DNA of 64,000 nucleotides from Cepaea nemoralis. Its lineage: Eukaryota; Mollusca; Gastropoda; Stylommatophora; Helicidae. The DNA is taken from positions 62,001 through 126,000 of the forward strand of contig JACEFZ010021374.1 of the NCBI GenBank assembly GCA_014155875.1. The letters are read 5' to 3'. Positions 1-64,000 of the stretch are shown here, one piece after another (positions within the stretch are counted from its first letter, which is position 1; each line of letters starts with the position of its first letter). The position numbers were made by a program, and so were the translations under genes. The notes under the pieces are model-generated. The model was not told the DNA's origin, did not search any database, and saw only the letters and a list, made by a program, of their open reading frames with translations.

Positions 1-740
1 TCCCGAACAAATTTTGGACAATATGAAGTGAGAAAATGCATATCAAAAACAACAATATTAAAGCTAAATATAAAAACAATGTCTTTACTTACTCAACTAA
101 TCAACCTATAACAACAGACAGCAGACACAACTGTTCGATAACAGCCAAGATACATCGGCCGAAGGGAGATCACTGCCGGGATACAGGATAAGCTGGCGGG
201 ACGCGATCAATAAAAGAAGCTTCAACCTTTATTTTCCACTTATCCAACTTCTCAAACAAGTGTTGGCTACAAAGCAATCATATATACAACACCGTAAACT
301 TATTCAAGAACCCAACGCTTCTAATGTTCCAATCTTGAAGCCATAAAAATGTCCCAAACCTAGGAGGATACTTATGGTGCACACGAAGACAGAATTAATT
401 ATTACTTATTTATATTAGGTTTGCTTTCTATATTTTAGCAGTCAATATCCGTATCCCCAGCAGAGCCTCACTAAAGTGTATGAACTGACCAATTACAGAG
501 CCAGCAATTATCTACAATATTATCTACAAATATCTACAAGGAACTAGAAGTGTTTATCGCCCCAATCCAGCCGTATCATCGGAATGCCTATTGTATTGTG
601 TCAGCTGGGAATTATAGATGTCTATTTTGCGCAAGCGGGGATTTTATTTTGTTAGGGTTTTTTTTTTTCTAATTTAATTGACCGGGCTGTCTGTCAACCC
701 AGAATAACATGTAATGAGGGGCGGGAGGGGCGGGAGGGAT
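1..740. other. No recognisable feature
   Basis: I see no gene, tandem array or family shared with the rest of the window here. The stretch is AT-rich with short T runs near 660-670. Confidence 0.5.
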
Positions 741-744
741 GGTT

Positions 745-985
745 TTAAAGGCTGGAGGATGGACTTCATTGCACCGGGTTTTATCCCACATGGTTCAGTC
801 TCTTTCCGCAGGGCGACCTGCCGAAAGTGTCTCACAAAGCACGAACTCCGAAGCTCCAGTAATGACCCTCAAAATTCTCCGAGAAATTGCGCTCGTGAAC
901 CATACTACGTGGTATAGAATCGAATCCAAAACCTTCGGAACGCGAGTCAGGCGGCGTAACCACCCCGCCACTGAGACTAACATGT
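745..985 (-). repeat. SINE-1 copy (tRNA-derived)
   Basis: Read on the minus strand the right end looks like a tRNA promoter: an A-box-like TGGCGGGGTGG followed by a B-box-like GGATTCGATTC near 925-985. The body is shared with copies at about 30238-30460 and 50730-50885 (for example the TTTTATCCCA and AGTCTCTTTCC segments). A dispersed tRNA-headed repeat of about 240 bp fits a SINE. The anticodon arm is not well formed, so this is not a tRNA gene. Confidence 0.7.
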
Positions 986-1011
986 CAAGCAGGTGCATGA
1001 CCCTTATTGCT

Positions 1012-1297
1012 ACATAAATAAATACACGTAGTATTGTTTGGCTCTCACAGAAGGAGAAGAAAGAAGTAGAGACTAGAGGGCTCACTAGACAACAAACAAT
1101 TTGAAAGCTATAGCTACCGACCAGGATTCGAACCTGTCACCTCCAAATGGCGGCAGCGCCTCGCTGCAGGAACAAGCGTACTTCGACGCATGACCAACTA
1201 GACACTCCAAAAGAGTGTCTTCATTAGTCATGTCTATCATAGACATGAACCTACAACTATAGAATATGGACAGAATTCGTATCAAACCATTGAGAAA
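1012..1297 (-). repeat. SINE-2 copy (tRNA-derived)
   Basis: The plus strand holds the complement of a tRNA-like promoter (GATTCGAACCTGTC near 1125), and the whole segment matches, in opposite orientation, the copy at 48749-49016. Shared parts include the paired AGACACTC/GAGTGTCT segment near 1200-1220 and the AGAAGGAGAAG segment near 1050. The pairing around 1195-1250 would make a hairpin in the transcript. This looks like a full-length SINE of about 280 bp. Confidence 0.7.
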
Positions 1298-1492
1298 GCA
1301 CCATAGGTCTCATGATTTATATTAAACCAGCATAGGTCAAATAACAAACACACAAACACATCGGACCGCACATGCTGTGTCCAGTATATTAACAAACATT
1401 TAAAGAAGATAATTGATTAGTCGGTTCTAATACTGTACACGTATTACACACAAGAAATCAGTTTGAGAACCAGTTGAGGCCAATGAAACAGT

Positions 1493-1630
1493 TACATAAA
1501 TAGACACACGTAGTTTTGTTTGGCACTCACAGAAGGAGAAGAAATAAGTAGAGACTAGAGGACGCACTGGACAACATAAACTTTTACATCTATAGTTACC
1601 GACCGGGATTCGAACCTGTCACATCCAGAT
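1493..1630 (-). repeat. SINE-2 copy, truncated
   Basis: This repeats the tail half of the copy at 1012-1297 (ACACACGTAGT, AGAAGGAGAAG, then CGGGATTCGAACC) and stops just past the B-box-like motif, so the promoter-proximal part is missing. It lies about 40 bp before the 40-bp array. Confidence 0.65.
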
Positions 1631-1670
1631 TGATTTCCTGATGATCCTTATTGACACGTCGTGAGGCATT

Positions 1671-2790
1671 CTGGACATATGGTGCCGGCCTCATACCTGA
1701 GAGACCAGTTCTTGACATATGGTGCCAGCCTCATACCTGAGAGACCAGTTCTGGACATATGGTGCCGGCCTCATACCTGAGAGATCAGTTCTGGACATAT
1801 GGTGCCGGCCTCATACCTGAGAGATCAGTTCTGGACATATGGTGCCAGCCTCATACCTGAGAGACCAGTTGTGGACATATGGTGCCAGCCTCATACCTGA
1901 GAGATCAGTTGTGGACATATGGTGCCAGCCTCATACCTGAGAGATCAGTTGTGGACATATGGTGCCAGCCTCATACCTGAGAGATCAGTTGTGGACATAT
2001 GGTGCCAGCCTCATACCTGAGAGACCAGTTGTGGACATATAGTGCCAGCCTCATACCTGAGAGACCAGTTGTGGACATATGGTGCCAGCCTCATACCTGA
2101 GAGACCAGTTGTGGACATATGGTACCAGCCTCATACCTGAGAGACCAGTTGTGGACATATGGTGCCAGCCTCATACCTGAGAGACCAGTTCTGGACATAT
2201 GGTACCGGCCTCATACCTGAGAGACCAGTTGTGGACATATGGTACCGGCCTCATACCTGAGAGACCAGTTGTGGACATATGGTACCGGCCTCATACCTGA
2301 GTGACCAGTTCTGGACATATGGTACCGGCCTCATACCTGAGAGACCAGTTCTGGACATATGGTGCCGGCCTCATACCTGAGAGACCAGTTCTGGACATAT
2401 GGTACCGGCCTCATACCTGAGAGACCAGTTATGGACATATGGTGCCGGCCTCATACCTGAGAGACCAGTTCTGGACATATGGTACCGGCCTCATACCTGA
2501 GAGACCAGTTGTGGACATATGGTACCGGCCTCATACCTGAGAGACCAGTTGTGGACATATGGTACCGGCCTCATACCTGAGAGACCAGTTGTGGACATAT
2601 GGTACCGGCCTCATACCTGAGAGACCAGTTGTGGACATATGGTACCGGCCTCATACCTGAGAGACCAGTTATGGACATATGGTGCCGGCCTCATACCTGA
2701 GAGACCAGTTCTGGACATATGGTACCGGCCTCATACCTGAGAGACCAGTTCTGGACATATGGTACCGGCCTCATACCTGAGTGACCAGTC
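1671..2790. repeat. 40-bp tandem array, 28 units
   Basis: The unit begins CTGGACATATGGTGCCGGCC and continues with TCATACCTGAGAGACCAGTT. Period is exactly 40 bp and the array spans 1120 bp, that is 28.0 units with no length change. Units differ at a few sites: CTGGAC/GTGGAC/ATGGAC at the start, GGTGCC against GGTACC, and CCAGCC against CCGGCC. The GGTGCC form fills the left half and GGTACC dominates the right half. There are no unique spacers, so it is not CRISPR-like. Confidence 0.97.
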
Positions 2791-2946
2791 GGCTGTTGAT
2801 GGAAGATATGGTTATCACCACGTCGGCCGTCTTTACCTCTTAGGCCTGGTCGATCTGAGAGCCCACGTGAATTTTTGAAAGTCGTTATGACCCCAGTTTG
2901 AAGCCACGACCACTGTGTCCACAGGCAAGTGTGCGTACTACAGTAC

Positions 2947-3169
2947 TACAGAACCACTGTACCCCTATACCAATGTACCCCTGTAACCAATTCCAATTCC
3001 AATTTTTCAGAAAAAAATTGCACCACTGTACCCCTGTACCATTGCACCCGTGTACCACTGTACCCCTGTAAATTGCACCCGTGCACCACTGTACCCCGTT
3101 ACCACTGTACCCCTGTACCACTGTACCCATGTAACCAATTCCAATTCCAATTTTTCAGAAAAAAATTCT
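2947..3169. repeat. 16-bp minisatellite (CCACTGTACCCCTGTA-like)
   Basis: Short degenerate units of about 15-16 bp (ACCACTGTACCCCTGT) repeat here and again at 4615-4831. Two copies of a segment containing CCAATTCCAATTCCAA plus TTTTTCAG and an A run (about 2986-3021 and 3131-3169) are embedded in the array. Confidence 0.85.
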
Positions 3170-3787
3170 AAATTCGGTCTCGTCTAACCAGCATCCTCAG
3201 CCGTGATTATTGTTGAGAGCCGTGGTTGTGTGAATTGTTAGTCCTAATTCCTACTGGTGTTATTGGTTCTGCTCTGTTCGTCGGATAGAGTTATTTTTGT
3301 GTTATCTGGTTGTTTACTTTCTGTCTTATGCTGGTCTTGATTAGACCGGTCCTTGGACGGGCCTACTACGTGCTTGTTGTTCCTCGTGTTGTCATCAGCG
3401 GGGCTGGTCCCGGTTATGTCCAGTCCTCATAAGGACTCCATGTAGACAAAGGCAGATAGTTCAAGTGCAAGTCTCAAGTTGTTCCCCCGTTCTGCTGCCC
3501 GAACTCCTTTACGTTTGTTTTTTGGCGTTTTTCATCATCACGTGTTGGTTGGTGCAACAAGGCGCCCGGATCTTCCTGTCAGCTCACTTCAGGCGCCCTG
3601 TCGGAAGAGCTAATCCACCATTCTGCACTTCACCCCGCCACACTCAGTTGAATTTTTATTTTTTTCCCCCTTTTTTTCCCCTGTCACCTTTAGGAGAGGT
3701 TTTTTTTCCGTCACGGTTAGGACGACAGTTTTTTTTTTACATTTTTTTAATAAACATATACACATAAATATATACAATGTAGGGAGG
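3170..3787. other. No gene seen; T-rich stretch
   Basis: The segment between the first 16-bp array and the LINE end has long T runs at 3655-3750 and no recognisable coding or repeat family. An open stretch at 3465-3767 is low-complexity at its end and looks like chance. Confidence 0.4.
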
Positions 3788-4600
3788 TTATGTGGCCTTC
3801 CCAGTTCTGCAGATGAACTGTCTGACCAGCCGCTGTATTTCTGGATTGCTGTTTGTGTGTAGGCACTCCGTCATTGTCATTGGGTTCCCAATTTTGATGA
3901 AGTGATCTCTTAGCTCCCTTCGTTCACTATTGTATTTGTTGCATGCTAGTAAATAGTGTTCAGTTGTGTTGTTTTCTAGGCATGCTCTGCAGAATGGCTT
4001 TTCTCTTGTGTCTTTCCAATTACCTAGTCTGATTCTCCACAGCTGTCTGTTTGCCGGTGCTTTCATGTTGGTCTTGACTTGTGGCTTGTATCTGGGTTCA
4101 CCCAGTACTTGGACGATCTTTAGCGCTGTCACGCCACTGTTTCCTCCTTTCCTGGAGAATGTAGTTTTTGACGATATTCTTCCCTTCTACTTTTCCTAGG
4201 CCTGTGCAAATTTGATTATTGCTGGTTAGTCCTCGTTTCGCCGCTCTGTCTGCTTGTTCGTTGCATCTTTGTCTTCCGTGTCCTTGGTGATGGTCTTTGC
4301 CAGATTAAAGTCTGTGAATGGAACTGTTAGTTCCCATGGTGGGATTGTTGGCTTGAACCGTCTTGTCTATTTCAGGGTTTCTACTAGCTCGATTACTTCC
4401 TTCATCTTCTCTGCTGCTTCCCATCCTGCCGGTCTTTGCAGTTTTACTATTGGGATGTCTCCCCCCCCCCCACCCCCCCCCCCCCACATTTTTGGCTGCG
4501 GTTATCACTGAACGTTTGGTATCCAGGATGGTCTTCGTCTTGTGCTACCTTTAGCCAGTAGTTATATGTCAACTGGCTACGCCTCAGACTCAGTGGTAGT
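3788..4600 (-). pseudogene. RNase H-bearing LINE, 3' part, decayed
   Basis: On the minus strand, pieces in different frames read as the end of a LINE ORF2. The RNase H C-terminal signature NEQADRAAKRGL lies near 4225-4265. The region near 4310-4460 reads KLQRPAGWEAAEKMKEVIEL, then a stop. The last readable piece (4132-3788) carries a cysteine-histidine cluster of form C-x2-C-x8-H-x4-C (CRACLENNTTEHYLLAC). Frameshifts and stops separate these parts, and a C11-A-C13 tract interrupts the frame at 4461-4485. It is a dead fragment on a different LINE family from its neighbour at 4835-5720. Confidence 0.7.
4461..4485. repeat. Poly-C tract
   Basis: Eleven C, one A and thirteen C in a row, lying inside decayed LINE coding sequence. 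Confidence 0.95.
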
Positions 4601-4614
4601 ACACCAAATGGTAC

Positions 4615-4831
4615 CTCCATGGCCCCTGTACCCCTGTACCACTGTACCTTTATACCACTGTACCCCTGTATTATTGTACCACTGCACCCCTGTACCACTG
4701 TACCCCTGTGCCATTGCACCGCCGTACCCGTGTACCACTGCACCCTTGCACTATTTCACGCCTGTACCACTTCACCATTATACAACTGTACACCTCTACC
4801 ACTGCATCCTTGCACGCTTGTACCACTTCAC
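4615..4831. repeat. 16-bp minisatellite, second block
   Basis: Units such as CCCCTGTACCACTGTA repeat with drift. The unit is the same as at 2947-3169, about 1.5 kb away, so the two blocks share an origin and are now separated by LINE sequence. Confidence 0.88.
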
Positions 4832-4834
4832 TGT

Positions 4835-5720
4835 CAGTCTGATAACATCAGTCCTTATTCGGTCTCGAATAGTTAAGTTTCCAGTTCTCCTCAAGCATAT
4901 AATATCGCAGGTTATTCTTTGTTTTAGTAAGTTTGACATTGGTAGCATAAGGTTGGTGTGAATATGCTATTGATTATGTCGTTTTACGGACATTGGTATG
5001 TTTGAATGTTTCAGTGTGGGTGATATCTGATCTATAAGCGCATTTGCTTTTTGACATCTGATTTCGATATAATTGTCTTTTCTGCCATCTTCTCGGATCA
5101 TACTTCCTAGATATTTAATTTCTTTAACTTGCTTCAGATTTGTACTATTTATCAGAATATTTAATGGACTAGGAGATCTACTAATCTGTATGACTTCAGT
5201 TTTGGTTAATTTTATATTCATATTGTATCTACTGCCCTCGTCACTGTAAAACAGGCATCGATTGTCTGCGTGTGGATCTGTTGTTTCCTGTAAAGTTAAA
5301 TATTTCGAATTTTCTGAATCGATTCTGCCAAGGCTTGCCTCTTTGGATATCTGTCTACGTAGATATTTAATATCAAGGTTGGAAAACTGGGAGGGAGGAG
5401 GGTTAGGGGTTGGGTTGGGAGGGTTGTTTTAATTCGCTTCCGACCGTATTTTCTGTAAGCCTCCTTATATCATTTATAATGCTTGATGATACCCTTTTGT
5501 TTCTTATTTTTTTGTATACTGAATTATTTTTTGTATTATAACTGATTTATGATCAGCGTCTATGGCTGTGTTTAAGAATGCTCTTGAATCCTGAAGTAGT
5601 CTTTTGTCCGATTTCCTAAGTAGAATAATGTCAGTTTGAGGTGCTTGATTGATTTTGTTCCATTTATACCAGGTTTTAGAGTGACTACGACGATGTTGGA
5701 AACATTATGTTTATTACAGC
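4835..5720 (-). pseudogene. LINE remnant (endonuclease end plus RT thumb)
   Basis: Minus-strand reading gives the end of an APE-type endonuclease (AIDADHKSVI, near 5545-5570; the DH pair is the usual last active-site motif), then a short reverse transcriptase segment (LTKTEVIQIS and IKYLGSMIREDGR, 5221-4967), then RT C-terminal text near 4940-4850. Most of the RT palm, including the YADD box, is missing between endonuclease and thumb, so the copy is internally deleted. It has several stops and frame changes. Confidence 0.65.
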
Positions 5721-5729
5721 TCAGTGACA

Positions 5730-8700
5730 TACTAAACAATATATGTTCAACTCAATCTGGTCTCCATGAACAAATGTACATGTTCAACTCTACCCGGACC
5801 CCAGTAACACACTAACATCTGTATGTTCAACTCTATCCGGACCCCAGTAACACACTAACATCTATATGTTCAACTCTATCCGGACCCCAGTAACAGACTA
5901 ACATCTATATGTTCAACTCTACCCGGACCCCAGTAACAGACTAACATCTATATGTTCAACTCTATCCGGACCCCAGTAACAGACTAACATCTATATGTTC
6001 AACTCTACCCGGACCCCAGAGTACACACTAACATCTATATGTTCAACTCTACCCGGACCCCAGAGAACACACTAACATCTATATGTTCAACTCTATCCGG
6101 ACCCCAGTAACACACTAACATCTATATGTTCAACTCTATCCGGACCCCAGTAACACACTAACATCTATATGTTCAACTCTATCCGGACCCCAGTAACAGA
6201 CTAACATCTATATGTTCAACTCTATCCGGACCCCAGTAACACACTAACATCTATATGTTCAACTCTACCCGGACCCCAGTAACACACTAACATCTATATG
6301 TTCACCTCTACCCGGACCCCAGTAACACACTAACATCTATATGTTTATCTGTATCCGGACCCCAGTAACACACTAACATCTATATGTTCAACTCTATCCG
6401 GACCACAGTAACACACTCACATCTATATGTTCAGCTGTATCCGGACCCCAGTAACACACTAACATCTATATGTTCAACTCTATCCGGACCCCAGTAACAC
6501 ACAAACATCTATATGTTCAACTCTACCCGGACCCCAGTAACACACTAACATCTATATGTTAAACTCTACCCGGACCCCAGTAACACATTAACATCTATAT
6601 GTTCAACTCTATCCGGACCCCAGTAACACACTCACATCTATATGTTCAACTCTACCCGGACCCCAGTAACACACTCACATCTATATGTTCAACTGTATCC
6701 GGACCCCAGTAACACACTCACATCTATATGTTCAACTGTATCCGGACCCCAGTAACACACTAACATCTATATGTTCAACTGTATCCGGACCCCAGTAACA
6801 CACTCACATCTATATGTTTAACTGTATCCGGACCCCAGTAACACACTCACATCTAAATGTTCAACTGTATCCGGACCCCAGTAACACACTAACATCTATA
6901 TGTTCAACTCTACCCGGACCCCAGTAACACACTAACATCTATATGTTCAGCTGTATCCGGACCCCAGTAACAGACTAACATCTATATGTTCAACTCTACC
7001 CGGACCCCAGAGAACACACTAACATCTATATGTTCAACTCTACCCGGACCCCAGAGAACACACTGACATCTATATGTTTAACTGTATCCGGACCCCAGTA
7101 ACACACTCACATCTATATGTTCAACTGTATCCGGACCCCAGTAACACACTCACATCTATATGTTCAACTCTACCCGGACCCCAGTAACAGACTAACATCT
7201 ATATGTTCAACTGTATACGGACCCCAGTAACACACTCACATATAAATGTTCAGCTGTATCCGGACCCCAGTAACACACTCACATCTATATGTTCAGCTGT
7301 ATCCGGACCCCAGTAACACACTAACATCTAAATGTTCAACTCTACCCGGACCACAGTAATACACTAACATCTATATGTTCAGCTGTATCCGGACCCCAGT
7401 AACAGACTAACATCTATATGTTCAACTCTATCCGCACCACAGTAACAGTTTAACATCTAAATGTTCAACTCTACCCGGACCCCAGTAACACACTAACATC
7501 TATATGTTCAGCTGTATCCGGACCCCAGTAACAGACTAACATCTATATGTTCAACTCTATCCGGACCACAGTAACAGACTAACATCTAAATGTTCAACTC
7601 TACCCGGACCCCAGTAACACACTAACATCTATATGTTCAGCTGTATCCGGACCCCAGTAACACACTAACATCTATATGTTCAACTCTATCCGGACCCCAG
7701 TAACACACTAACATCTATATGTTCAACTCTATCCGGACCCCAGTAACACACAAACATCTATATGTTCAGCTGTATCCGTACCCCAGTAACACACCAACAT
7801 CTATATGTTCAGCTGTATCCGGACCCCAGTAACAGACTAACATCTATATGTTCAGCTGTATCCGGACCCCAGTAACACACTAACATCTAAATGTTCAACT
7901 CTATCCGGACCCCAGTAACACACTAACATCTATATGTTCAACTCTATCCGGACCTCAGTAACACACTAACATCTATATGTTCAGCTGTATCCGGACCCCA
8001 GTAACACACTCACATCTATATGTTCAATTGTATCCGGACCCCAGTAACACACTAACATCTATATGTTCAGCTGTATCCGGACCCCAGTAACACACTAACA
8101 TCTATATGTTCAGCTGTATCCGGACCCCAGTAACACACTAACATCTATATGTTCAACTCTATCCGGACCCCAGTAACACACTAACATCTATATGTTCAAC
8201 TCTACCCGGACCCCAGTAACACACTCACATCTATATGTTCAGCTGTATCCGGACCCCAGTAACACACTAACATCTATATGTTCAACTCTACCCGGACCCC
8301 AGTAACACACTAACATCTATATGTTCAACTCTATCCGGACCCCAGTAACACACTCACATCTATATGTTCAACTCTACCCGGACCCCAGTAACACACTCAC
8401 ATCTATATGTTCAACTGTATCCGGACCCCAGTAACACACTCACATCTATATGTTCAACTGTATCCGGACCCCAGTAACACACTAACATCTATATGTTCAA
8501 CTGTATCCGGACCCCAGTAACACACTCACATCTATATGTTCAACTGTATCCGGACCCCAGTAACACACTCACATCTAAATGTTCAACTGTATCCGGACCC
8601 CAGTAACACACTAACATCTATATGTTCAGCTGTATCCGGACCCCAGTAACAGACTAACATCTATATGTTCAGCTGTATCCGGACCCCAGTAACACACTCA

Positions 8701-9280
8701 CATCTATATGTTCAGCTGTATCCGGACCCCAGTAACACACTAACATCTAAATGTTCAACTCTATCCGGACCCCAGTAACACATTAACATCTAAATGTTCA
8801 GCTGTATCCGGACCCCAGTAACACACTAACATCTAAATGTTCAACTCTACCCGGACCCCAGTAACACACTAACATCTATATGTTCAGCTGTATCCGGACC
8901 CCAGTAACACACTAACATCTATATGTTCAACTCTATCTGTACCCCAGTAACACACTAACATCTATATGTTCAGCTGTATCCGGACCCCAGTAACACACTA
9001 ACATCTATATGTTCAACTCTATCCGGACCCCAGTAACACACTAACATCTATATGTTCAACTCTATCCGGACCCCAGTAACACACTAACATCTATATGTTC
9101 AACTCTATCCGGACCCCAGTAACACACTAACATCTATATGTTCAGCTGTATCCGGACCCCAGTAACACACTAACATCTATATGTTCAACTCTACCCGGAC
9201 CCCAGTAACACACTAACATCTATATGTTCAACTCTATCCGGACCCCAGTAACACACTAACATCTATATGTTTAACTGTGT
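5730..9280. repeat. 43-bp satellite array, about 82 units
   Basis: The core of the unit reads CATCTATATGTTCAACTCTA then TCCGGACCCCAGTAACACACTAA. Period is 43 bp, with a few 44-bp units that have CCAGAGAACAC or CCAGAGTACAC in place of CCAGTAACAC. Variants at fixed sites (CTCTATCC, CTCTACCC, CTGTATCC; ACTAAC, ACTCAC; CTATATG, CTAAATG) are arranged in local blocks. The first units (5730-5830) and the last (9255-9280) are degenerate, which marks the array edges. No ORF or promoter is apparent within it. Confidence 0.97.
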
Positions 9281-9850
9281 CAATATCCGGGTTCCATCTT
9301 GTAACCAATACTTGACTTGTCAAATAGTGTCAATTGTTGGGAACCAAATGAGGTAATTAAACACGCCAGTTTTTTTTTAACTACCCTTTGACAGCGCCGT
9401 GAACAAACATTAAACAGGGAAATTATCATATTTCCCGGTTCTCAACTTGGCGTCTGGTGTGCTATGATGGAAAGTGTGCAAACAGAGGTATGTTATTGAC
9501 CTTGCAGTAAAAACACGTGACTAAGCGTTCCGGACATTAGCACCTTCACCAGGAGCACATAAAACAAAACAAACAAACAACACCAATAAAAATATATACA
9601 TATAGGGAACCTGGAAATTGACGTAAAATGTCCCAGGCGCAAGCTGGTAATCAGTGAAGAGTAAATATATAACATTCAATAATTGGTGCTTGCGAAAAAA
9701 AAAAAAAAGAAGGACAACAATGATATGACAGAAACACCAATGTGGAGCTCATGGAGATAACAAGGCAAATTTTAGTGAATCTGCAGGTAAAGAAAAGCGC
9801 TGACGAATCAATACAATAACAGGTAGGAAACACGAAACTGCAATGGATGT
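9281..9850. other. No recognisable feature between satellite and LINE
   Basis: AT-rich sequence with an A run at 9697-9709. No coding similarity was recognised. Confidence 0.4.
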
Positions 9851-9856
9851 TTATAA

Positions 9857-11490
9857 TTGAAAAGCGGTGCAATATTGATGGGACAAAATGATATAGTGAA
9901 CAGATGGACGGAATATCTGGAAGAACTGTATAATGATAGAAGACCGGATGCAAATATTCAAAACAATGGTGAGGGACCACCAATGCTTACAGCGGAAGTT
10001 GAAGGTGCATTACATCGCATAAAGAAAGGAAAGGCACCCGGTCCAGTCAACATTACAGTAGAAGAAATTGAAGCTCTGGGTGATTTTGGAACAGAAATAT
10101 TGACAAAATGTCTAACTGATACCTATACTAATGGGTACATTAATAATGACTTATTACAATCCATCTTTATAGTTGTGCCAAAGAAACCAGACGCTTTAGA
10201 ATGTGAAGAGCATCGAACAATAAGTTTTATAAGTCACGTGACAAAGCTGTTATTCAGAATGATTATGAAAAGAATAAGAAACAAGATTCAACCAGATATT
10301 AGTGATGAACAGTGTGGATTTGTGGAGGCAAAGGGCAAAAACAATGCTACATATATTCTCAGGACACTATTAGAAAGAGCTATAGAAGTAAAAACAGATC
10401 TGTAATTATGCTTCATAGACTACACAAAAGCATTTGACAATGTGAAGCATGAAGAAATAATACAATTACTAGAGCACCTGAACATCGACGGCAAAGATCT
10501 GCCAATAATAAAGAACATATATTGGCAGCAAACAGCAGCCATAAGAATCAACAACCTTGTAGGAACATTTCAGTGAATAAAGAAGGGCGTCAGACAAGGT
10601 TGTGTATTGTCTCCTGATTTGTTCTCACTATACACCGAATATATAATGAGATTTAGAGAAAGTATGCCAGGAATCCTGGTTGGTGGACATACTATAAATA
10701 ACTTACGTTATGCTGACGACACCGTCTTAATAGCAACAAGTCAGAACGATCTACAGGCAATGATAGATACAGTGGTTGTGGAGAGTGAAAGAATGGGCCT
10801 TAGTTTGAATAATAGAAAGACAGAAGTCATGGTGATATCAAAGAAACAGATTGTGCCTAAATGTGCAATTAAAGTACAGGACGTTATTTTGGGGCAAGTG
10901 CAGAAATTCAGATATCTAGGCACGTAGATAACATCAGATGGAAGATGCATCACTGAGATAAAGAGCAGAATAGGACAAGCAAAATCTGCATTCTATCAAA
11001 TGAAGAACGTTTTGTGCAATAAGTCACTGTCCTTGAAAGTCAGAAAAAGAGTTCTTGCATGTTACATAGAACCAGTTTTAACATACGGCTGCGAGTCCTG
11101 GACAATTAGTAAACAGGCGGAAAAAAAATCCATGGAAGCCTTGGAGATGTGGTTTTATAGAAGAATGCTGAAGATTAATTGGGCAGCCAAAGAGAACAAT
11201 CAGAGCGTTTTAAGGGAAGCTGAGTCGCAAAGAAACTTATCACAGACATCAGAAAGAGGCAGTCATCGTTTATGGTGACGTTATGAGAAGACAAAAACTG
11301 AAACATGTTGTGACAACCGGAAGATTTGCGGAAAGAGAGATAGAGGAAGAAAGTGTAAAAAGATTATTGACAGTCTTGTGTCATGGCATGGAAGGGGGTC
11401 AACACACGAATTGATCCATGACGTCGGAGATCGTAATCTGTGGAGAGGCATGATCTGTCAAGGCAGCCGGCAGGGTACTGGATGATGAGT
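9857..11490 (+). pseudogene. RTE-type LINE reverse transcriptase, broken by three stops
   Basis: The reverse transcriptase of a non-LTR element reads almost continuously on the plus strand. Landmarks: the fingers region (KKGKAPGPVNIT near 10020), the palm (FIDYTKAFDNVKHEE near 10415, then KKGVRQGCVLSPDLF near 10580-10620), the catalytic box LRYADDTVLIA near 10705, the thumb (QKFRYLGT near 10900) and the C-terminal segment (LTYGCESWTI near 11080). In-frame stops occur at three places: TAA after 10405, TGA near 10574 and TAG near 10925. A frameshift lies near 11230-11280. Each stop is explicable by one base change. The endonuclease domain is not visible upstream, so the copy is probably 5' truncated. 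The 3' end carries GGATGATGAG, like the GGATGGATG tails of sister copies. The domain style matches RTE-clade elements; the clade call is from memory of the family. Confidence 0.85.
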
Positions 11491-11509
11491 ACAGTATAAC
11501 TAGATGTGC

Positions 11510-11630
11510 CTTTGTCTGCAATCGACAGGGCAAAGGAAATAGAGGGAGAGCTGAAGTACACGAAGAAGCAAAGTAGAGACAGAAATAAATAATAGAGGGA
11601 GGACATGAACGGAGTTACAGGGCATAGCTA
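11510..11630 (+). pseudogene. LINE 3' fragment (second family)
   Basis: The segment CTGCAATCGACAGGGCAAAG and what follows match about 46303-46420, which lies downstream of another LINE C-terminus. It is a short non-coding-length remnant abutting the RTE copy. Confidence 0.5.
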
Positions 11631-11674
11631 AGGGTAGGAGGGCTCGAACTGCGTCGGCTGAGGACCTATTCTCT

Positions 11675-11687
11675 CCCCCCCCCCCCC
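11675..11687. repeat. Poly-C tract
   Basis: About thirteen consecutive C. Confidence 0.9.
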
Positions 11688-11779
11688 ACCACTGTTTCCT
11701 TGTTGTGAACATGACAGAGTTGTAGTGGAATACCGTCTGTATATTTATAACAATGTGGCTATAATGCAACTATCTCATA

Positions 11780-12175
11780 ATCTATTGGAATATAGAATGA
11801 CTTTACATTCATACTGAATTTACTAGAGCATAATATTTTACTTAAGATATATTGCAGAATATTTAGACTGTGTTTAAATTTACACTAAATCTATTAGACC
11901 AGAATATTTGTCTTAAAATACATTGGAAAATAGACAGAGTGGCTTCACGTTCACGCTAAATTTACTAGAGCAGAATGTTCTACTGAAGATATACTGAGAA
12001 ATAATTGTGGTGACTGTAATCTTATATTAAACAGAAATATACTAGAGCAGAATGTTGTATTCAAAATGTATTTAAATATACTAAGAGTAACTTTAATTCA
12101 TGATATATTTACGAGAGAAGAATGTTTCATTCAAAATACATCTATATATAATAAGAGTGACTTTAAGACCATCAA
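11780..12175. repeat. Degenerate 72-75-bp tandem repeat
   Basis: Five to six diverged units are recognisable from recurring ACTAGAGCAGAATGTT-like and GAGTGACTTTA-like pieces near 11796, 11865, 11937, 12010, 12085 and 12160. The spacing is about 72-75 bp. The array is old and AT-rich. Confidence 0.7.
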
Positions 12176-12202
12176 GTCAAACTGGAGCTGGAGTAGAGCG
12201 AC

Positions 12203-12370
12203 ATGCCGCAGGCCATTAGAAGATTAGTCAGTCAACTCAGAACTGGTGTCGTCAGTCGCTACACACTGAGGGGGACACTGAGGAGGGGATCCGAGCATTT
12301 ATGGACAAATAGTTTAAAGTATAATGAGGATGGTCTGTTGACTAACTATACTGAGCTAAGTACATCTCCA
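12203..12370 (+). repeat. Dispersed repeat Rep-8
   Basis: The segment with CAGAACTGGTGTCGTCAGTC and a following ACACTGA block matches about 23575-23700, where the same body ends in a (CCAA)n tract. It is a low-copy interspersed repeat of unknown class. Confidence 0.6.
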
Positions 12371-13100
12371 GTTAACTACAACACTTTTTCTTCCTCTTCT
12401 TCGTTCACCCTCACACGTCAATATGAATACATGCAATGAAACAGTAGTCAGCTTAAGCTTGCCCCATACAGTGTGTCCTCAAATGGAGAGGGTGTAGGCC
12501 AAAATACCTGTCTCTGTTCTGTATATGTTGGACATTCCAACAACAAATCTTTAGCTATAATTTTACTAGTTCCACAGTTATATTTATCAGTATCTCCTGT
12601 CTTTAGTTTATTTAACAAGTGGTATTTAAGCCCATTGTGTCCTATTCGAAGTCTAAAGATTGTTATTGTTTTTCATCTAAATTGATTTGCATCATCGATC
12701 TTATTGTCTGGATGCTCTGATTCTCACTTGGTTCTATAACTGTTTTTTATAAACTACGCCACAATTTTCTACTCAATATGCATTGAAATATAATTAAAAT
12801 ACAATCGTCTGTAGTATCAATCGCATTTGGGGCTTTCTGCAACAACCAGGAAGAACTGATAGTTACTACAGACCAGAGATCGTAAACCACCATAAGTGCT
12901 AGCTGTCATTCAGAACGACATAAACCTGCTTAGATTTACACAGAGATACATGCATGTAAAATATTGACAGCCTTCTAGCGGAGTGGGAGAATACGACAGA
13001 CCAAAGGCAGATATGATAAAGTACGAGAATGACACAATGATTGATAAAGTATGTTTATCTTTGTGTGGTTTCCCTTTTTTTTTTTAAACATTGGAGTCAT
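12371..13100. other. No recognisable feature
   Basis: AT-rich sequence without a recognisable gene or repeat family. Open stretches here are short and unsupported. Confidence 0.4.
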
Positions 13101-13104
13101 GAAA

Positions 13105-13215
13105 AGATAGGTTGCACCATTTATTGCCTGGCATATTTCGCTGCAGTTTTATCTCGTATGAAGTGAAAAGACAAGTCATATTTTGGCTGAAACATAACAC
13201 ACATAGTCACTGATA
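13105..13215 (+). repeat. Dispersed repeat Rep-6
   Basis: The block TTTATTGCCTGGCATATTTC followed by GCTGCAG and a CGTATGAAGTGAA end recurs at about 59730-59870, 60370-60470 and 62600-62720, and in inverse orientation at 59990-60078. Class unknown; length about 110 bp. Confidence 0.65.
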
Positions 13216-13639
13216 CTGTTCAAATGTGAATCATGTGTTATCCGAACGGTAACTGCAGAGTCCGTATGAAGTTGTTTCTGCTGCATAACCTAGGTGTTAA
13301 ACATCCTCATTGTCGAAGCCTTGGTATATTTGAGTTGTACTTTCTCAAAATACTTAAAAGTATACAAACATAAATACAAATATAAAATTATAATACAACA
13401 AATATAATACTTTAAAAAATGGTTAATGAACTGATTTCTCAATAATGCACTCAAGGCCATACTTCAAGTCAATGTGTCTTGGCTTCAGCTCTTCTATATT
13501 TAACCCAACATCTTCCATCTGCTATCATCAGTGTGCCTATGTATCTGTACTTATTAACTAGCTTCAGATTTGCTGGGTGGGGTACTGGTGCATGATAAGG
13601 CAGACGTGGTTGGGGCCCCTTGAGACCGTGTGTATAGTT

Positions 13640-13745
13640 TAGAACGAACGAACGAAAGAACGAACGAACGAAAGAACTTTATTTTAAAAGTGTTAAAAAT
13701 TGGACATGCAGGCCTGTCTAACATACACAAGCTGTGGGTAACGGT
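13640..13745 (-). repeat. LINE 3' end with (GAAC)n tail
   Basis: Read on the minus strand this is a LINE 3' terminus: AGGCCTGCATGTCCAATTTT, then AAAATAAAGTT and a (GTTC/TTTC)n tail. The same terminus occurs at about 38865-38944 on the plus strand (GGGCCTGCGTGCCCAATTCT, AAAATAAAGTT, (GTTC)n). The AATAAA may serve as the element's polyadenylation signal. Confidence 0.75.
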
Positions 13746-14029
13746 GAAAGACGACCTACTTTAGTCTTTAGATAAGAGAGGTACTCCACTTCCACTGATT
13801 AACTAACTGCGTTGTATCCTTAGTGAACAGTAGTCTGGTGACACACATGCCAGTTGCAGTATGGTTCTAGGCTATTGTATAACGAGGCCCGGAGACTAGT
13901 TCCCTTCCACGTGGTATTTCTTTCCCAGAAATAAAAAAAAAAAGTCTGTTTCACAACTGACTCGGCCGGCCAGCATACTAACGAATTCGCTTCCGCAGCT
14001 ATTACCGTAGTCATGGTAACTAACATTGT

Positions 14030-14280
14030 CTTATGTCACTATTTCATTTGTCATTTCTGTATTTGTAATTCTGTCTTGTTACACGTCCATTTCATATTTA
14101 CCTGTCATTTCTGTATTTGTAATTCTGTCTTGTTACACGTCTATTTCATATCTACCTGCCATTTCTGTATTTGTAATTCTGTCTTGTTACACATTCATTT
14201 CATATCTACCTGCCATTTCTGTATTTGTAATTCTGTCTTGATACACGTCTATTTCATATTTACCTGTCATTTCTGTTTAT
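14030..14280. repeat. 54-bp minisatellite
   Basis: About 4.3 units of 54 bp carrying CATTTCTGTATTTGTAATTC and TGTCTTGTTACACG repeat in tandem, with degenerate units continuing to about 14420. Because 54 is a multiple of three, all units stay open in one frame; this is not evidence of coding. Confidence 0.9.
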
Positions 14281-14420
14281 GATTCTGTCTGGTGTCAGCA
14301 CTATTTCGCGTTTATGTGTCATATCTCAAATTTTTCTGTCTAGTTACATGATTATTCCAACCCTATTTGTTATTTCTGTATTTATAATTATGTCTTGTTT
14401 TACGATTATTTCACAGCTCA

Positions 14421-14975
14421 TCGTCACAATCAGATGCTGTCTCAACCTGAGAAATCCCCCACATCTCTCCACAGATCTCCGTCTTAGTCTTCAGGATCAA
14501 CTCTGCTGATGATATTCTTCCATGGAACCGTCTATACGACATCTTTTCTCACAATCTGCCTCTTCCTCTTCTCTCACCGATCTTTCTATTCATCCAATTC
14601 CGATCTTTCTATTCGTTCTGGAGATGTACTCCAGTGCTTCTCATCTCAGTAAACGACCACGAACATTGTCTCTTCTTTATAGTTGTATATCTATATTATG
14701 TTCTTCTGTCACTTTCCTCTCTCAGGTAATCGTTGTTAATTCTTCTGGCAGTCCCAAGTATTCACAGCAATCGTTTCAGGCACGTCTCTGCTGCTTTCAA
14801 GCTCTTCATAATTTGCTCATGATTAGCTGTCATACAACAAAACAGTTTATATGTAAGATTTCAGTGCTCTTTTTCTAACATTTAATGATAACGACTTATT
14901 GAATCAGATGCTTTCCGTGTTAAGCTTGACCTCTTATTTTCTGCTACGACTTTTCTATCCGTTGTTAAGATTACC
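14421..14975. other. No recognisable feature
   Basis: Pyrimidine-rich sequence with no supported gene. The open stretch at 14522-14878 has low-complexity Ser/Leu composition and no recognisable domain. Confidence 0.4.
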
Positions 14976-15372
<397 letters not shown>

Positions 15373-15435
15373 CTAGTCGACTTGTATTCTGGTCGTCAAT
15401 GTATATCCACTAAGAGACAAATACAACTGACGACT

Positions 15436-16010
15436 CCACACAATCATACATACACACAGAACGAGACCAGCATGAGAATGGATGTGGAAGCAGTAACAGC
15501 GGCATTCAGTTGGTTAGAAGAGACTACTGCAACACACGTTGTATTCGTTACGGATTCAAAGAGTATGCTTAGTAAAGGTGGAAAAAGGAAAAGTTTCCTG
15601 TGGAATGGCTATCGTCGCTTCAGAGGTCACAGATTGTTAGAATTGTATGGATATTTTGAGCTGGCCATGAGGGGGTGCGGAGGAATGGCTGATACGCTGG
15701 TAGGAAATGCACCTCTTGGTGGTAGATTGCCTATGGACAAGGGGAAAGTGGTCGTGCGTTTGTAGGACCAGATGGTGAAGGCGGGGGAACAGATTGAGAA
15801 CCCGTATGTGGAAAGAATGAAATTGCGGGGAATAGGTAGGGGTTCTGGAAGAATCTCAAAACTGAGAGGGAAGACCAGGAAAACTTTAAATCAGATAGCG
15901 GTGGGAACGATTAGCAGTATGACTCTTCGCTGGCTGTTGAACGAGGGAACGGAACACATATGGGAATGTCCTGACTGCAGTGATGTCGGTTCCTAACTCA
16001 ACACAACTCA
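15436..16010 (+). pseudogene. RNase H LINE, 3' end
   Basis: This is the end of a LINE ORF2 carrying RNase H. The segment [20 protein letters not shown] with VVFVTDSKSML (the second RNase H acidic motif, TDS) runs from about 15470. GMADTLVGNAPLGG stands where sister copies have [16 protein letters not shown]. After a stop near 15763 the text resumes as GEQIENPYVERMKLRGIG and ends WECPDCSDVGS, a CxxC pair. Copies of the same family lie on the minus strand at 41445-42945 and 58835-59590, and all end with GCAGTGATGTCGGTTC and an AACTCAA tail. The copy is 5' truncated and frameshifted. Confidence 0.8.
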
Positions 16011-16063
16011 ACTAGACAATTCACACAAGTAACCCAACTAATGACTGACTGTAAACAGGGGGA

Positions 16064-16380
16064 TCATATAGAGTCACACTGAGTACACACATAAAATAAA
16101 ACAAACACAACACAGATGGGAAAGCAGGAACCTGACATGGGCCAATGATGTCCTAGGACCAGCCCATTATCTTGGCCTGAGCGCATGGCGGAATAAGTGG
16201 CCAGTATTTCTATTCCACAACGCGCGGTGGACCTAGGAATCGAACCCTCGTCCGGCCTGGCCCATGCAATTGTCAGCACAACCCATTGAACCTACACCAG
16301 GGCGCCAGCTACACGCCATGCACCGCAAGAATACCTGTTCTCCCGTCTCCGGTATCTCTGCAACTAAGTGAGCTAAACTT
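16064..16380. other. tRNA-like motif, otherwise unannotated
   Basis: A GAATCGAACCCTCG motif near 16226 is the complement of a B-box and may be another tRNA-derived repeat, but I found no second copy in the window. Nothing else is recognised. Confidence 0.3.
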
Positions 16381-16382
16381 TC

Positions 16383-16810
16383 GATGTGAGCTGTAATTTT
16401 TATGTGAGTTATAATTTCCATGTGAGCTTTCTACGTGAGCTATAATTTCCATGTGATCTATAATTTCTATGTCAGCTATAATGCCCATGTGAACTATAAT
16501 TTCTTTGTGAGCTATAATTTTTATGTGAGCTAAAATGTCCATGTGAGCTATAATGTTTATGTGAGCTACAATTTCTATGTGAGCTATAATTTCTATGCGA
16601 GTTATAATTTAAATGTGAGCTATAATGTCTGTATGGACTGTGTCTATATGAACTACAATTTCTTTGCGAGGTATAATTTCTATGTGAACTATAATGTCAA
16701 TGTGAGTTATAATTTCTATATGAGCTATAATTTTTATGCAATTTATAATTTCAATGTGTGCTATAATTTACATATGAGCTATAATTTATATGTCATAATA
16801 ATTTCTATAT
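16383..16810. repeat. 18-bp AT-rich minisatellite, left part
   Basis: Units of TGAGCTATAATTTCTATG repeat with drift. The same array resumes at 17228-17335 after an inserted LINE fragment. Confidence 0.9.
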
Positions 16811-17227
16811 GAGATTTTGTATGGATGTGAAGCTTGGACAATGAGCAGTCGGGCTGGCTGAGAGATATCCGATGGCTGTGGAAATATGGTTTCTGAGGAG
16901 AGTGCAGGGCGTGCCATGGACGGACAGAGAAACCAATGACCGAGTACTATAGGAAACAAAAAATCGTAAATTGATTAGAGAAATTAGTCGTAGAAAGTCA
17001 CAATTTTTTGGGCATTTTATGAGAAGAAATGAATTGGAGAACTTGGTGACAATTGGCAAGATCGAGGGGAACAGACCAAGGGGAAGACTGAGAGGTAAAA
17101 ACCTGGACGGCTTGGCCACATGGCATGGATGAGACAGGAACACTGAACTGATCCATGACTCTGGTTATCGAGTGAAATGGCGAGTCATTACAGCCCACGC
17201 TTTCCGGCATGGCACATGATGGATGGA
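16811..17227 (+). pseudogene. RTE-type LINE 3' fragment inserted in minisatellite
   Basis: A 5'-truncated RTE C-terminus reads, with stops, from LAERYPMAVEIWFLRR near 16855 through REISRRKSQFFGHFMRR near 16980 to [11 protein letters not shown] near 17135. It ends GGCATGGCACATGATGGATG with a (GGAT)n tail. Both sides are units of the 18-bp minisatellite, so the copy landed inside a pre-existing array. Confidence 0.85.
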
Positions 17228-17335
17228 TGGATGAGCTATAATGTCCCTGTGAGCTACAATTTCTATGTCAGCTATAATTTCTATGTCAGCTATAATTTAT
17301 ATGCGAGTTATCATTTATATGTGAGCTACAACTAA
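17228..17335. repeat. 18-bp AT-rich minisatellite, right part
   Basis: Continuation of the array at 16383-16810 (GAGCTATAATGTCCCTGTGA and later units). Confidence 0.88.
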
Positions 17336-17507
17336 GATATAAATCATCCATTCCTTTCAACAGCATAGCAAGCCAAACACTCCCCAGTACTCACCACTCC
17401 CCCCCCCCCCTAAATGTCCTGTCAGATTACATTTCGACCTTGCCTGCCACAACAGTTGTCTCATTTCTTATGGCGTCCGTAACGTCTGCAATATTACCCT
17501 ACCAAAA

Positions 17508-18080
17508 TACGAGGGCGAGTCAATAATTAAGTCATACAGTTCTGTGGGATGGCAGGTAAATGTAGTTGGTGTTTTCTACAGGGGTCATTAGGTGATAGCC
17601 ACATCGAACGTTATATTCCCGTTCGTCAGGAGGCGATAGGTGTCTCATACGCATGAGCGGCGCATAAACAAAATGGCGACTGTATTTACGGAGTGTACAA
17701 CCAAAACGCAACGTGCTGTTGTGCGTTTTTTGTGGGCAAAAGGACTGCCTGCAGAGGACATTCATAAGGAAATGCTCCCTGTTTATGCTGACTACCAGCC
17801 CGAATAAAAGCGTGCTTCAATGCAATGGAAATATCCTTCTTCACATTTTGTCCAACAATTCAAGGTTACGCCATCAGCAGGGGAAATTATGCGGACATTG
17901 TTCTGGGATTGTCAAGGAGAGCTTTCAACAAATTTCAGGAAGAAACATGACAATGTGAATTCTGAATCGTACTGTGAAGTTCTATCGATGCTTCATGATG
18001 CAATTCGAAGAAAACATCCAAGACTGCTGACTAGAGGAGTGTTGCTTCTTCATGACAATGCCAGACCACATACGGCTCGA
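17508..18080 (+). pseudogene. Mariner transposase, left half, internally deleted
   Basis: The left end TACGAGGGCGAGTCAATAAT follows a TA and looks like a mariner terminal repeat. An ATG at 17673 opens an N-terminal helix-turn-helix-like segment (QRAVVRFLWAKGLPAEDIHK) that stops at about 17805. The text then jumps to the middle of the catalytic domain: FKVTPSAGEIMRTLFWDCQG near 17860-17915 and the mariner signature LLHDNARPHTA near 18050, whose Asp is the second catalytic residue. About 120 codons, including the first catalytic Asp, are missing. The gene is then split at 18081 by a piggyBac element and resumes at 20720. Confidence 0.85.
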
Positions 18081-18334
18081 CTGATTGCCTGCCAGATGCC
18101 ACTTGATAGACCCGGTAACCCAAATTTGACACCCAGGTGCCACTTTATAGTCACTCTTATGTATAGTGGTTTAATTTATCCGTTTTTCCTTTCCAGTCCA
18201 CAAGTTTTAGTGTCTCACTTAGTTAAACTCTAAAGCGAAAGATTTCGCTTCCGGCATTGTGATACAAAGCCTTGGAATCCATTTTCTGTGTTAGAAAGGA
18301 CTTTTTCAAAGTTTTGTTTTGAATTTTCTTACAA

Positions 18335-19606
18335 ATGGCAACGCCTCCTTCTAGTTTGCGGCCTCGTAGACTCACATCAGACCAAGCAAGATTATTATTT
18401 GAAAGGGTTTTAGACGATAGTGATTCCGATTTGAATGAAGATTCTGATAGTTGTAGTTCTTATAGTGAATCTAAAGTTTTAGCACGTGGTGATAGGGAAA
18501 CCTACGACAGTGGAAGTTTGTCATCAGCTGAGGGGTCTGACAATGAATATCAGCAAGTCAGAATTACTACTAAGCGCAAACAAATGCAAACAGTACAAAC
18601 AAAGAATAAATCTGGAGGTAAAAACTCTTTAATTTTACCAGACACTTTAGAGCCTGAAGCACCTCTACCATCTTCTTCAACAGCATCGACATGGCATGAT
18701 GTGTCAGAAGGGAAAACAAAACCTAAGTTTGAGATTCGTCCTCGGAGGATTCACGTCAATCCTGAACTTTATAAACTTCAAACACCAATGGATTTTCTCA
18801 ATGTGTTTTTTGACGATCACATAGTAGACTGTATAATTACAAATGTAAATGAGTATGCAGAAAAGATATTGAAACAGAACACTCCTAAGAGAAAACATTC
18901 TCGTCTGCAATCCTGGACCCCACTCACGAAGCACGAATGGTTGAAGTTTACGTCTGTCATTATTTCTATGGGACTTGATCGAAGACCATGGATCAAGGAC
19001 TACTGGAGTACTGCTTCACATTTCTATACTCCTTGGTATGCCACAATGTTTTCCAGAAATAGATTTGAATCTATTTATCACACCATGCTTCACGTATGTG
19101 AACCAGACGCAGCGGGTGCAACTAAAATTGAACCTCTTGTTGACATGATTCTGAAGAAATTCCAGGCAGCATATTACCCATTTGAAAATGTGTCCATTGA
19201 TGAAATGGTTATTGGGTGGCAGGGCAGATTTCAGCACAAACAATACAATGCAACAAAGCCTCACAAGTACCACATCAAAACATTTGGCCTTTGTGATTCT
19301 GCGACTGGCTATGTGATGAATTTAAAAATTTATTATGGAAGAAACACCGCGTACAATCCGGAGTTAGATCCCACATCTGCTCATGCAGTGAAAGTGTTTG
19401 CCACACTACTGAATGTTCTCGGACCTGGTCATCACATCTTTGCTGACAGATTCTACACTTCGAAAGCTCTGATTGACTATCTGCATTCCAACAATTTCAA
19501 TTATACAGGCACACTGAATGTCAACAGAGTAGGCTTTCCTCCAGAGTTGCTTCAGTTGCGACATGCTTCAGAATCTGCAACAAACTTATTTTTGGATATT
19601 TGTTAG
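18335..19606 (+). pseudogene. PiggyBac transposase, C-terminally truncated
   Basis: The 423-residue open frame starts MATPPSSLRP. Residues 1-130 are acidic and low complexity, as in piggyBac N-termini. From about residue 140 the DDE-type core begins (PMDFLNVFFDDHIVDCI near 151-166). The first catalytic Asp is in VSIDEMVIGWQGR (Asp289) and the second in HHIFADRFYTS (Asp371); their spacing fits the family. The frame stops about 50 residues later, before the third catalytic Asp and the cysteine-rich C-terminal domain, so it cannot be a complete transposase. Family members usually run to about 550-650 residues. Downstream sequence to the right terminal repeat is repetitive and non-coding. Confidence 0.88.
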
Positions 19607-19634
19607 GAATAATTCTGTTCCTAACGTTGGACAA

Positions 19635-20690
19635 GTGGTGTTTGTGTAATAATTCAGTAAATTAAACAGGATTAGCTGCAGAGGAGTACACTAAACCCCT
19701 TGGTGAGTGCAATTTTTTAATAATTTTTATCTATTTATACTATTATTTTTATTATATTTCTAAACTACAGCAATAGAAACAACACTAACATGTTCCTTAT
19801 GCAATCCCCTTTACTTTCATATATAATACAATATATCTGCTACAATTTTAACCATTTTCATAACATTATTGTGACAGACCCCAACTTGAAGGTTTCGGGC
19901 ATTATTTTTTTGTCATTTTTTGTGAAAAAGACATGGTTCAGAATATGCACCAAAACTTACTTTTGGTGGATTTTAATGAGCAATAATGTTTATATCCTTG
20001 AAGAAAAGTGGTGTTTGTTTGATTATTCAGTAAATTAAACATGATTAGCAGTATAGGAATTTAGAAAAGACCTTATAAGTGCAATGTTTACATTATTTTT
20101 ACCTCTTTTTGTCAAATTATTTGACAAATTTTATTATTATTTTTATTATATTTCTAAACTAAAGCAATAGAATCCATACACTAACATTTCCTTATGCAAT
20201 CCCCTTTACTTTCATATATAATACAATATATCTGCTACAATTTTAACCATTTTCATAACATTATTGTGACAGACCCCAACTTGAAGGTTTCGGCCATTAT
20301 TTGTTGTCATTTTTTGTGAAAAAGACATGGTTCAGAATATGCACCAAAACTTACTTTTACTGTTTATATCCTTGAAGACAAGTGGTGTTTGTTTGATTAT
20401 TCAGTAAATTAAACATGATTACCAGTATAGGAGTGTAGAAAAGACCTTATAAGTGCAATTTTTAAAATAATTTTTACCTCTTTAATTTCAGTTGTTATTA
20501 TTAAACCTGTCATTATTGTCCTAATATTTGTAACCTATCAATTTATTATTAATACTGTCATGTTCCTTGTGCAATCCTGTTTAATTTGATATGTAATACA
20601 ATAGATCTGCTACAATTTTAATCATTTTAAAAGCATTATTGTGAGATATCCCTACTTCAAATTTTCTGCCTTGAATTTCTGTTTGGGTAT
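19635..20690. repeat. Three tandem ~374-bp units inside piggyBac element
   Basis: Unit starts GTGGTGTTTGTTTGATTATT at 20008 and 20382 and, slightly changed, at 19635. The first two units (373 and 374 bp) share long identical blocks such as TGCAATCCCCTTTACTTTCA; the third is more diverged, especially in its second half. They lie between the truncated transposase and the right terminal repeat. Confidence 0.9.
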
Positions 20691-20719
20691 GACCACTTTT
20701 TTACTTGGCAGGCAATCAG

Positions 20720-21030
20720 TTAACTCAGGAGAAAATTAACCAACTAAGGTGGGAAGTTCAGGAACATCCACCTTACAATCCCGACTTAGCCGCTAACGAT
20801 TTAAATATTTTTGATCCACTGAAAACTCACCTTGGTTGGAGACATTTCGCTAATGACGCCGAAGTTGAACGTGAAGTGAAAACGTGGTTTAGAAAACAGA
20901 GCACGCAGTTCTATGCAGCCGGTTTGGGAGGCCTGATAAAATGATGGGATAAGTGCATCAATGTTGATGGAAATTATGTTGAGAAATAAAGGGACAATGT
21001 ATGTATAGAAATTAACTCGTTTCAAGTTAT
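20720..21030 (+). pseudogene. Mariner transposase, right half
   Basis: The frame resumes as QLTQEKINQLRWEVQEHPPY with the HPPYNPDLAANDLNIFDPLK block, whose Asp pair includes the third catalytic residue (usually PDLAPSD; here PDLAAND). It continues to DKCINVDGNYVEK and a stop at about 20989, with one internal TGA near 20942. A degenerate right end (AATTAACTCGTTTC near 21010) resembles the complement of the left terminal repeat. Confidence 0.85.
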
Positions 21031-21131
21031 TATATTTAGTTATTTTTCTACAGCCATTTGTGACTTATTTATTGACTTCACCCGTAGATCAAACAGTAAT
21101 TTAAATTTGTTACAATGTTGCACCTTAATAA

Positions 21132-21330
21132 GTCAGTCAGTCAGTCAGTCAGTCAGTCAGTTAGTTAGGTAGCTAGTTAGTTAGTTAGTTGATTGGTTGG
21201 TTGGTTGGTTGGTAGGTTGGTTAGTCGCGGTTCAAACTTCACGGTAATGCTAATTGGTAAGGCCACAATGCTCCATTAATGTGCCAGTGAATATCACACA
21301 AAATGTTCCTCACTGACCCATGTGAAAACA
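21132..21330 (+). repeat. Rep-7: tetranucleotide tract plus conserved flank
   Basis: A (CAGT/TTAG/GGTT)n tract at 21132-21222 runs into CGCGGTTCAAACTTCACGG and a segment with GTGCCAGTGAATATCACA. The same flank follows a (TTAG)n tract at 50472-50605, and its complement precedes a (CTAA)n tract at 27890-28015. The tetranucleotide is therefore part of a dispersed repeat. Confidence 0.7.
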
Positions 21331-21494
21331 TCGCATTTGCTCGATTTACGGGACTTTCTAGCTGACGCTTCTCTCGTATAATTAATTACTTGTGTACTGT
21401 AAAGTGCTTTGTTGTGTCCTTAATTGTTACTGCAATCCACGTATTCTTTCTTCTGTCTGTATTTACACAGTCATAATTTACTGTTAAGTTATTT
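21331..21494. other. No recognisable feature
   Basis: Short AT-rich gap between Rep-7 and a SINE. Confidence 0.35.
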
Positions 21495-21735
21495 GCATAT
21501 CCTTTACAGGACGTTTGCAGTCAACAGCAGCATTTTTTGCTGTTGTTGATGTCTTGGCAAGTTTTACGTTCAGTAGCTTGCCATTGCTTTCTGAACGACC
21601 AGCACCCGTACTATTTCGTAAAAAACCAGAGCAACGTGGTCTGCTTCTAAATCGCGTGCAGCTGTGTGTCGAACGCGAGTATGTGGAACCACGAACAGTG
21701 TTCGTGACGTCTTCGCCACGGAGTCTGGCTAATTT
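21495..21735 (-). repeat. SINE-4 copy
   Basis: On the minus strand the body includes TTCAGAAAGCAATGGCAAGC and ACGTAAAACTTGCCAAGACA, matching 23060-23292. The tRNA-like head (GAAGACGTCACGAAC region near 21700) is degenerate. Confidence 0.7.
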
Positions 21736-21759
21736 GCTGCATTTTCCATCAGCTGGTCC

Positions 21760-21985
21760 AATGCCAAAGGATAATTATCGCTACATGTGACCTCCCATTT
21801 GAACAGAAGGACAATATATCGCCATACTGACAAAATGGGGGAGGGTAGCATAGTGCTATTTGCTTTTTTTCGTGGTATCTTCCGCAATTTGAAAGCTCAG
21901 TTAACATTACAATAATTGTTCATTTGACAGTGTGCCATATTTAGTGCAAACCTACTTTTTTATTTGGAACTTAATAAGTTAAGTA
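21760..21985 (+). repeat. Rep-5 copy
   Basis: Shares CTCCCATTTGAACAGAAGGA, TATATCGCCATACT and CGTGGTATCTTCCGCAATTT with the copy at 15145-15372. Confidence 0.75.
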
Positions 21986-22149
21986 TCTAACGTAATGTGG
22001 GACTGCTACAGGCTTGTTAGGCATCTTCATTTCTATCGCAATATCACTTTCTGGTTTTATCTTTGTCTTTGGTACAACCATTATTTATGTTTTCTTGATA
22101 TTTAATGTCCAAATGTTGTAGATCTATTGCATAATCCGCCATCATGTAT

Positions 22150-23045
22150 GTATCATCTGGACCATCATCATCATGTGCCGACACGCGTTTAAAAAAAGTA
22201 TGCCCTGTAGCCAAGTCATCTAGATATTTACTTCTCTGCCTTCCTCTTGTTCTTTTCCCCGCAATCTTGCCTGTTCTCTAGTTTATTTCTTTTGCCTCAT
22301 AACTGGCCCAAATAAATCTTAACTGTACGGAATTCCTCTAATCAGTTTACGGTTTTTATTTGTTTCTTGTAGAATGTCTTCATTGGTTTTTCTGTCTGTC
22401 CATGGTATTTTTTGATGTTCCTCAGAAATCATATTTTCATCGCTGTTAGATGTTTTTCAGCTTGTCTGCTAATTTTCTAAGGTTTCACATCCATACAAAA
22501 GTACAAATTCCATGTAGCACCTCAACACTCCTTTTCTCATTGCAATTGACATCATTTTATTGGTCTGTATGTTTTTCATCTTGCAAAAGGCTACCTTCGC
22601 CATGGCGATTCTTGTTCTAATCTCTTCAAGGCATCTCCCATCAGATGTTATTACTGTTCCGAGATAATTGTACCGATTCACTTGTTGAAGAATATTCCCA
22701 TTTACCCTTATATAACATGGTGGTATTTCTTTCTACTTTGAGACGACCATAACCTCTGTCATCTAGATAACTTGATTGTTTACATCAAGCATCCACAGCC
22801 TCTCTTTGATGTCTCTCATTATTACTTCGCTATAGACAGAGAAGAGATCCGGCTAAAAACACATCTTTTTCTTATTCCTCGCTGTATCTTTTCATAATTT
22901 CCACCCCTCTTAATTTTCAATTCATTGCTGCTATTTGTTCCAGTAAAAATTCTTCCTTAATATTAGTTATTTCCCATTAGTTTCAATGACTTCCGATATG
23001 TTGATCAGTTCATCGTGTTTCACTTTATCAAATGCCTATATAATC
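22150..23045 (-). pseudogene. RTE-type LINE remnant
   Basis: Minus-strand pieces read from palm to C-terminus: KAFDKVKHDELIN near 23020-22990, PDLFSVYSEVIMRDIKE near 22840, YLGTVITSDGRCLEEIRTRI near 22650 and VLLYGCET near 22480. The rest, down to the CATCATCATCATGTGCC end near 22165, matches other RTE 3' ends in the window. The YADD box is missing and several stops occur. Confidence 0.8.
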
Positions 23046-23059
23046 TTTTTTTTCCCCGC

Positions 23060-23292
23060 ATATCCTTTACAGAACATTGCAGTCAACACCATCATTTTCC
23101 AGCTGCTGTTGATGTCTTGGCAAGTTTTACGTTCAGTAGTTTGCCATTGCTTTCTGAACGACCGGCTCACATACCTCCGTAAGTAACCAGCGCAACGCGA
23201 TCCGCTGCCGAATCTCGCCCAGCTTTGTTTCATACGTGAGTATACGGGATAACGAACAAGGTCCTTAACCCCTTCGCCCTCGAGACATTTGT
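23060..23292 (-). repeat. SINE-4 copy, full length
   Basis: On the minus strand an A-box-like GGGCGAAGGGGTTAAGG (near 23265-23282) starts a tRNA-like head, followed by a body and the central domain TTCAGAAAGCAATGGCAAAC with CTTGCCAAGACATCAACAGC. Copies lie at 21495-21735, 25580-25735 and 39742-39925. It abuts the RTE remnant. Confidence 0.75.
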
Positions 23293-23337
23293 AGATATAA
23301 TCTACAAAAATAGACATGTTTTTCTGTGCTTCTATTG

Positions 23338-23448
<111 letters not shown>

Positions 23449-23574
23449 GCGACAGAACGAGTCAGCGCCACAAGGTATGGATGTGACTCTACAGCTTTGA
23501 ATAGACTGCAAAAAAAAAAAAAAAAATCAAGCCAAATAGAGTGAACCTAAACAAGAATACCATGATGGAAGCCA

Positions 23575-23760
23575 AAGAAGAATAGTCAACCAACACAGAA
23601 CTCATGTCGTCAGTTGCTACACGCTGGGGTAGATGCTGAACACACAATCGGGACAATTTTGGACTAATAACTCGATGTAAAATTAGTATGATCTGCTGAC
23701 CAACCAACCAACCAACCAACCAACCAACCAACCAACCAACCAACCAACCAACAGACAGAT
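23575..23760 (+). repeat. Rep-8 copy with (CCAA)n tail
   Basis: CAGAACTCATGTCGTCAGTT and the following ~110 bp match 12203-12370; the end is a pure (CCAA)n tract at 23697-23752 then (CGAT)n. Confidence 0.65.
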
Positions 23761-23875
23761 CGATCGATCGACCAAGTAACTAACTTCTTTATTGGTGTAT
23801 TAGTGTTCGTAATATGTTTATTTTACTTCTTTTGCTCGCTTTTAACTGAAGCGTACTTCATACATCTGATACTAC

Positions 23876-23965
23876 CTCAAGTGAACTGGACTGAATTTTG
23901 GGTGTGAATTAGCTTTCCCTATTACCATTAGGCAACCCTACTTTTACTTCAGAGGTACTTGTAAT
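23876..23965 (-). repeat. SINE-3 fragment
   Basis: The complement of the SINE-3 body (CTTTCCCTATTACCATT and TTCAGAGGTACTTGTAATTT) is visible; only about 90 bp remain. Confidence 0.55.
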
Positions 23966-24689
23966 TTGTGTCAACACGCCAAGGACGAGAGGTTAATATT
24001 GTAGTCCAAATGACCACTGTAGAGGCTGAACCCGTTACCTCGGCACCTGCACACCAGATGTTTAAGAACGAGCGTTATTATCCATTCGGTCATGCAAACA
24101 CCCATCGTAAAATGTATATTGTATTATTTGTATCTTCCCCTTCCACAACGCCATTCTATTCTCCACCAATATTCGTCTGATATCCATATATTGAGTGGCA
24201 ACTTGCCGTCTTTACAGACGAAAGTATGTGGATTGGAATAAAGCCAGAATTCCATTGCGCAATGCCTGGGCATAGATTCAGAGAACGTGTGTTTCCCTTG
24301 CAGCATGTTTCCTCTCTCGGCCTTGCTTTGTTTTCTCCAGAGGAAAAGATAACCAGTACGTCTGGAACAGGATAGGCTGCAGATGCTGGCGGCTCAGCAT
24401 CAAACCTTCAAGAGCAGGAAAGGGTGGCTGCCAGGCCCTCACTTCCGAGGGATTTGACTTAGATACGTTCAGCCATTTCCCTCAGATGAGTGACTTACAA
24501 GTGTCTGGACCGGTATGAGCGGGTACATCTGTCATCGTAAGTGTCTGGACCCATAAAAGCGTGCACTACCGTCAGACTCCGCCTGACTCTGTACGGATCC
24601 CTCGACTAGCGAGAATCGGTCCGCCGGAAATACTGTAGTAATATAATCAACATACACTCCATTAAAATGCCATATGATCCACAGGCACT
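23966..24689. other. No recognisable feature; GC-richer block
   Basis: Sequence at 24350-24640 is richer in GC than its surroundings (for example CAGACTCCGCCTGACTCTGT) but has no second copy, open frame or RNA gene that I recognise. Confidence 0.35.
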
Positions 24690-25010
24690 TTCTTCTTCTT
24701 ATTTCACCTTAATCGCCTAATGTGATATAACCCTCAACCAACTCAGTCCAAGCCCTGTAGTTAGCTATTCCACGCAGCTTCGTTCATGTCCTTCTCATAT
24801 TATTCATGTCTATTTATACTTCTCTCCTCCGTGTGTTTATGATACTCCTCTCCATTTCTTTTGCCTTTGTGGATTCCAGAAAAAGACCTTTCTAGTTCTA
24901 CTATTCTCAGGCTTCTCAATGTATGACCCAACCATCGCCAATGTCTTCTCTTCACCTCTTAGTTTACTGGTATTTGTCTAATTCTCTTCATAAACTTCAC
25001 ATTAATGAAA
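24690..25010 (-). pseudogene. LINE C-terminal remnant
   Basis: On the minus strand EVKRRHWRWLGHTLRSLRIV is followed by HKGKRNGEEYHKHTEERS and a decaying tail. This is the RRxWKWLGHTLR-type C-terminus of non-LTR reverse transcriptases. Confidence 0.6.
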
Positions 25011-25479
25011 GAGGAATCGAGATATATAAAAGACAACATGCACAGCATTTAAAGAAGATGACAATATATTTATTTGCGTGGTTAAGTTTAAAAATAATAT
25101 ATATACTTATCTTTTATGTTTTTCAATATTGTTCTTATCGGCATGAACGATATATTAACAATACATCTATCCACGATGACACATGTGTAAAATTAGCTGT
25201 ATTTTGTGTAATCTGGTTGACTATAAGTATTCTGGGCAAACACGCAAAAACCCCCTGGAGATATCTCTGTATTCCGTGAAACATTCCGAAATAATCTCAT
25301 TAAATTTATTAGGGGTTGCTGTAACAGTTCCGGGACTAGTAGAGTACACTTGTACTGGATCTAATGCAAAGCCTAAGATATTTACCTCTATTGGCAAATC
25401 ATGGAGGAAATTGGAGGAAAGGCGCTGGAACCTCAATAAACCCTCCCCACGACGCCAAGCGGCATTAGTGGAAGACAAG

Positions 25480-25560
25480 AGCAACAATGTTAAAACAGTT
25501 CTACTGTATGGATCAGAAACACAAACGACGACTAAACAATTACTAGTAAACTATAACAAA
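25480..25560 (+). pseudogene. Short RT fragment
   Basis: NVKTVLLYGSETQTTTKQL reads on the plus strand, a recognisable LINE RT C-terminal motif. It is only about 80 bp and has no partner domains, so it is a stub. Confidence 0.5.
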
Positions 25561-25579
25561 GATAGTGTGCATGTCCAGA

Positions 25580-25735
25580 ACGTTGCAATCAAAACCAGCA
25601 TTTATTGGTTGTTTGTGATTTACAAGGCAATAATTGCTTTCAGTACTTTGCCATCGCTTTCTGAACGACCAAAGCACATACAATCGAAATCAACGCAATG
25701 TGGTCTTATTCCGAATTTCAGGTGATCTGAAACTG
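25580..25735 (-). repeat. SINE-4 fragment
   Basis: CAGTACTTTGCCATCGCTTT and CTGAACGACCAAAGCACATA match the SINE-4 body; the tRNA-like head is absent. Confidence 0.6.
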
Positions 25736-25800
25736 CTTTCACGGTCCATTACTATACTTATTATACTTAAGGATTGTTATACTTATACATTATTATTATA

Positions 25801-25830
25801 ACACTTCTTCTTCTTCTTCTTCTTCTTCTT
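25801..25830. repeat. (CTT)n tract, 3' tail of the LINE
   Basis: Read on the minus strand this is a (GAA)n tail just after the stop codon of the LINE ORF at 25830-27095. It is probably the tail made at insertion. Confidence 0.75.
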
Positions 25831-27095
25831 CAGCTTTCCGAGCCATTGAGGGTCTTTGCTGCAAATACAATCTGTCTCCATTCGTCTCTCTGGTGGACCT
25901 TCTCTTGCCAGTCGTTGATTCCAAGTGCTTGTAGGTCTGTACATGTATTATCTCTCCACCGTCTTCTTGGTCTACCTCGGGGTCTACGGTCATTTATTTC
26001 CTGAGTGTAAGCGAGTTTTGTTTCCCTATTATCTTCCATTCTTTCTATATGCCCCAGCCATTGTAGTCTATTAGCCTTCATGATACCAGTGATTAGCGGG
26101 GACTTAAACAGATCATAAATGTCTTTGTTACTTCTTCTTTTCCACTCTCCACTTTGTGTATCCCTAATGGGTCCAAAGATGCGTCTTAAAATTTTGTTCT
26201 CAAAGGTTTGTAACAAGGCTTCGTCTCCTTTCGTTGTACTCCAGGTTTCAGAGCCATACAGCACAACTGGTCTGATCAGTGTTTTGTATTTTGTGATTTT
26301 GGTGTTACGAGATAGCGCCTTTGATTTTAGTAGATGTTGTAGTGCATAGTATATCTTATTTCCAGAGTTGATTCTAGTTTGTATTTCTTCCCTTATGATG
26401 TTGGAGCAGTTGAAGATTGTACCCAGGTATTTGTATGTTTCCGTTCTTTTAATGGTCATATTATCTATTTGTATGTGGCCAGAGTTTTTAGCCATTCCGT
26501 CTCTTGAAATTACCATATATTCTGTCTTATCTTGGTTGATAACCAGCCCCATCTGTTGGGCTTTTTCCTTTAAGTGAGTCAATATTTCCAATGTCTTTTG
26601 TTCACTTTGTCCTATAATATCTATATCATCTGCATAACCAAGCAGCTTGGATGTTTCTCCAATATCACATTCCTCCTTTATCTTCCTTACAACTTTCTCT
26701 AGAGCCAGATTGAAGAGTAGCGGCGATAGTGCATCACCCTGTTTCAAGCCAGATGTTATTTGGAAGGGGTCTAATTTCCTGCCTTTATATGTTACTATAT
26801 TATAAGTATCTTCCATGCATAGTCTGGTCATGTTGATTAACTTCCTTGGTATTCCAAATTCCTGCATAGCATTCCATAGACTATTCCTATGGACACTATC
26901 ATAAGCCTTTTTAAAATCGACAAAAATGTTATGGAGATCTCTTTTATATTCCCAATGTTTCTCGGCTATTTGTCGTAAGATAAATATCTGATCTAATGTT
27001 GATCTGTTTTGTCTAAAACCCGCCTGGTAGTCACCTAATATGTCTTCTGAATATGGTTTTAGTCTATTTGGTAATGTTATTATAATACGTGTACA
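25830..27095 (-). pseudogene. Non-LTR reverse transcriptase, readable ORF, 5' truncated
   Basis: One open frame runs on the minus strand from about 27095 to a stop at 25830, some 420 codons without a break; the first ATG in it is at 26867. It starts in the palm (ILGDYQAGFRQNRSTLDQIF near 27035), continues FVDFKKAYDSVHRNSLW near 26905 and the primer-grip region SGLKQGDALSPLLFNLALEK near 26740. The catalytic box is LLGYADDIDIIG near 26640-26610. The thumb reads YKYLGTIFNCSN and the C-terminal part VVLYGSETWSTTKG and RPRGRPRRRWRDNTC. Endonuclease and the N-terminal RT fingers are missing, so the insertion was 5' truncated and the ORF has no natural start. The unbroken frame implies a young copy. 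Clade uncertain. Confidence 0.85.
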
Positions 27096-27539
27096 TTATT
27101 ATACTTTTACACTATTATACTTATACATTTGTATACCTATTATATACAATCTCCATCCACTGATTGGGCTGTATGTTTTCAGACTAATGAGTAAATCACC
27201 GGCCACTGGTCGCCCTGGTCAATCTCCAGTCACTGAACGAGCTGCCAAGAGCGCTAGTCCGTGACTTCACATTGGTAGACATGGTGACACATAGTCCCGG
27301 TGTGTCCTTTCACATACCTACCTCTCAGTCTTGTTACCGTTACAAGAATCGTCATGCCCCTCCGCAGATAGCAAGTTCCAGCTCTGAAACAGTCCCTGAG
27401 GAGATGACACTTCAGTACCAGGTCCTGGTGAAAGTCTCTACACTAACCTCACTCCCAAGCTATTGTCGGGGCTCAGGTGAGCTGAAGTCAATGCATCAAA
27501 TTTAAGAGTTCAAGCTCTCAGTCATCCAGAGATTCATAA
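27096..27539. other. No recognisable feature
   Basis: Begins with repeated TTATTATACTT-type sequence that also flanks the other side of the LINE at 25745-25800. No gene recognised in the remainder. Confidence 0.4.
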
Positions 27540-27934
27540 CCAACCACCTTCCTATCAACCAGCCACTCATCATGCAACCACCCACCCAGCCATCAACCAA
27601 CCACCCAGCCATCAAACCAACCACCTAGCCGTCAACCAACCACCCAGCCATCAAACCAACCACCCAGCCATCAACCAACTACCCACGCATCATCGAACCA
27701 CCCATCCACCAGCCAACATTTCATCAAACCAACCATACATCATCCAACCAATAAACCACCCCCACATCAATCAACCAATTCCCCAACTACCCACCCATCA
27801 ACCAACCGCCCACACACCAGCTAACTACCTTCCCAACCATTAACTAACCACCAAACCACCCATCAAGTACCCACCCATCATAATGGGGCAACCCTTTTCT
27901 GTGAAATTGGAACCACGACTAACTAACTAGCTAG

Positions 27935-27982
<48 letters not shown>

Positions 27983-29810
27983 ACTAACTAACTGATTAAC
28001 TAACTAACTAACTAACATTCAACCAACCCCCCAACCATCAACTAACATGTAAAACATCAACCGATCACCCAATCAGCAACAAACCACCCAACCATCAACC
28101 AACCACCCAACCATCAACCGATCACCCAACCATCAACCAACCACCCAATCATCAACCAACCACCCAATCATCAACCAACCACCCAATCACCAACCAACCA
28201 CAAAACCATCAACTGACCACAAAACCATCAACCAACCACCCAGCCATCAAAAAACCACCCAACTATCAACCAACCACCCAATCATCAAACAACCACACAA
28301 CCATCAACCAACCACCCACCAACCACCCAATCATCAACCAACCACCCAACCATCAACCAACCACCCAACCAACCACCCAACCATCAACCAACAATCAACC
28401 AACCACCCAACCATCAACCAACCACCCAACCATCAACCATCAACTAACCACCCAATCATCAACCAACCACCCAATCATCAAACAACCACCCAACCATCAA
28501 CCAACCACCCAACCATCAAACAACCACCCAATCATCAACCAACCACCCAACCATCAACCAACCAACCACCCAACCATCAACCAACCACCCAACCATCAAC
28601 CAAACACCCAACCACCAACCAACCACCCAACCATCACCCAACCATCAACCCACCACCCAACCATCAACCAACCACCCAATCATCAACCAACCACCCAACC
28701 ATCAAACAACCACCCAATCATCAACCAACCACCCAATCATCAACCAACCACCCAATCATCAAACAACCACCCAACCATCAACCAACCATCAAACAACCAC
28801 CCAATCATCAAACAACCACCCAATCATCAACCAACCACCCAACCATCAACCAACCAACCACCCAACCATCAACCAAACACCCAACCACCAACCAACCATC
28901 ACCCAACCATCAACCCACCACCCAACCATCAACCAACCACCCAACCATCAACCAACCACCCAACCATCAAACAACCACCCAATCATCAACCAACCACCCA
29001 ATCATCAACCAACCACCCAACCACCAAACAACCACCCAACCATCAACCAACCACCCAATCATTAACTAACCACCCAACCATCAACCAACCACCCAATCAC
29101 CAACCAACCACCTAATCATCAACCAACCACCAACCAACCACTGAACCATCAACCAACCACCCAACCATCAACCAACCACCCAACCATCAACCAACCACCC
29201 AACCATTAACCAACCAACCAACCAATCATCAACCAGCCACCCAATCATCAACCAACCACCCAATTATCAACCAACTACCCAATCATCAACCAACCAACCA
29301 ACCATCAACCAACCACCCAACCTTCAACCAACCACCCAACCTTCAAACAACCACCCAGTCATCAAACATCCACCCAACCATCAACCAACCACCCACAATC
29401 AACCACCCAACCATCAACCAACCACCCAACCATCAACCAACCACCCAAACATCAACCAACCACAAAACCATAAACCAACCACCCAATCATCAACCAACCA
29501 CTCAACCAACCACCCATCAACTAACCGCTCAACAATCAACCCAGTCACCAACCAGCCACCCAACCATCAACTACCCACCCAACCATCAACTAACCACTCA
29601 ACCTTCAACTAACCACACAACCATAAACTAACCACTCAACCATCAACTAACCACACAACCATCAACTAACCACACAACCATCAATTAACCGCTTAACCAT
29701 CAACTAACCACTCAACCGTCAACTACCCACCCAACCACCAACTAACCACCCATCAGCTACCCACCCATCCTCAAACCCACTATCCAGTCAGCCACTAATC
29801 AACACTGACC
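27540..29810. repeat. Long minisatellite of about 19-bp units
   Basis: About 2.3 kb built from CAACCAACCACCCAACCAT and close variants (AATCAT, AACCAC), with units of 11-23 bp mixed in. An early block at 27915-28015 is pure (CTAA)n. Strand composition is strikingly skewed: A and C on the plus strand, almost no G. Confidence 0.96.
27890..28015 (-). repeat. Rep-7 copy, inverse orientation
   Basis: GTGAAATTGGAACCACGACT precedes (CTAA)n; the complement matches the (TTAG)n plus flank seen at 21132-21330 and 50472-50605. Confidence 0.6.
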
Positions 29811-30051
29811 CATTTTCTCAGAGACTTAGTGTCAACAGCCACGTGTAATCCTTGCCTTAGTTAACAAGTCTGCATTAAAACACAGTAATGTCCCCCTTCT
29901 GTTATCTATATCTCCGTTAAGTACCTCAGGCAATCCCGGGCCACAGGTCCGCAATCCCGAGTATTACCAACAAAGATATCAGGGCTTCGGGCGGGAATGT
30001 TGGGAGGTCAATGAATAACTCCACTCAGTGCCTTAAAAATTGTTTCACTTT

Positions 30052-30115
30052 TCATCATCATCACCACCATCATCGTTATCACCAACAACATCATCAGCAG
30101 CTGCGGTTGCAACAG
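30052..30115. repeat. (CATCAC)-type microsatellite
   Basis: Imperfect CATCATCACCACCATCATCG tract. Confidence 0.8.
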
Positions 30116-30237
30116 CAAAAATGTTGCAGAGACAAATAAAGAAAAACATAGATCTCTTCACAGATGCAAAGTCAATTGCTTTTGTACTGAAAAGCAGCAA
30201 TTAGTAGACCTTAAAAGGGTCGCTTAAAAAGTCGACA

Positions 30238-30460
30238 GGGTCGACTTCATTGCACCAGGTTTTTATCCCATATGGCCCAGTCTCTTTTCACAGCGCGGAA
30301 AGCGTCGCACAAAGCATGCACTCCGTAGCTCCAGCAACAACCCCCTGGAGTCTCTAACAAAAATGCATTCGTGAACCGAAGGACGTGGCCCGGAATCGAA
30401 CCCATAACCTTTGGAGCCCGAAGCAGACGGCTTGACCACTTCACCACAAGAGATGCGCTC
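30238..30460 (-). repeat. SINE-1 copy
   Basis: On the minus strand the head reads GTGGTGAAGTGGTCAAGCCG, with B-box GGGTTCGATTCC near 30390, like a serine-type tRNA arm order. The body matches 745-985. This is the best-preserved head of the family in the window. Confidence 0.75.
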
Positions 30461-30862
30461 TTATTGATTATATCAAAAGGGCTGATGTATAATGGATTCC
30501 TTCGTATTGCAAGACATGCAAATGTACGAGCTGATAAACTTCCTGGCTCTGCATCCATTGGAGAAAGCCAGCCCATGGATCGTGCCGATATTAGTAATGC
30601 CTTTAGAGAGATGTCGAAAGCGGAAGCCTTTGATGCCAGTGAATCCACATCGTTGTTCAGAATGAGAGACTCGGGAGTAAGAATTGGCATGGTCAGACAT
30701 GAGAGGCACAGCAGTAGAATGAGGGGGTCTCGTCAACCAACAAAGAACTGGCATTATTATCCGCGGGACACTGATGCATATGTGGGGGAGGGGGGAGGAG
30801 GATGTAAGATTCTATGGACATGTCCGGAGTGCAAGGATGATAACCCAACAGATATCTAACTA
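30460..30862 (+). pseudogene. RNase H LINE 3' fragment
   Basis: The frame contains ARHANVRADKLPGSASIGES, an RNase H C-terminal motif (usually GN..AD.LA), and ends ILWTCPECKDDNPTDI with a CxxC pair before a stop, followed by a CTAC repeat tail. It differs from the family at 15436-16010 and is 5' truncated. Confidence 0.65.
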
Positions 30863-30869
30863 CCTACCT

Positions 30870-31516
30870 ACCTCGTCCTCTGGTACGGTGTACACAAACG
30901 CTGAAAACTGTATTTTACTGGAGTCGTCTTTACAACACGAATTAAATAATGTAATTAGATGGAGCTATTCAAACCGTATGCAAATTAACATCAATAAAAC
31001 AAAAGCAATGTTATTAACAACCAGACAAAGACTTCAAACTCTAAGCTCACACACATCACTTCAACTTCACATCGATAACATGCCAGTAGAAAGTGTAATT
31101 GAGCACAAAACATTAGGCCTAATCATTGATAGAAACCTAACCTTTAATTCCCACGTTCAAGCGCTCATTAAAAAAACAGCGAAAAAAGTCTACCAACTCG
31201 CCAAAATTAAAAACTTCCTTGATGAGGACACAAGGAAACTATTCTATACTTCTCATATACAGACACACTTTGACTACTGCTCTACAATCTGTGACGGTTG
31301 TTCTAATTCAAACACCAAGCGACTTTACTCACTCCAGAAACGGGCCATGAGTCTAATTTATAGCAAACATTTATCTGACAATCCTAGCCTGTATAAACGC
31401 CTTCAGTTACTACCATTCCGCAAACGCCTGATTTTCAATAAAGCTAAACTAATTCACAAAATCCTGCATCGGAATGCCCCAAATTACCTTTGGCCATTGT
31501 TTAAATATAATGCTAG
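30870..31516 (+). pseudogene. LINE reverse transcriptase, 5' part, split by LTR element
   Basis: A plus-strand frame begins abruptly near 30870 and carries the end of an RT palm and thumb: MQININKTKAMLLTTRQRL near 30975, IEHKTLGLIIDRNLTF near 31100 and FDYCSTICDGC near 31270. RLYSLQKRAMSLIY and RLQLLPFRKRLIFNKAKLIH follow. The catalytic YADD box is not present, so the copy is 5' truncated. At 31516 the LTR retrotransposon begins in mid-frame. The frame resumes in register at 38412 once one copy of the 5-bp duplication is discounted. Confidence 0.85.
31512..31516. repeat. Target site duplication, left (GCTAG)
   Basis: GCTAG immediately before the 5' LTR, matched by GCTAG at 38412-38416 after the 3' LTR. 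Five bases is typical for Gypsy-type integration. Confidence 0.92.
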
Positions 31517-33101
31517 TGTCATGAAATGCTGCATGTTAGTGAATCCCAGATCGACGACTGTATGCAGCGAATACCCAGGGAGTAGAAGGGTTAATGAAAC
31601 AGAAGGATAAAACACAACGGATTGACCAGCGCATATGTATATAGGTCAAGGCGGGAGAGTCGACTACAATACAGGTGACCGGGAGAGTGGAAAAATTAGT
31701 TTGCTACAAAGACAGACAGTATCATGGATCAGTCTATTGCGTTCTGGAGGTAGGGATATACGGAAAAGCCCAGATCTGGAATTTTCCACTGACCAGGGAT
31801 AATGAAGTCTGAATTTGCTTTGTCCAGCAATGTCAAGGACGATGGGACAAAGATGATCTAAAGAGAGTGGCCACGTCTTTGTGTCAGTTTAGTGTGTGTT
31901 CCCCAACTGGACGGAAAGATAGAATTATGTGTCCTGTAATGAAAAGAAATATCCTCCTTTATAATGGGATAAAGTGCTTGGCTGAGGATTAATTTCGATT
32001 CGTGGATCTACATTAATTCTCTATAGGAACATCGATGTGTATAAGGTATATTAAAATATCGTTTTAGAATAGGAATATAGATGAGCGTGTATTACCTTTA
32101 TCATTACATATTATTAGTGGGTGTTTTAGACTGAGGTGAATTCTTATGTCTTATGCGGATGGTGACTTCGAAAGCCTTGTCATTATGGCTGGAGAAGGAC
32201 ACTTGCATAAGTTAGGAGTAAGGGGCGGACGCTTACCACTCGACTTGTTATATTCATCCACAGGTTCCCAGTTTCTAGGGACATTAGAGAAGAAAGAAAA
32301 ACCTACTCTACGTGAACCAATAAAGTACATACTTAGATCCAGAAAGAACCTAAATAGTTCGTTCAGATGAACAAATACTAACATCAAGAAAAATACAGAA
32401 GACTGTATGCTAACACGCATATACCACGGGGCTCCTAAACAGAAAAAGATGTTAAGGTGGGGGAAGCAGAGACTTCAACCTACATACGACGTGCATACAT
32501 AGGGTAGAAGGAATAGACAAAGACAATAGTGATAATCATAATAGACAATAGGAAGAACATTGACAATGTGGTGTTTTCTGTTTTTGATGATGGATACTTA
32601 ATATCATGAAACCGATTTGGGCACAGTCATAAACTTACGGGACTTTTATAGCAATACGGTGAATCAGTGATGAACAGTTTGTTTTCATTTCACTAACGGA
32701 TTTACCATCAGATTCAAGCCTACGGATCATCCCGGGTGAGCTCTGTCCTGTTTGATGTGATGTCCTGTAATCGTGAAGAATGACTGGCGAGAAGATACAG
32801 CTGATAGACATTCTGAGTTCATTCTGTCCACAACCATAGAATACAATAGCAACTACACAGACAATATCCATACACACACCGGACATAGTTTTCTTTATTA
32901 ATAAATCTTTTATTATATGTTGAAAGGAAATGTTGTCGGAGTATGTGTTGATAGAATAATAGAGAGAGTGACAGAAGTAGATATATGGAAGGGAAGACAG
33001 AAGGGAGGGGTGTAGACAAAAGTCAGTCAATAATCCCAACAGATAATAAGTTTGAAGATGTGCTTGTTGATTCCAACTCTCTCCCGGGAAAACAAGTGAC
33101 A
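31517..33101 (+). repeat. 5' LTR
   Basis: Starts TGTCATGAAATGCTGC, ends AAAACAAGTGACA. A candidate polyadenylation signal AATAAA lies at 32900-32905 and a TATATAGG motif near 31638. An identical 74-codon open frame with ATG at 32146 is found in both LTRs (second copy at 37457); I see no domain in it. Confidence 0.93.
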
Positions 33102-33106
33102 TAAAA

Positions 33107-33123
33107 TGGTGGGAGCAGCGGGA
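33107..33123 (+). promoter_or_regulatory. Primer binding site
   Basis: TGGTGGGAGCAGCGGGA starts five bases after the LTR. TGG matches the complement of a tRNA CCA end. The sequence partly resembles a leucine tRNA 3' end, from memory, but the tRNA is not proven. Confidence 0.65.
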
Positions 33124-33622
33124 TACGTACATACATAATACTCATATGACCTAAAAGCATAAAGAGGCATATGCATAGAGAGAGGTACTTGCATATTGGC
33201 ACAGGCATAGCGGAGTACCTACATGTTGGGACATACTGATTGGAAGGAATATAAGTATATATTGATGACTTTTAATGGAAGGACGTCCATTGGATATATG
33301 GTGCCATTACAGATATGGTAGAAACATTTCATTAATGCTGGTGACTTTGCAGTGAGAAAGTTCCAGACAGAGTGAATGTGGATAGGTGGTAAGACATTAC
33401 ATACCTAGTCACACGGTCACACGTCTACATAAGTCTTTATCCTATATCTCCTCTTGTGGATGAGAGAGTGGTTGTGATGTACTGTGTGGTGGGGTAGATT
33501 TATAATATTAGATAGACATAGATAAATGGTATAGGTTCTAGGTGGAATATAATTGTATAGTGAGTACTTCTTTTCTGCCTTGAGGGATCTTTACTCAACT
33601 TGCTGACTTATCTGCTGTAACT

Positions 33623-34672
33623 ATGGCAACTCCTAAAGTAACTACAGCAGAACTGAGAGCCAACGGGGAGGAAATTGGGTTGGCTGGTTCAGACTTAACT
33701 GATTACATCCAAGAAAGAGAGCGAGAGATTCGTCAGGCGGAACGAGAAGATCGAAAGACTGAGTTGGAAGTGAGAAGAATAGAGGTGGAGACCAAGCGAC
33801 TAGAAATAGAACAAGAGGCCAAGAAACTAGAACAGGAGACCAAGAGACTGGAAATGGAACAAGAGGCCAAGAAAATGGACCAGGAGACCAAGCGACTAGA
33901 AATGGAACAAGAGGCCAAGAAAATGGACCAGGAGACCAAGAAACTGGAAATGGAACATGAATACCGCTTGAAAGAGTTAGAACTCAAGACACAAACTAAG
34001 GGTGAAATAGATGCAGCAGAAGGAAGTTCATCTTCACCTGGAGCAACCTACATGAGTGGACAGGGTTACCAGGCCATGAAGTTTCCCTTAGCGGTCTACG
34101 ATGAAAGTAAAGAAAAGATATTCCAGTTTTTGGATCGGTTCGAGGCTATGGCAATCGCTATGGGACTAGATAGAACCAGATGGGCTCTTAAAGTATCCCA
34201 GTCTTTACGTGGTTCGGGCTACGAGGTCTACACACGCCTACCACCAGGACAGGAAAATCAGTACGAGGAATTGAAAGCAGCTTTGATGAAACATTATGAA
34301 GTCACCGCACAAACATATCGGAAAAAGTTTAGATCGTCTAGACGAGAGCCGGGAGAACTATTCGCCGCCTACAGTCTGAGGCTAAAATCCTATCTACAGA
34401 AATGGATGGACTTGGCAGAATTCCAGAGGGATTATGAGAGTCTCGAAGAGATGATGGTGGTAGACCAAATGCGAAAGCAAATGTCGAAACCTCTCAGAAC
34501 CTTCTTAGGAGAACAAGGGGCGGAACGGATTGATGTGGTGAATAAGCTGGCGGAACGATTTGTGGAAGTACATGGTGAAACGGAGGAACTAAGTACACAA
34601 TCCAAAGTCAGGAGAAAACAGAGAAAAAGAAACCTAAAAACTGGGAAGGAGAAAAAGGGGAACCTTATATAA
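33623..34672 (+). CDS. Gag-like protein of the LTR element
   Basis: A 349-residue open frame starting MATPKVTTAE. Residues about 28-125 are a highly charged coiled coil made of near-repeats around EQEAKKMDQETKRLEM. From about 150 a globular capsid-type region follows (KIFQFLDRFEAMAIAMGLDR, ALKVSQSLRGSGYEVY, YEVTAQTYRKKFRSSRREPG), similar to retrotransposon Gag or SCAN-like capsid domains known in other animals. It is basic at the end. The frame is intact and 522 bp downstream of the 5' LTR. It presumably forms the particle that packages element RNA. A second frame, -1 relative to this one, is open from 34579, so the two overlap by 94 nt. Confidence 0.82.
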   Translation: MATPKVTTAELRANGEEIGLAGSDLTDYIQEREREIRQAEREDRKTELEVRRIEVETKRLEIEQEAKKLEQETKRLEMEQEAKKMDQETKRLEMEQEAKKMDQETKKLEMEHEYRLKELELKTQTKGEIDAAEGSSSSPGATYMSGQGYQAMKFPLAVYDESKEKIFQFLDRFEAMAIAMGLDRTRWALKVSQSLRGSGYEVYTRLPPGQENQYEELKAALMKHYEVTAQTYRKKFRSSRREPGELFAAYSLRLKSYLQKWMDLAEFQRDYESLEEMMVVDQMRKQMSKPLRTFLGEQGAERIDVVNKLAERFVEVHGETEELSTQSKVRRKQRKRNLKTGKEKKGNLI

Positions 34673-36033
34673 AGCACACAGAGGAGAGTTCAGAGAAGGT
34701 GAAGGTAGGAAACCAGAGCACCTCGAATTCTCAAGCGAAACGACAATGGTCGGAGAAATGGTGTTCATTTTGTAGGGCGGCATCCCACAACACAAAAGAC
34801 TGCAGATCGAAACCTAAGAGTTCTTACTTCGCAGCATGCAAGGTGATTCCTACATCGGTGATCACAGACAAGGCTGAGGTCGGCGAAGGAGAAAGGAACA
34901 AAAAGGACACACGGAAACCTAGGAAGGGAACAGAGTGCACTCACTGCCAGTCGACAACACATAATACTGTGGACTGCAGATGCAAGGCCAAACACGCCAA
35001 TTGCATAACCAACCTCGAGGAATCAAAAGAGGAAGGCAAGGAAACGGTCAAGGAGATGAAAGACACTCAGGACCAAGAGAGACCACCTGTGGTTGAACTT
35101 ATTGAAGTCAATGGCCAGCAGGTTGCTTGTCTCTACGATACCGGTTTGGATGGGGAAGCGGTGGTGGACGCCAGCTTGGTAAGCCCAGACCAACTTACAG
35201 GGGAGACCATAGAAATACAGCCGGCAATGAGGAGTGCTGTTACCATGACGCTGCCAATCGCCAAGGTGGAGATTAAATCCAGGTACGTCACGGGCATTAT
35301 TCCAGCTGCTGTATTATCTGACTCCTTATTTCCTATGATCATTGGCACGAAATATGTCTTTTTGGGGATGCCCAAACAGCAAGCCCACAAGGGAACAGTA
35401 GTCAGTGTATCTCAAGGGGAGGAAAAAGAGGCAGAGACACTATGCGACAACTCGGAGATAGGAGAATTGCATACTGCCCAGAGGAAGGATACTACGTTGC
35501 ATCCTTGCTACAGGAAGCTGCAAAGAAGTGCTGAGCCACCAGAACGGGGACAGTACTTTCTGAAGAATCAACTACTCTATCGGAGAGCTGGGAGGGGAGA
35601 TAACCTGCATGAGCAGTGGGTGGTTCCAGAGACCCACCGTCCTCACATTCTTCAGAGTGGACACATCATAGGCGAGAATCGACATATGGGTGTCAGAGAG
35701 ACCTTGCAGCAAATATCCGGCCATTATTGCTGGCCAGGAATGACCGGAGATGTACGCCGGTGGGTGAAGTCTTGTTCGGAGTGCCAGAGAGCACCACCCA
35801 ACAAGCGAATTAAGAGGAAACTAGCTCTTAAAGTGGAAGACAAAGTGGAAGTGTGGAGTCCAGCAGAGACCAATATACTCCAAGTAGGATGGAAAGGACC
35901 TTATCCTGTGGAAAAGGTGGTGTCCAAGAACATCTACAAAATACGGATCGGGGAAGAGAAGAAAATCTCCCTAGACATCTCATTAGGAAATATGAGGAGA
36001 GATCCGGGAGCAAAGCTTCACACTTTATGGTGA
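34579..36033 (+). CDS. Protease-integrase remnant ORF of the LTR element
   Basis: The frame is open from 34579 (after TGA 34576-34578) to a stop at 36033. It has no compelling own start and overlaps gag in the -1 frame, suggesting expression by frameshift. In order: two zinc knuckles of form C-x2-C-x4-H-x4-C (CSFCRAASHNTKDC near 34760-34803; CTHCQSTTHNTVDC near 34936-34977); an aspartic-protease motif CLYDTGLDGE near 35130 with a FPMIIGTKYV segment near 35330; then directly an integrase zinc finger (ETHRPHILQSGHI to KSCSECQ, about 35630-35790); then the integrase C-terminal GPY segment (VGWKGPYPVEKV near 35885-35925). Reverse transcriptase and RNase H should lie between protease and integrase, and the integrase core between the last two parts. 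Both deletions keep the frame open. Confidence 0.85.
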   Translation, partial: NGGTKYTIQSQEKTEKKKPKNWEGEKGEPYIKHTEESSEKVKVGNQSTSNSQAKRQWSEKWCSFCRAASHNTKDCRSKPKSSYFAACKVIPTSVITDKAEVGEGERNKKDTRKPRKGTECTHCQSTTHNTVDCRCKAKHANCITNLEESKEEGKETVKEMKDTQDQERPPVVELIEVNGQQVACLYDTGLDGEAVVDASLVSPDQLTGETIEIQPAMRSAVTMTLPIAKVEIKSRYVTGIIPAAVLSDSLFPMIIGTKYVFLGMPKQQAHKGTVVSVSQGEEKEAETLCDNSEIGELHTAQRKDTTLHPCYRKLQRSAEPPERGQYFLKNQLLYRRAGRGDNLHEQWVVPETHRPHILQSGHIIGENRHMGVRETLQQISGHYCWPGMTGDVRRWVKSCSECQRAPPNKRIKRKLALKVEDKVEVWSPAETNILQVGWKGPYPVEKVVSKNIYKIRIGEEKKISLDISLGNMRRDPGAKLHTLW

Positions 36034-36628
36034 TGGCAGCCATTAGGACAACGGTTACCAGTCCAGACGAAGACCAGAGATCGCCAGTACAACATAGGAG
36101 GGCCTATGGGACAGTACGGGATAGGTCAGATTTACCCAACGACAGTAGGAGGGAAATCACAAGTCAGGGAAAGGACAAGAGTGAAAGTTTCACCGGTAAC
36201 CAAGTTCAGAAGGGGTGGGTAACGTCGGGAAAAGCGAGAATTACCCAGGACTCCAACCAAAGATTGGCTGACCAGATACAACATCGCCCAAGATGGTCCT
36301 GGAAGCAAAAGCCCAGGAGGTTTGGGAAAGACGACTCGGTCCGACGAGGACGAGGCGGAACATCCCCAGAGGAAAAGCCGGGGAAAACCAAGAGGACATG
36401 GAAGCAGTGTTACAATCAAGATGGGACAATCCGTTTGTATTGTGAGCCGTCGCTGACGCAAGTCGAAAGTAGGTCGACTGAACGTACAGGAGCGAGGAGC
36501 CAACACTAGTTTCAGTCGTTAGTAGTATAGTAGGGTGTCAATTAGAGCGCCTACTGGATAATAAGATGAGCCATGTGAGGACCCAATCATATCATCAACA
36601 CGTGGTGTTAATAGCTACTTCGCAGAAG
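36034..36628 (+). other. Internal LTR-element sequence of unknown function
   Basis: Between the integrase end and the RNase H tail. One frame stays open through 36509 with basic Gly/Pro/Arg-rich text, but I recognise no domain. It could be a Gag-like tail or decayed sequence. Confidence 0.4.
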
Positions 36629-36754
36629 CTCAACGCACGATGGATGTGATGGACGTTGTTGCTGCAACGGGACTTCACAGTGGAATACTTTGGAAAGGAG
36701 AATGTAGGAGCAGATTTCTTATCCAGACATCCAGATCCGGAGGAAGAAGACTAG
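36629..36754 (+). pseudogene. RNase H C-terminal tail, misplaced
   Basis: The text FTVEYFGKENVGADFLSRHP, ending in a run of acidic residues and a stop, is the end of a Gypsy RNase H domain. One stop occurs upstream near 36641. Its position downstream of the integrase C-terminus reverses the normal order, where RNase H precedes integrase. Confidence 0.8.
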
Positions 36755-36813
36755 GGTTGTGGATCATGGGAATCAAACCTACAGCGAGAAAGATTCGACG
36801 CGGTCTAATCTCT

Positions 36814-36823
36814 TAAGAGGGGG
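36814..36823 (+). promoter_or_regulatory. Polypurine tract
   Basis: AAGAGGGGG lies a few bases before the 3' LTR, the normal place for plus-strand priming. Confidence 0.75.
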
Positions 36824-36827
36824 CCTA

Positions 36828-38411
36828 TGTCATGAAATGCTGCATGTTAGTGAATCCCAGATCGACGACTGTATGCAGCGAATACCCAGGGAGTAGAAGG
36901 GTTAATGAAACAGAAGGATAAAACACAACTGATTGACCAGCGCATATGTATATAGGTCAAGGCGGGAGAGTCGACTACAATACAGGTGACCGGGAGAGTG
37001 GAAAAATTAGTTTGCTACAAAGACAGACAGTATCATGGATCAGTCTATTGCGTTCTGGAGGTAGGGATATACGGAAAAGCCCAGATCTGGAATTTTCCAC
37101 TGACCAGGGATAATGAAGTCTGAATTTGCTTTGTCCAGCAATGTCAAGGACGATGGGACAAAGATGATCTAAAGAGAGTGGCCACGTCTTTGTGTCAGTT
37201 TAGTGTGTGTTCCCCAACTGGACGGAAAGATAGAATTATGTGTCCTGTAATGAAAAGAAATATCCTCCTTTATAATGGGATAAAGTGCTTGGCTGAGGAT
37301 TAATTTCGATTCGTGGATCTACATTAATTCTCTATAGGAACATCGATGTGTATAAGGTATATTAAAATATCGTTTTAGAATAGGAATATAGATGAGCGTG
37401 TATTACCTTTATCATTACATATTATTAGTGGGTGTTTTAGACTGAGGTGAATTCTTATGTCTTATGCGGATGGTGACTTCGAAAGCCTTGTCATTATGGC
37501 TGGAGAAGGACACTTGCATAAGTTAGGAGTAAGGGGCGGACGCTTACCACTCGACTTGTTATATTCATCCACAGGTTCCCAGTTTCTAGGGACATTAGAG
37601 AAGAAAGAAAAACCTACTCTACGTGAACCAATAAAGTACATACTTAGATCCAGAAAGAACCTAAATAGTTCGTTCAGATGAACAAATACTAACATCAAGA
37701 AAAATACAGAAGACTGTATGCTAACACGCATATACCACGGGGCTCCTAAACAGAAAAAGATGTTAAGGTGGGGAAGCAGAGACTTCAACCTACATACGAC
37801 GTGCATACATAGGGTAGAAGGAATAGACAAAGACAATAGTGATAATCATAATAGACAATAGGAAGAACATTGACAATGTGGTGTTTTCTGTTTTTGATGA
37901 TGGATACTTAATATCATGAAACCGATTTGGGCACAGTCATAAACTTACGGGACTTTTATAGCAATACGGTGAATCAGTGATGAACAGTTTGTTTTCATTT
38001 CACTAACGGATTTACCATCAGATTCAAGCCTACGGATCATCCCGGGTGAGCTCTGTCCTGTTTGATGTGATGTCCTGTAATCGTGAAGAATGACTGGCGA
38101 GAAGATACAGCTGATAGACATTCTGAGTTCATTCTGTCCACAACCATAGAATACAATAGCAACTACACAGACAATATCCATACACACACCGGACATAGTT
38201 TTCTTTATTAATAAATCTTTTATTATATGTTGAAAGGAAATGTTGTCGGAGTATGTGTTGATAGAATAATAGAGAGAGTGACAGAAGTAGATATATGGAA
38301 GGGAAGACAGAAGGGAGGGGTGTAGACAAAAGTCAGTCAATAATCCCAACAGATAATAAGTTTGAAGATGTGCTTGTTGATTCCAATTCTCTCCCGGGAA
38401 AACAAGTGACA
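36828..38411 (+). repeat. 3' LTR
   Basis: Same ends and sequence as the 5' LTR apart from about three differences; 1584 bp. Followed directly by GCTAG. Confidence 0.93.
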
Positions 38412-38944
38412 GCTAGACACAGTAAACGTTTAAATATACTAAACATTCCGAAGCCTAGGATTGACTTATACAAAACAAGCTTAACGTACTCTGCAGCTCA
38501 GCTGTGGAACAATCTTCCACAAGAAATCAAAGACATCACCAATCCCTATTCATATAATCGCAAATTATTCGAACACTATCTCAATACGGATTACCTTCCC
38601 CCTTAATAATAGAGATAATAATAATAATAATAACAAAACCCTAGTATAACAGCCAATCCTCTTTTTGTAGGCCAGTATATTCCACATGGCTAATAACAAG
38701 TGTCAGACCATTATCTAATATTACTGTATCGTGTAGTTTTGATGTTCGCATTTTGCCCATGCCTTTATAATGCATATCTTTTATATTGTTGCTGTTCTTT
38801 GTTAGCCTTGAATGATGTGTGAATGAAATAATGTATGAAAGAGAGTGACTAGAAGGGCAGAATGTTAGACGGGCCTGCGTGCCCAATTCTTAACCCTTTG
38901 AAAATAAAGTTTGTTCGTTCGTTCGTTCGTTCGTTCGTTCGTCC
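38412..38944 (+). pseudogene. LINE reverse transcriptase, 3' part and 3' UTR
   Basis: After the GCTAG duplication the LINE frame resumes (RHSKRLNILNIPKPRIDLYK, SAAQLWNNLPQEIKD) and ends in a stop at about 38606. An ATA-rich stretch and a 3' UTR follow, with AAAATAAAGTT and a (GTTC)n tail at 38917-38943. Together with 30870-31516 it forms one 5'-truncated LINE, readable before the LTR insertion. The 3' end matches 13640-13745 on the other strand. Confidence 0.85.
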
Positions 38945-39120
38945 TTAACTTGGGGACTTAAATTACAAGTTCCTCTCAAGTGGAAGTGGGTTCGCCTGAT
39001 GGCGAGGGACACTAGTAATAAGGAAAACTAATCCACACACAAAATCAGTCCAGTGCTACTAGAAGTAGTCGCCCGTGTGTGGACTACGTCTGAGTTAAAA
39101 GCCAGGGAAAGCAAAAAATG
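38945..39120 (+). repeat. SINE-3 fragment
   Basis: Body of SINE-3 (TGGGTTCGCCTGATGGCGAG and CTAATCCACACACAAAATCA) without the tRNA-like head. Confidence 0.65.
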
Positions 39121-39667
39121 AAGGGGAAAAAAAAAGATGAGGCAAAATGATTTATACGAAACAATAATTGAAGTGAGATTAGAGCATCCAGGCCACTAGA
39201 AAGATGGTGTATATTATCAAACACCACAGAAGAGAATAAGTATAAATCTTCAGGCTTTGCACAGGTCACAACAGATTGAAGTAACACATGTTTAATGAAC
39301 TAAAGATAGAAGATACTGATGACTGTAACTGGACTTGGAAATGGCAGCTAAATATTTGTTGCAGGAGTGTCTATATGCAGAACAGGGTAAAGTATTTTGG
39401 CCTAAACACACTCCATTAGAGGGCACACTCTATGGCGATGTCAACACCCTTAAGTTGACTGCTGCTTTCTTTCGTTCATTCATATTGATAACTGAAGGTG
39501 TGCAACGAAGAAGAAGAGAAGGAGGAGGGAGAGAGGAGGAGAAGAGGGAGGAGGAGGAGGGAGAAGAATAAGACTGTAACTAATGGAGATGAAATGTAAG
39601 GAACAATCTTGAACTTTGTGAAAAAGAGATTACTTATCTAATTCAGTGCACAGGGATAATATATTGC
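39121..39667. other. No supported gene
   Basis: A 78-codon open frame at 39335-39571 has an ordinary first half and a GAG/GGA low-complexity end; no domain is recognised, so I do not call it. Confidence 0.35.
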
Positions 39668-40075
39668 TTACGTGACCTCCCATTTGGACAGAAGAACGGT
39701 ATATCGCCATACTAGGGCCATGTTATTTGTTTGCTTTCATCGGCTCCGTGGCGAAGAGGTTAAGGGCACAGTTTGTAATCCCGCATTCGAAACAGCTGTG
39801 CTGGTTTTTTTTTAATGAAATGATAAGGGTGTCGGTCATTCAGAAAGCAACAGCAAACTACTTAACGTAAACTTACTCAGGAATCACGAACAGCCAAACA
39901 ATGCTGGGGTTGACTGGGGTTGTAAAGAAAATGCAACTTTTGTTTTGTAACATCTTCCACAACTTTAAAACCCAGTGAACGGAAATTCCCGTTATAATAC
40001 TTGTACATTTGATCGTGTACCATGTTTGGTCCAAACTGACTTTTTGTTTAGCACTGAATCAGTTAAACAAACAGC
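39668..40075 (+). repeat. Rep-5 copy split by a SINE
   Basis: CTCCCATTTGGACAGAAGAA and TATATCGCCATACTAGGGCC match Rep-5; the other half (ACATCTTCCACAACTTTAAA onward) resumes after a SINE-4 inserted at about 39742-39925. Confidence 0.75.
39742..39925 (+). repeat. SINE-4 copy inserted in Rep-5
   Basis: The tRNA-like head reads GGCTCCGTGGCGAAGAGGTT with a weak B-box GCATTCGAAAC. A T run follows, then the central domain TTCAGAAAGCAACAGCAAAC. The insertion separates the two halves of Rep-5, so the SINE is younger. Confidence 0.72.
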
Positions 40076-40241
40076 GGGGAAAATAACCCGCCAAATAGAA
40101 CGTGAGTCTGTGCGGCTGGAGGATAACCGTATTCATAAGAGGCATAAACCCATAGCAACAAATACATTACATTACATTGGCACCTTTCCGTCTTGACAGA
40201 CGATAGATTTGGTACATTGTGCTTTCAAAAAGGCTTAATAA

Positions 40242-41345
40242 CTACGATCCATGGCGGTGGCGAGTGTGGCTGGTAAGGCCAATTCTTGCTGCAAATGTTT
40301 GCCCACAGTAGGTGCATGTGAAAACATGGTCACTTCCACCATTTTGCATCATCTTACGTCTCTCACGCTCTGTGTGTGCTTTATCTGCAATCATTTTCTC
40401 CTTTGTCTTTATTCCGTTTCTGATAGTTGCCCTCCATGCAACACGTTCAGCGGCGACGTGCTCCCAATGTGCATTATCAATGCCTGTATCAATCATGTCC
40501 CGCTTACACACATCTTTGTATCGTAGTAGAGGCCGACCCTGAGATCTCCTACCCGTCTGTAATTCACCAAAAAAGATGTCCTTTGGTATTCTATCATCAT
40601 CCATCCTCCTAACGTGTCCTATCCATCTAAGTCTACGAAGACTGAGCATGGAATACACCGTCACACAACCTGATCTTTCCAATACTTCAGTATTTGTGAT
40701 TTTGTCTTGCCACTTAATACCAAGTATTCTTCGCAGACACCGCATATGAAAGCTGTTTAAACGTTTCTCTTGGTGTGAGTAAGTTGTCCAGGTTTCACTG
40801 CCATAAAGAAGAGTACTAAGGACACAGGCTTGATAGACAAGGACTTTTGTTTTGGCAGTAAGCTTCCTGTTCTCCCAGACTCTTTTTGCTAACATGTTCA
40901 TTGTTGTTGCTGCCTTGCCAATCCTGATGTTGATTTCCTGATTGAGGGATAATTTGCTATTATTTACCTCCGATCCTAGATATGTAAAATGGTCTACTAT
41001 CTCCAGTTCGGCGTCATCAATAAAGATTGATGGTACACCATGTGCACCTTGTGACATAATCTGAGTCTTTTTTTTGTTAATTGTTAAACCAAATTCAGAA
41101 CAAGCATTGGAGAATGCAGATAGTAGATGTTGTAATTCTTCCTCAGAGTGGGTCGTAATTGCAGCATCATCCGCAAAAAGCAACTCTCTGATTAGTACCC
41201 TGCTAATTTTGGTCTTGGCCTTCAATCTCTTGAGCATTATAGAGGCCACCATCTGAGCGTGAGTGAATGTATATACCATCATCCTGATCACGAAAGGCAT
41301 ATTTCAGTAGAAGTGAAAAGTATATCCCAAAGAGGGTGGGAGCAA
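40242..41345 (-). pseudogene. LINE reverse transcriptase with C-terminal C2H2 finger
   Basis: On the minus strand the palm begins near 41340 (LAPTLFGIYFSLLLKYAF), then a frameshift near 41220 leads into the catalytic box RELLFADDAAITTHSEEE near 41180. The thumb is FTYLGSEVNNSKLSLNQEIN near 41000 and the C-terminal part LLYGSETWTTYSHQEKRL near 40800 and LRRLRWIGHVRRMDDDRIPK near 40640. The protein ends in a C2H2 zinc finger (CTYCGQTFAARIGLTSHTRH, near 40270-40250) just before the stop. Such terminal fingers are known in some LINE families and probably help bind nucleic acid. The copy is 5' truncated, with one frameshift; the rest is open for 352 codons. Confidence 0.85.
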
Positions 41346-41444
41346 CAAATAACAATCACAATATCAAGGTAAGCAACTCAGAATGAAATAAATAAACAAA
41401 CATGGTGAAAGGGAGGTAATATTTACACTGCAACCAGTTGAGTT
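41346..41444. other. Spacer between two LINE copies
   Basis: About 100 bp, AT-rich, nothing recognised. Confidence 0.3.
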
Positions 41445-42945
41445 GAGTTAAGAACCGACATCACTGCACTCATGGACATTCCCATACGTGCTCCGTACCC
41501 TCATTCAACAGCCAGCGAAGAGTCACACTACTAATCATTCCCACCGCTATCTGATTAAAAGTTCTCCTGGTCTTCCCTCTCAGTTTTGAGATTCTTCCAG
41601 AACCCCTGCCGATCCCCCTCAATCTCATTCTTTCCACATATGGGTTCTCAATCTGTTCCTCCGCCTTCTCCACCTGGTCCCACAAGCGCACGACCACCTC
41701 CCCCCTGTTCATAGGCAAAATTCCACCAAGAGGTGCATTCCCTGCTAGCCTATCAGCCTGTTCATTCCCCTGTACCCCGCATGGCCAGGGCAAAATATCC
41801 ATACAATTCTCACGATCTGTGACCTCTGAAGCGACGAGAGCCATTCCACACGAAACATTCCTTTCTCCACCTTACTAAGCATACTCATTGAATCCGTAAT
41901 GAATACATCGTGTGTTGCAGTAGTCTCCTCTAGCCACCGGAATGCCGCTGTTACTGCCTCCACCTCCATTCTCATGCTGGAGGTCGTAGTCTCATATGCC
42001 AGACTCTCCTTTTCAAGACTCGCCCATTAGCCTTTGCAATAAAGCCCCAGCCACTACGTCTGTTTCTCACCACTGACCCATCGGTGTAGATGACTATGTC
42101 ACCTTGATGTGTGTTGCTCTGGATCAGCTGTTGCACTTCAAACTCAGTGCGGCCCGCTGCCCATTCTCTGCACTCACGACCCAGTGTTATTATTACATTG
42201 TGCCAGTCCGTCATGTCTTCCGGAACTTCAACCCACTCTCTTTCACGATTGATGGTCTCTAGATCACACACCTGACTTATAGAAAGTTCTGCCTGTGCCA
42301 TCCAGGACCTGCCTCGTCTTAGTCTATGACCCTTAACCATATCCATTGCTGCATGCAGCGGGTGATCCCTGTCTGCGGCAACTCTCAGGTACCATTTGGC
42401 CTGAAGGACCCTATGCCTATCCATCATTGTTGGTAGTGCCAGGATATGCCTCATGCATATAATTGGTGTATCCTTTGTGCACCCCAGGATTAACCGCATG
42501 GCAGCATTCTGTATCGCTCCAACCTTTCAAGCTGGCTCTTTGATACTATCAGCAGCCACAAACCATACTCAATGACAGAAATTATTAACTGCTGAAAGAG
42601 CCTGTACAGCATCCTCTGATCTACCCCGGTTGCTGCCATAGCCCTCAATGCATTAAGTCCCCTACCAGCCTTCACTACCAAAGCCTCCACATGATACTTA
42701 AAAGACAAACACCTGTCAAAGGTGATACTCAAGTACTTCAATTTACTCTCTCGACTAAGAGGACATCCATTCAACATAATACCTGGGACATCTGCCTTGA
42801 CGATCCAGTTATCCAAGTAGTACCACACAACCGATGTCTTGTTTGGGTTTATAATGGCCCCTGCATCCCTGCACCACTCTGCCACCCTGTTTACCGCCAC
42901 CTGTAAGTCTTTCGACAAACTGGCCCTGTCTTTGCCCTGTCTGAA
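41445..42945 (-). pseudogene. RNase H LINE, RT thumb to 3' end
   Basis: Minus-strand text begins abruptly past the RT catalytic box (LFWFRQGKDRASLSKDLQVA near 42940), then KTSVVWYYLDN, KYLSITFDRCLSFKYHVEAL and the C-terminal RT region. RNase H follows: [20 protein letters not shown] (first acidic motif, about 42090-42030), VFITDSMSML (about 41910-41880) and [16 protein letters not shown] (about 41770-41725). The ORF ends near 41470 and the 3' end is GCAGTGATGTCGGTTC plus an AACTC tail at 41441-41470. Frameshifts at about 42495, 41973 and 41800 break it into four pieces. Same family as 15436-16010 and 58835-59590; this is the longest copy. Confidence 0.85.
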
Positions 42946-42947
42946 CC

Positions 42948-43100
42948 AGAAGAGGCCGACCATGTAAACGATGGACAGAGAGAATAACATAATCCATGGA
43001 AATCTTTATATCTGAAGCCCATAAATGAGCACTATTCCACTGTTTATGATTCGCCTCGACACCATAAGGTACAAGAGGAACGAGATGAGATGATGACTAT
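42948..43100 (+). pseudogene. LINE 3' fragment of the 54.9-kb family
   Basis: Matches in inverse orientation 54938-55065: for example the complement of CTGTCCATCGTTTACATGGT and of ATTTATGGGCTTCA. It abuts the RNase H LINE head to head. Confidence 0.6.
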
Positions 43101-43375
43101 GCAAGGTCACTAGGGGGAAGCAGCAACAAAAACAGATATAGTAGTTAGTGTGGAATTAATATCTCACTTTCTCTGCTATTTGCATAAACAAATTGTGTCA
43201 CCATTTTGCCAAATGGGGCCCAGTAGTTGCGGTCCCAGGCATGAGAGAAAGTTTAGATTGTGTTGTGTACAAAGGGATAGCCTGTTCCTCACTTCATGCG
43301 ATTTGGCCTCAGTGCTTGTTTCATAGAACACCATACAAGACTTCTGTACATCTTGTAAAGCCTTTACATGGGAGG
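43101..43375. other. No recognisable feature
   Basis: Unique sequence upstream of SINE-3; nothing recognised. Confidence 0.35.
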
Positions 43376-43790
43376 TCAGCTTGGCCCAATGGATAGGAGC
43401 ACTAGCTCTTAAACTTCCAGTGTACTGATGCCATGGTAGCGGGTTCAACCCCTACTCCGGTCAGCTGGACTAAAATATTGACTTCTCGTCCTTGACTTGG
43501 GGATGTAAATTGCAAGTATCTCAGAAGTCAGAGCCTGTTGGCGAGGCACACTGGTAATAGGGAAAGCTGATCCACAAGCAAACATCAGTCCAGTGCACTA
43601 GAAGTCGTAGCATGTGTATGGACTACGCTTGAGTTCAAAGCAAAGAAACACCCCAAAAACAATAGTTTGTAAAATTAAAGGACACTTTTAGGCACATTTG
43701 AGACACTTTTTGCACATTAAATGAGCCGGCCGCTCAGAAAGCAATGGCAAACTACTGAGCATAATCTTGCCAAGAAATCAACAATTGGCT
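43376..43790 (+). repeat. SINE-3 copy, full length
   Basis: The head has A-box TGGCCCAATGG near 43383 and B-box GGGTTCAACCCC near 43440, fitting a tRNA-derived promoter. The body carries CTTGACTTGGGGATGTAAAT and GGTAATAGGGAAAGCTGATC. At 43727-43780 comes CTCAGAAAGCAATGGCAAAC with ATCTTGCCAAG, the same central domain as in SINE-4. Other copies: 23876-23965, 38945-39120, 57118-57380, 57957-58300 and 62500-62580. Confidence 0.78.
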
Positions 43791-43795
43791 GAAAC

Positions 43796-43990
43796 ATTAT
43801 TATTATAATCAGCATTGGGAATTTGGTGCTTGATATATTTTCTATAGACAAATCAGCATTAGGCATTTGACCAATCAGCATTGGGCATTTGGTGGTTAAC
43901 ACATATTTTTATAGATCAATCAGCACTGGGCATTCGGTGCTTGACATAATTTTTATAGACCAATCTGATATTTTTATAGACCAGTTTGAT
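43796..43990. repeat. Degenerate minisatellite
   Basis: Four or so units with AATCAGCATTGGGCATTTGG and a TTTTTATAGACCAAT part; unit length varies between about 40 and 60 bp. Confidence 0.75.
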
Positions 43991-44039
43991 ATTTTGACTG
44001 ACCAGTCGGTACTCACTGAGTAATGAGATCAATATCACA

Positions 44040-44180
44040 AGGGGATTATAAAGAGATGAATATTTGGGTGGCTTAGCCACATAATCAGGAGAATAATATA
44101 AAACTGATCCAGGACTCTGGTGATCATTTGACATGGCAAACTATGACCACCACAGAGATAAACATGGCACATTATTATGA
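44040..44180 (+). pseudogene. RTE-type LINE 3' remnant
   Basis: LIQDSGDHLTWQTMTTTEIN reads on the plus strand and corresponds to the last residues of the RTE ORF ([20 protein letters not shown] in the 48-kb copy). Confidence 0.65.
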
Positions 44181-44647
44181 TTTGTCATTTCTCTGCAGAA
44201 TTTTAGCATACCTTATTCATGCATTTTACACAAAACTTAATAAGCTATTTTCAAATCTTTTATTTGAAAAGAGCAAAACAATGAAATTGCTTTTCCATCT
44301 GACATTCAATATGAAAATGCACAAGAATGGTTAAAAATGGACAACATTAAGTAAACACACAAAAGTGTTTTGAACCCTATTTATCACAAAAATTGGAAGG
44401 TGGGGAAAACCACATGAAAAAAATCAAAGAAAATTTCACATGAAACAATGACATTAATATTTCAATATTATTCTCAAAAACTGAAAAATAATACTTACAA
44501 ATTACTTTACCCAATGAAGATTTGTAATTTATATTTTAAAGAATGTGAAAAGTATAGTATAAAATGAAGATTAAGATCTAAACATTACTGTTTGAAAAGC
44601 AAATGACAATGAGATACTTTTTTTTTCCAACAATGACAATTTAAATT
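44181..44647. other. No recognisable feature
   Basis: AT-rich, no open frame of note and no repeat match. Confidence 0.4.
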
Positions 44648-45110
44648 AAAAATTCATTCATTCATTCATTCAGTAGCATGTCCTTTGCAGAACCTCGCTC
44701 CCATAATAATCTTCAGGAAAACCTCTTAATCATAAGCAAGATGTCCTGTGCCCAATACACCCATCTGGAGATCATCCACCACATCCTGCACCCATCTTCT
44801 CTTTGGCCTTCCTCTTCCTCTCTTCCCTTCCATTATTGTTCTCTCCAAACTTTTGTGACGTTTCAACCAAATTATTTCACTTTTCTTTGTTTTATTGTCT
44901 TTAGTAGCCAACCTTCTTCAATATTCAGCTCTTGTAGTATGGATGCATTTGTTCTTTTCTTTATCCAAGTTATTCTTAGAATTCATCTATAACATTTATA
45001 TTCAAAGGCATTTAAACACTGTTCAGCTTGTTTAGTAAGTGTCCAGGTCTCACATTTACTTTTCAAAATTGGAGATTCTGATTTTTAGAAATCATACTCT
45101 CCAAAATGTC
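44648..45110 (-). pseudogene. LINE 3' remnant with (GAAT)n tail
   Basis: On the minus strand LERTIMEGKRGRGRPKRRWVQ reads near 44840-44780, a typical RT C-terminus. The 3' end is a (GAAT)n tract, seen as (ATTC)n at 44651-44670. Confidence 0.7.
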
Positions 45111-45249
45111 AGAATGGGGATTAAGAATTTTAAACATTTACATTACACAAAGAAACAATAAGGCATTGAAAATGTACACATCACAGCACACACAAAAAAG
45201 ACGTGTACAATAAACAATTAAGTATCTCATGGGAATGCATGGGCATTGA

Positions 45250-45715
45250 TGTGCAAGGGGCAAGTATTAATTACACAATCATCTCCCTGTACTAGGTGCA
45301 AGCACTGTATAGACAATGACTTTTCTTCATCTCCCTAGGGTAAGAGTAAGTACTGAATTAATTATGTGTTCATCTCCCCGTGCTAGGTGCACGCATGATA
45401 TAGACATTGACTTCTCTTCATCTCCCCATGCTAGGTGCACACATGATATAGACTATGACTTCACTTCATCTCCCACTGCTAGGTGCAAGTATTGTATAGA
45501 AATTGGCTTATCTTCATCTCCCTGTGCTAGGTGCAAGTATTGTATAGACATTGGCTTATCTTCATCTCCCTGTGCTAGGTGCAAGTATTACATAGACTAT
45601 GACTTCTTCATCTCCCTGTGCTAGGTGCAAGTATTACATAGACTATGACTTCGTCTCCCTGTGCTAGAGGTAACTACTGTACTAATCATGACTTCTTCAC
45701 CTCCCTGTGGGGTAT
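45250..45715. repeat. 48-bp minisatellite
   Basis: Nine or so units with CTTCATCTCCCTGTGCTAGG and TGCAAGTATTGTATAGAC. Period is 48 bp, hence an open frame across the array that I do not treat as coding. Ends in a short (GA)n at 45720-45738. Confidence 0.9.
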
Positions 45716-45999
45716 CGTCAGAGAGAGAGAGAGAGAGACACCAGTCTGGCTAACGTTGGTAAGATCATCCAAGGCCTATGCTACAATGAATCCTGAAGAG
45801 ACAACAACTTGCACTGCTAATCTGGGAATTCAATGGACCTTGACATAGCAGCTCCAAGGTCTGAATTTTACTGCTGACACTGCCCCCTGCCTCACACACA
45901 AAATCCGATGCAGGATAAACTAAACACATTGGGTGGGAGGTCACAACAATAAGTGTTAAACATACATAAGAAAAATACAAAGATAATGAAAATAAACCA

Positions 46000-46440
46000 A
46001 GCAAATGATAACCAAATGTTCCTTGATAAAACCTTACTTGAAAAGATGGAATCATACACCTATCTAGGTGAAATGTAGACCAAGGTGGGGGGAAAAGATA
46101 AAGATATTAGAATAATAATACAAAAGGCAAAAGTAGCTTTTACAGCATTAGTACATTTGTGGAAAGAAATAAAACTCAGCAGCAAACTGAGAATATTCAT
46201 TCTAACATTAAATCAGTGCCGCTGTATGAAAACATGCTGGCGCTGGATAGGACATGACACTGAGAAAGCCTGAGTAAAGTAGAACAAGTAAGGCCTTAGT
46301 GTGCAATTCACAGGGCAAAAGAAATAGAGGAATACCCAAAAAACACATACAGAAGAGGAGCAGAAACAGAAATGAATAATATAGGGAGGATATGGGCGGA
46401 TCTGCAAAAGATAGTGAAAGATGGCTTAGAGTTTTTTGTT
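46000..46440 (+). pseudogene. LINE remnant (second family)
   Basis: Plus-strand pieces read ESYTYLGEM, then KDKDIRIIIQKAKVAFTALV near 46090-46150. After a gap the GTGTGCAATTCACAGGGCAA block near 46303 and the following text match 11510-11630. Heavily decayed. Confidence 0.6.
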
Positions 46441-46499
46441 TGAGGTTCTAGGGGAGAGAAAGGGTGAAAGAAGAAAACCCTGAATGGACAGAAAAAAGG

Positions 46500-46800
46500 G
46501 AATCAAGCTGTCATTCAAGAACCAAAAGAAAAGCATAAATTGTTAAGAGAAATCAGACATAGAGAGTCCAGGTTTTTCAGGCATGTTATGAGAAGAAATA
46601 AACTTGAAAACTCAGTGACAAGAGGTAAACTTGATGGCAAAAGAACAAGGAAATGACAGAGAGATAAATGCCTGACTGGCTTGATCACAAAGCATAATCA
46701 GAAATCAAGAAAAACACAGACCTGATTTTAGACTCTTGTAAACATGTGAGATGACAAACCACGACCGCCCACACTTATTGGCATGACACATGATGAATGA
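46500..46800 (+). pseudogene. RTE-type LINE 3' remnant
   Basis: LLREIRHRESRFFRHVMRRN reads near 46540-46600 with stops after it; the end GGCATGACACATGATGAATG is the usual RTE terminus with a (GATGAT) tail. Confidence 0.7.
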
Positions 46801-46997
46801 TGATGATGAAGATGATGAAAGCTGTAAAAATGCAATCAAATATACGAGAAACCAAAAGTGGATAATTATCCTCTTCACAAGCAAACGATTATAAGCAAGG
46901 ATTTGTCATAATCATCCTTCATTATCTGCTGCCCTGGCTATATTTCAAAACAAGAACATTACCCACAGATACAACAGCAACAAACGAAAGGGCTCAA

Positions 46998-47123
46998 TAC
47001 TAGCTACATGAAGACACAGTTTAAGTATAGACATATTATTATGCTGGTTGTGTCGTTATTTCAGCTACATGAAGACACAGTTTAAGTATAGACATATTAT
47101 TATGCTGGTTGTCGTTATTTCAG
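46998..47123. repeat. Tandem duplication of about 62 bp
   Basis: CTACATGAAGACACAGTTTA through GTCGTTATTTCAG occurs twice in a row, differing by two bases (GTTGTGTCG against GTTGTCG). Recent local duplication. Confidence 0.92.
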
Positions 47124-47261
47124 TGTCAATTTTGTCTTTGTCTGTTGTTGTATTTGTTTCCTTATGAAGGCTTGCTGCAGGAATAGCCTCTATTATGTAT
47201 AAATGTGTCCAGGTTGATGTAACTGTATTCACATCTTCATCTATATATTTCATTGTATGAT

Positions 47262-47754
47262 TAGGGAAGACTATACATAGAAATTCTTGAAGGATACAAT
47301 AATCTATTATAAAGGGAGACTATGCACATACATTCTTGAGGTTGCAATACTGTATGGTCTAGGGAGATTATGCACATAAATTATTGAAGGATGAAATAAT
47401 CTATGATCAAGGGAGACTATGCATATCAATTCTTGAAGGATGAAATAATATATTATCAATGGAAACTATGCACAGAAATTCTTGAAGGATGAAATAATCT
47501 ATTATCAAGGGAGACTATGCACATACAATCTTGAAGGTTGCAATAATCTATGATCAAGGGAGATTATGCACATAAATTCTTGAAGTTTGCAATTTTGTAT
47601 GATCAAGGGAGGCTATGCACAAAATTTAATGAAAGTTGCAATACTATCAAGGGTCTGAGACTATGCACAAAAATTGTTGAAGGTTGCAACACTATCACGG
47701 GAAACTATGCACATAAATTGTTGATGCTGCAATATTGTACATTTATGGGAAACT
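47262..47754. repeat. 49-bp minisatellite, left part
   Basis: Units with GGGAGACTATGCACATAAAT and TCTTGAAGGATGAAATAATC repeat with drift; resumes at 48258. Confidence 0.9.
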
Positions 47755-47761
47755 GTGCCTC

Positions 47762-48257
47762 AGTGTGCAATCCACAGGGCAAAAGAAAAGATGTCAATTG
47801 AAACGAGAAAAAGAGTGTTGAGATGCTACATTGAACCTGTACTTTTGTATGGATGTGAAGCGTGGACAATGAGCAGTCAGGCTGAAAAACATCTGATGGC
47901 TGTAGAGATGTGGTTTCAGAGGAAAATGCAAAGAATACCATGGACAGCCAGAAAGACCAATGAACAAGTCCTTCAAGAAACAAATGAAGATCGTAAACTG
48001 ATTAGAGAAATTAGACGTAGACAGTCAAAATTTTTTGGGCATGTTATGAGAAGAAATGGATTGGAGAATTTGGTGACAACTGGTAAGATCGAGGGGAACA
48101 GACAAAGGGGAAGACCTAGAAGCAAGTACCTGGATGGCTTGGCCTTGTGGCATGGTCGAGACAGAAACACGGAGCTGATCCACGACTCTGGTGATCGAGT
48201 GAGATGGCAGAACATGACCGCCCACGCTTACCGGCATGGCACATGATGGATGGATGG
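47762..48257 (+). pseudogene. RTE-type LINE 3' fragment inserted in minisatellite
   Basis: From 47792 one frame reads without a stop for about 150 codons: [53 protein letters not shown] and [20 protein letters not shown] to the stop at 48244. The end is CATGGCACATGATGGATGGA. The intact frame and clean tail indicate a young, 5'-truncated insertion. Its first 30 bp (CAGTGTGCAATCCACAGGGC) belong to the other LINE family seen at 46303, so the 5' junction is chimeric. Both flanks are units of the 49-bp array. Confidence 0.88.
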
Positions 48258-48480
48258 ATGCAAAGAAATTGTATGATCAAGGGAGACTGCACATAAATTG
48301 TTGAAGGTTGCAATACTATCAAGGGAGACTATGCACAGAAATTGTTGAAGGTTGCAATACTATCAAGGGAGACTATGCACATGAATAATTGAAGGTTGCA
48401 ATAATGTACATTTATGGGAAACTGCACAGAAATTGCATGCTCAATGGAGACTATGCACATAAATTGAAGGTTGCAAGAAA
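48258..48480. repeat. 49-bp minisatellite, right part
   Basis: Continuation of the array at 47262-47754 (ATCAAGGGAGACTATGCACA units). Confidence 0.88.
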
Positions 48481-48489
48481 CAGTTAAAT

Positions 48490-48748
48490 TAAGTGGGTTG
48501 CCAAAATATATATATATATATAAACACATATGTTGGCTCTCCCATGAGTTGCCTAAGTACTTGGAGCAAAACATGCTGGTTCTCTCAATGAGTTGACAGA
48601 ATACATAGAGAAACATACTGGCCCAGCCAATGGATTGTCTAAATAAATAGAGAAAAGCAAGTTGATCACTCAATGGTTTGTTAAAATGCATATAATGTAT
48701 ATGTTTAATATAAATTATGAGACTTGGTGCTATCTCAATGATTTGATA
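48490..48748. repeat. Degenerate ~47-bp minisatellite, left part
   Basis: Units with ATAGAGAAACATACTGGCCC and a TCAATGGGTTGTCTAAA part. Resumes at 49017-49230. Confidence 0.78.
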
Positions 48749-49016
48749 CAAATTCTGTCCGTATTCCATAGTTGTTAGGTTCGTGTGTATGATACACACG
48801 ACCAATGAAGACACTTTTTTTGGAGTGTCTAGTTGGTCGTGCGTCGAAGTACACTTGTTCCTGCAGTGAGGCGCCGTCGTCATTTGGAAGCGACAGGTTC
48901 GATCCTGGTCGGTAACTAGCTTTCAAATTTTATGTTGTCTAGTGCGTCTTCTAGCCTGTACTTCCTTCATATCCTTCTGTGAGCGCCAAATAATACTATG
49001 TGTGTTTATTTATGTA
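48749..49016 (+). repeat. SINE-2 copy inserted in minisatellite
   Basis: The tRNA-like head reads TAGTTGGTCGTGCGTCGAAG with B-box GGTTCGATCCT near 48897. Upstream is a paired ACACTTTTT/GGAGTGT segment. The tail TGTGTGTTTATTTATGT runs into the resumed minisatellite, so the SINE interrupts the array. Matches 1012-1297. Confidence 0.78.
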
Positions 49017-49230
49017 AAATGCATAGAGAAACATATTGGTCCTCTAAACGGGTTGTTAAAATGCATACAGAAACATGCTGCCTCTCTCAATGAGTTGTAA
49101 AAAGTAGTGGACCCACATTAGCCCTCTCAATGGGTTGTCAAAAAAAAGAAGCAACCCATGTCAGCCCTCTAAATGGGTTGTCTAAAGATTGAAAGACACA
49201 TGTCAGCTCTCTCAATGGAGTAAGGAGGTT
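49017..49230. repeat. Degenerate ~47-bp minisatellite, right part
   Basis: CCTCTCAATGGGTTGTC units continue from 48490-48748. Confidence 0.75.
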
Positions 49231-50025
49231 AGAGTGGCTTAAAGCTACATGCTCTCATGTGTAAAATGATGGGCACAAATTGAACAATTTTCAGAATTAC
49301 ATCTGAGATGCCCCCATTAATGGATCAGACCCATAGTATTTGCAGATAAGGGTACAAAATGAAAGGTCCTATATGTATGTTAAAACCTCTAGCCATTTGA
49401 CAATTAAAAGCAGTAAGTAATACGACTACAACCTTGGTCACATTTCAAAATTAGAAAAAGTATTCACAACAAAATATTTCACATATGGCTGGATTCTGGT
49501 GTGTGTATCATGATCCATAATAGCACAACAGAGTTTGCGCACTGAGAAGAGTTTCTCCTAGTATGATCTGAAGGAGGAACGTGAAACATTAATTGATAGC
49601 TTCACAAAATGAAGAAGATCCACTAATTCAATCAATTAACCAATCAACCAATCAATCAAACATTGCAGCTAGCATCTGCAAAGAACATAACAGTAAATGC
49701 ACTTAAATTCTTGCAGGTTGAAGTATTGCTGTTAGAATGGTTGCCCACAGATGCAGACAGTTGTCCTACATCTTACAGTCCTCAAGAACCAGTTAATTCT
49801 AGCTAGCACCTGTTGGAGAGATCAAAACAAACAATAATTACATACATAACTGAGTAAATGAATGAACAAATAAATACAATAATGAGTTACTAAGAAAGAT
49901 GAATCTAATGATTAAATAAATTAGTCAGATAAAATATAAATTAAGGAATAAATTTATTCATGAATGAATTAATTAATAAAGACATAATAAATACATAAAT
50001 AAATGAATTAATACATGTATGAGTG
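49231..50025. other. No recognisable feature
   Basis: AT-rich sequence with short AATCA and AATAAAT tracts (near 49625-49660 and 49860-50015). No gene recognised. Confidence 0.4.
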
Positions 50026-50029
50026 ATGG

Positions 50030-50260
50030 GCCTGTGATCTCCAACTGCATGTATGAATTCATGCGCTGACGCCTTTCCATATCATAATAAATGGCTGTCA
50101 AAAATCTTCTCTCTCTTTATACAAATCTTTCCAGCTGTCACAAGTTGCAGGTTTTCTCTTCTCATAATGTGGCCAAAAAATGTTAACTGCCTCTTTCTGA
50201 TGTTTGTGATCAGTTATCTTTGTGTTTTAGCCACTTTCAAAACATACAGATTAGACATTT
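50030..50260 (-). pseudogene. RTE-like LINE remnant
   Basis: On the minus strand IRKRQLTFFGHIMRRENLQL and AHEFIHAVGDH read in different frames, corresponding to the RTE C-terminus. Confidence 0.6.
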
Positions 50261-50471
50261 TGGCTGTTTAAGGATTTTTCAGCATATTTTTGTACAACCA
50301 TATCTCTGAAGCCTCAAGGAATTATTTTGTTTTGTTTTGCTTTTCTTCTTCTTTCGTTTGCTTGAAATTTATTGTCTATATCTGCAAGGTTTCTCTTGTA
50401 TAAATGTTGCTGTCTGTTTTAGTTCAGTCAGAGGTCCATACAGTTTATTTGTTACAAATTGTCAAGGAGAT

Positions 50472-50605
50472 GTTAGTTAGTTAATTAGTTAGTTGCGGTT
50501 CCAACTTCACGGAAATGGGTCATCCCCATTATGCTCCGTTCTTGTGCCAGTGAATTTCACATACAATGCTCATCACAGCCCAATGTGAGAAGTGGAACAG
50601 ACATG
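50472..50605 (+). repeat. Rep-7 copy
   Basis: (TTAG)n then TTGCGGTTCCAACTTCACGG and a GTGCCAGTGAATTTCACA segment, matching 21132-21330. Confidence 0.7.
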
Positions 50606-50729
50606 AGCCTCAGCAAACCAACAGCCTGCACGGGTACACTGGTACACTGTATAATGCCGCTGCCAGAATGCCAACACAAAAGTCCTCCACGAAAAATACA
50701 GTTCATCGTCAATGGAATCGATAGTCACT

Positions 50730-50885
50730 AGAACGACTTCATTGATCTGGGTTTTATCCCATATAGCTCAGTCTCTTTCCGCAGGGTGACCTGCCGAAAG
50801 CACCACACAAAGCATGAACTCCGTAGCTCCAGCAACGAATCCCGGGAGTCTCCTGAAAATTGCACTCGTGAACCGAAAAGGCAAA
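50730..50885 (-). repeat. SINE-1 fragment
   Basis: TTTTATCCCATATAGCTCAG and CGTAGCTCCAGCAACGAATC match SINE-1; the tRNA-like head is missing. Confidence 0.65.
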
Positions 50886-51164
50886 TCAGTAAATTCAGTG
50901 ACATCCGGTCGCCATTGTTCTGAACCTGCAGTTCACGCTAGGTATCAAGGAGAATCACAGCAAATAGATTAAAACTGGTTCTAATTAACATGCAAGAACA
51001 CAAGTTCTAATCCTCCAATAACAAGGGTTTATTGTCTAAGATGCTCTTCATTTCTAAAGTGCAATTATGTACAATAAGGCTAATTTCTTAAAGTGAATAA
51101 GATGGAGATTGGTATCAAAATATAGGATAATTTTATATATATGGATGGGGCACTGAGGTAGCAG

Positions 51165-51600
51165 AACCTAGACAAATGTATATATTGCATAAATATGCAA
51201 ATATTACCTAGACAGATGTCTGTATCTGTATAAATATGCAAATATTGCTTAGACAAATGTACGTATCTGTATAAATAATAAAACATTAGCAAGACAGATG
51301 CATATACTCTATAAAGAAGCAAATATTACCTAGACAGATGTACATACTCGATAAAAAAAGCAAAATTTTATCCAGACAGATGTATATATTCTATAAATAA
51401 GCAAACATTACATAGACAGATTTTTATACTCCATAAATAAGTACACATTACCTAGACAGATGTATATACACCATAAAGTACACATTACCTAGACAGATGT
51501 ATATACTCCATAAAGTACACATTACCTAGACAGATGTATATACTCCATAAAGTACACATTACCTAGACAGATGTATATACTCCATAAAGTACACATTACC
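51165..51600. repeat. ~40-bp intronic minisatellite, left part
   Basis: Units with ACATTACCTAGACAGATGTA and TATACTCTATAAACAAGCAA; period about 40 bp, shorter near the hAT-type insertion. On the minus strand each unit carries TAGGTAATG, a splice-donor-like string. Confidence 0.9.
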
Positions 51601-51607
51601 TAGAGTC

Positions 51608-52064
51608 CAGTGGTTCTCAACCTTTTTTGCCCCATTCCCCCCTTCACCATATTTTCAGAACGCCATTCCCCCCCCCCCCCCCCCCCCTTCCTATCAAAAA
51701 TTTGGCCCGTTCCCCCCTTCACCGTATTTTCAGAACGTCATCCCCCCCCCCCCCCCCCCTTTCATATTTCCTATCTAAAAATCCCCTCACCCCTACACAG
51801 AATACGTAAAAGTGGAAGGCAAATGTAATAGCATATACTAAAACAAGTCTAGACATCCACATAAAACATGATTTGTGGGTCTACTTACTTTATAAAATGA
51901 ATTTTAGAATGATGAGACATACATAACTGTAAAGTATGAAGGGAAAAACTATGTCAAGTAATCGGTTCTTGTATTAACACGATCTTGAAATGGTCTTCAT
52001 TCCCCCCCTGGAAACCATGAAATTCCCCCCTGGGGGGGAATTCCCCACCGGTTGAGAACCACTG
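51608..52064. mobile_element. hAT-type MITE inserted in minisatellite
   Basis: Perfect 15-bp inverted ends: CAGTGGTTCTCAACC at 51608-51622 and its complement at 52050-52064. This is the classic end of Charlie/hAT-type elements. At 457 bp with no coding potential it is a non-autonomous copy. Inside are two similar blocks with TTCACCATATTTTCAGAACG, each followed by a poly-C tract (51668-51688 and 51742-51759). CCTAGA occurs at both edges, but as it is also part of every minisatellite unit the 8-bp target duplication cannot be resolved. Confidence 0.88.
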
Positions 52065-52072
52065 ACCTAGAC

Positions 52073-52466
52073 AGTTATAAACTTCATAAACAAGAACACA
52101 TTACCTAGATAATTATATACACTATAAGTAACCAAAAATTACCTAGACAGATGCATATACTCTATAAACAAGCAAACATTACCTAGACAGATGTGTATAC
52201 TCTATAAATATGCAAACATTAACTAGACAGATGTGTATATACTCTATAAACAAGCAAATATAACTTAGACAGATGTATATACTCTATAAACAAGCAAATA
52301 TAACCAAGACAGATGTATACACTCTATAAACAAGCTAACATTACCCAGACAGATGTTTACACTCTATAAACAAGCAAACATTACCCAGACAGATGTGCAT
52401 ATCTCTATAAACAAGCAAATATAACCTTGACAGATGTATATACTCTATAAACAAGCAAACATTACC
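52073..52466. repeat. ~40-bp intronic minisatellite, right part
   Basis: The array continues from 51600 and runs up to the splice-donor position of the exon at 53778-52466. The last unit's CATTACCT is the donor itself on the minus strand. Confidence 0.9.
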
Positions 52467-53778
52467 TGGGGCGAGGCTGGCTGTGTTGAGACTGAGGGAA
52501 CCTGATGATGCCCAGCTCTAGAGGTGACTCAACGATGGTGGGAGAGGTAGGGGTGTGTATGTCTGCTGCCTTGGCAAAACGCCGATTTGGGAATTTAGGA
52601 GGGGGGAAATACAAGAGGTATTCTGGGGGAAGTTTCTGGGATTCGTGGCTGGCATTATTTGAGGAAAATGTTGATGCGAAAAATGGGGCACAGTGTAAAG
52701 CCGGCGGAGAAGGCGATAATGGAAGAGGCGGGGGTGAGAAGGAACGTAGGGGTTCACTGGAAGCAGATGATGGTAGTGGAGGAGGATTGTGTGAGGTAGG
52801 TGACGTGGGCAGGCTCTTCAACTTGGCAAAGAACTTTCTAGCGCCAGATTTCTTGACTTGGTAGCTAGGGGGCATGGATCCACAAAGAAGCAGGTGGGGA
52901 GATGTAGGAGGTGAATCTGGAACATTCCTAGGCTGAGACACCTCTATTGGTAATGTGGGTGCTACGTCATTTGATGGTTTCACTTGAGAGTCCCCACTCG
53001 GTCTTGAAAAAGCACCCACTTCAACAGCTACTACAGAAGCATGATCAAGTTTACCAGGGGCTTTGGACATTTTCTCGACAATTTCTGAGTCTCGTCTCTT
53101 GCGCTCTTGTTTCGTAGTTTTATGTTTTGCATAAATAGCTGGATTCTCAGCAATTTTCCTCTTTGTGTCTGTTAGTTTCAATACATGCTGAACCAAGGCA
53201 CCACAGAATTCCTGTGCTGAACATCTTTCTTCTGTTTTCAGCTCGTATTCATGAACAACCTTCTCCATTTCCTTCAGAGCATATGTGTGCCTCTCCTTAG
53301 GAGTGAACACAGGCTTAATAATTAGATTACTATTTGATGTGAGGTACTCCTTTGTGTTAAAATTGGAATCATTTGCTTTCATGGGGAGAGCTATTTTGGT
53401 TACAACAGGATCAAAGTTGTCGGAGATGCCGTCAGTTGTCAAGAATACCATGTCTCCTTTGTGACAAAAGGTTACGGAGCAAGTCAAATTGTGTAGCTCT
53501 GGATTTATACCATCCACTGGTCCTAGAGCTCCTCCTGCATCCCGGATGTCACGCTCGCTGCCCACATCATGAGAGCCAATGGTCACTTCCCTAATGGCAT
53601 TATTGGCGGAGTAGATGAATGCTAAGCTGTCGCCAACGTTTACACAGCAGACGGCATGTTGATCAGAATTTGCAACCTCACAGATCATACACAGGCACAG
53701 AGTGGTCAGGCCGGCTTCCTTGGACATGATGGCTCTGTGAGCTTCGTCCAATGCCTTTCTTAAAAGCAGCACGACGTC
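52462..53778 (-). CDS. PP2C-like gene, exon 4
   Basis: The acceptor is CACACCATACAG before GACGTCGTGC at 53778. The exon encodes residues 152-589 of the model, from [14 protein letters not shown] through GDS, TTDG and LDH motifs to a proline-rich tail. The frame closes with TAA at 52464-52462, which lies inside CAG|GTAATG, a good donor at 52466/52465. The exon is therefore either terminal or spliced on in phase 2. Confidence 0.85.
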   Translation of the reverse strand, partial: DVVLLLRKALDEAHRAIMSKEAGLTTLCLCMICEVANSDQHAVCCVNVGDSLAFIYSANNAIREVTIGSHDVGSERDIRDAGGALGPVDGINPELHNLTCSVTFCHKGDMVFLTTDGISDNFDPVVTKIALPMKANDSNFNTKEYLTSNSNLIIKPVFTPKERHTYALKEMEKVVHEYELKTEERCSAQEFCGALVQHVLKLTDTKRKIAENPAIYAKHKTTKQERKRRDSEIVEKMSKAPGKLDHASVVAVEVGAFSRPSGDSQVKPSNDVAPTLPIEVSQPRNVPDSPPTSPHLLLCGSMPPSYQVKKSGARKFFAKLKSLPTSPTSHNPPPLPSSASSEPLRSFSPPPLPLSPSPPALHCAPFFASTFSSNNASHESQKLPPEYLLYFPPPKFPNRRFAKAADIHTPTSPTIVESPLELGIIRFPQSQHSQPRPR

Positions 53779-56700
53779 CTGTATGGTGTGATATAAAAGA
53801 GAAATCATTACAAGTTCATAAGAGTGGATAAAATACACAATAAATACACAATATTGCTTAGACCAACACCGTGGGAATGAGTGTATCATGCTTACTTAGA
53901 CAAACACACTGGGAATGAGTATATCATGTTTACTTAGACAGACACCATAGGAATGAATGCATCATGCTTACTTAGACAAACACCATGGGAATGAGTGTAT
54001 CATGCTTACTTAGACAAACACACTGGGAATGAGTATATCATGCTTACTTAGACAAACACACAAAAACAAGTCATGCAGCAGGGTCCTTCTGTGGGTATGT
54101 GAAGTGCTAGGACCATCACATGTTTGTGGGTCTCGGTGTACGGAGAAATAGAAGACCAGTCTTTCCCTCCCATAGAGAATGTCAAGAACTGGCATCGAAG
54201 CCTTGTCTCGCCACTCTCATACCATTGTAAGATTAACATCTGGCTTACTTACTCAATGCTAATTAAAGTGTGTATCCTAAAGAAAGCAAAGAAACAGATA
54301 AAGATATATAAGACAGGCAGCAATTATAAGGGAAAGTGAAAGAATACAGAGAAAACAGAAAGCATGGAGGTGACATGAATTAAGAAAATGACTGACCATG
54401 GAAAGAAGGAAAGATTTAAAAAAAAAAAAAACAGAAAGAAAGAAAAGCAGAAATAAAGTTACAGTGAAATTAGTAAATGAAGAAAGAAAGGCAAAATGAG
54501 TGAACAAATTATATCTTCAAAGAAAAAGAGGTACTTTTCACATCTGAACGGAACTCAACTTTTGTGCCGCCTTTCTAACAATGAAGGAGTTGTATTTTAA
54601 TATTATTAAATTGTATAATTTCATGTTTTTCTTTAGATCTGTTTGTGCTGTTCCATTCCTGATGAAAATTTGTATAATCAAACAGTCATTTGTTACCAAA
54701 GTATACTTATTTTCATTTTATTATCATATATATGTTTTGGATTTTTTCTTATTCTTTTTAGATTTCCCCCGGTGATTTATGTTCAGCATTGTGGTTTTCA
54801 TTGTAAGGCATGTACACTGTCTCCGTGTTTAGTATGTCTCACCTTTATTTTAAAAGTGTCACAAATCAGGGCACACAGGTGAAATGTTAGGACCATCACA
54901 ATTTTGTAAGCAGAGGAATAGGTGGCCACGAATCTCATCTCATCAGGTTCCTCTTGTACCATGCGGTGTTGAAGTGAAGTATAAACAGTGGGAGAGTGCC
55001 CATTTATGGGCTTCATGTATCGATATTCCCATGGACTCTGCTATTCCATCTGTCCATCGTTTACATGGTCGGCCTCTTCCTCTGCTTCCATCTGGTCTGT
55101 ACATCATTGCTTGTTGTGGTATACTGTTAGTTGGTAACCTTGCATGGCCAAACCATTTGACTTGCTGCCTTCTAATAAAATCTAGCGCTGCTATAACCCC
55201 CACTTTAGTCCTGATTTCTTCATTTCTGATCTCATCTCTTCTTGATACATTGAGTATTCTTCTCAGGAATCTCATTTCTGTTGTTGTAATGTTTCTTTTC
55301 TCTTTTTCTGTCATTGTCCAGGTTTGGCATAGGTAGCATAAGAATTGGTAGGAAGATTGTGTTGTAAACTGCTTTCTTAGTAACTATTGATACATGTTTA
55401 TTCTTTAGTATTGGTGTCATTTGTCCAATGAGTTGGTTTGCCTTACTGCATCTATTTTCGATCTCGTCTTCTGATTTGTCATTTTATAATATTAAACTTC
55501 CTAGGTACTCAAAACTCTTTACTTGTTTCAGGGGATGTTCGTTTAGGTGAATTGTATGAACAGAAAAAATGTGGAAGATAACAGCCAGAAGTAAGCAGTA
55601 AGATAGACTGTATACTTGACTGAAGGAAGCAAACAAGAAGACACAAAGTCAGTCTGTCAGTTGGAAAGGCATAAAAGAAAGAATAAACTGTGGCACAGCC
55701 ATGTCTTAACATAATGCTCTCTGGGTACCTGTGTGTTTTCTGGTTTGTGTCCCCGGTCAAATATTGTATAGTTGAGGTACTTCATGCTGCCATACAGTGC
55801 ACACCTGGCCGCCAGCCGTGACTTCTCGCCCCAGTTTACACCATCCGCCACCATCAAGATGGCATTGTTGCGACGAACACATAAGGCAAAGCTATCAGCA
55901 ACTGGTTCACCTTAAATTACATACAATCATACAACTGGTTCACATGAAATTACATACAATCATACATACATGTCAGCATCTGCGGTTATGAGGTGAAATC
56001 AGTTTCACAACCCTGACAAACCAGATTCAATTTTAGCTGCAGATGATTTGGGAGCGGGTCGCTCTGCATCCATCATGTGCCATGCCGATAAGCGTGGGCG
56101 GTCGTGTTTTTGCCATCTCACTCGATCACCAGAGCTATGGATCAGCTCTGTGTTCCTGTCTCAACCATGCCACATGGCAAAGACATCCAGGTACTTACTT
56201 CTCGGTCTTCCCCTTGATCTCTTCTCTCCGATTTTGCCAGTTGACACCAAGTTCTCCAAGTCATTTCTTCTCATAACATGTCCAAAACATTTTGACTGTC
56301 TACGTCTAATTTCTCTAATCAATTTACGATTTTAATTTATATCCTGCAGTAATTGGTCATTGGCTTTTCTGTCTGTCCATGGTATTCTTTGCATTTTCCT
56401 CAGAAACCACATTTCCACAGCCATCAGATATTTTCAGCTTGACTGCTCATTGTCCACGTTTCCCATCCATACAAAAGTACAGGTTCTATGTAGCACTTCA
56501 ACACTATTTTTGTCGTTGGAGAGTATGAGAAATGATATCATGGCCTCAGCTAAATGAAGTCCTGGTGAGTATGAGAAGAGCTAGGAGAACTACTGGACTA
56601 TTTGTGGTGATGCTGTATTGTTAGGAGAATTATTGGACTATTAATGTTGATGCTGTATTGTTAGGAGAATTATTGGACTATTAATGTTGATGCTGTATTG

Positions 56701-59700
56701 TTAGGAGAATTATTGGACTATTAATGTTGATGCTGTATTGCTAGGAGAAGTATTGTACTATTAGTTTTGATATATTACTATACTAGAACTACTGGACTAT
56801 TAATGTTGATGCTGTATTGTTAGGAGAATTATTGGACTATTAATGTTGATGCTGTATTGCTAGGAGAAGTATTGTACTATTAATGTTCTTGATGTTGTAT
56901 TTCTAGAACTATTATATTATTAGTGTTTGATGCTGTATTGCTAAAAGAAATATTGCACTATTAGGTTTGATAATATTTTACTGGAAGAACTATTGGACTA
57001 TTAGTGTTGATGCTGTATTGCTAGAAGCATTATTGGGCTATCAGTATTAAATCATGTGTCCTGCCAACTGGCACAGCATACATGTCTTTCCACAGATCTC
57101 CTTGGATAATTACATAAATTCAATACACAAATGGATAAGAGTGCTTGTGTTAAATATTCAGTGTACTAATGACGTGATTGTGGGTTTAACCCCTAATCCG
57201 GTCAATTGGACTAAGATATTGACTTCTCATCCTTGACTTATAAATAAGAAGTCGGAGTGGGTTTGCCTGATGACGAGGGACACTGGTAATAGGGAAAGCT
57301 AATCTACACACAAATATCAATCCAGTGCTATTAGAAGTTGTAGCACATGTACGGACTAGGCATAAGTTCAAAGAGAGAACATGGGGGGGGGGGGGGGGGG
57401 GGGGGGGATAAAAATACATGAAACAAAACCAATGGAAGACATTTGGGCTCCTCAACAAACCTGAAATTTTCCTGCTAATGGGATGTTGTTCATACAGTGA
57501 GACGGAGACCCCACAGGCCTTCTCCTCACTCAGATTCCAGTCTCGAACACCAGCCACTAAGTGTGTGTAGTACTCTGTGAGGAAAACATGGCATATTGAC
57601 AGTATTATACATAAATACAGGTTCTACCATAATTAAAAGACAATAGTAACTTCAGGAAGAAAAATCAAGACTATAGTACTGTTTATTAAAGTTGTAGTAA
57701 AAAACATGAATGCTATAGTAAGAAACATCAATGCTATAGCAAGAAACATCAATGCTATAGCAAGAAACATCAATGTTATAGCAAGAAAAATCAATGCTAT
57801 AGCAAGAAACATCAATGTTATAGTAAGAAACATCAATGTTATAGCACAGTTAACATTGCCAGGGCTTAAGGAGAGAAACTGTGTTTCAAAATTCACCAAC
57901 ATAAATTGAGGGTTTGAACTCAAATGCAATGATTCGGAAGTGGGCCACTTTGCACTGATTTCAACAGTATGAGATATTAGCCATATAGAAAGCAATGGCA
58001 AACTACTGAAATAAAACTGTTGCAGGTCAGCATGGTTGACATGTTCTTAAACATTCATTGTGCTGATGCCAAGGTAAGCTGTTCAAGCCTTACACCGGAC
58101 AGTTGGACTAAAATGTTGACCTGTCATTCTTGACTTTGGGGACGTAAATTACCAGTACCTCTGAAGTCGGAGTGGGTTCGTCTGATGGTGAGGGACATTA
58201 TTAATAGGGAAAGCTAATCCACACGCAAAATTCAGCCCATCATTACTATAAATAGTGTGTATGGACTACGCTTGAGTTCAAAGCGAGCAAGCGCTAATAC
58301 AAACAGCCAGTAAATGCTGAGGTTGATGTAATGCCCTGTAAAGGACAAGTAGCTAGCTTTTTTAATAGCGCTCTTCATCTTTATCATGGAAAAATAAAAA
58401 TTAAGAATATAGCATTGTCAGTCTGTGTGGCAATAAGAAAATCAATTCTATAGTATTGTCCATCACATTTATAGAAAGCAAAATCATGATTATATTACTA
58501 TCAGTCTCGTGATAGTAGAAAACATCACGACTACTGCCTTGCCCATCTCCGTGAAAATTAAAAAAACATCAATAATATAACACTGTCCATCACATTTATG
58601 GAACAATGTTTGTAAAACGGACCTGGGCTTGCAAGTCTACTCAGCCTAAAACAGGTACCAGGAAATGTTTTGAAGTAAAGGTGGCCGGTCTGACCACATC
58701 ACCCACATAGTGCCAGTTGGTCTGTCACTCAGGTCCTGTATGACATCACACTAATGTTGGACAACAGAATGTCTTCATCCGACATACAGGACTTCACACT
58801 GGAGATCACAGTCAGCGAACAAACGCAAGCAAGCATTGAGTTAAGAACCGACATCACTGCACTCAGGACATTCTCATATGTGCTCCATCCCCTCGTTCAA
58901 CAGCCAGCGAAGTCATACTACTAATCATTCCCACCGCTATCTGATTTAAAGTTCTTCTGGTCTTCCCTCTCAGTTTTGAAATTCTTCCAGAACTCCTACT
59001 CCGCAATCTCATTCTTTTCATATACAGGTTCTCAATCTGTTCCCCCGCCTTCCCCACAACGCATGACCACCTCCCCCTTGTCCATTGGCAATGTACCACC
59101 AAGAGGTGCATTCCCTGCCAACCTTGCCAACCTATCAGCCTGTTCATTCCCCCCCCCCCCCCCCCCCCCCCCACATAGCCAGGGCAAAATATCCATACAA
59201 TTCTCGCAATCTGTGACATCTCAAGAACGATAGCCATTCCACAGGAAACATTTCTCCACCTTACTAAGCATACTCTTTGAATCCGTAATGAATACAATGT
59301 GTGTTGCAGTAGTCTCCTCTAACCAATTGAATGCCGCTGTTACTGCTTCCACCTCCATTCTAATGCTGGAGGTCGTAGTCTCATATGCCAGACTCTCCTT
59401 TTTCAAGACTCGTCCATCAGCCCTTGGAATAGAGCCCGAACCACTCCGTCTGTTTCTCACACTGACCCATCGGTGTAGATGACTATGTCGCCTTGATGTG
59501 TGCTACTCTGGATCAATTGTTGCACTTCAAACTCAGTGCGGCCCGCTGCCCACTCTCTGCACCCACAACCCAGTGTTACTATTACAATTGGTCTATGAAA
59601 ATAGGGGTCTGGGCCTGTAAAAGCATCCTTTACCAACTCTGGGATAGTAAGAACAAGAAAAACTATATTAATTTCAACCCAAGTGGCACTTAAAATATCG

Positions 59701-60284
59701 AGCAGTTTGATACATTTATTCTCTTAGTAAATTTAAGCACAAAAGCTAGAGACAATAGGTTGCATAATTTATTGCCTGACATATTTTGTTGCATCTTGTC
59801 AGAGTTTTATATCATATGAAGTGAATGAATGAATTATACTGAAATACTTAAAACACATAGTCGGTATAAATATACCGAGGCATGAGCAGTTAGGCAATTC
59901 CAACCATTTTTGTGCAGACAGAATGACTTTGTTTTAAATTTCCGATTATTACCATGGGGATAACAAAACCCCTACATTCAAACAATATCAATTACTATGT
60001 GCTAACTTCATATGATATATAATTCATCAGTGTGCACCTGATGAGATGCAGGAAATGTGCCACGCAACATCAAGTAATGTCATTTAAGTGACAAAACAAA
60101 ATGCACAAAAGCTGGTCAAGACTTTACCATTTACTGTGTGACCTTCAGCAAAGGCGAGGCCAGAGCCAGGCCCCGTGTAGCTAGCCACAATCTCATCATC
60201 CAACGGCAAAAGCTCCACGTAGGGCACCGCTTCTGGTTTGTTTCCGTAAAAGATTTCCGGCCCAAATTTGATCTTTTTGCCCAT
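52462..60284 (-). CDS. PP2C-like domain protein (CG9801-type), four exons
   Basis: Four minus-strand exons join in consistent phase to a 589-residue product with ATG at 60284-60282. Exon order: 60285-60128, 57574-57461, 55910-55729, 53778-52462. All junctions are GT/AG. The fold is that of metal-dependent (PP2C) phosphatases. ADGVNWG (Asp113) stands where PP2Cs have DGHGG, VNVGDS (Asp201) matches the conserved GDS strand, TTDGIS (Asp267) matches the SDG metal motif, and [11 protein letters not shown] (Asp396) stands where PP2Cs have DN. The last 170 residues are proline/serine-rich. The DN to DH change and altered DGHGG suggest weak or absent catalysis, as in PP2C-like pseudophosphatases; that is inference. 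An acceptor lies one base before the ATG, so an upstream exon exists and may add coding sequence. Confidence 0.85.
53840..54060. repeat. ~38-bp intronic minisatellite
   Basis: Units with CTTACTTAGACAAACACCAT and GGGAATGAGTGTATCATG, five to six copies, between exons 3 and 4. On the minus strand each holds a GTAAGC donor-like string. Confidence 0.88.
54086..54245 (-). pseudogene. LINE 3' fragment
   Basis: Minus-strand end GTGATGGTCCTAGCACTTCA resembles the terminus of the LINE at 54880-55560 (GTGATGGTCCTAACATTTCA). The short frame [15 protein letters not shown] reads above it. Confidence 0.55.
54246..54879. other. Intron, no recognisable feature
   Basis: AT-rich intron sequence with an A run at 54418-54431. 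Confidence 0.4.
54880..55560 (-). pseudogene. LINE C-terminal fragment
   Basis: On the minus strand the last RT part reads [53 protein letters not shown] and [16 protein letters not shown], with frame breaks above 55314. It ends with a 3' UTR beginning ATTCGTGGCCACCTATTCCT. It lies within intron 3 of the PP2C-like gene, on the same strand. Confidence 0.8.
55729..55910 (-). CDS. PP2C-like gene, exon 3
   Basis: Acceptor TGTAATTTAAG before GTGAACCAGT at 55910; donor AACACACAG|GTACCC at 55729/55728. The 182 bp encode residues 91-151, including [20 protein letters not shown], the PP2C metal-loop equivalent. Phase 1 in, phase 0 out, matching both neighbours. Confidence 0.9.
56048..56570 (-). pseudogene. 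RTE-type LINE 3' fragment
   Basis: The minus strand ends with GGCATGGCACATGATGGATG, seen as its complement at 56070-56089. Upstream text matches the RTE C-terminus of the 48-kb copy (its antisense reads [20 protein letters not shown]). The 5' end lies against a 40-bp minisatellite. Confidence 0.8.
56575..57045. repeat. 40-bp intronic minisatellite
   Basis: Units with TTAGGAGAATTATTGGACTA and TTAATGTTGATGCTGTATTG, about eleven, between exons 2 and 3. Confidence 0.92.
57118..57380 (+). repeat. SINE-3 copy
   Basis: AAATGGATAAGAGTGCTTGT head with B-box GGGTTTAACCCC and body GAGTGGGTTTGCCTGATGAC. Ends at a G25 tract. Confidence 0.72.
57383..57407. repeat. Poly-G tract (G25)
   Basis: Twenty-five consecutive G, about 50 bp inside intron 2 from the exon 2 donor. 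On the transcribed (minus) strand it is a C25 tract. Confidence 0.92.
57461..57574 (-). CDS. PP2C-like gene, exon 2
   Basis: Acceptor TTTTCCTCACAG before AGTACTACAC at 57574; donor AATTTCAG|GTTTGT at 57461/57460. The 114 bp encode [20 protein letters not shown] and the following residues to HPISRKIS. Phase 1 in and out, which fits both neighbours. Confidence 0.9.
57705..57850. repeat. 21-bp minisatellite
   Basis: Seven units around GAAACATCAATGCTATAGCA in intron 1. Confidence 0.93.
57957..58300 (+). repeat. SINE-3 copy with preceding central domain
   Basis: ATAGAAAGCAATGGCAAACT (57980) is the SINE central domain. A SINE-3 head and body follow at 58028-58290 (GGAGTGGGTTCGTCTGATGG). Two copies may lie in tandem. 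Confidence 0.65.
58301..58834. other. Intron 1, no recognisable feature
   Basis: A few ATAGTATTGTCCATCACATT-like imperfect repeats near 58440-58600; otherwise nothing recognised. Confidence 0.4.
58835..59590 (-). pseudogene. RNase H LINE, 3' end
   Basis: The minus strand reads [20 protein letters not shown] with [15 protein letters not shown] (59370-59260), then [20 protein letters not shown], and ends with GCAGTGATGTCGGTTC at about 58860-58845. The frame is broken, among other places by a C24 tract at 59149-59172 where the 41-kb copy has CCCCTGTACCCC. Same family as 15436-16010 and 41445-42945. Confidence 0.82.
59730..59870 (+). repeat. Rep-6 copy
   Basis: TTTATTGCCTGACATATTTT and TATATCATATGAAGTGAATG match 13105-13215. 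In intron 1. Confidence 0.65.
59990..60078 (-). repeat. Rep-6 copy, inverted
   Basis: The minus strand reads CTGCATCTCATCAGGTGCAC and ATATATCATATGAAGTTAGC, matching Rep-6. It ends about 50 bp from exon 1. Confidence 0.6.
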
Positions 60285-60285
60285 T
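60128..60285 (-). CDS. PP2C-like gene, first visible exon
   Basis: Acceptor TTGTTTTCCAG before AATGGGC at 60285; donor GTAAATG|GTAAAGT at 60128/60127. From ATG 60284 it encodes [20 protein letters not shown] and [20 protein letters not shown] to HTVN. Phase 1 out, which joins exon 2 as TVNEYYTHL. The acceptor shows that transcription starts farther upstream. Confidence 0.85.
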
Positions 60286-60369
60286 CTGGAAAACAATAAA
60301 CATAGCAATATAGTTAGATGAACACAGAAACAGACAGCCGTGAATTTAAATACAGACGCCACAAATAAA

Positions 60370-60470
60370 ATATTGAACTATTTCTTGTCTGGTATATTTC
60401 GCTGCATCTCGTCAGATGCATTCTGCAGAGTTATATATCATGTTATGTAAAAAAATGAATGATACTTTTG
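60370..60470 (+). repeat. Rep-6 copy
   Basis: GTATATTTCGCTGCATCTCG and AGAGTTATATATCATGTTAT match the family. Confidence 0.6.
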
Positions 60471-60529
60471 TGAATTATTTATTGAATGAGTGAATGAATA
60501 GATAACTAGGTGACCTCTTCAAGTGACCT

Positions 60530-60720
60530 ATTTTCTTATTGCTCTACTTTTTCGTCTTATTCTTATTTTTCGCCTTTTCCGTCTTCATTCTCCTCTTTTC
60601 TATCTTCTTCTCCTCCATCTTCTTCTTCTGCTGCTTCTTTCTCTTCTTCTTTTCCTCTTCTTCTTCTCCTCCTTCTGATTCTTCTTCATCATCTTGTACT
60701 TATGATTCGCTTCTTTGATG
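60530..60720. repeat. Polypyrimidine (TCT/TTC)n stretch
   Basis: About 190 bp almost entirely C and T on the plus strand (purine on the gene's coding strand). Confidence 0.85.
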
Positions 60721-60802
60721 ATTAAACTGTCATCTGAGTTCTCATGATAAACAGGCCCATTTCTTGGAGATGTTCTTTAGTTCCAGTTTGGAGTTTAGCG
60801 TT

Positions 60803-61454
60803 GACTGAGTGGGCCATTATATCTTTCCCAATGAATGAATGGGCCAGTATATCTTTCCCAATGAATGAGTGGGCCATTATATCTTTCCCAATGAATGAGT
60901 GCACCAGTATATCTTTCCAAATGAGTGAGTGGACCAGTATATCTTTCCCAATGAATGAGTGGGCCAGTATATCTTTCCAAATGAATGAGTGAGCAAGTAT
61001 ATATTTCCCAATGAATAAGTGGGCCAGAATATCTTTCCCAATGAATGAATGGGCCAGTATATCTTTCCCAATGAATGAGAGGGCCAGTATATCTTTCCCA
61101 ATGACAGAGTGGGTCAGTATATCTTTCCCAATGAATGAGTGGGCTAGTATATCTTTCCAAATGGCTGAGTGGGCCAGTATATCTTTCCCAATGAATGAGT
61201 GGGCCAGTATATCTTTCCCAATGAATGAGTGGGCCAGTATATCTTTATGACTGAATGGACCAGTATATCTTTTCCAATGAATGAGTGGGCCAAAATATCT
61301 TTCCCAATGAATGAGTGGGCCAGTATATCTTTCCCAATGAATGAGTGGGCCAGTATATCTTTCCCAATGGCTGAGTGGGCCAGTATATCTTTCCCAATGA
61401 ATGAGTGGGCCAGTATATCTTTCCCAATGAATGAGTGGCCAGTATATCTTTCCT
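60803..61454. repeat. 30-bp minisatellite
   Basis: About 21 units with GAATGAGTGGGCCAGTATAT and CTTTCCCAAT. The 30-bp period keeps frames open on both strands; I do not regard these as proteins. It lies about 520 bp upstream of the first visible exon. Confidence 0.95.
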
Positions 61455-61781
61455 TGGATAAGAAGCTTCAAACCTACACTGACCAGCTTGATAATGATAG
61501 TGATCAGCAAGCAGCAATCTTCAGACACCATGCAGGACGTAACAGGCTGAGATATCAGCTGTTCAACAGGCAACAGTGATGTCGCTGAGGCGATGGAGTT
61601 TGGGGACCCCTGTTGTGTGTAGATGACAGATTCTACGTGCAGAAATGTCACTAGTTATCTCAACTGTGAAGTAATAGGGCACCCATTTCTCGTTGACCTT
61701 CACAGTAGGCAAGGTCGTGGAATTAGGGATGTTAGATTAACAACACCAGAAGGAACACACACCGATTCCACCCGCCCTCCA
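61455..61781. other. No recognisable feature
   Basis: Unique-looking sequence with a short open stretch (RHHAGRNRLRYQLFNRQQ near 61530) that I cannot identify. Confidence 0.35.
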
Positions 61782-61812
<31 letters not shown>

Positions 61813-61834
61813 AGACAGACACACACACACACAC

Positions 61835-61914
<80 letters not shown>

Positions 61915-62247
61915 GACAGAGAGAGACAGAGAGAGACAGACAGAGAAGAGAGTGACATAGACAAAGAGCAGTGGGAGAGAGAGCCAGAGACAGAGACAGA
62001 CAGACAGAGACAGGCAGCCAGAAAGAGACAGACAGACACAGGCAAGAGAAAGACACACAGAGAGAGACAGAGACAGAGAGAGACAGAGAGAGAGAGAGAC
62101 AAACAGACAGACAGACAGAGACAACCATTCAGAGACAGCCAGATAAAGACAGACAAGATCGAGACAAACACAGAGAGAGATAGAGAGCTAGACAGAGACA
62201 AACAGACAGAGAGACACGGAGAAACACACACACACCACAGAGAGAGA

Positions 62248-62317
<70 letters not shown>

Positions 62318-62330
62318 AGAGATCGTATAT
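61782..62330. repeat. Compound microsatellite
   Basis: C17 (61782-61798), (CA)n with CAGA (61799-61837), (TA)n (61838-61874), then (GA)n and GACA-rich purine repeat to 62330 with short unique islands. Confidence 0.95.
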
Positions 62331-62499
62331 AATACATTAACTGCAAGGTGAAATAGTGGAGTGGGGCAGGGGAGTTATAAACACATGGGCACACAACGCA
62401 TGCAGTTTTAAAACCATGCCTGTCACAAGTGATTGCAGAGCTGTGTGCTTCTTCCATTGTATTCAGAGGTTAGGCAGTCTAGAGGTCATCGGGACCTAA

Positions 62500-62580
62500 A
62501 GGTTATGAGCGTTCGTTATTATACTTCCCGTGCGCTGATGTCGCGGCAGTGGGTTCATCCCCTAAACCGGTAAGTTGGAC
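62500..62580 (+). repeat. SINE-3 fragment
   Basis: CCCGTGCGCTGATGTCGCGG and GTGGGTTCATCCCCTAAACC are the SINE-3 head B-box region; the body is cut off by Rep-6. Confidence 0.55.
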
Positions 62581-62599
62581 TTAGTGAATTTAAACGCGA

Positions 62600-62720
62600 A
62601 AGACACAAACAATATGTTGCACGATTTATTGCCTGGCATATTTCACTGCATCTCATCAGGGGCACAATGCAAAGATATATATCATATGAATTGAAAAAAT
62701 GAATAACTTGATCTGAAGCA
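62600..62720 (+). repeat. Rep-6 copy
   Basis: GCACGATTTATTGCCTGGCA, TTTCACTGCATCTCATCAGG and ATATATCATATGAATTGAAA; the clearest copy. Confidence 0.68.
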
Positions 62721-63819
62721 ATTATACTGCTTAGTGGTAGGTATGCAGCGCAGCGGCCTGCAGTCTTGAACTCCAAGAAGGAGCAGCAACCGATAAGAAT
62801 AAAGGAGCAATATACGTAGATGACGTCACACACCCAGTGCCGATTGGTCTATGAAAATGTATCTAGGACCATATACCCAATCCGCATTAATGTGTACAAA
62901 AGACCATTTACTTACTTACAGGAAGTGAAGATACTGGTCATTCTTGCGTGAGATTTAAAACGAAACGCAGCAGATATAAGCATCTCCATTTACAAAAGAA
63001 GAAGAACGAGATACAACATAAGGGTAGGCTATAATGAAATCGATACAGCCGACCGTTGAACGGGGCCATTCTTCTCAAGAATTGGAATTGGAAAAGCATG
63101 AATTGATACAATGTTCTCACGAAGAACAGGAATTAGAGTGAGTGGTATTATCAAACGCACCTGTTGACCATGCATATAGGTGAATATTCTAAAAGCCATT
63201 ACATTCGCCTTTATTTATATTTGCGTTCTATGAGTCATCTACTATTTAATTACTCATTCGTTACTATCAAATAAAGCGGAATTATTTATATGAAATAGGT
63301 GGGAACTTGATAAAAAATAAAAAACGCACGATACGAAAGCCGCATGAACTAATTCAAAAGTAAGCTTTCCAATACGGTAAATAAATGCTCGAAGAATGCA
63401 GTCTACATTTTGTTGCTCGTATTACGCTAGACCGCACGACAAGAAAACCAAATGAACCTATATAAAAGTAGACTTTTCAATACAGACAAGTGGGGAGAAG
63501 AATGGGGGTCTCCTTTAGATTGCATGTTTTCATCAGCTGCGTCAGATGTCCTGTCCCAAGGGTAGCGACATAATACGACTAATGGCATCTGCTGGGAAAG
63601 GCGACATTGAGTAGCGAGAAGAATGTATCTCTTGGTTTCATTAAGATAATGTATTTGATATATACGGTCGGCAAGGGAGGGAGGGTATCGGGAGCTGTAG
63701 ATTTTATACTGTTGAAACTGATAATGACGGACTTTTATATTTTATTTCTGAAGTGATACCCTAATTGATACACATTCATCATGGCGTTTGAGTAACTTAT
63801 TGATGGGGAAGTCTTCATT
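62721..63819. other. Mostly unannotated; weak ~110-bp duplication
   Basis: CGCACGATACGAAAGCCGCA to TTTCCAATACGG (63326-63385) and CGCACGACAAGAAAACC to TTTTCAATACAG (63434-63487) are similar, suggesting an old duplication. No gene recognised; a 35-codon frame at 63034-63141 is too short to call. Confidence 0.45.
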
Positions 63820-64000
63820 ACATCTTCTTCTGCTGCTGCTTCTTTCTTCTTATATCTCCCTTCTTCCTCCTGCATTACTTTTTCCTACCTTTCTTTCTTC
63901 CTTCCTCTGTCTTTCTTTCATCCCTTTTTTTTATTCATTCCTTCCTTTTACATTCTTCTCTCTTCCTTCTTTCTTCTTATTCCTTCCCTTTTCCTCCCTC
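63820..64000. repeat. Polypyrimidine (TTCC/TTCT)n stretch
   Basis: C/T-rich low-complexity sequence running to the window edge. Confidence 0.85.

Follow-up and report, generated by a model that had tools for sequence, protein, structure and literature searches.

Gmr1 is a clade of Gypsy retrotransposons that was reportedly described by Goodwin and Poulter in 2002. According to the available parts of four papers, elements of this clade carry the integrase upstream of the RT, or have an order that is described as Copia-like (PMC8220671, PMC3587641, PMC6238403, PMC2774666). As far as the available text of two papers goes, Table 1 of PMC6238403 contains no Gmr1 row for molluscs, and the clade was not found in the annelids of PMC8556966. 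A second kind of precedent comes from plants, where a TR-GAG element is reported to transpose, and where the accessible part of the paper suggests help from an autonomous relative (PMC8704663).

Here we analyse an element found in a 64,000-base stretch of Cepaea nemoralis DNA (hereafter, the window). Positions 31517-38411 are a complete LTR insertion, and a real one (Table 1). We read it, with a probability of roughly 0.9, as a non-autonomous, internally deleted and recently inserted Gypsy-type element whose parent had the order gag - PR - integrase - RT - RNase H, i.e.: a Gmr1-type order.

Results

A complete LTR element, inserted as one unit

The element has all the hallmarks of an LTR retrotransposon: direct LTRs with TG...CA ends (TGTCATG...GTGACA), a target-site duplication, a putative primer site and a polypurine tract. 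In a self-comparison of the window the two LTRs differ by two substitutions and a one-base indel. The near-identical LTRs, their ends, the perfect GCTAG duplication, the primer-site-like stretch (for which we guess tRNA-Leu as the primer) and the purine tract had all been reported in the original prediction, and each of them is found in the sequence. Fusing the flanks with a single GCTAG gives one uninterrupted ORF as the reconstructed empty site, an ORF that we take to resemble the end of a LINE protein; a Pfam scan of the left-flank and right-flank ORFs returned no match to either. The similarity of the LTRs, the duplication on both sides and the single ORF of the empty site support a clean and recent insertion of the element as one unit, as had been proposed. 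A search of the remainder of the 64,000-base window revealed no further copies of the element at E 1e-3, and neither Rfam matches nor tRNA genes were found in the window.

Table 1. Coordinates of the element and of its parts in the window, with the matching residues of the relative P0003.
Feature	Position	Strand	Remarks
Target-site duplication GCTAG, left	31512..31516	.	
5' LTR	31517..33101	+	1585 bases, TG...CA; 99.8% identical to 3' LTR
Primer-binding-site-like stretch TGGTGGGAGCAGCGGGAT	33107..33124	+	Starts TGG, 5 bases past 5' LTR; read from sequence
Gag ORF	33623..34672	+	Coiled-coil-like N part and capsid part; frame differs from NC-PR
ORF with NC zinc knuckles, protease, H2C2 finger and GPY-type end	34579..36033	+	
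PR to integrase zinc finger, unbroken	35092..35799	+	P0003 residues 1-236, 63% identity, E 4e-95
Deletion point, integrase catalytic core gone	35799..35800	+	P0003 residues 237-465 (229 residues) missing
Integrase C-terminal GPY-type domain	35800..35948	+	P0003 466 to about 513; 0/300 shuffles
Intervening stretch, integrase end to RT	35949..36194	+	Other frame than GPY; P0003 to residue 596; two sub-blocks, each 0/300 shuffles
Stretch at the gap of RT and RNase H start	36195..36403	+	P0003 about 597-927 missing
Degenerate RNase H remains	36404..36751	+	P0003 928-1043, 51% identity, E 9e-20; four in-frame stops
Polypurine tract AAGAGGGGG	36815..36823	+	Directly ahead of 3' LTR
3' LTR	36828..38411	+	1584 bases
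Target-site duplication GCTAG, right	38412..38416	.	

Other features lie elsewhere in the window. A transposase ORF at 18323-19603 (+) matches Pfam DDE_Tnp_1_7 (1.6e-51) and is presumably piggyBac-like, while a partial transposase at 17808-18230 (+; Transposase_1, 3.5e-10) is, we assume, of mariner type. Two ORFs with RVT_1 matches, at 25833-27095 (-) and 40245-41303 (-), with values of 6.1e-36 and 2.4e-10 respectively, are probably LINEs. Long tandem-repeat arrays are found, among the matches listed in the self-comparison, at 5722-9281, 1669-2789, 27534-29803 and 60802-61453, and the array near 28-29.6 kb contains open frames with repeated NHPT/NQPP-like peptides. Last, an open frame of 477 residues at 52465-53895 (-) has a weak PP2C-like match below the cut-off (0.0072) and is possibly part of a host gene.

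Order of the pol domains in the element and in its relatives

A protein search with the PR-integrase ORF was passed by two of 3972 candidates (P0001 and P0002). When only part of this ORF was scored and longer proteins were allowed, three of 1756 passed (P0003, P0004 and P0005), the nearest being 63% identical to the window. The Pfam matches of P0003 run in the order H2C2 (178-236), rve (253-349), SH3/p58_C (485-529, matches that fall below the curated cut-offs), RVT_1 (660-819) and RNase H (884-1015), and the protein matches RVT_1, RT_RNaseH and RT_RNaseH_2. Both P0003 and P0005 are ordered PR - integrase - RT - RNase H. P0005 is a 1476-residue gag-pol that aligns with the window in three blocks, namely Gag, PR-finger and the RNase H end, all in the same succession; P0004 is ordered SCAN - H2C2 - rve, lacks an RT between these domains and stops behind the integrase. 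An IMG/VR scan with P0003 gave no match.

P0003 can be followed along the element. By tblastn its residues 1-236, 466-536, 498-596 and 928-1043 fall in order along 35092-36751, the second and third blocks overlapping because of a frame change, and a frameshift-aware alignment recovers the same order. In a dinucleotide shuffle control (300 shuffles per block, with blocks picked after the alignment had been inspected), the real score was reached by 0/300 shuffles in seven of the nine blocks, and the two others lie in the RT gap.

The original prediction had listed Gag, PR, the integrase finger, the GPY end and the RNase H end, and these are present in the order it gave. Its reading of that order was a scrambled pol, in which the segments of a usual gag-PR-RT-RNase H-integrase element had been rearranged so that RNase H came last. 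The RNase H end does sit past the integrase end, and if the parent had been of the usual order a reordering would be needed. However, in P0003 and P0005 the integrase natively precedes RT-RNase H, both proteins align with the window in that order, and PR and finger form a gap-free block in P0003. The parts look out of order because the relatives place the integrase ahead of the RT to begin with, and we consider scrambling very improbable. Relative to P0003, two colinear deletions suffice to derive the window copy, with no inversion or reordering.

A Gypsy-type finger, a GPY end and an RNase H mark an element as Gypsy rather than Copia. In the window, the H2C2 finger (Pfam PF17921, 3.3e-16, 35623-35793) is the sole match above the curated cut-off among the five element pieces scanned, with no such Pfam match for Gag, PR, GPY or RNase H; GPY and RNase H were recognised by alignment to P0003. 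As for the clade, the remains in the window keep the integrase upstream of RT-RNase H, and the full domains are so ordered in P0003 and P0005. The RT is gone from the window copy, so its putative membership in the Gmr1 clade rests on the domain order of its relatives and not on an RT tree.

Two deletions and the remains around them

In the translation, the NC knuckles (34762 and 34936) and the protease DTG (35137) can be read by eye in one frame with the finger. Upstream of the first deletion, P0003 aligns across the 236 residues of PR and finger with 0 gaps, at a score equalled by 0/300 shuffles. A fusion of PR to the finger had been proposed at 35430; since the relative runs through both domains without a gap, there is no join at that point. 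The proposed join between finger and GPY end is real, yet the frameshift-aware alignment to P0003 places it at 35799/35800 and not at 35815. The integrase core of P0003 has no match anywhere in the window. Further on, near 35.95 kb, the window shifts frame where P0002 stays open, a change that the original prediction did not contain.

The second deletion took away the RT together with the first part of RNase H, some 330 residues by comparison with P0003, and the RT of P0003 has no match better than E 8 anywhere in the window. The frameshift-aware alignment had placed two P0003 pieces (623-651 and 835-849) at 36265-36405 as a candidate RT remnant. Shuffles do as well: the real score was reached by 161/300 shuffles for the sub-block 36265-36360 and by 42/300 for the sub-block 36340-36405, and the candidate was hence dropped. 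The 209 bases of the gap (36195-36403) are thus left without an assignment, and it is possible that they contain a small insertion.

RNase H had been predicted to begin at 36629. The match to P0003 starts at 36404, about 225 bases earlier, and carries four in-frame stops that had gone unmentioned. Two blocks of it, 36395-36560 and 36550-36635, each outscore 300/300 shuffles, the first of them narrowly (18.5 vs a shuffle maximum of 18.1 bits). A frame at 35958-36506 (+), open in P0002 at 98% identity, overlaps part of these remains in a different frame.

Gag is open in a frame of its own

The protein search with Gag was passed by 7 of 6491 candidates, and Gag was recognised through its relatives P0006, P0001 and, more remotely, P0004, where a SCAN domain is matched above the cut-off. 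The identity of P0006 is 98% where residues align, or 93% if gaps are counted over the 349 columns; P0001 is 86% identical over 348 and the distant P0004 33% over 326. P0011, from Littorina saxatilis, matches 24% of Gag, a stretch that we took as coiled-coil sequence. The repeats within Gag differ between the window and both P0001 and P0006, and also between these two.

The element had been said to keep Gag. This is true of the capsid part, which is open; the zinc knuckles share a different frame with PR. The frame change between Gag and NC-PR, near 34.6 kb, is absent from the original prediction. The Gag of P0006 ends as that of the window does, in the window's frame, while P0001 is open across NC and PR and then itself shifts frame at the end of PR.

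The same deletions are found in a second sequence

P0002 comes from a public contig, and its cluster counts three member sequences. It runs across both 35799/35800 and the RT gap: two stretches of it, 199 and 183 residues long, are 98% identical to the window. Two more Gags of the element's family are P0001 and P0006. Each of these three proteins is listed with a contig of 13,100 bases, possibly the same one, and the deletions are seen in P0002 alone. P0001 and P0006 are different Gags; should the contig be one and the same, two copies may be present on it, possibly in tandem and sharing an LTR.

The recurrence of the joins bears on two other ways of explaining the structure of the element. 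In the first, the deletions and frame changes would come from a collapse of repeats during assembly: the element is repetitive, and the window is known from assembled sequence. Against this, P0002 has the same joins together with differences of its own, and P0006 has a Gag that ends in the window's frame, leaving an assembly artefact with very little credit. Because both deletions recur in P0002, a sequence 98% identical, they are not an error of this assembly, and they are probably not private to this insertion.

In the second, a formerly autonomous copy would have lost its integrase core and RT in place, after insertion. Old elements are often internally deleted, but here the LTRs had time for only three differences and the identical deletions are present in P0002, so that a loss in place is highly unlikely. 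P0002 and the window differ at ~2% of residues, vs 3/1585 positions between the LTRs; since the former exceeds the latter, P0002 probably split from the window copy before the present insertion took place.

Discussion

We favour an element that was already deleted when it was inserted. The window has no match to an integrase core or an RT, and P0002 has identical deletions and shares both joins: this supports the non-autonomous lineage put forward originally. Together with the near-identical LTRs, the same observations lend support, by inference, to mobilisation in trans. In such a scenario the RNA of the lineage would be packaged by its own Gag or by that of a partner, the RT of an autonomous relative would copy this RNA, recognising the primer site, the LTR and the purine tract, and the integrase of that relative would insert the copy. 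The deletions themselves would most likely have arisen through template jumps of the RT and have been copied on afterwards.

A more elaborate possibility is that of a stable, multiplying Gmr1-type sub-lineage, in which Gag, the protease and the core-less integrase have been kept open since they still act, for example in packaging or in dominant interference with the partner. We regard this as rather unlikely.

The surprise of a scrambled order falls away, while the trans-mobilised lineage stands. More generally, an element whose domain order is unusual by nature can be taken for a scrambled one. With the element described here, the Gmr1-type elements gain a non-autonomous derivative of recent insertion. 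Among the titles and abstract openings covered by our search of the literature on Gmr1 and non-autonomous elements there was no such derivative, a weak negative given that subscription journals and synonyms lie mostly outside that search.

With the Gmr1 clade, the element shares its Gypsy-type domains and the position of the integrase before RT-RNase H seen in P0003 and P0005, an order that the window keeps; it differs in that the integrase core and the RT are deleted. In the available part of PMC8704663, the TR-GAG and BARE1/BARE2-like elements of plants also are without most pol functions and keep the coding capacity for Gag. The elements of that paper are, from the same part of it, plant ATCOPIA elements, whereas the domains of the window element are of Gypsy type. 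In contrast to the TR-GAG and BARE-like elements, it also retains PR and the two end domains of the integrase, and its Gag lies in a frame separate from that of NC-PR.
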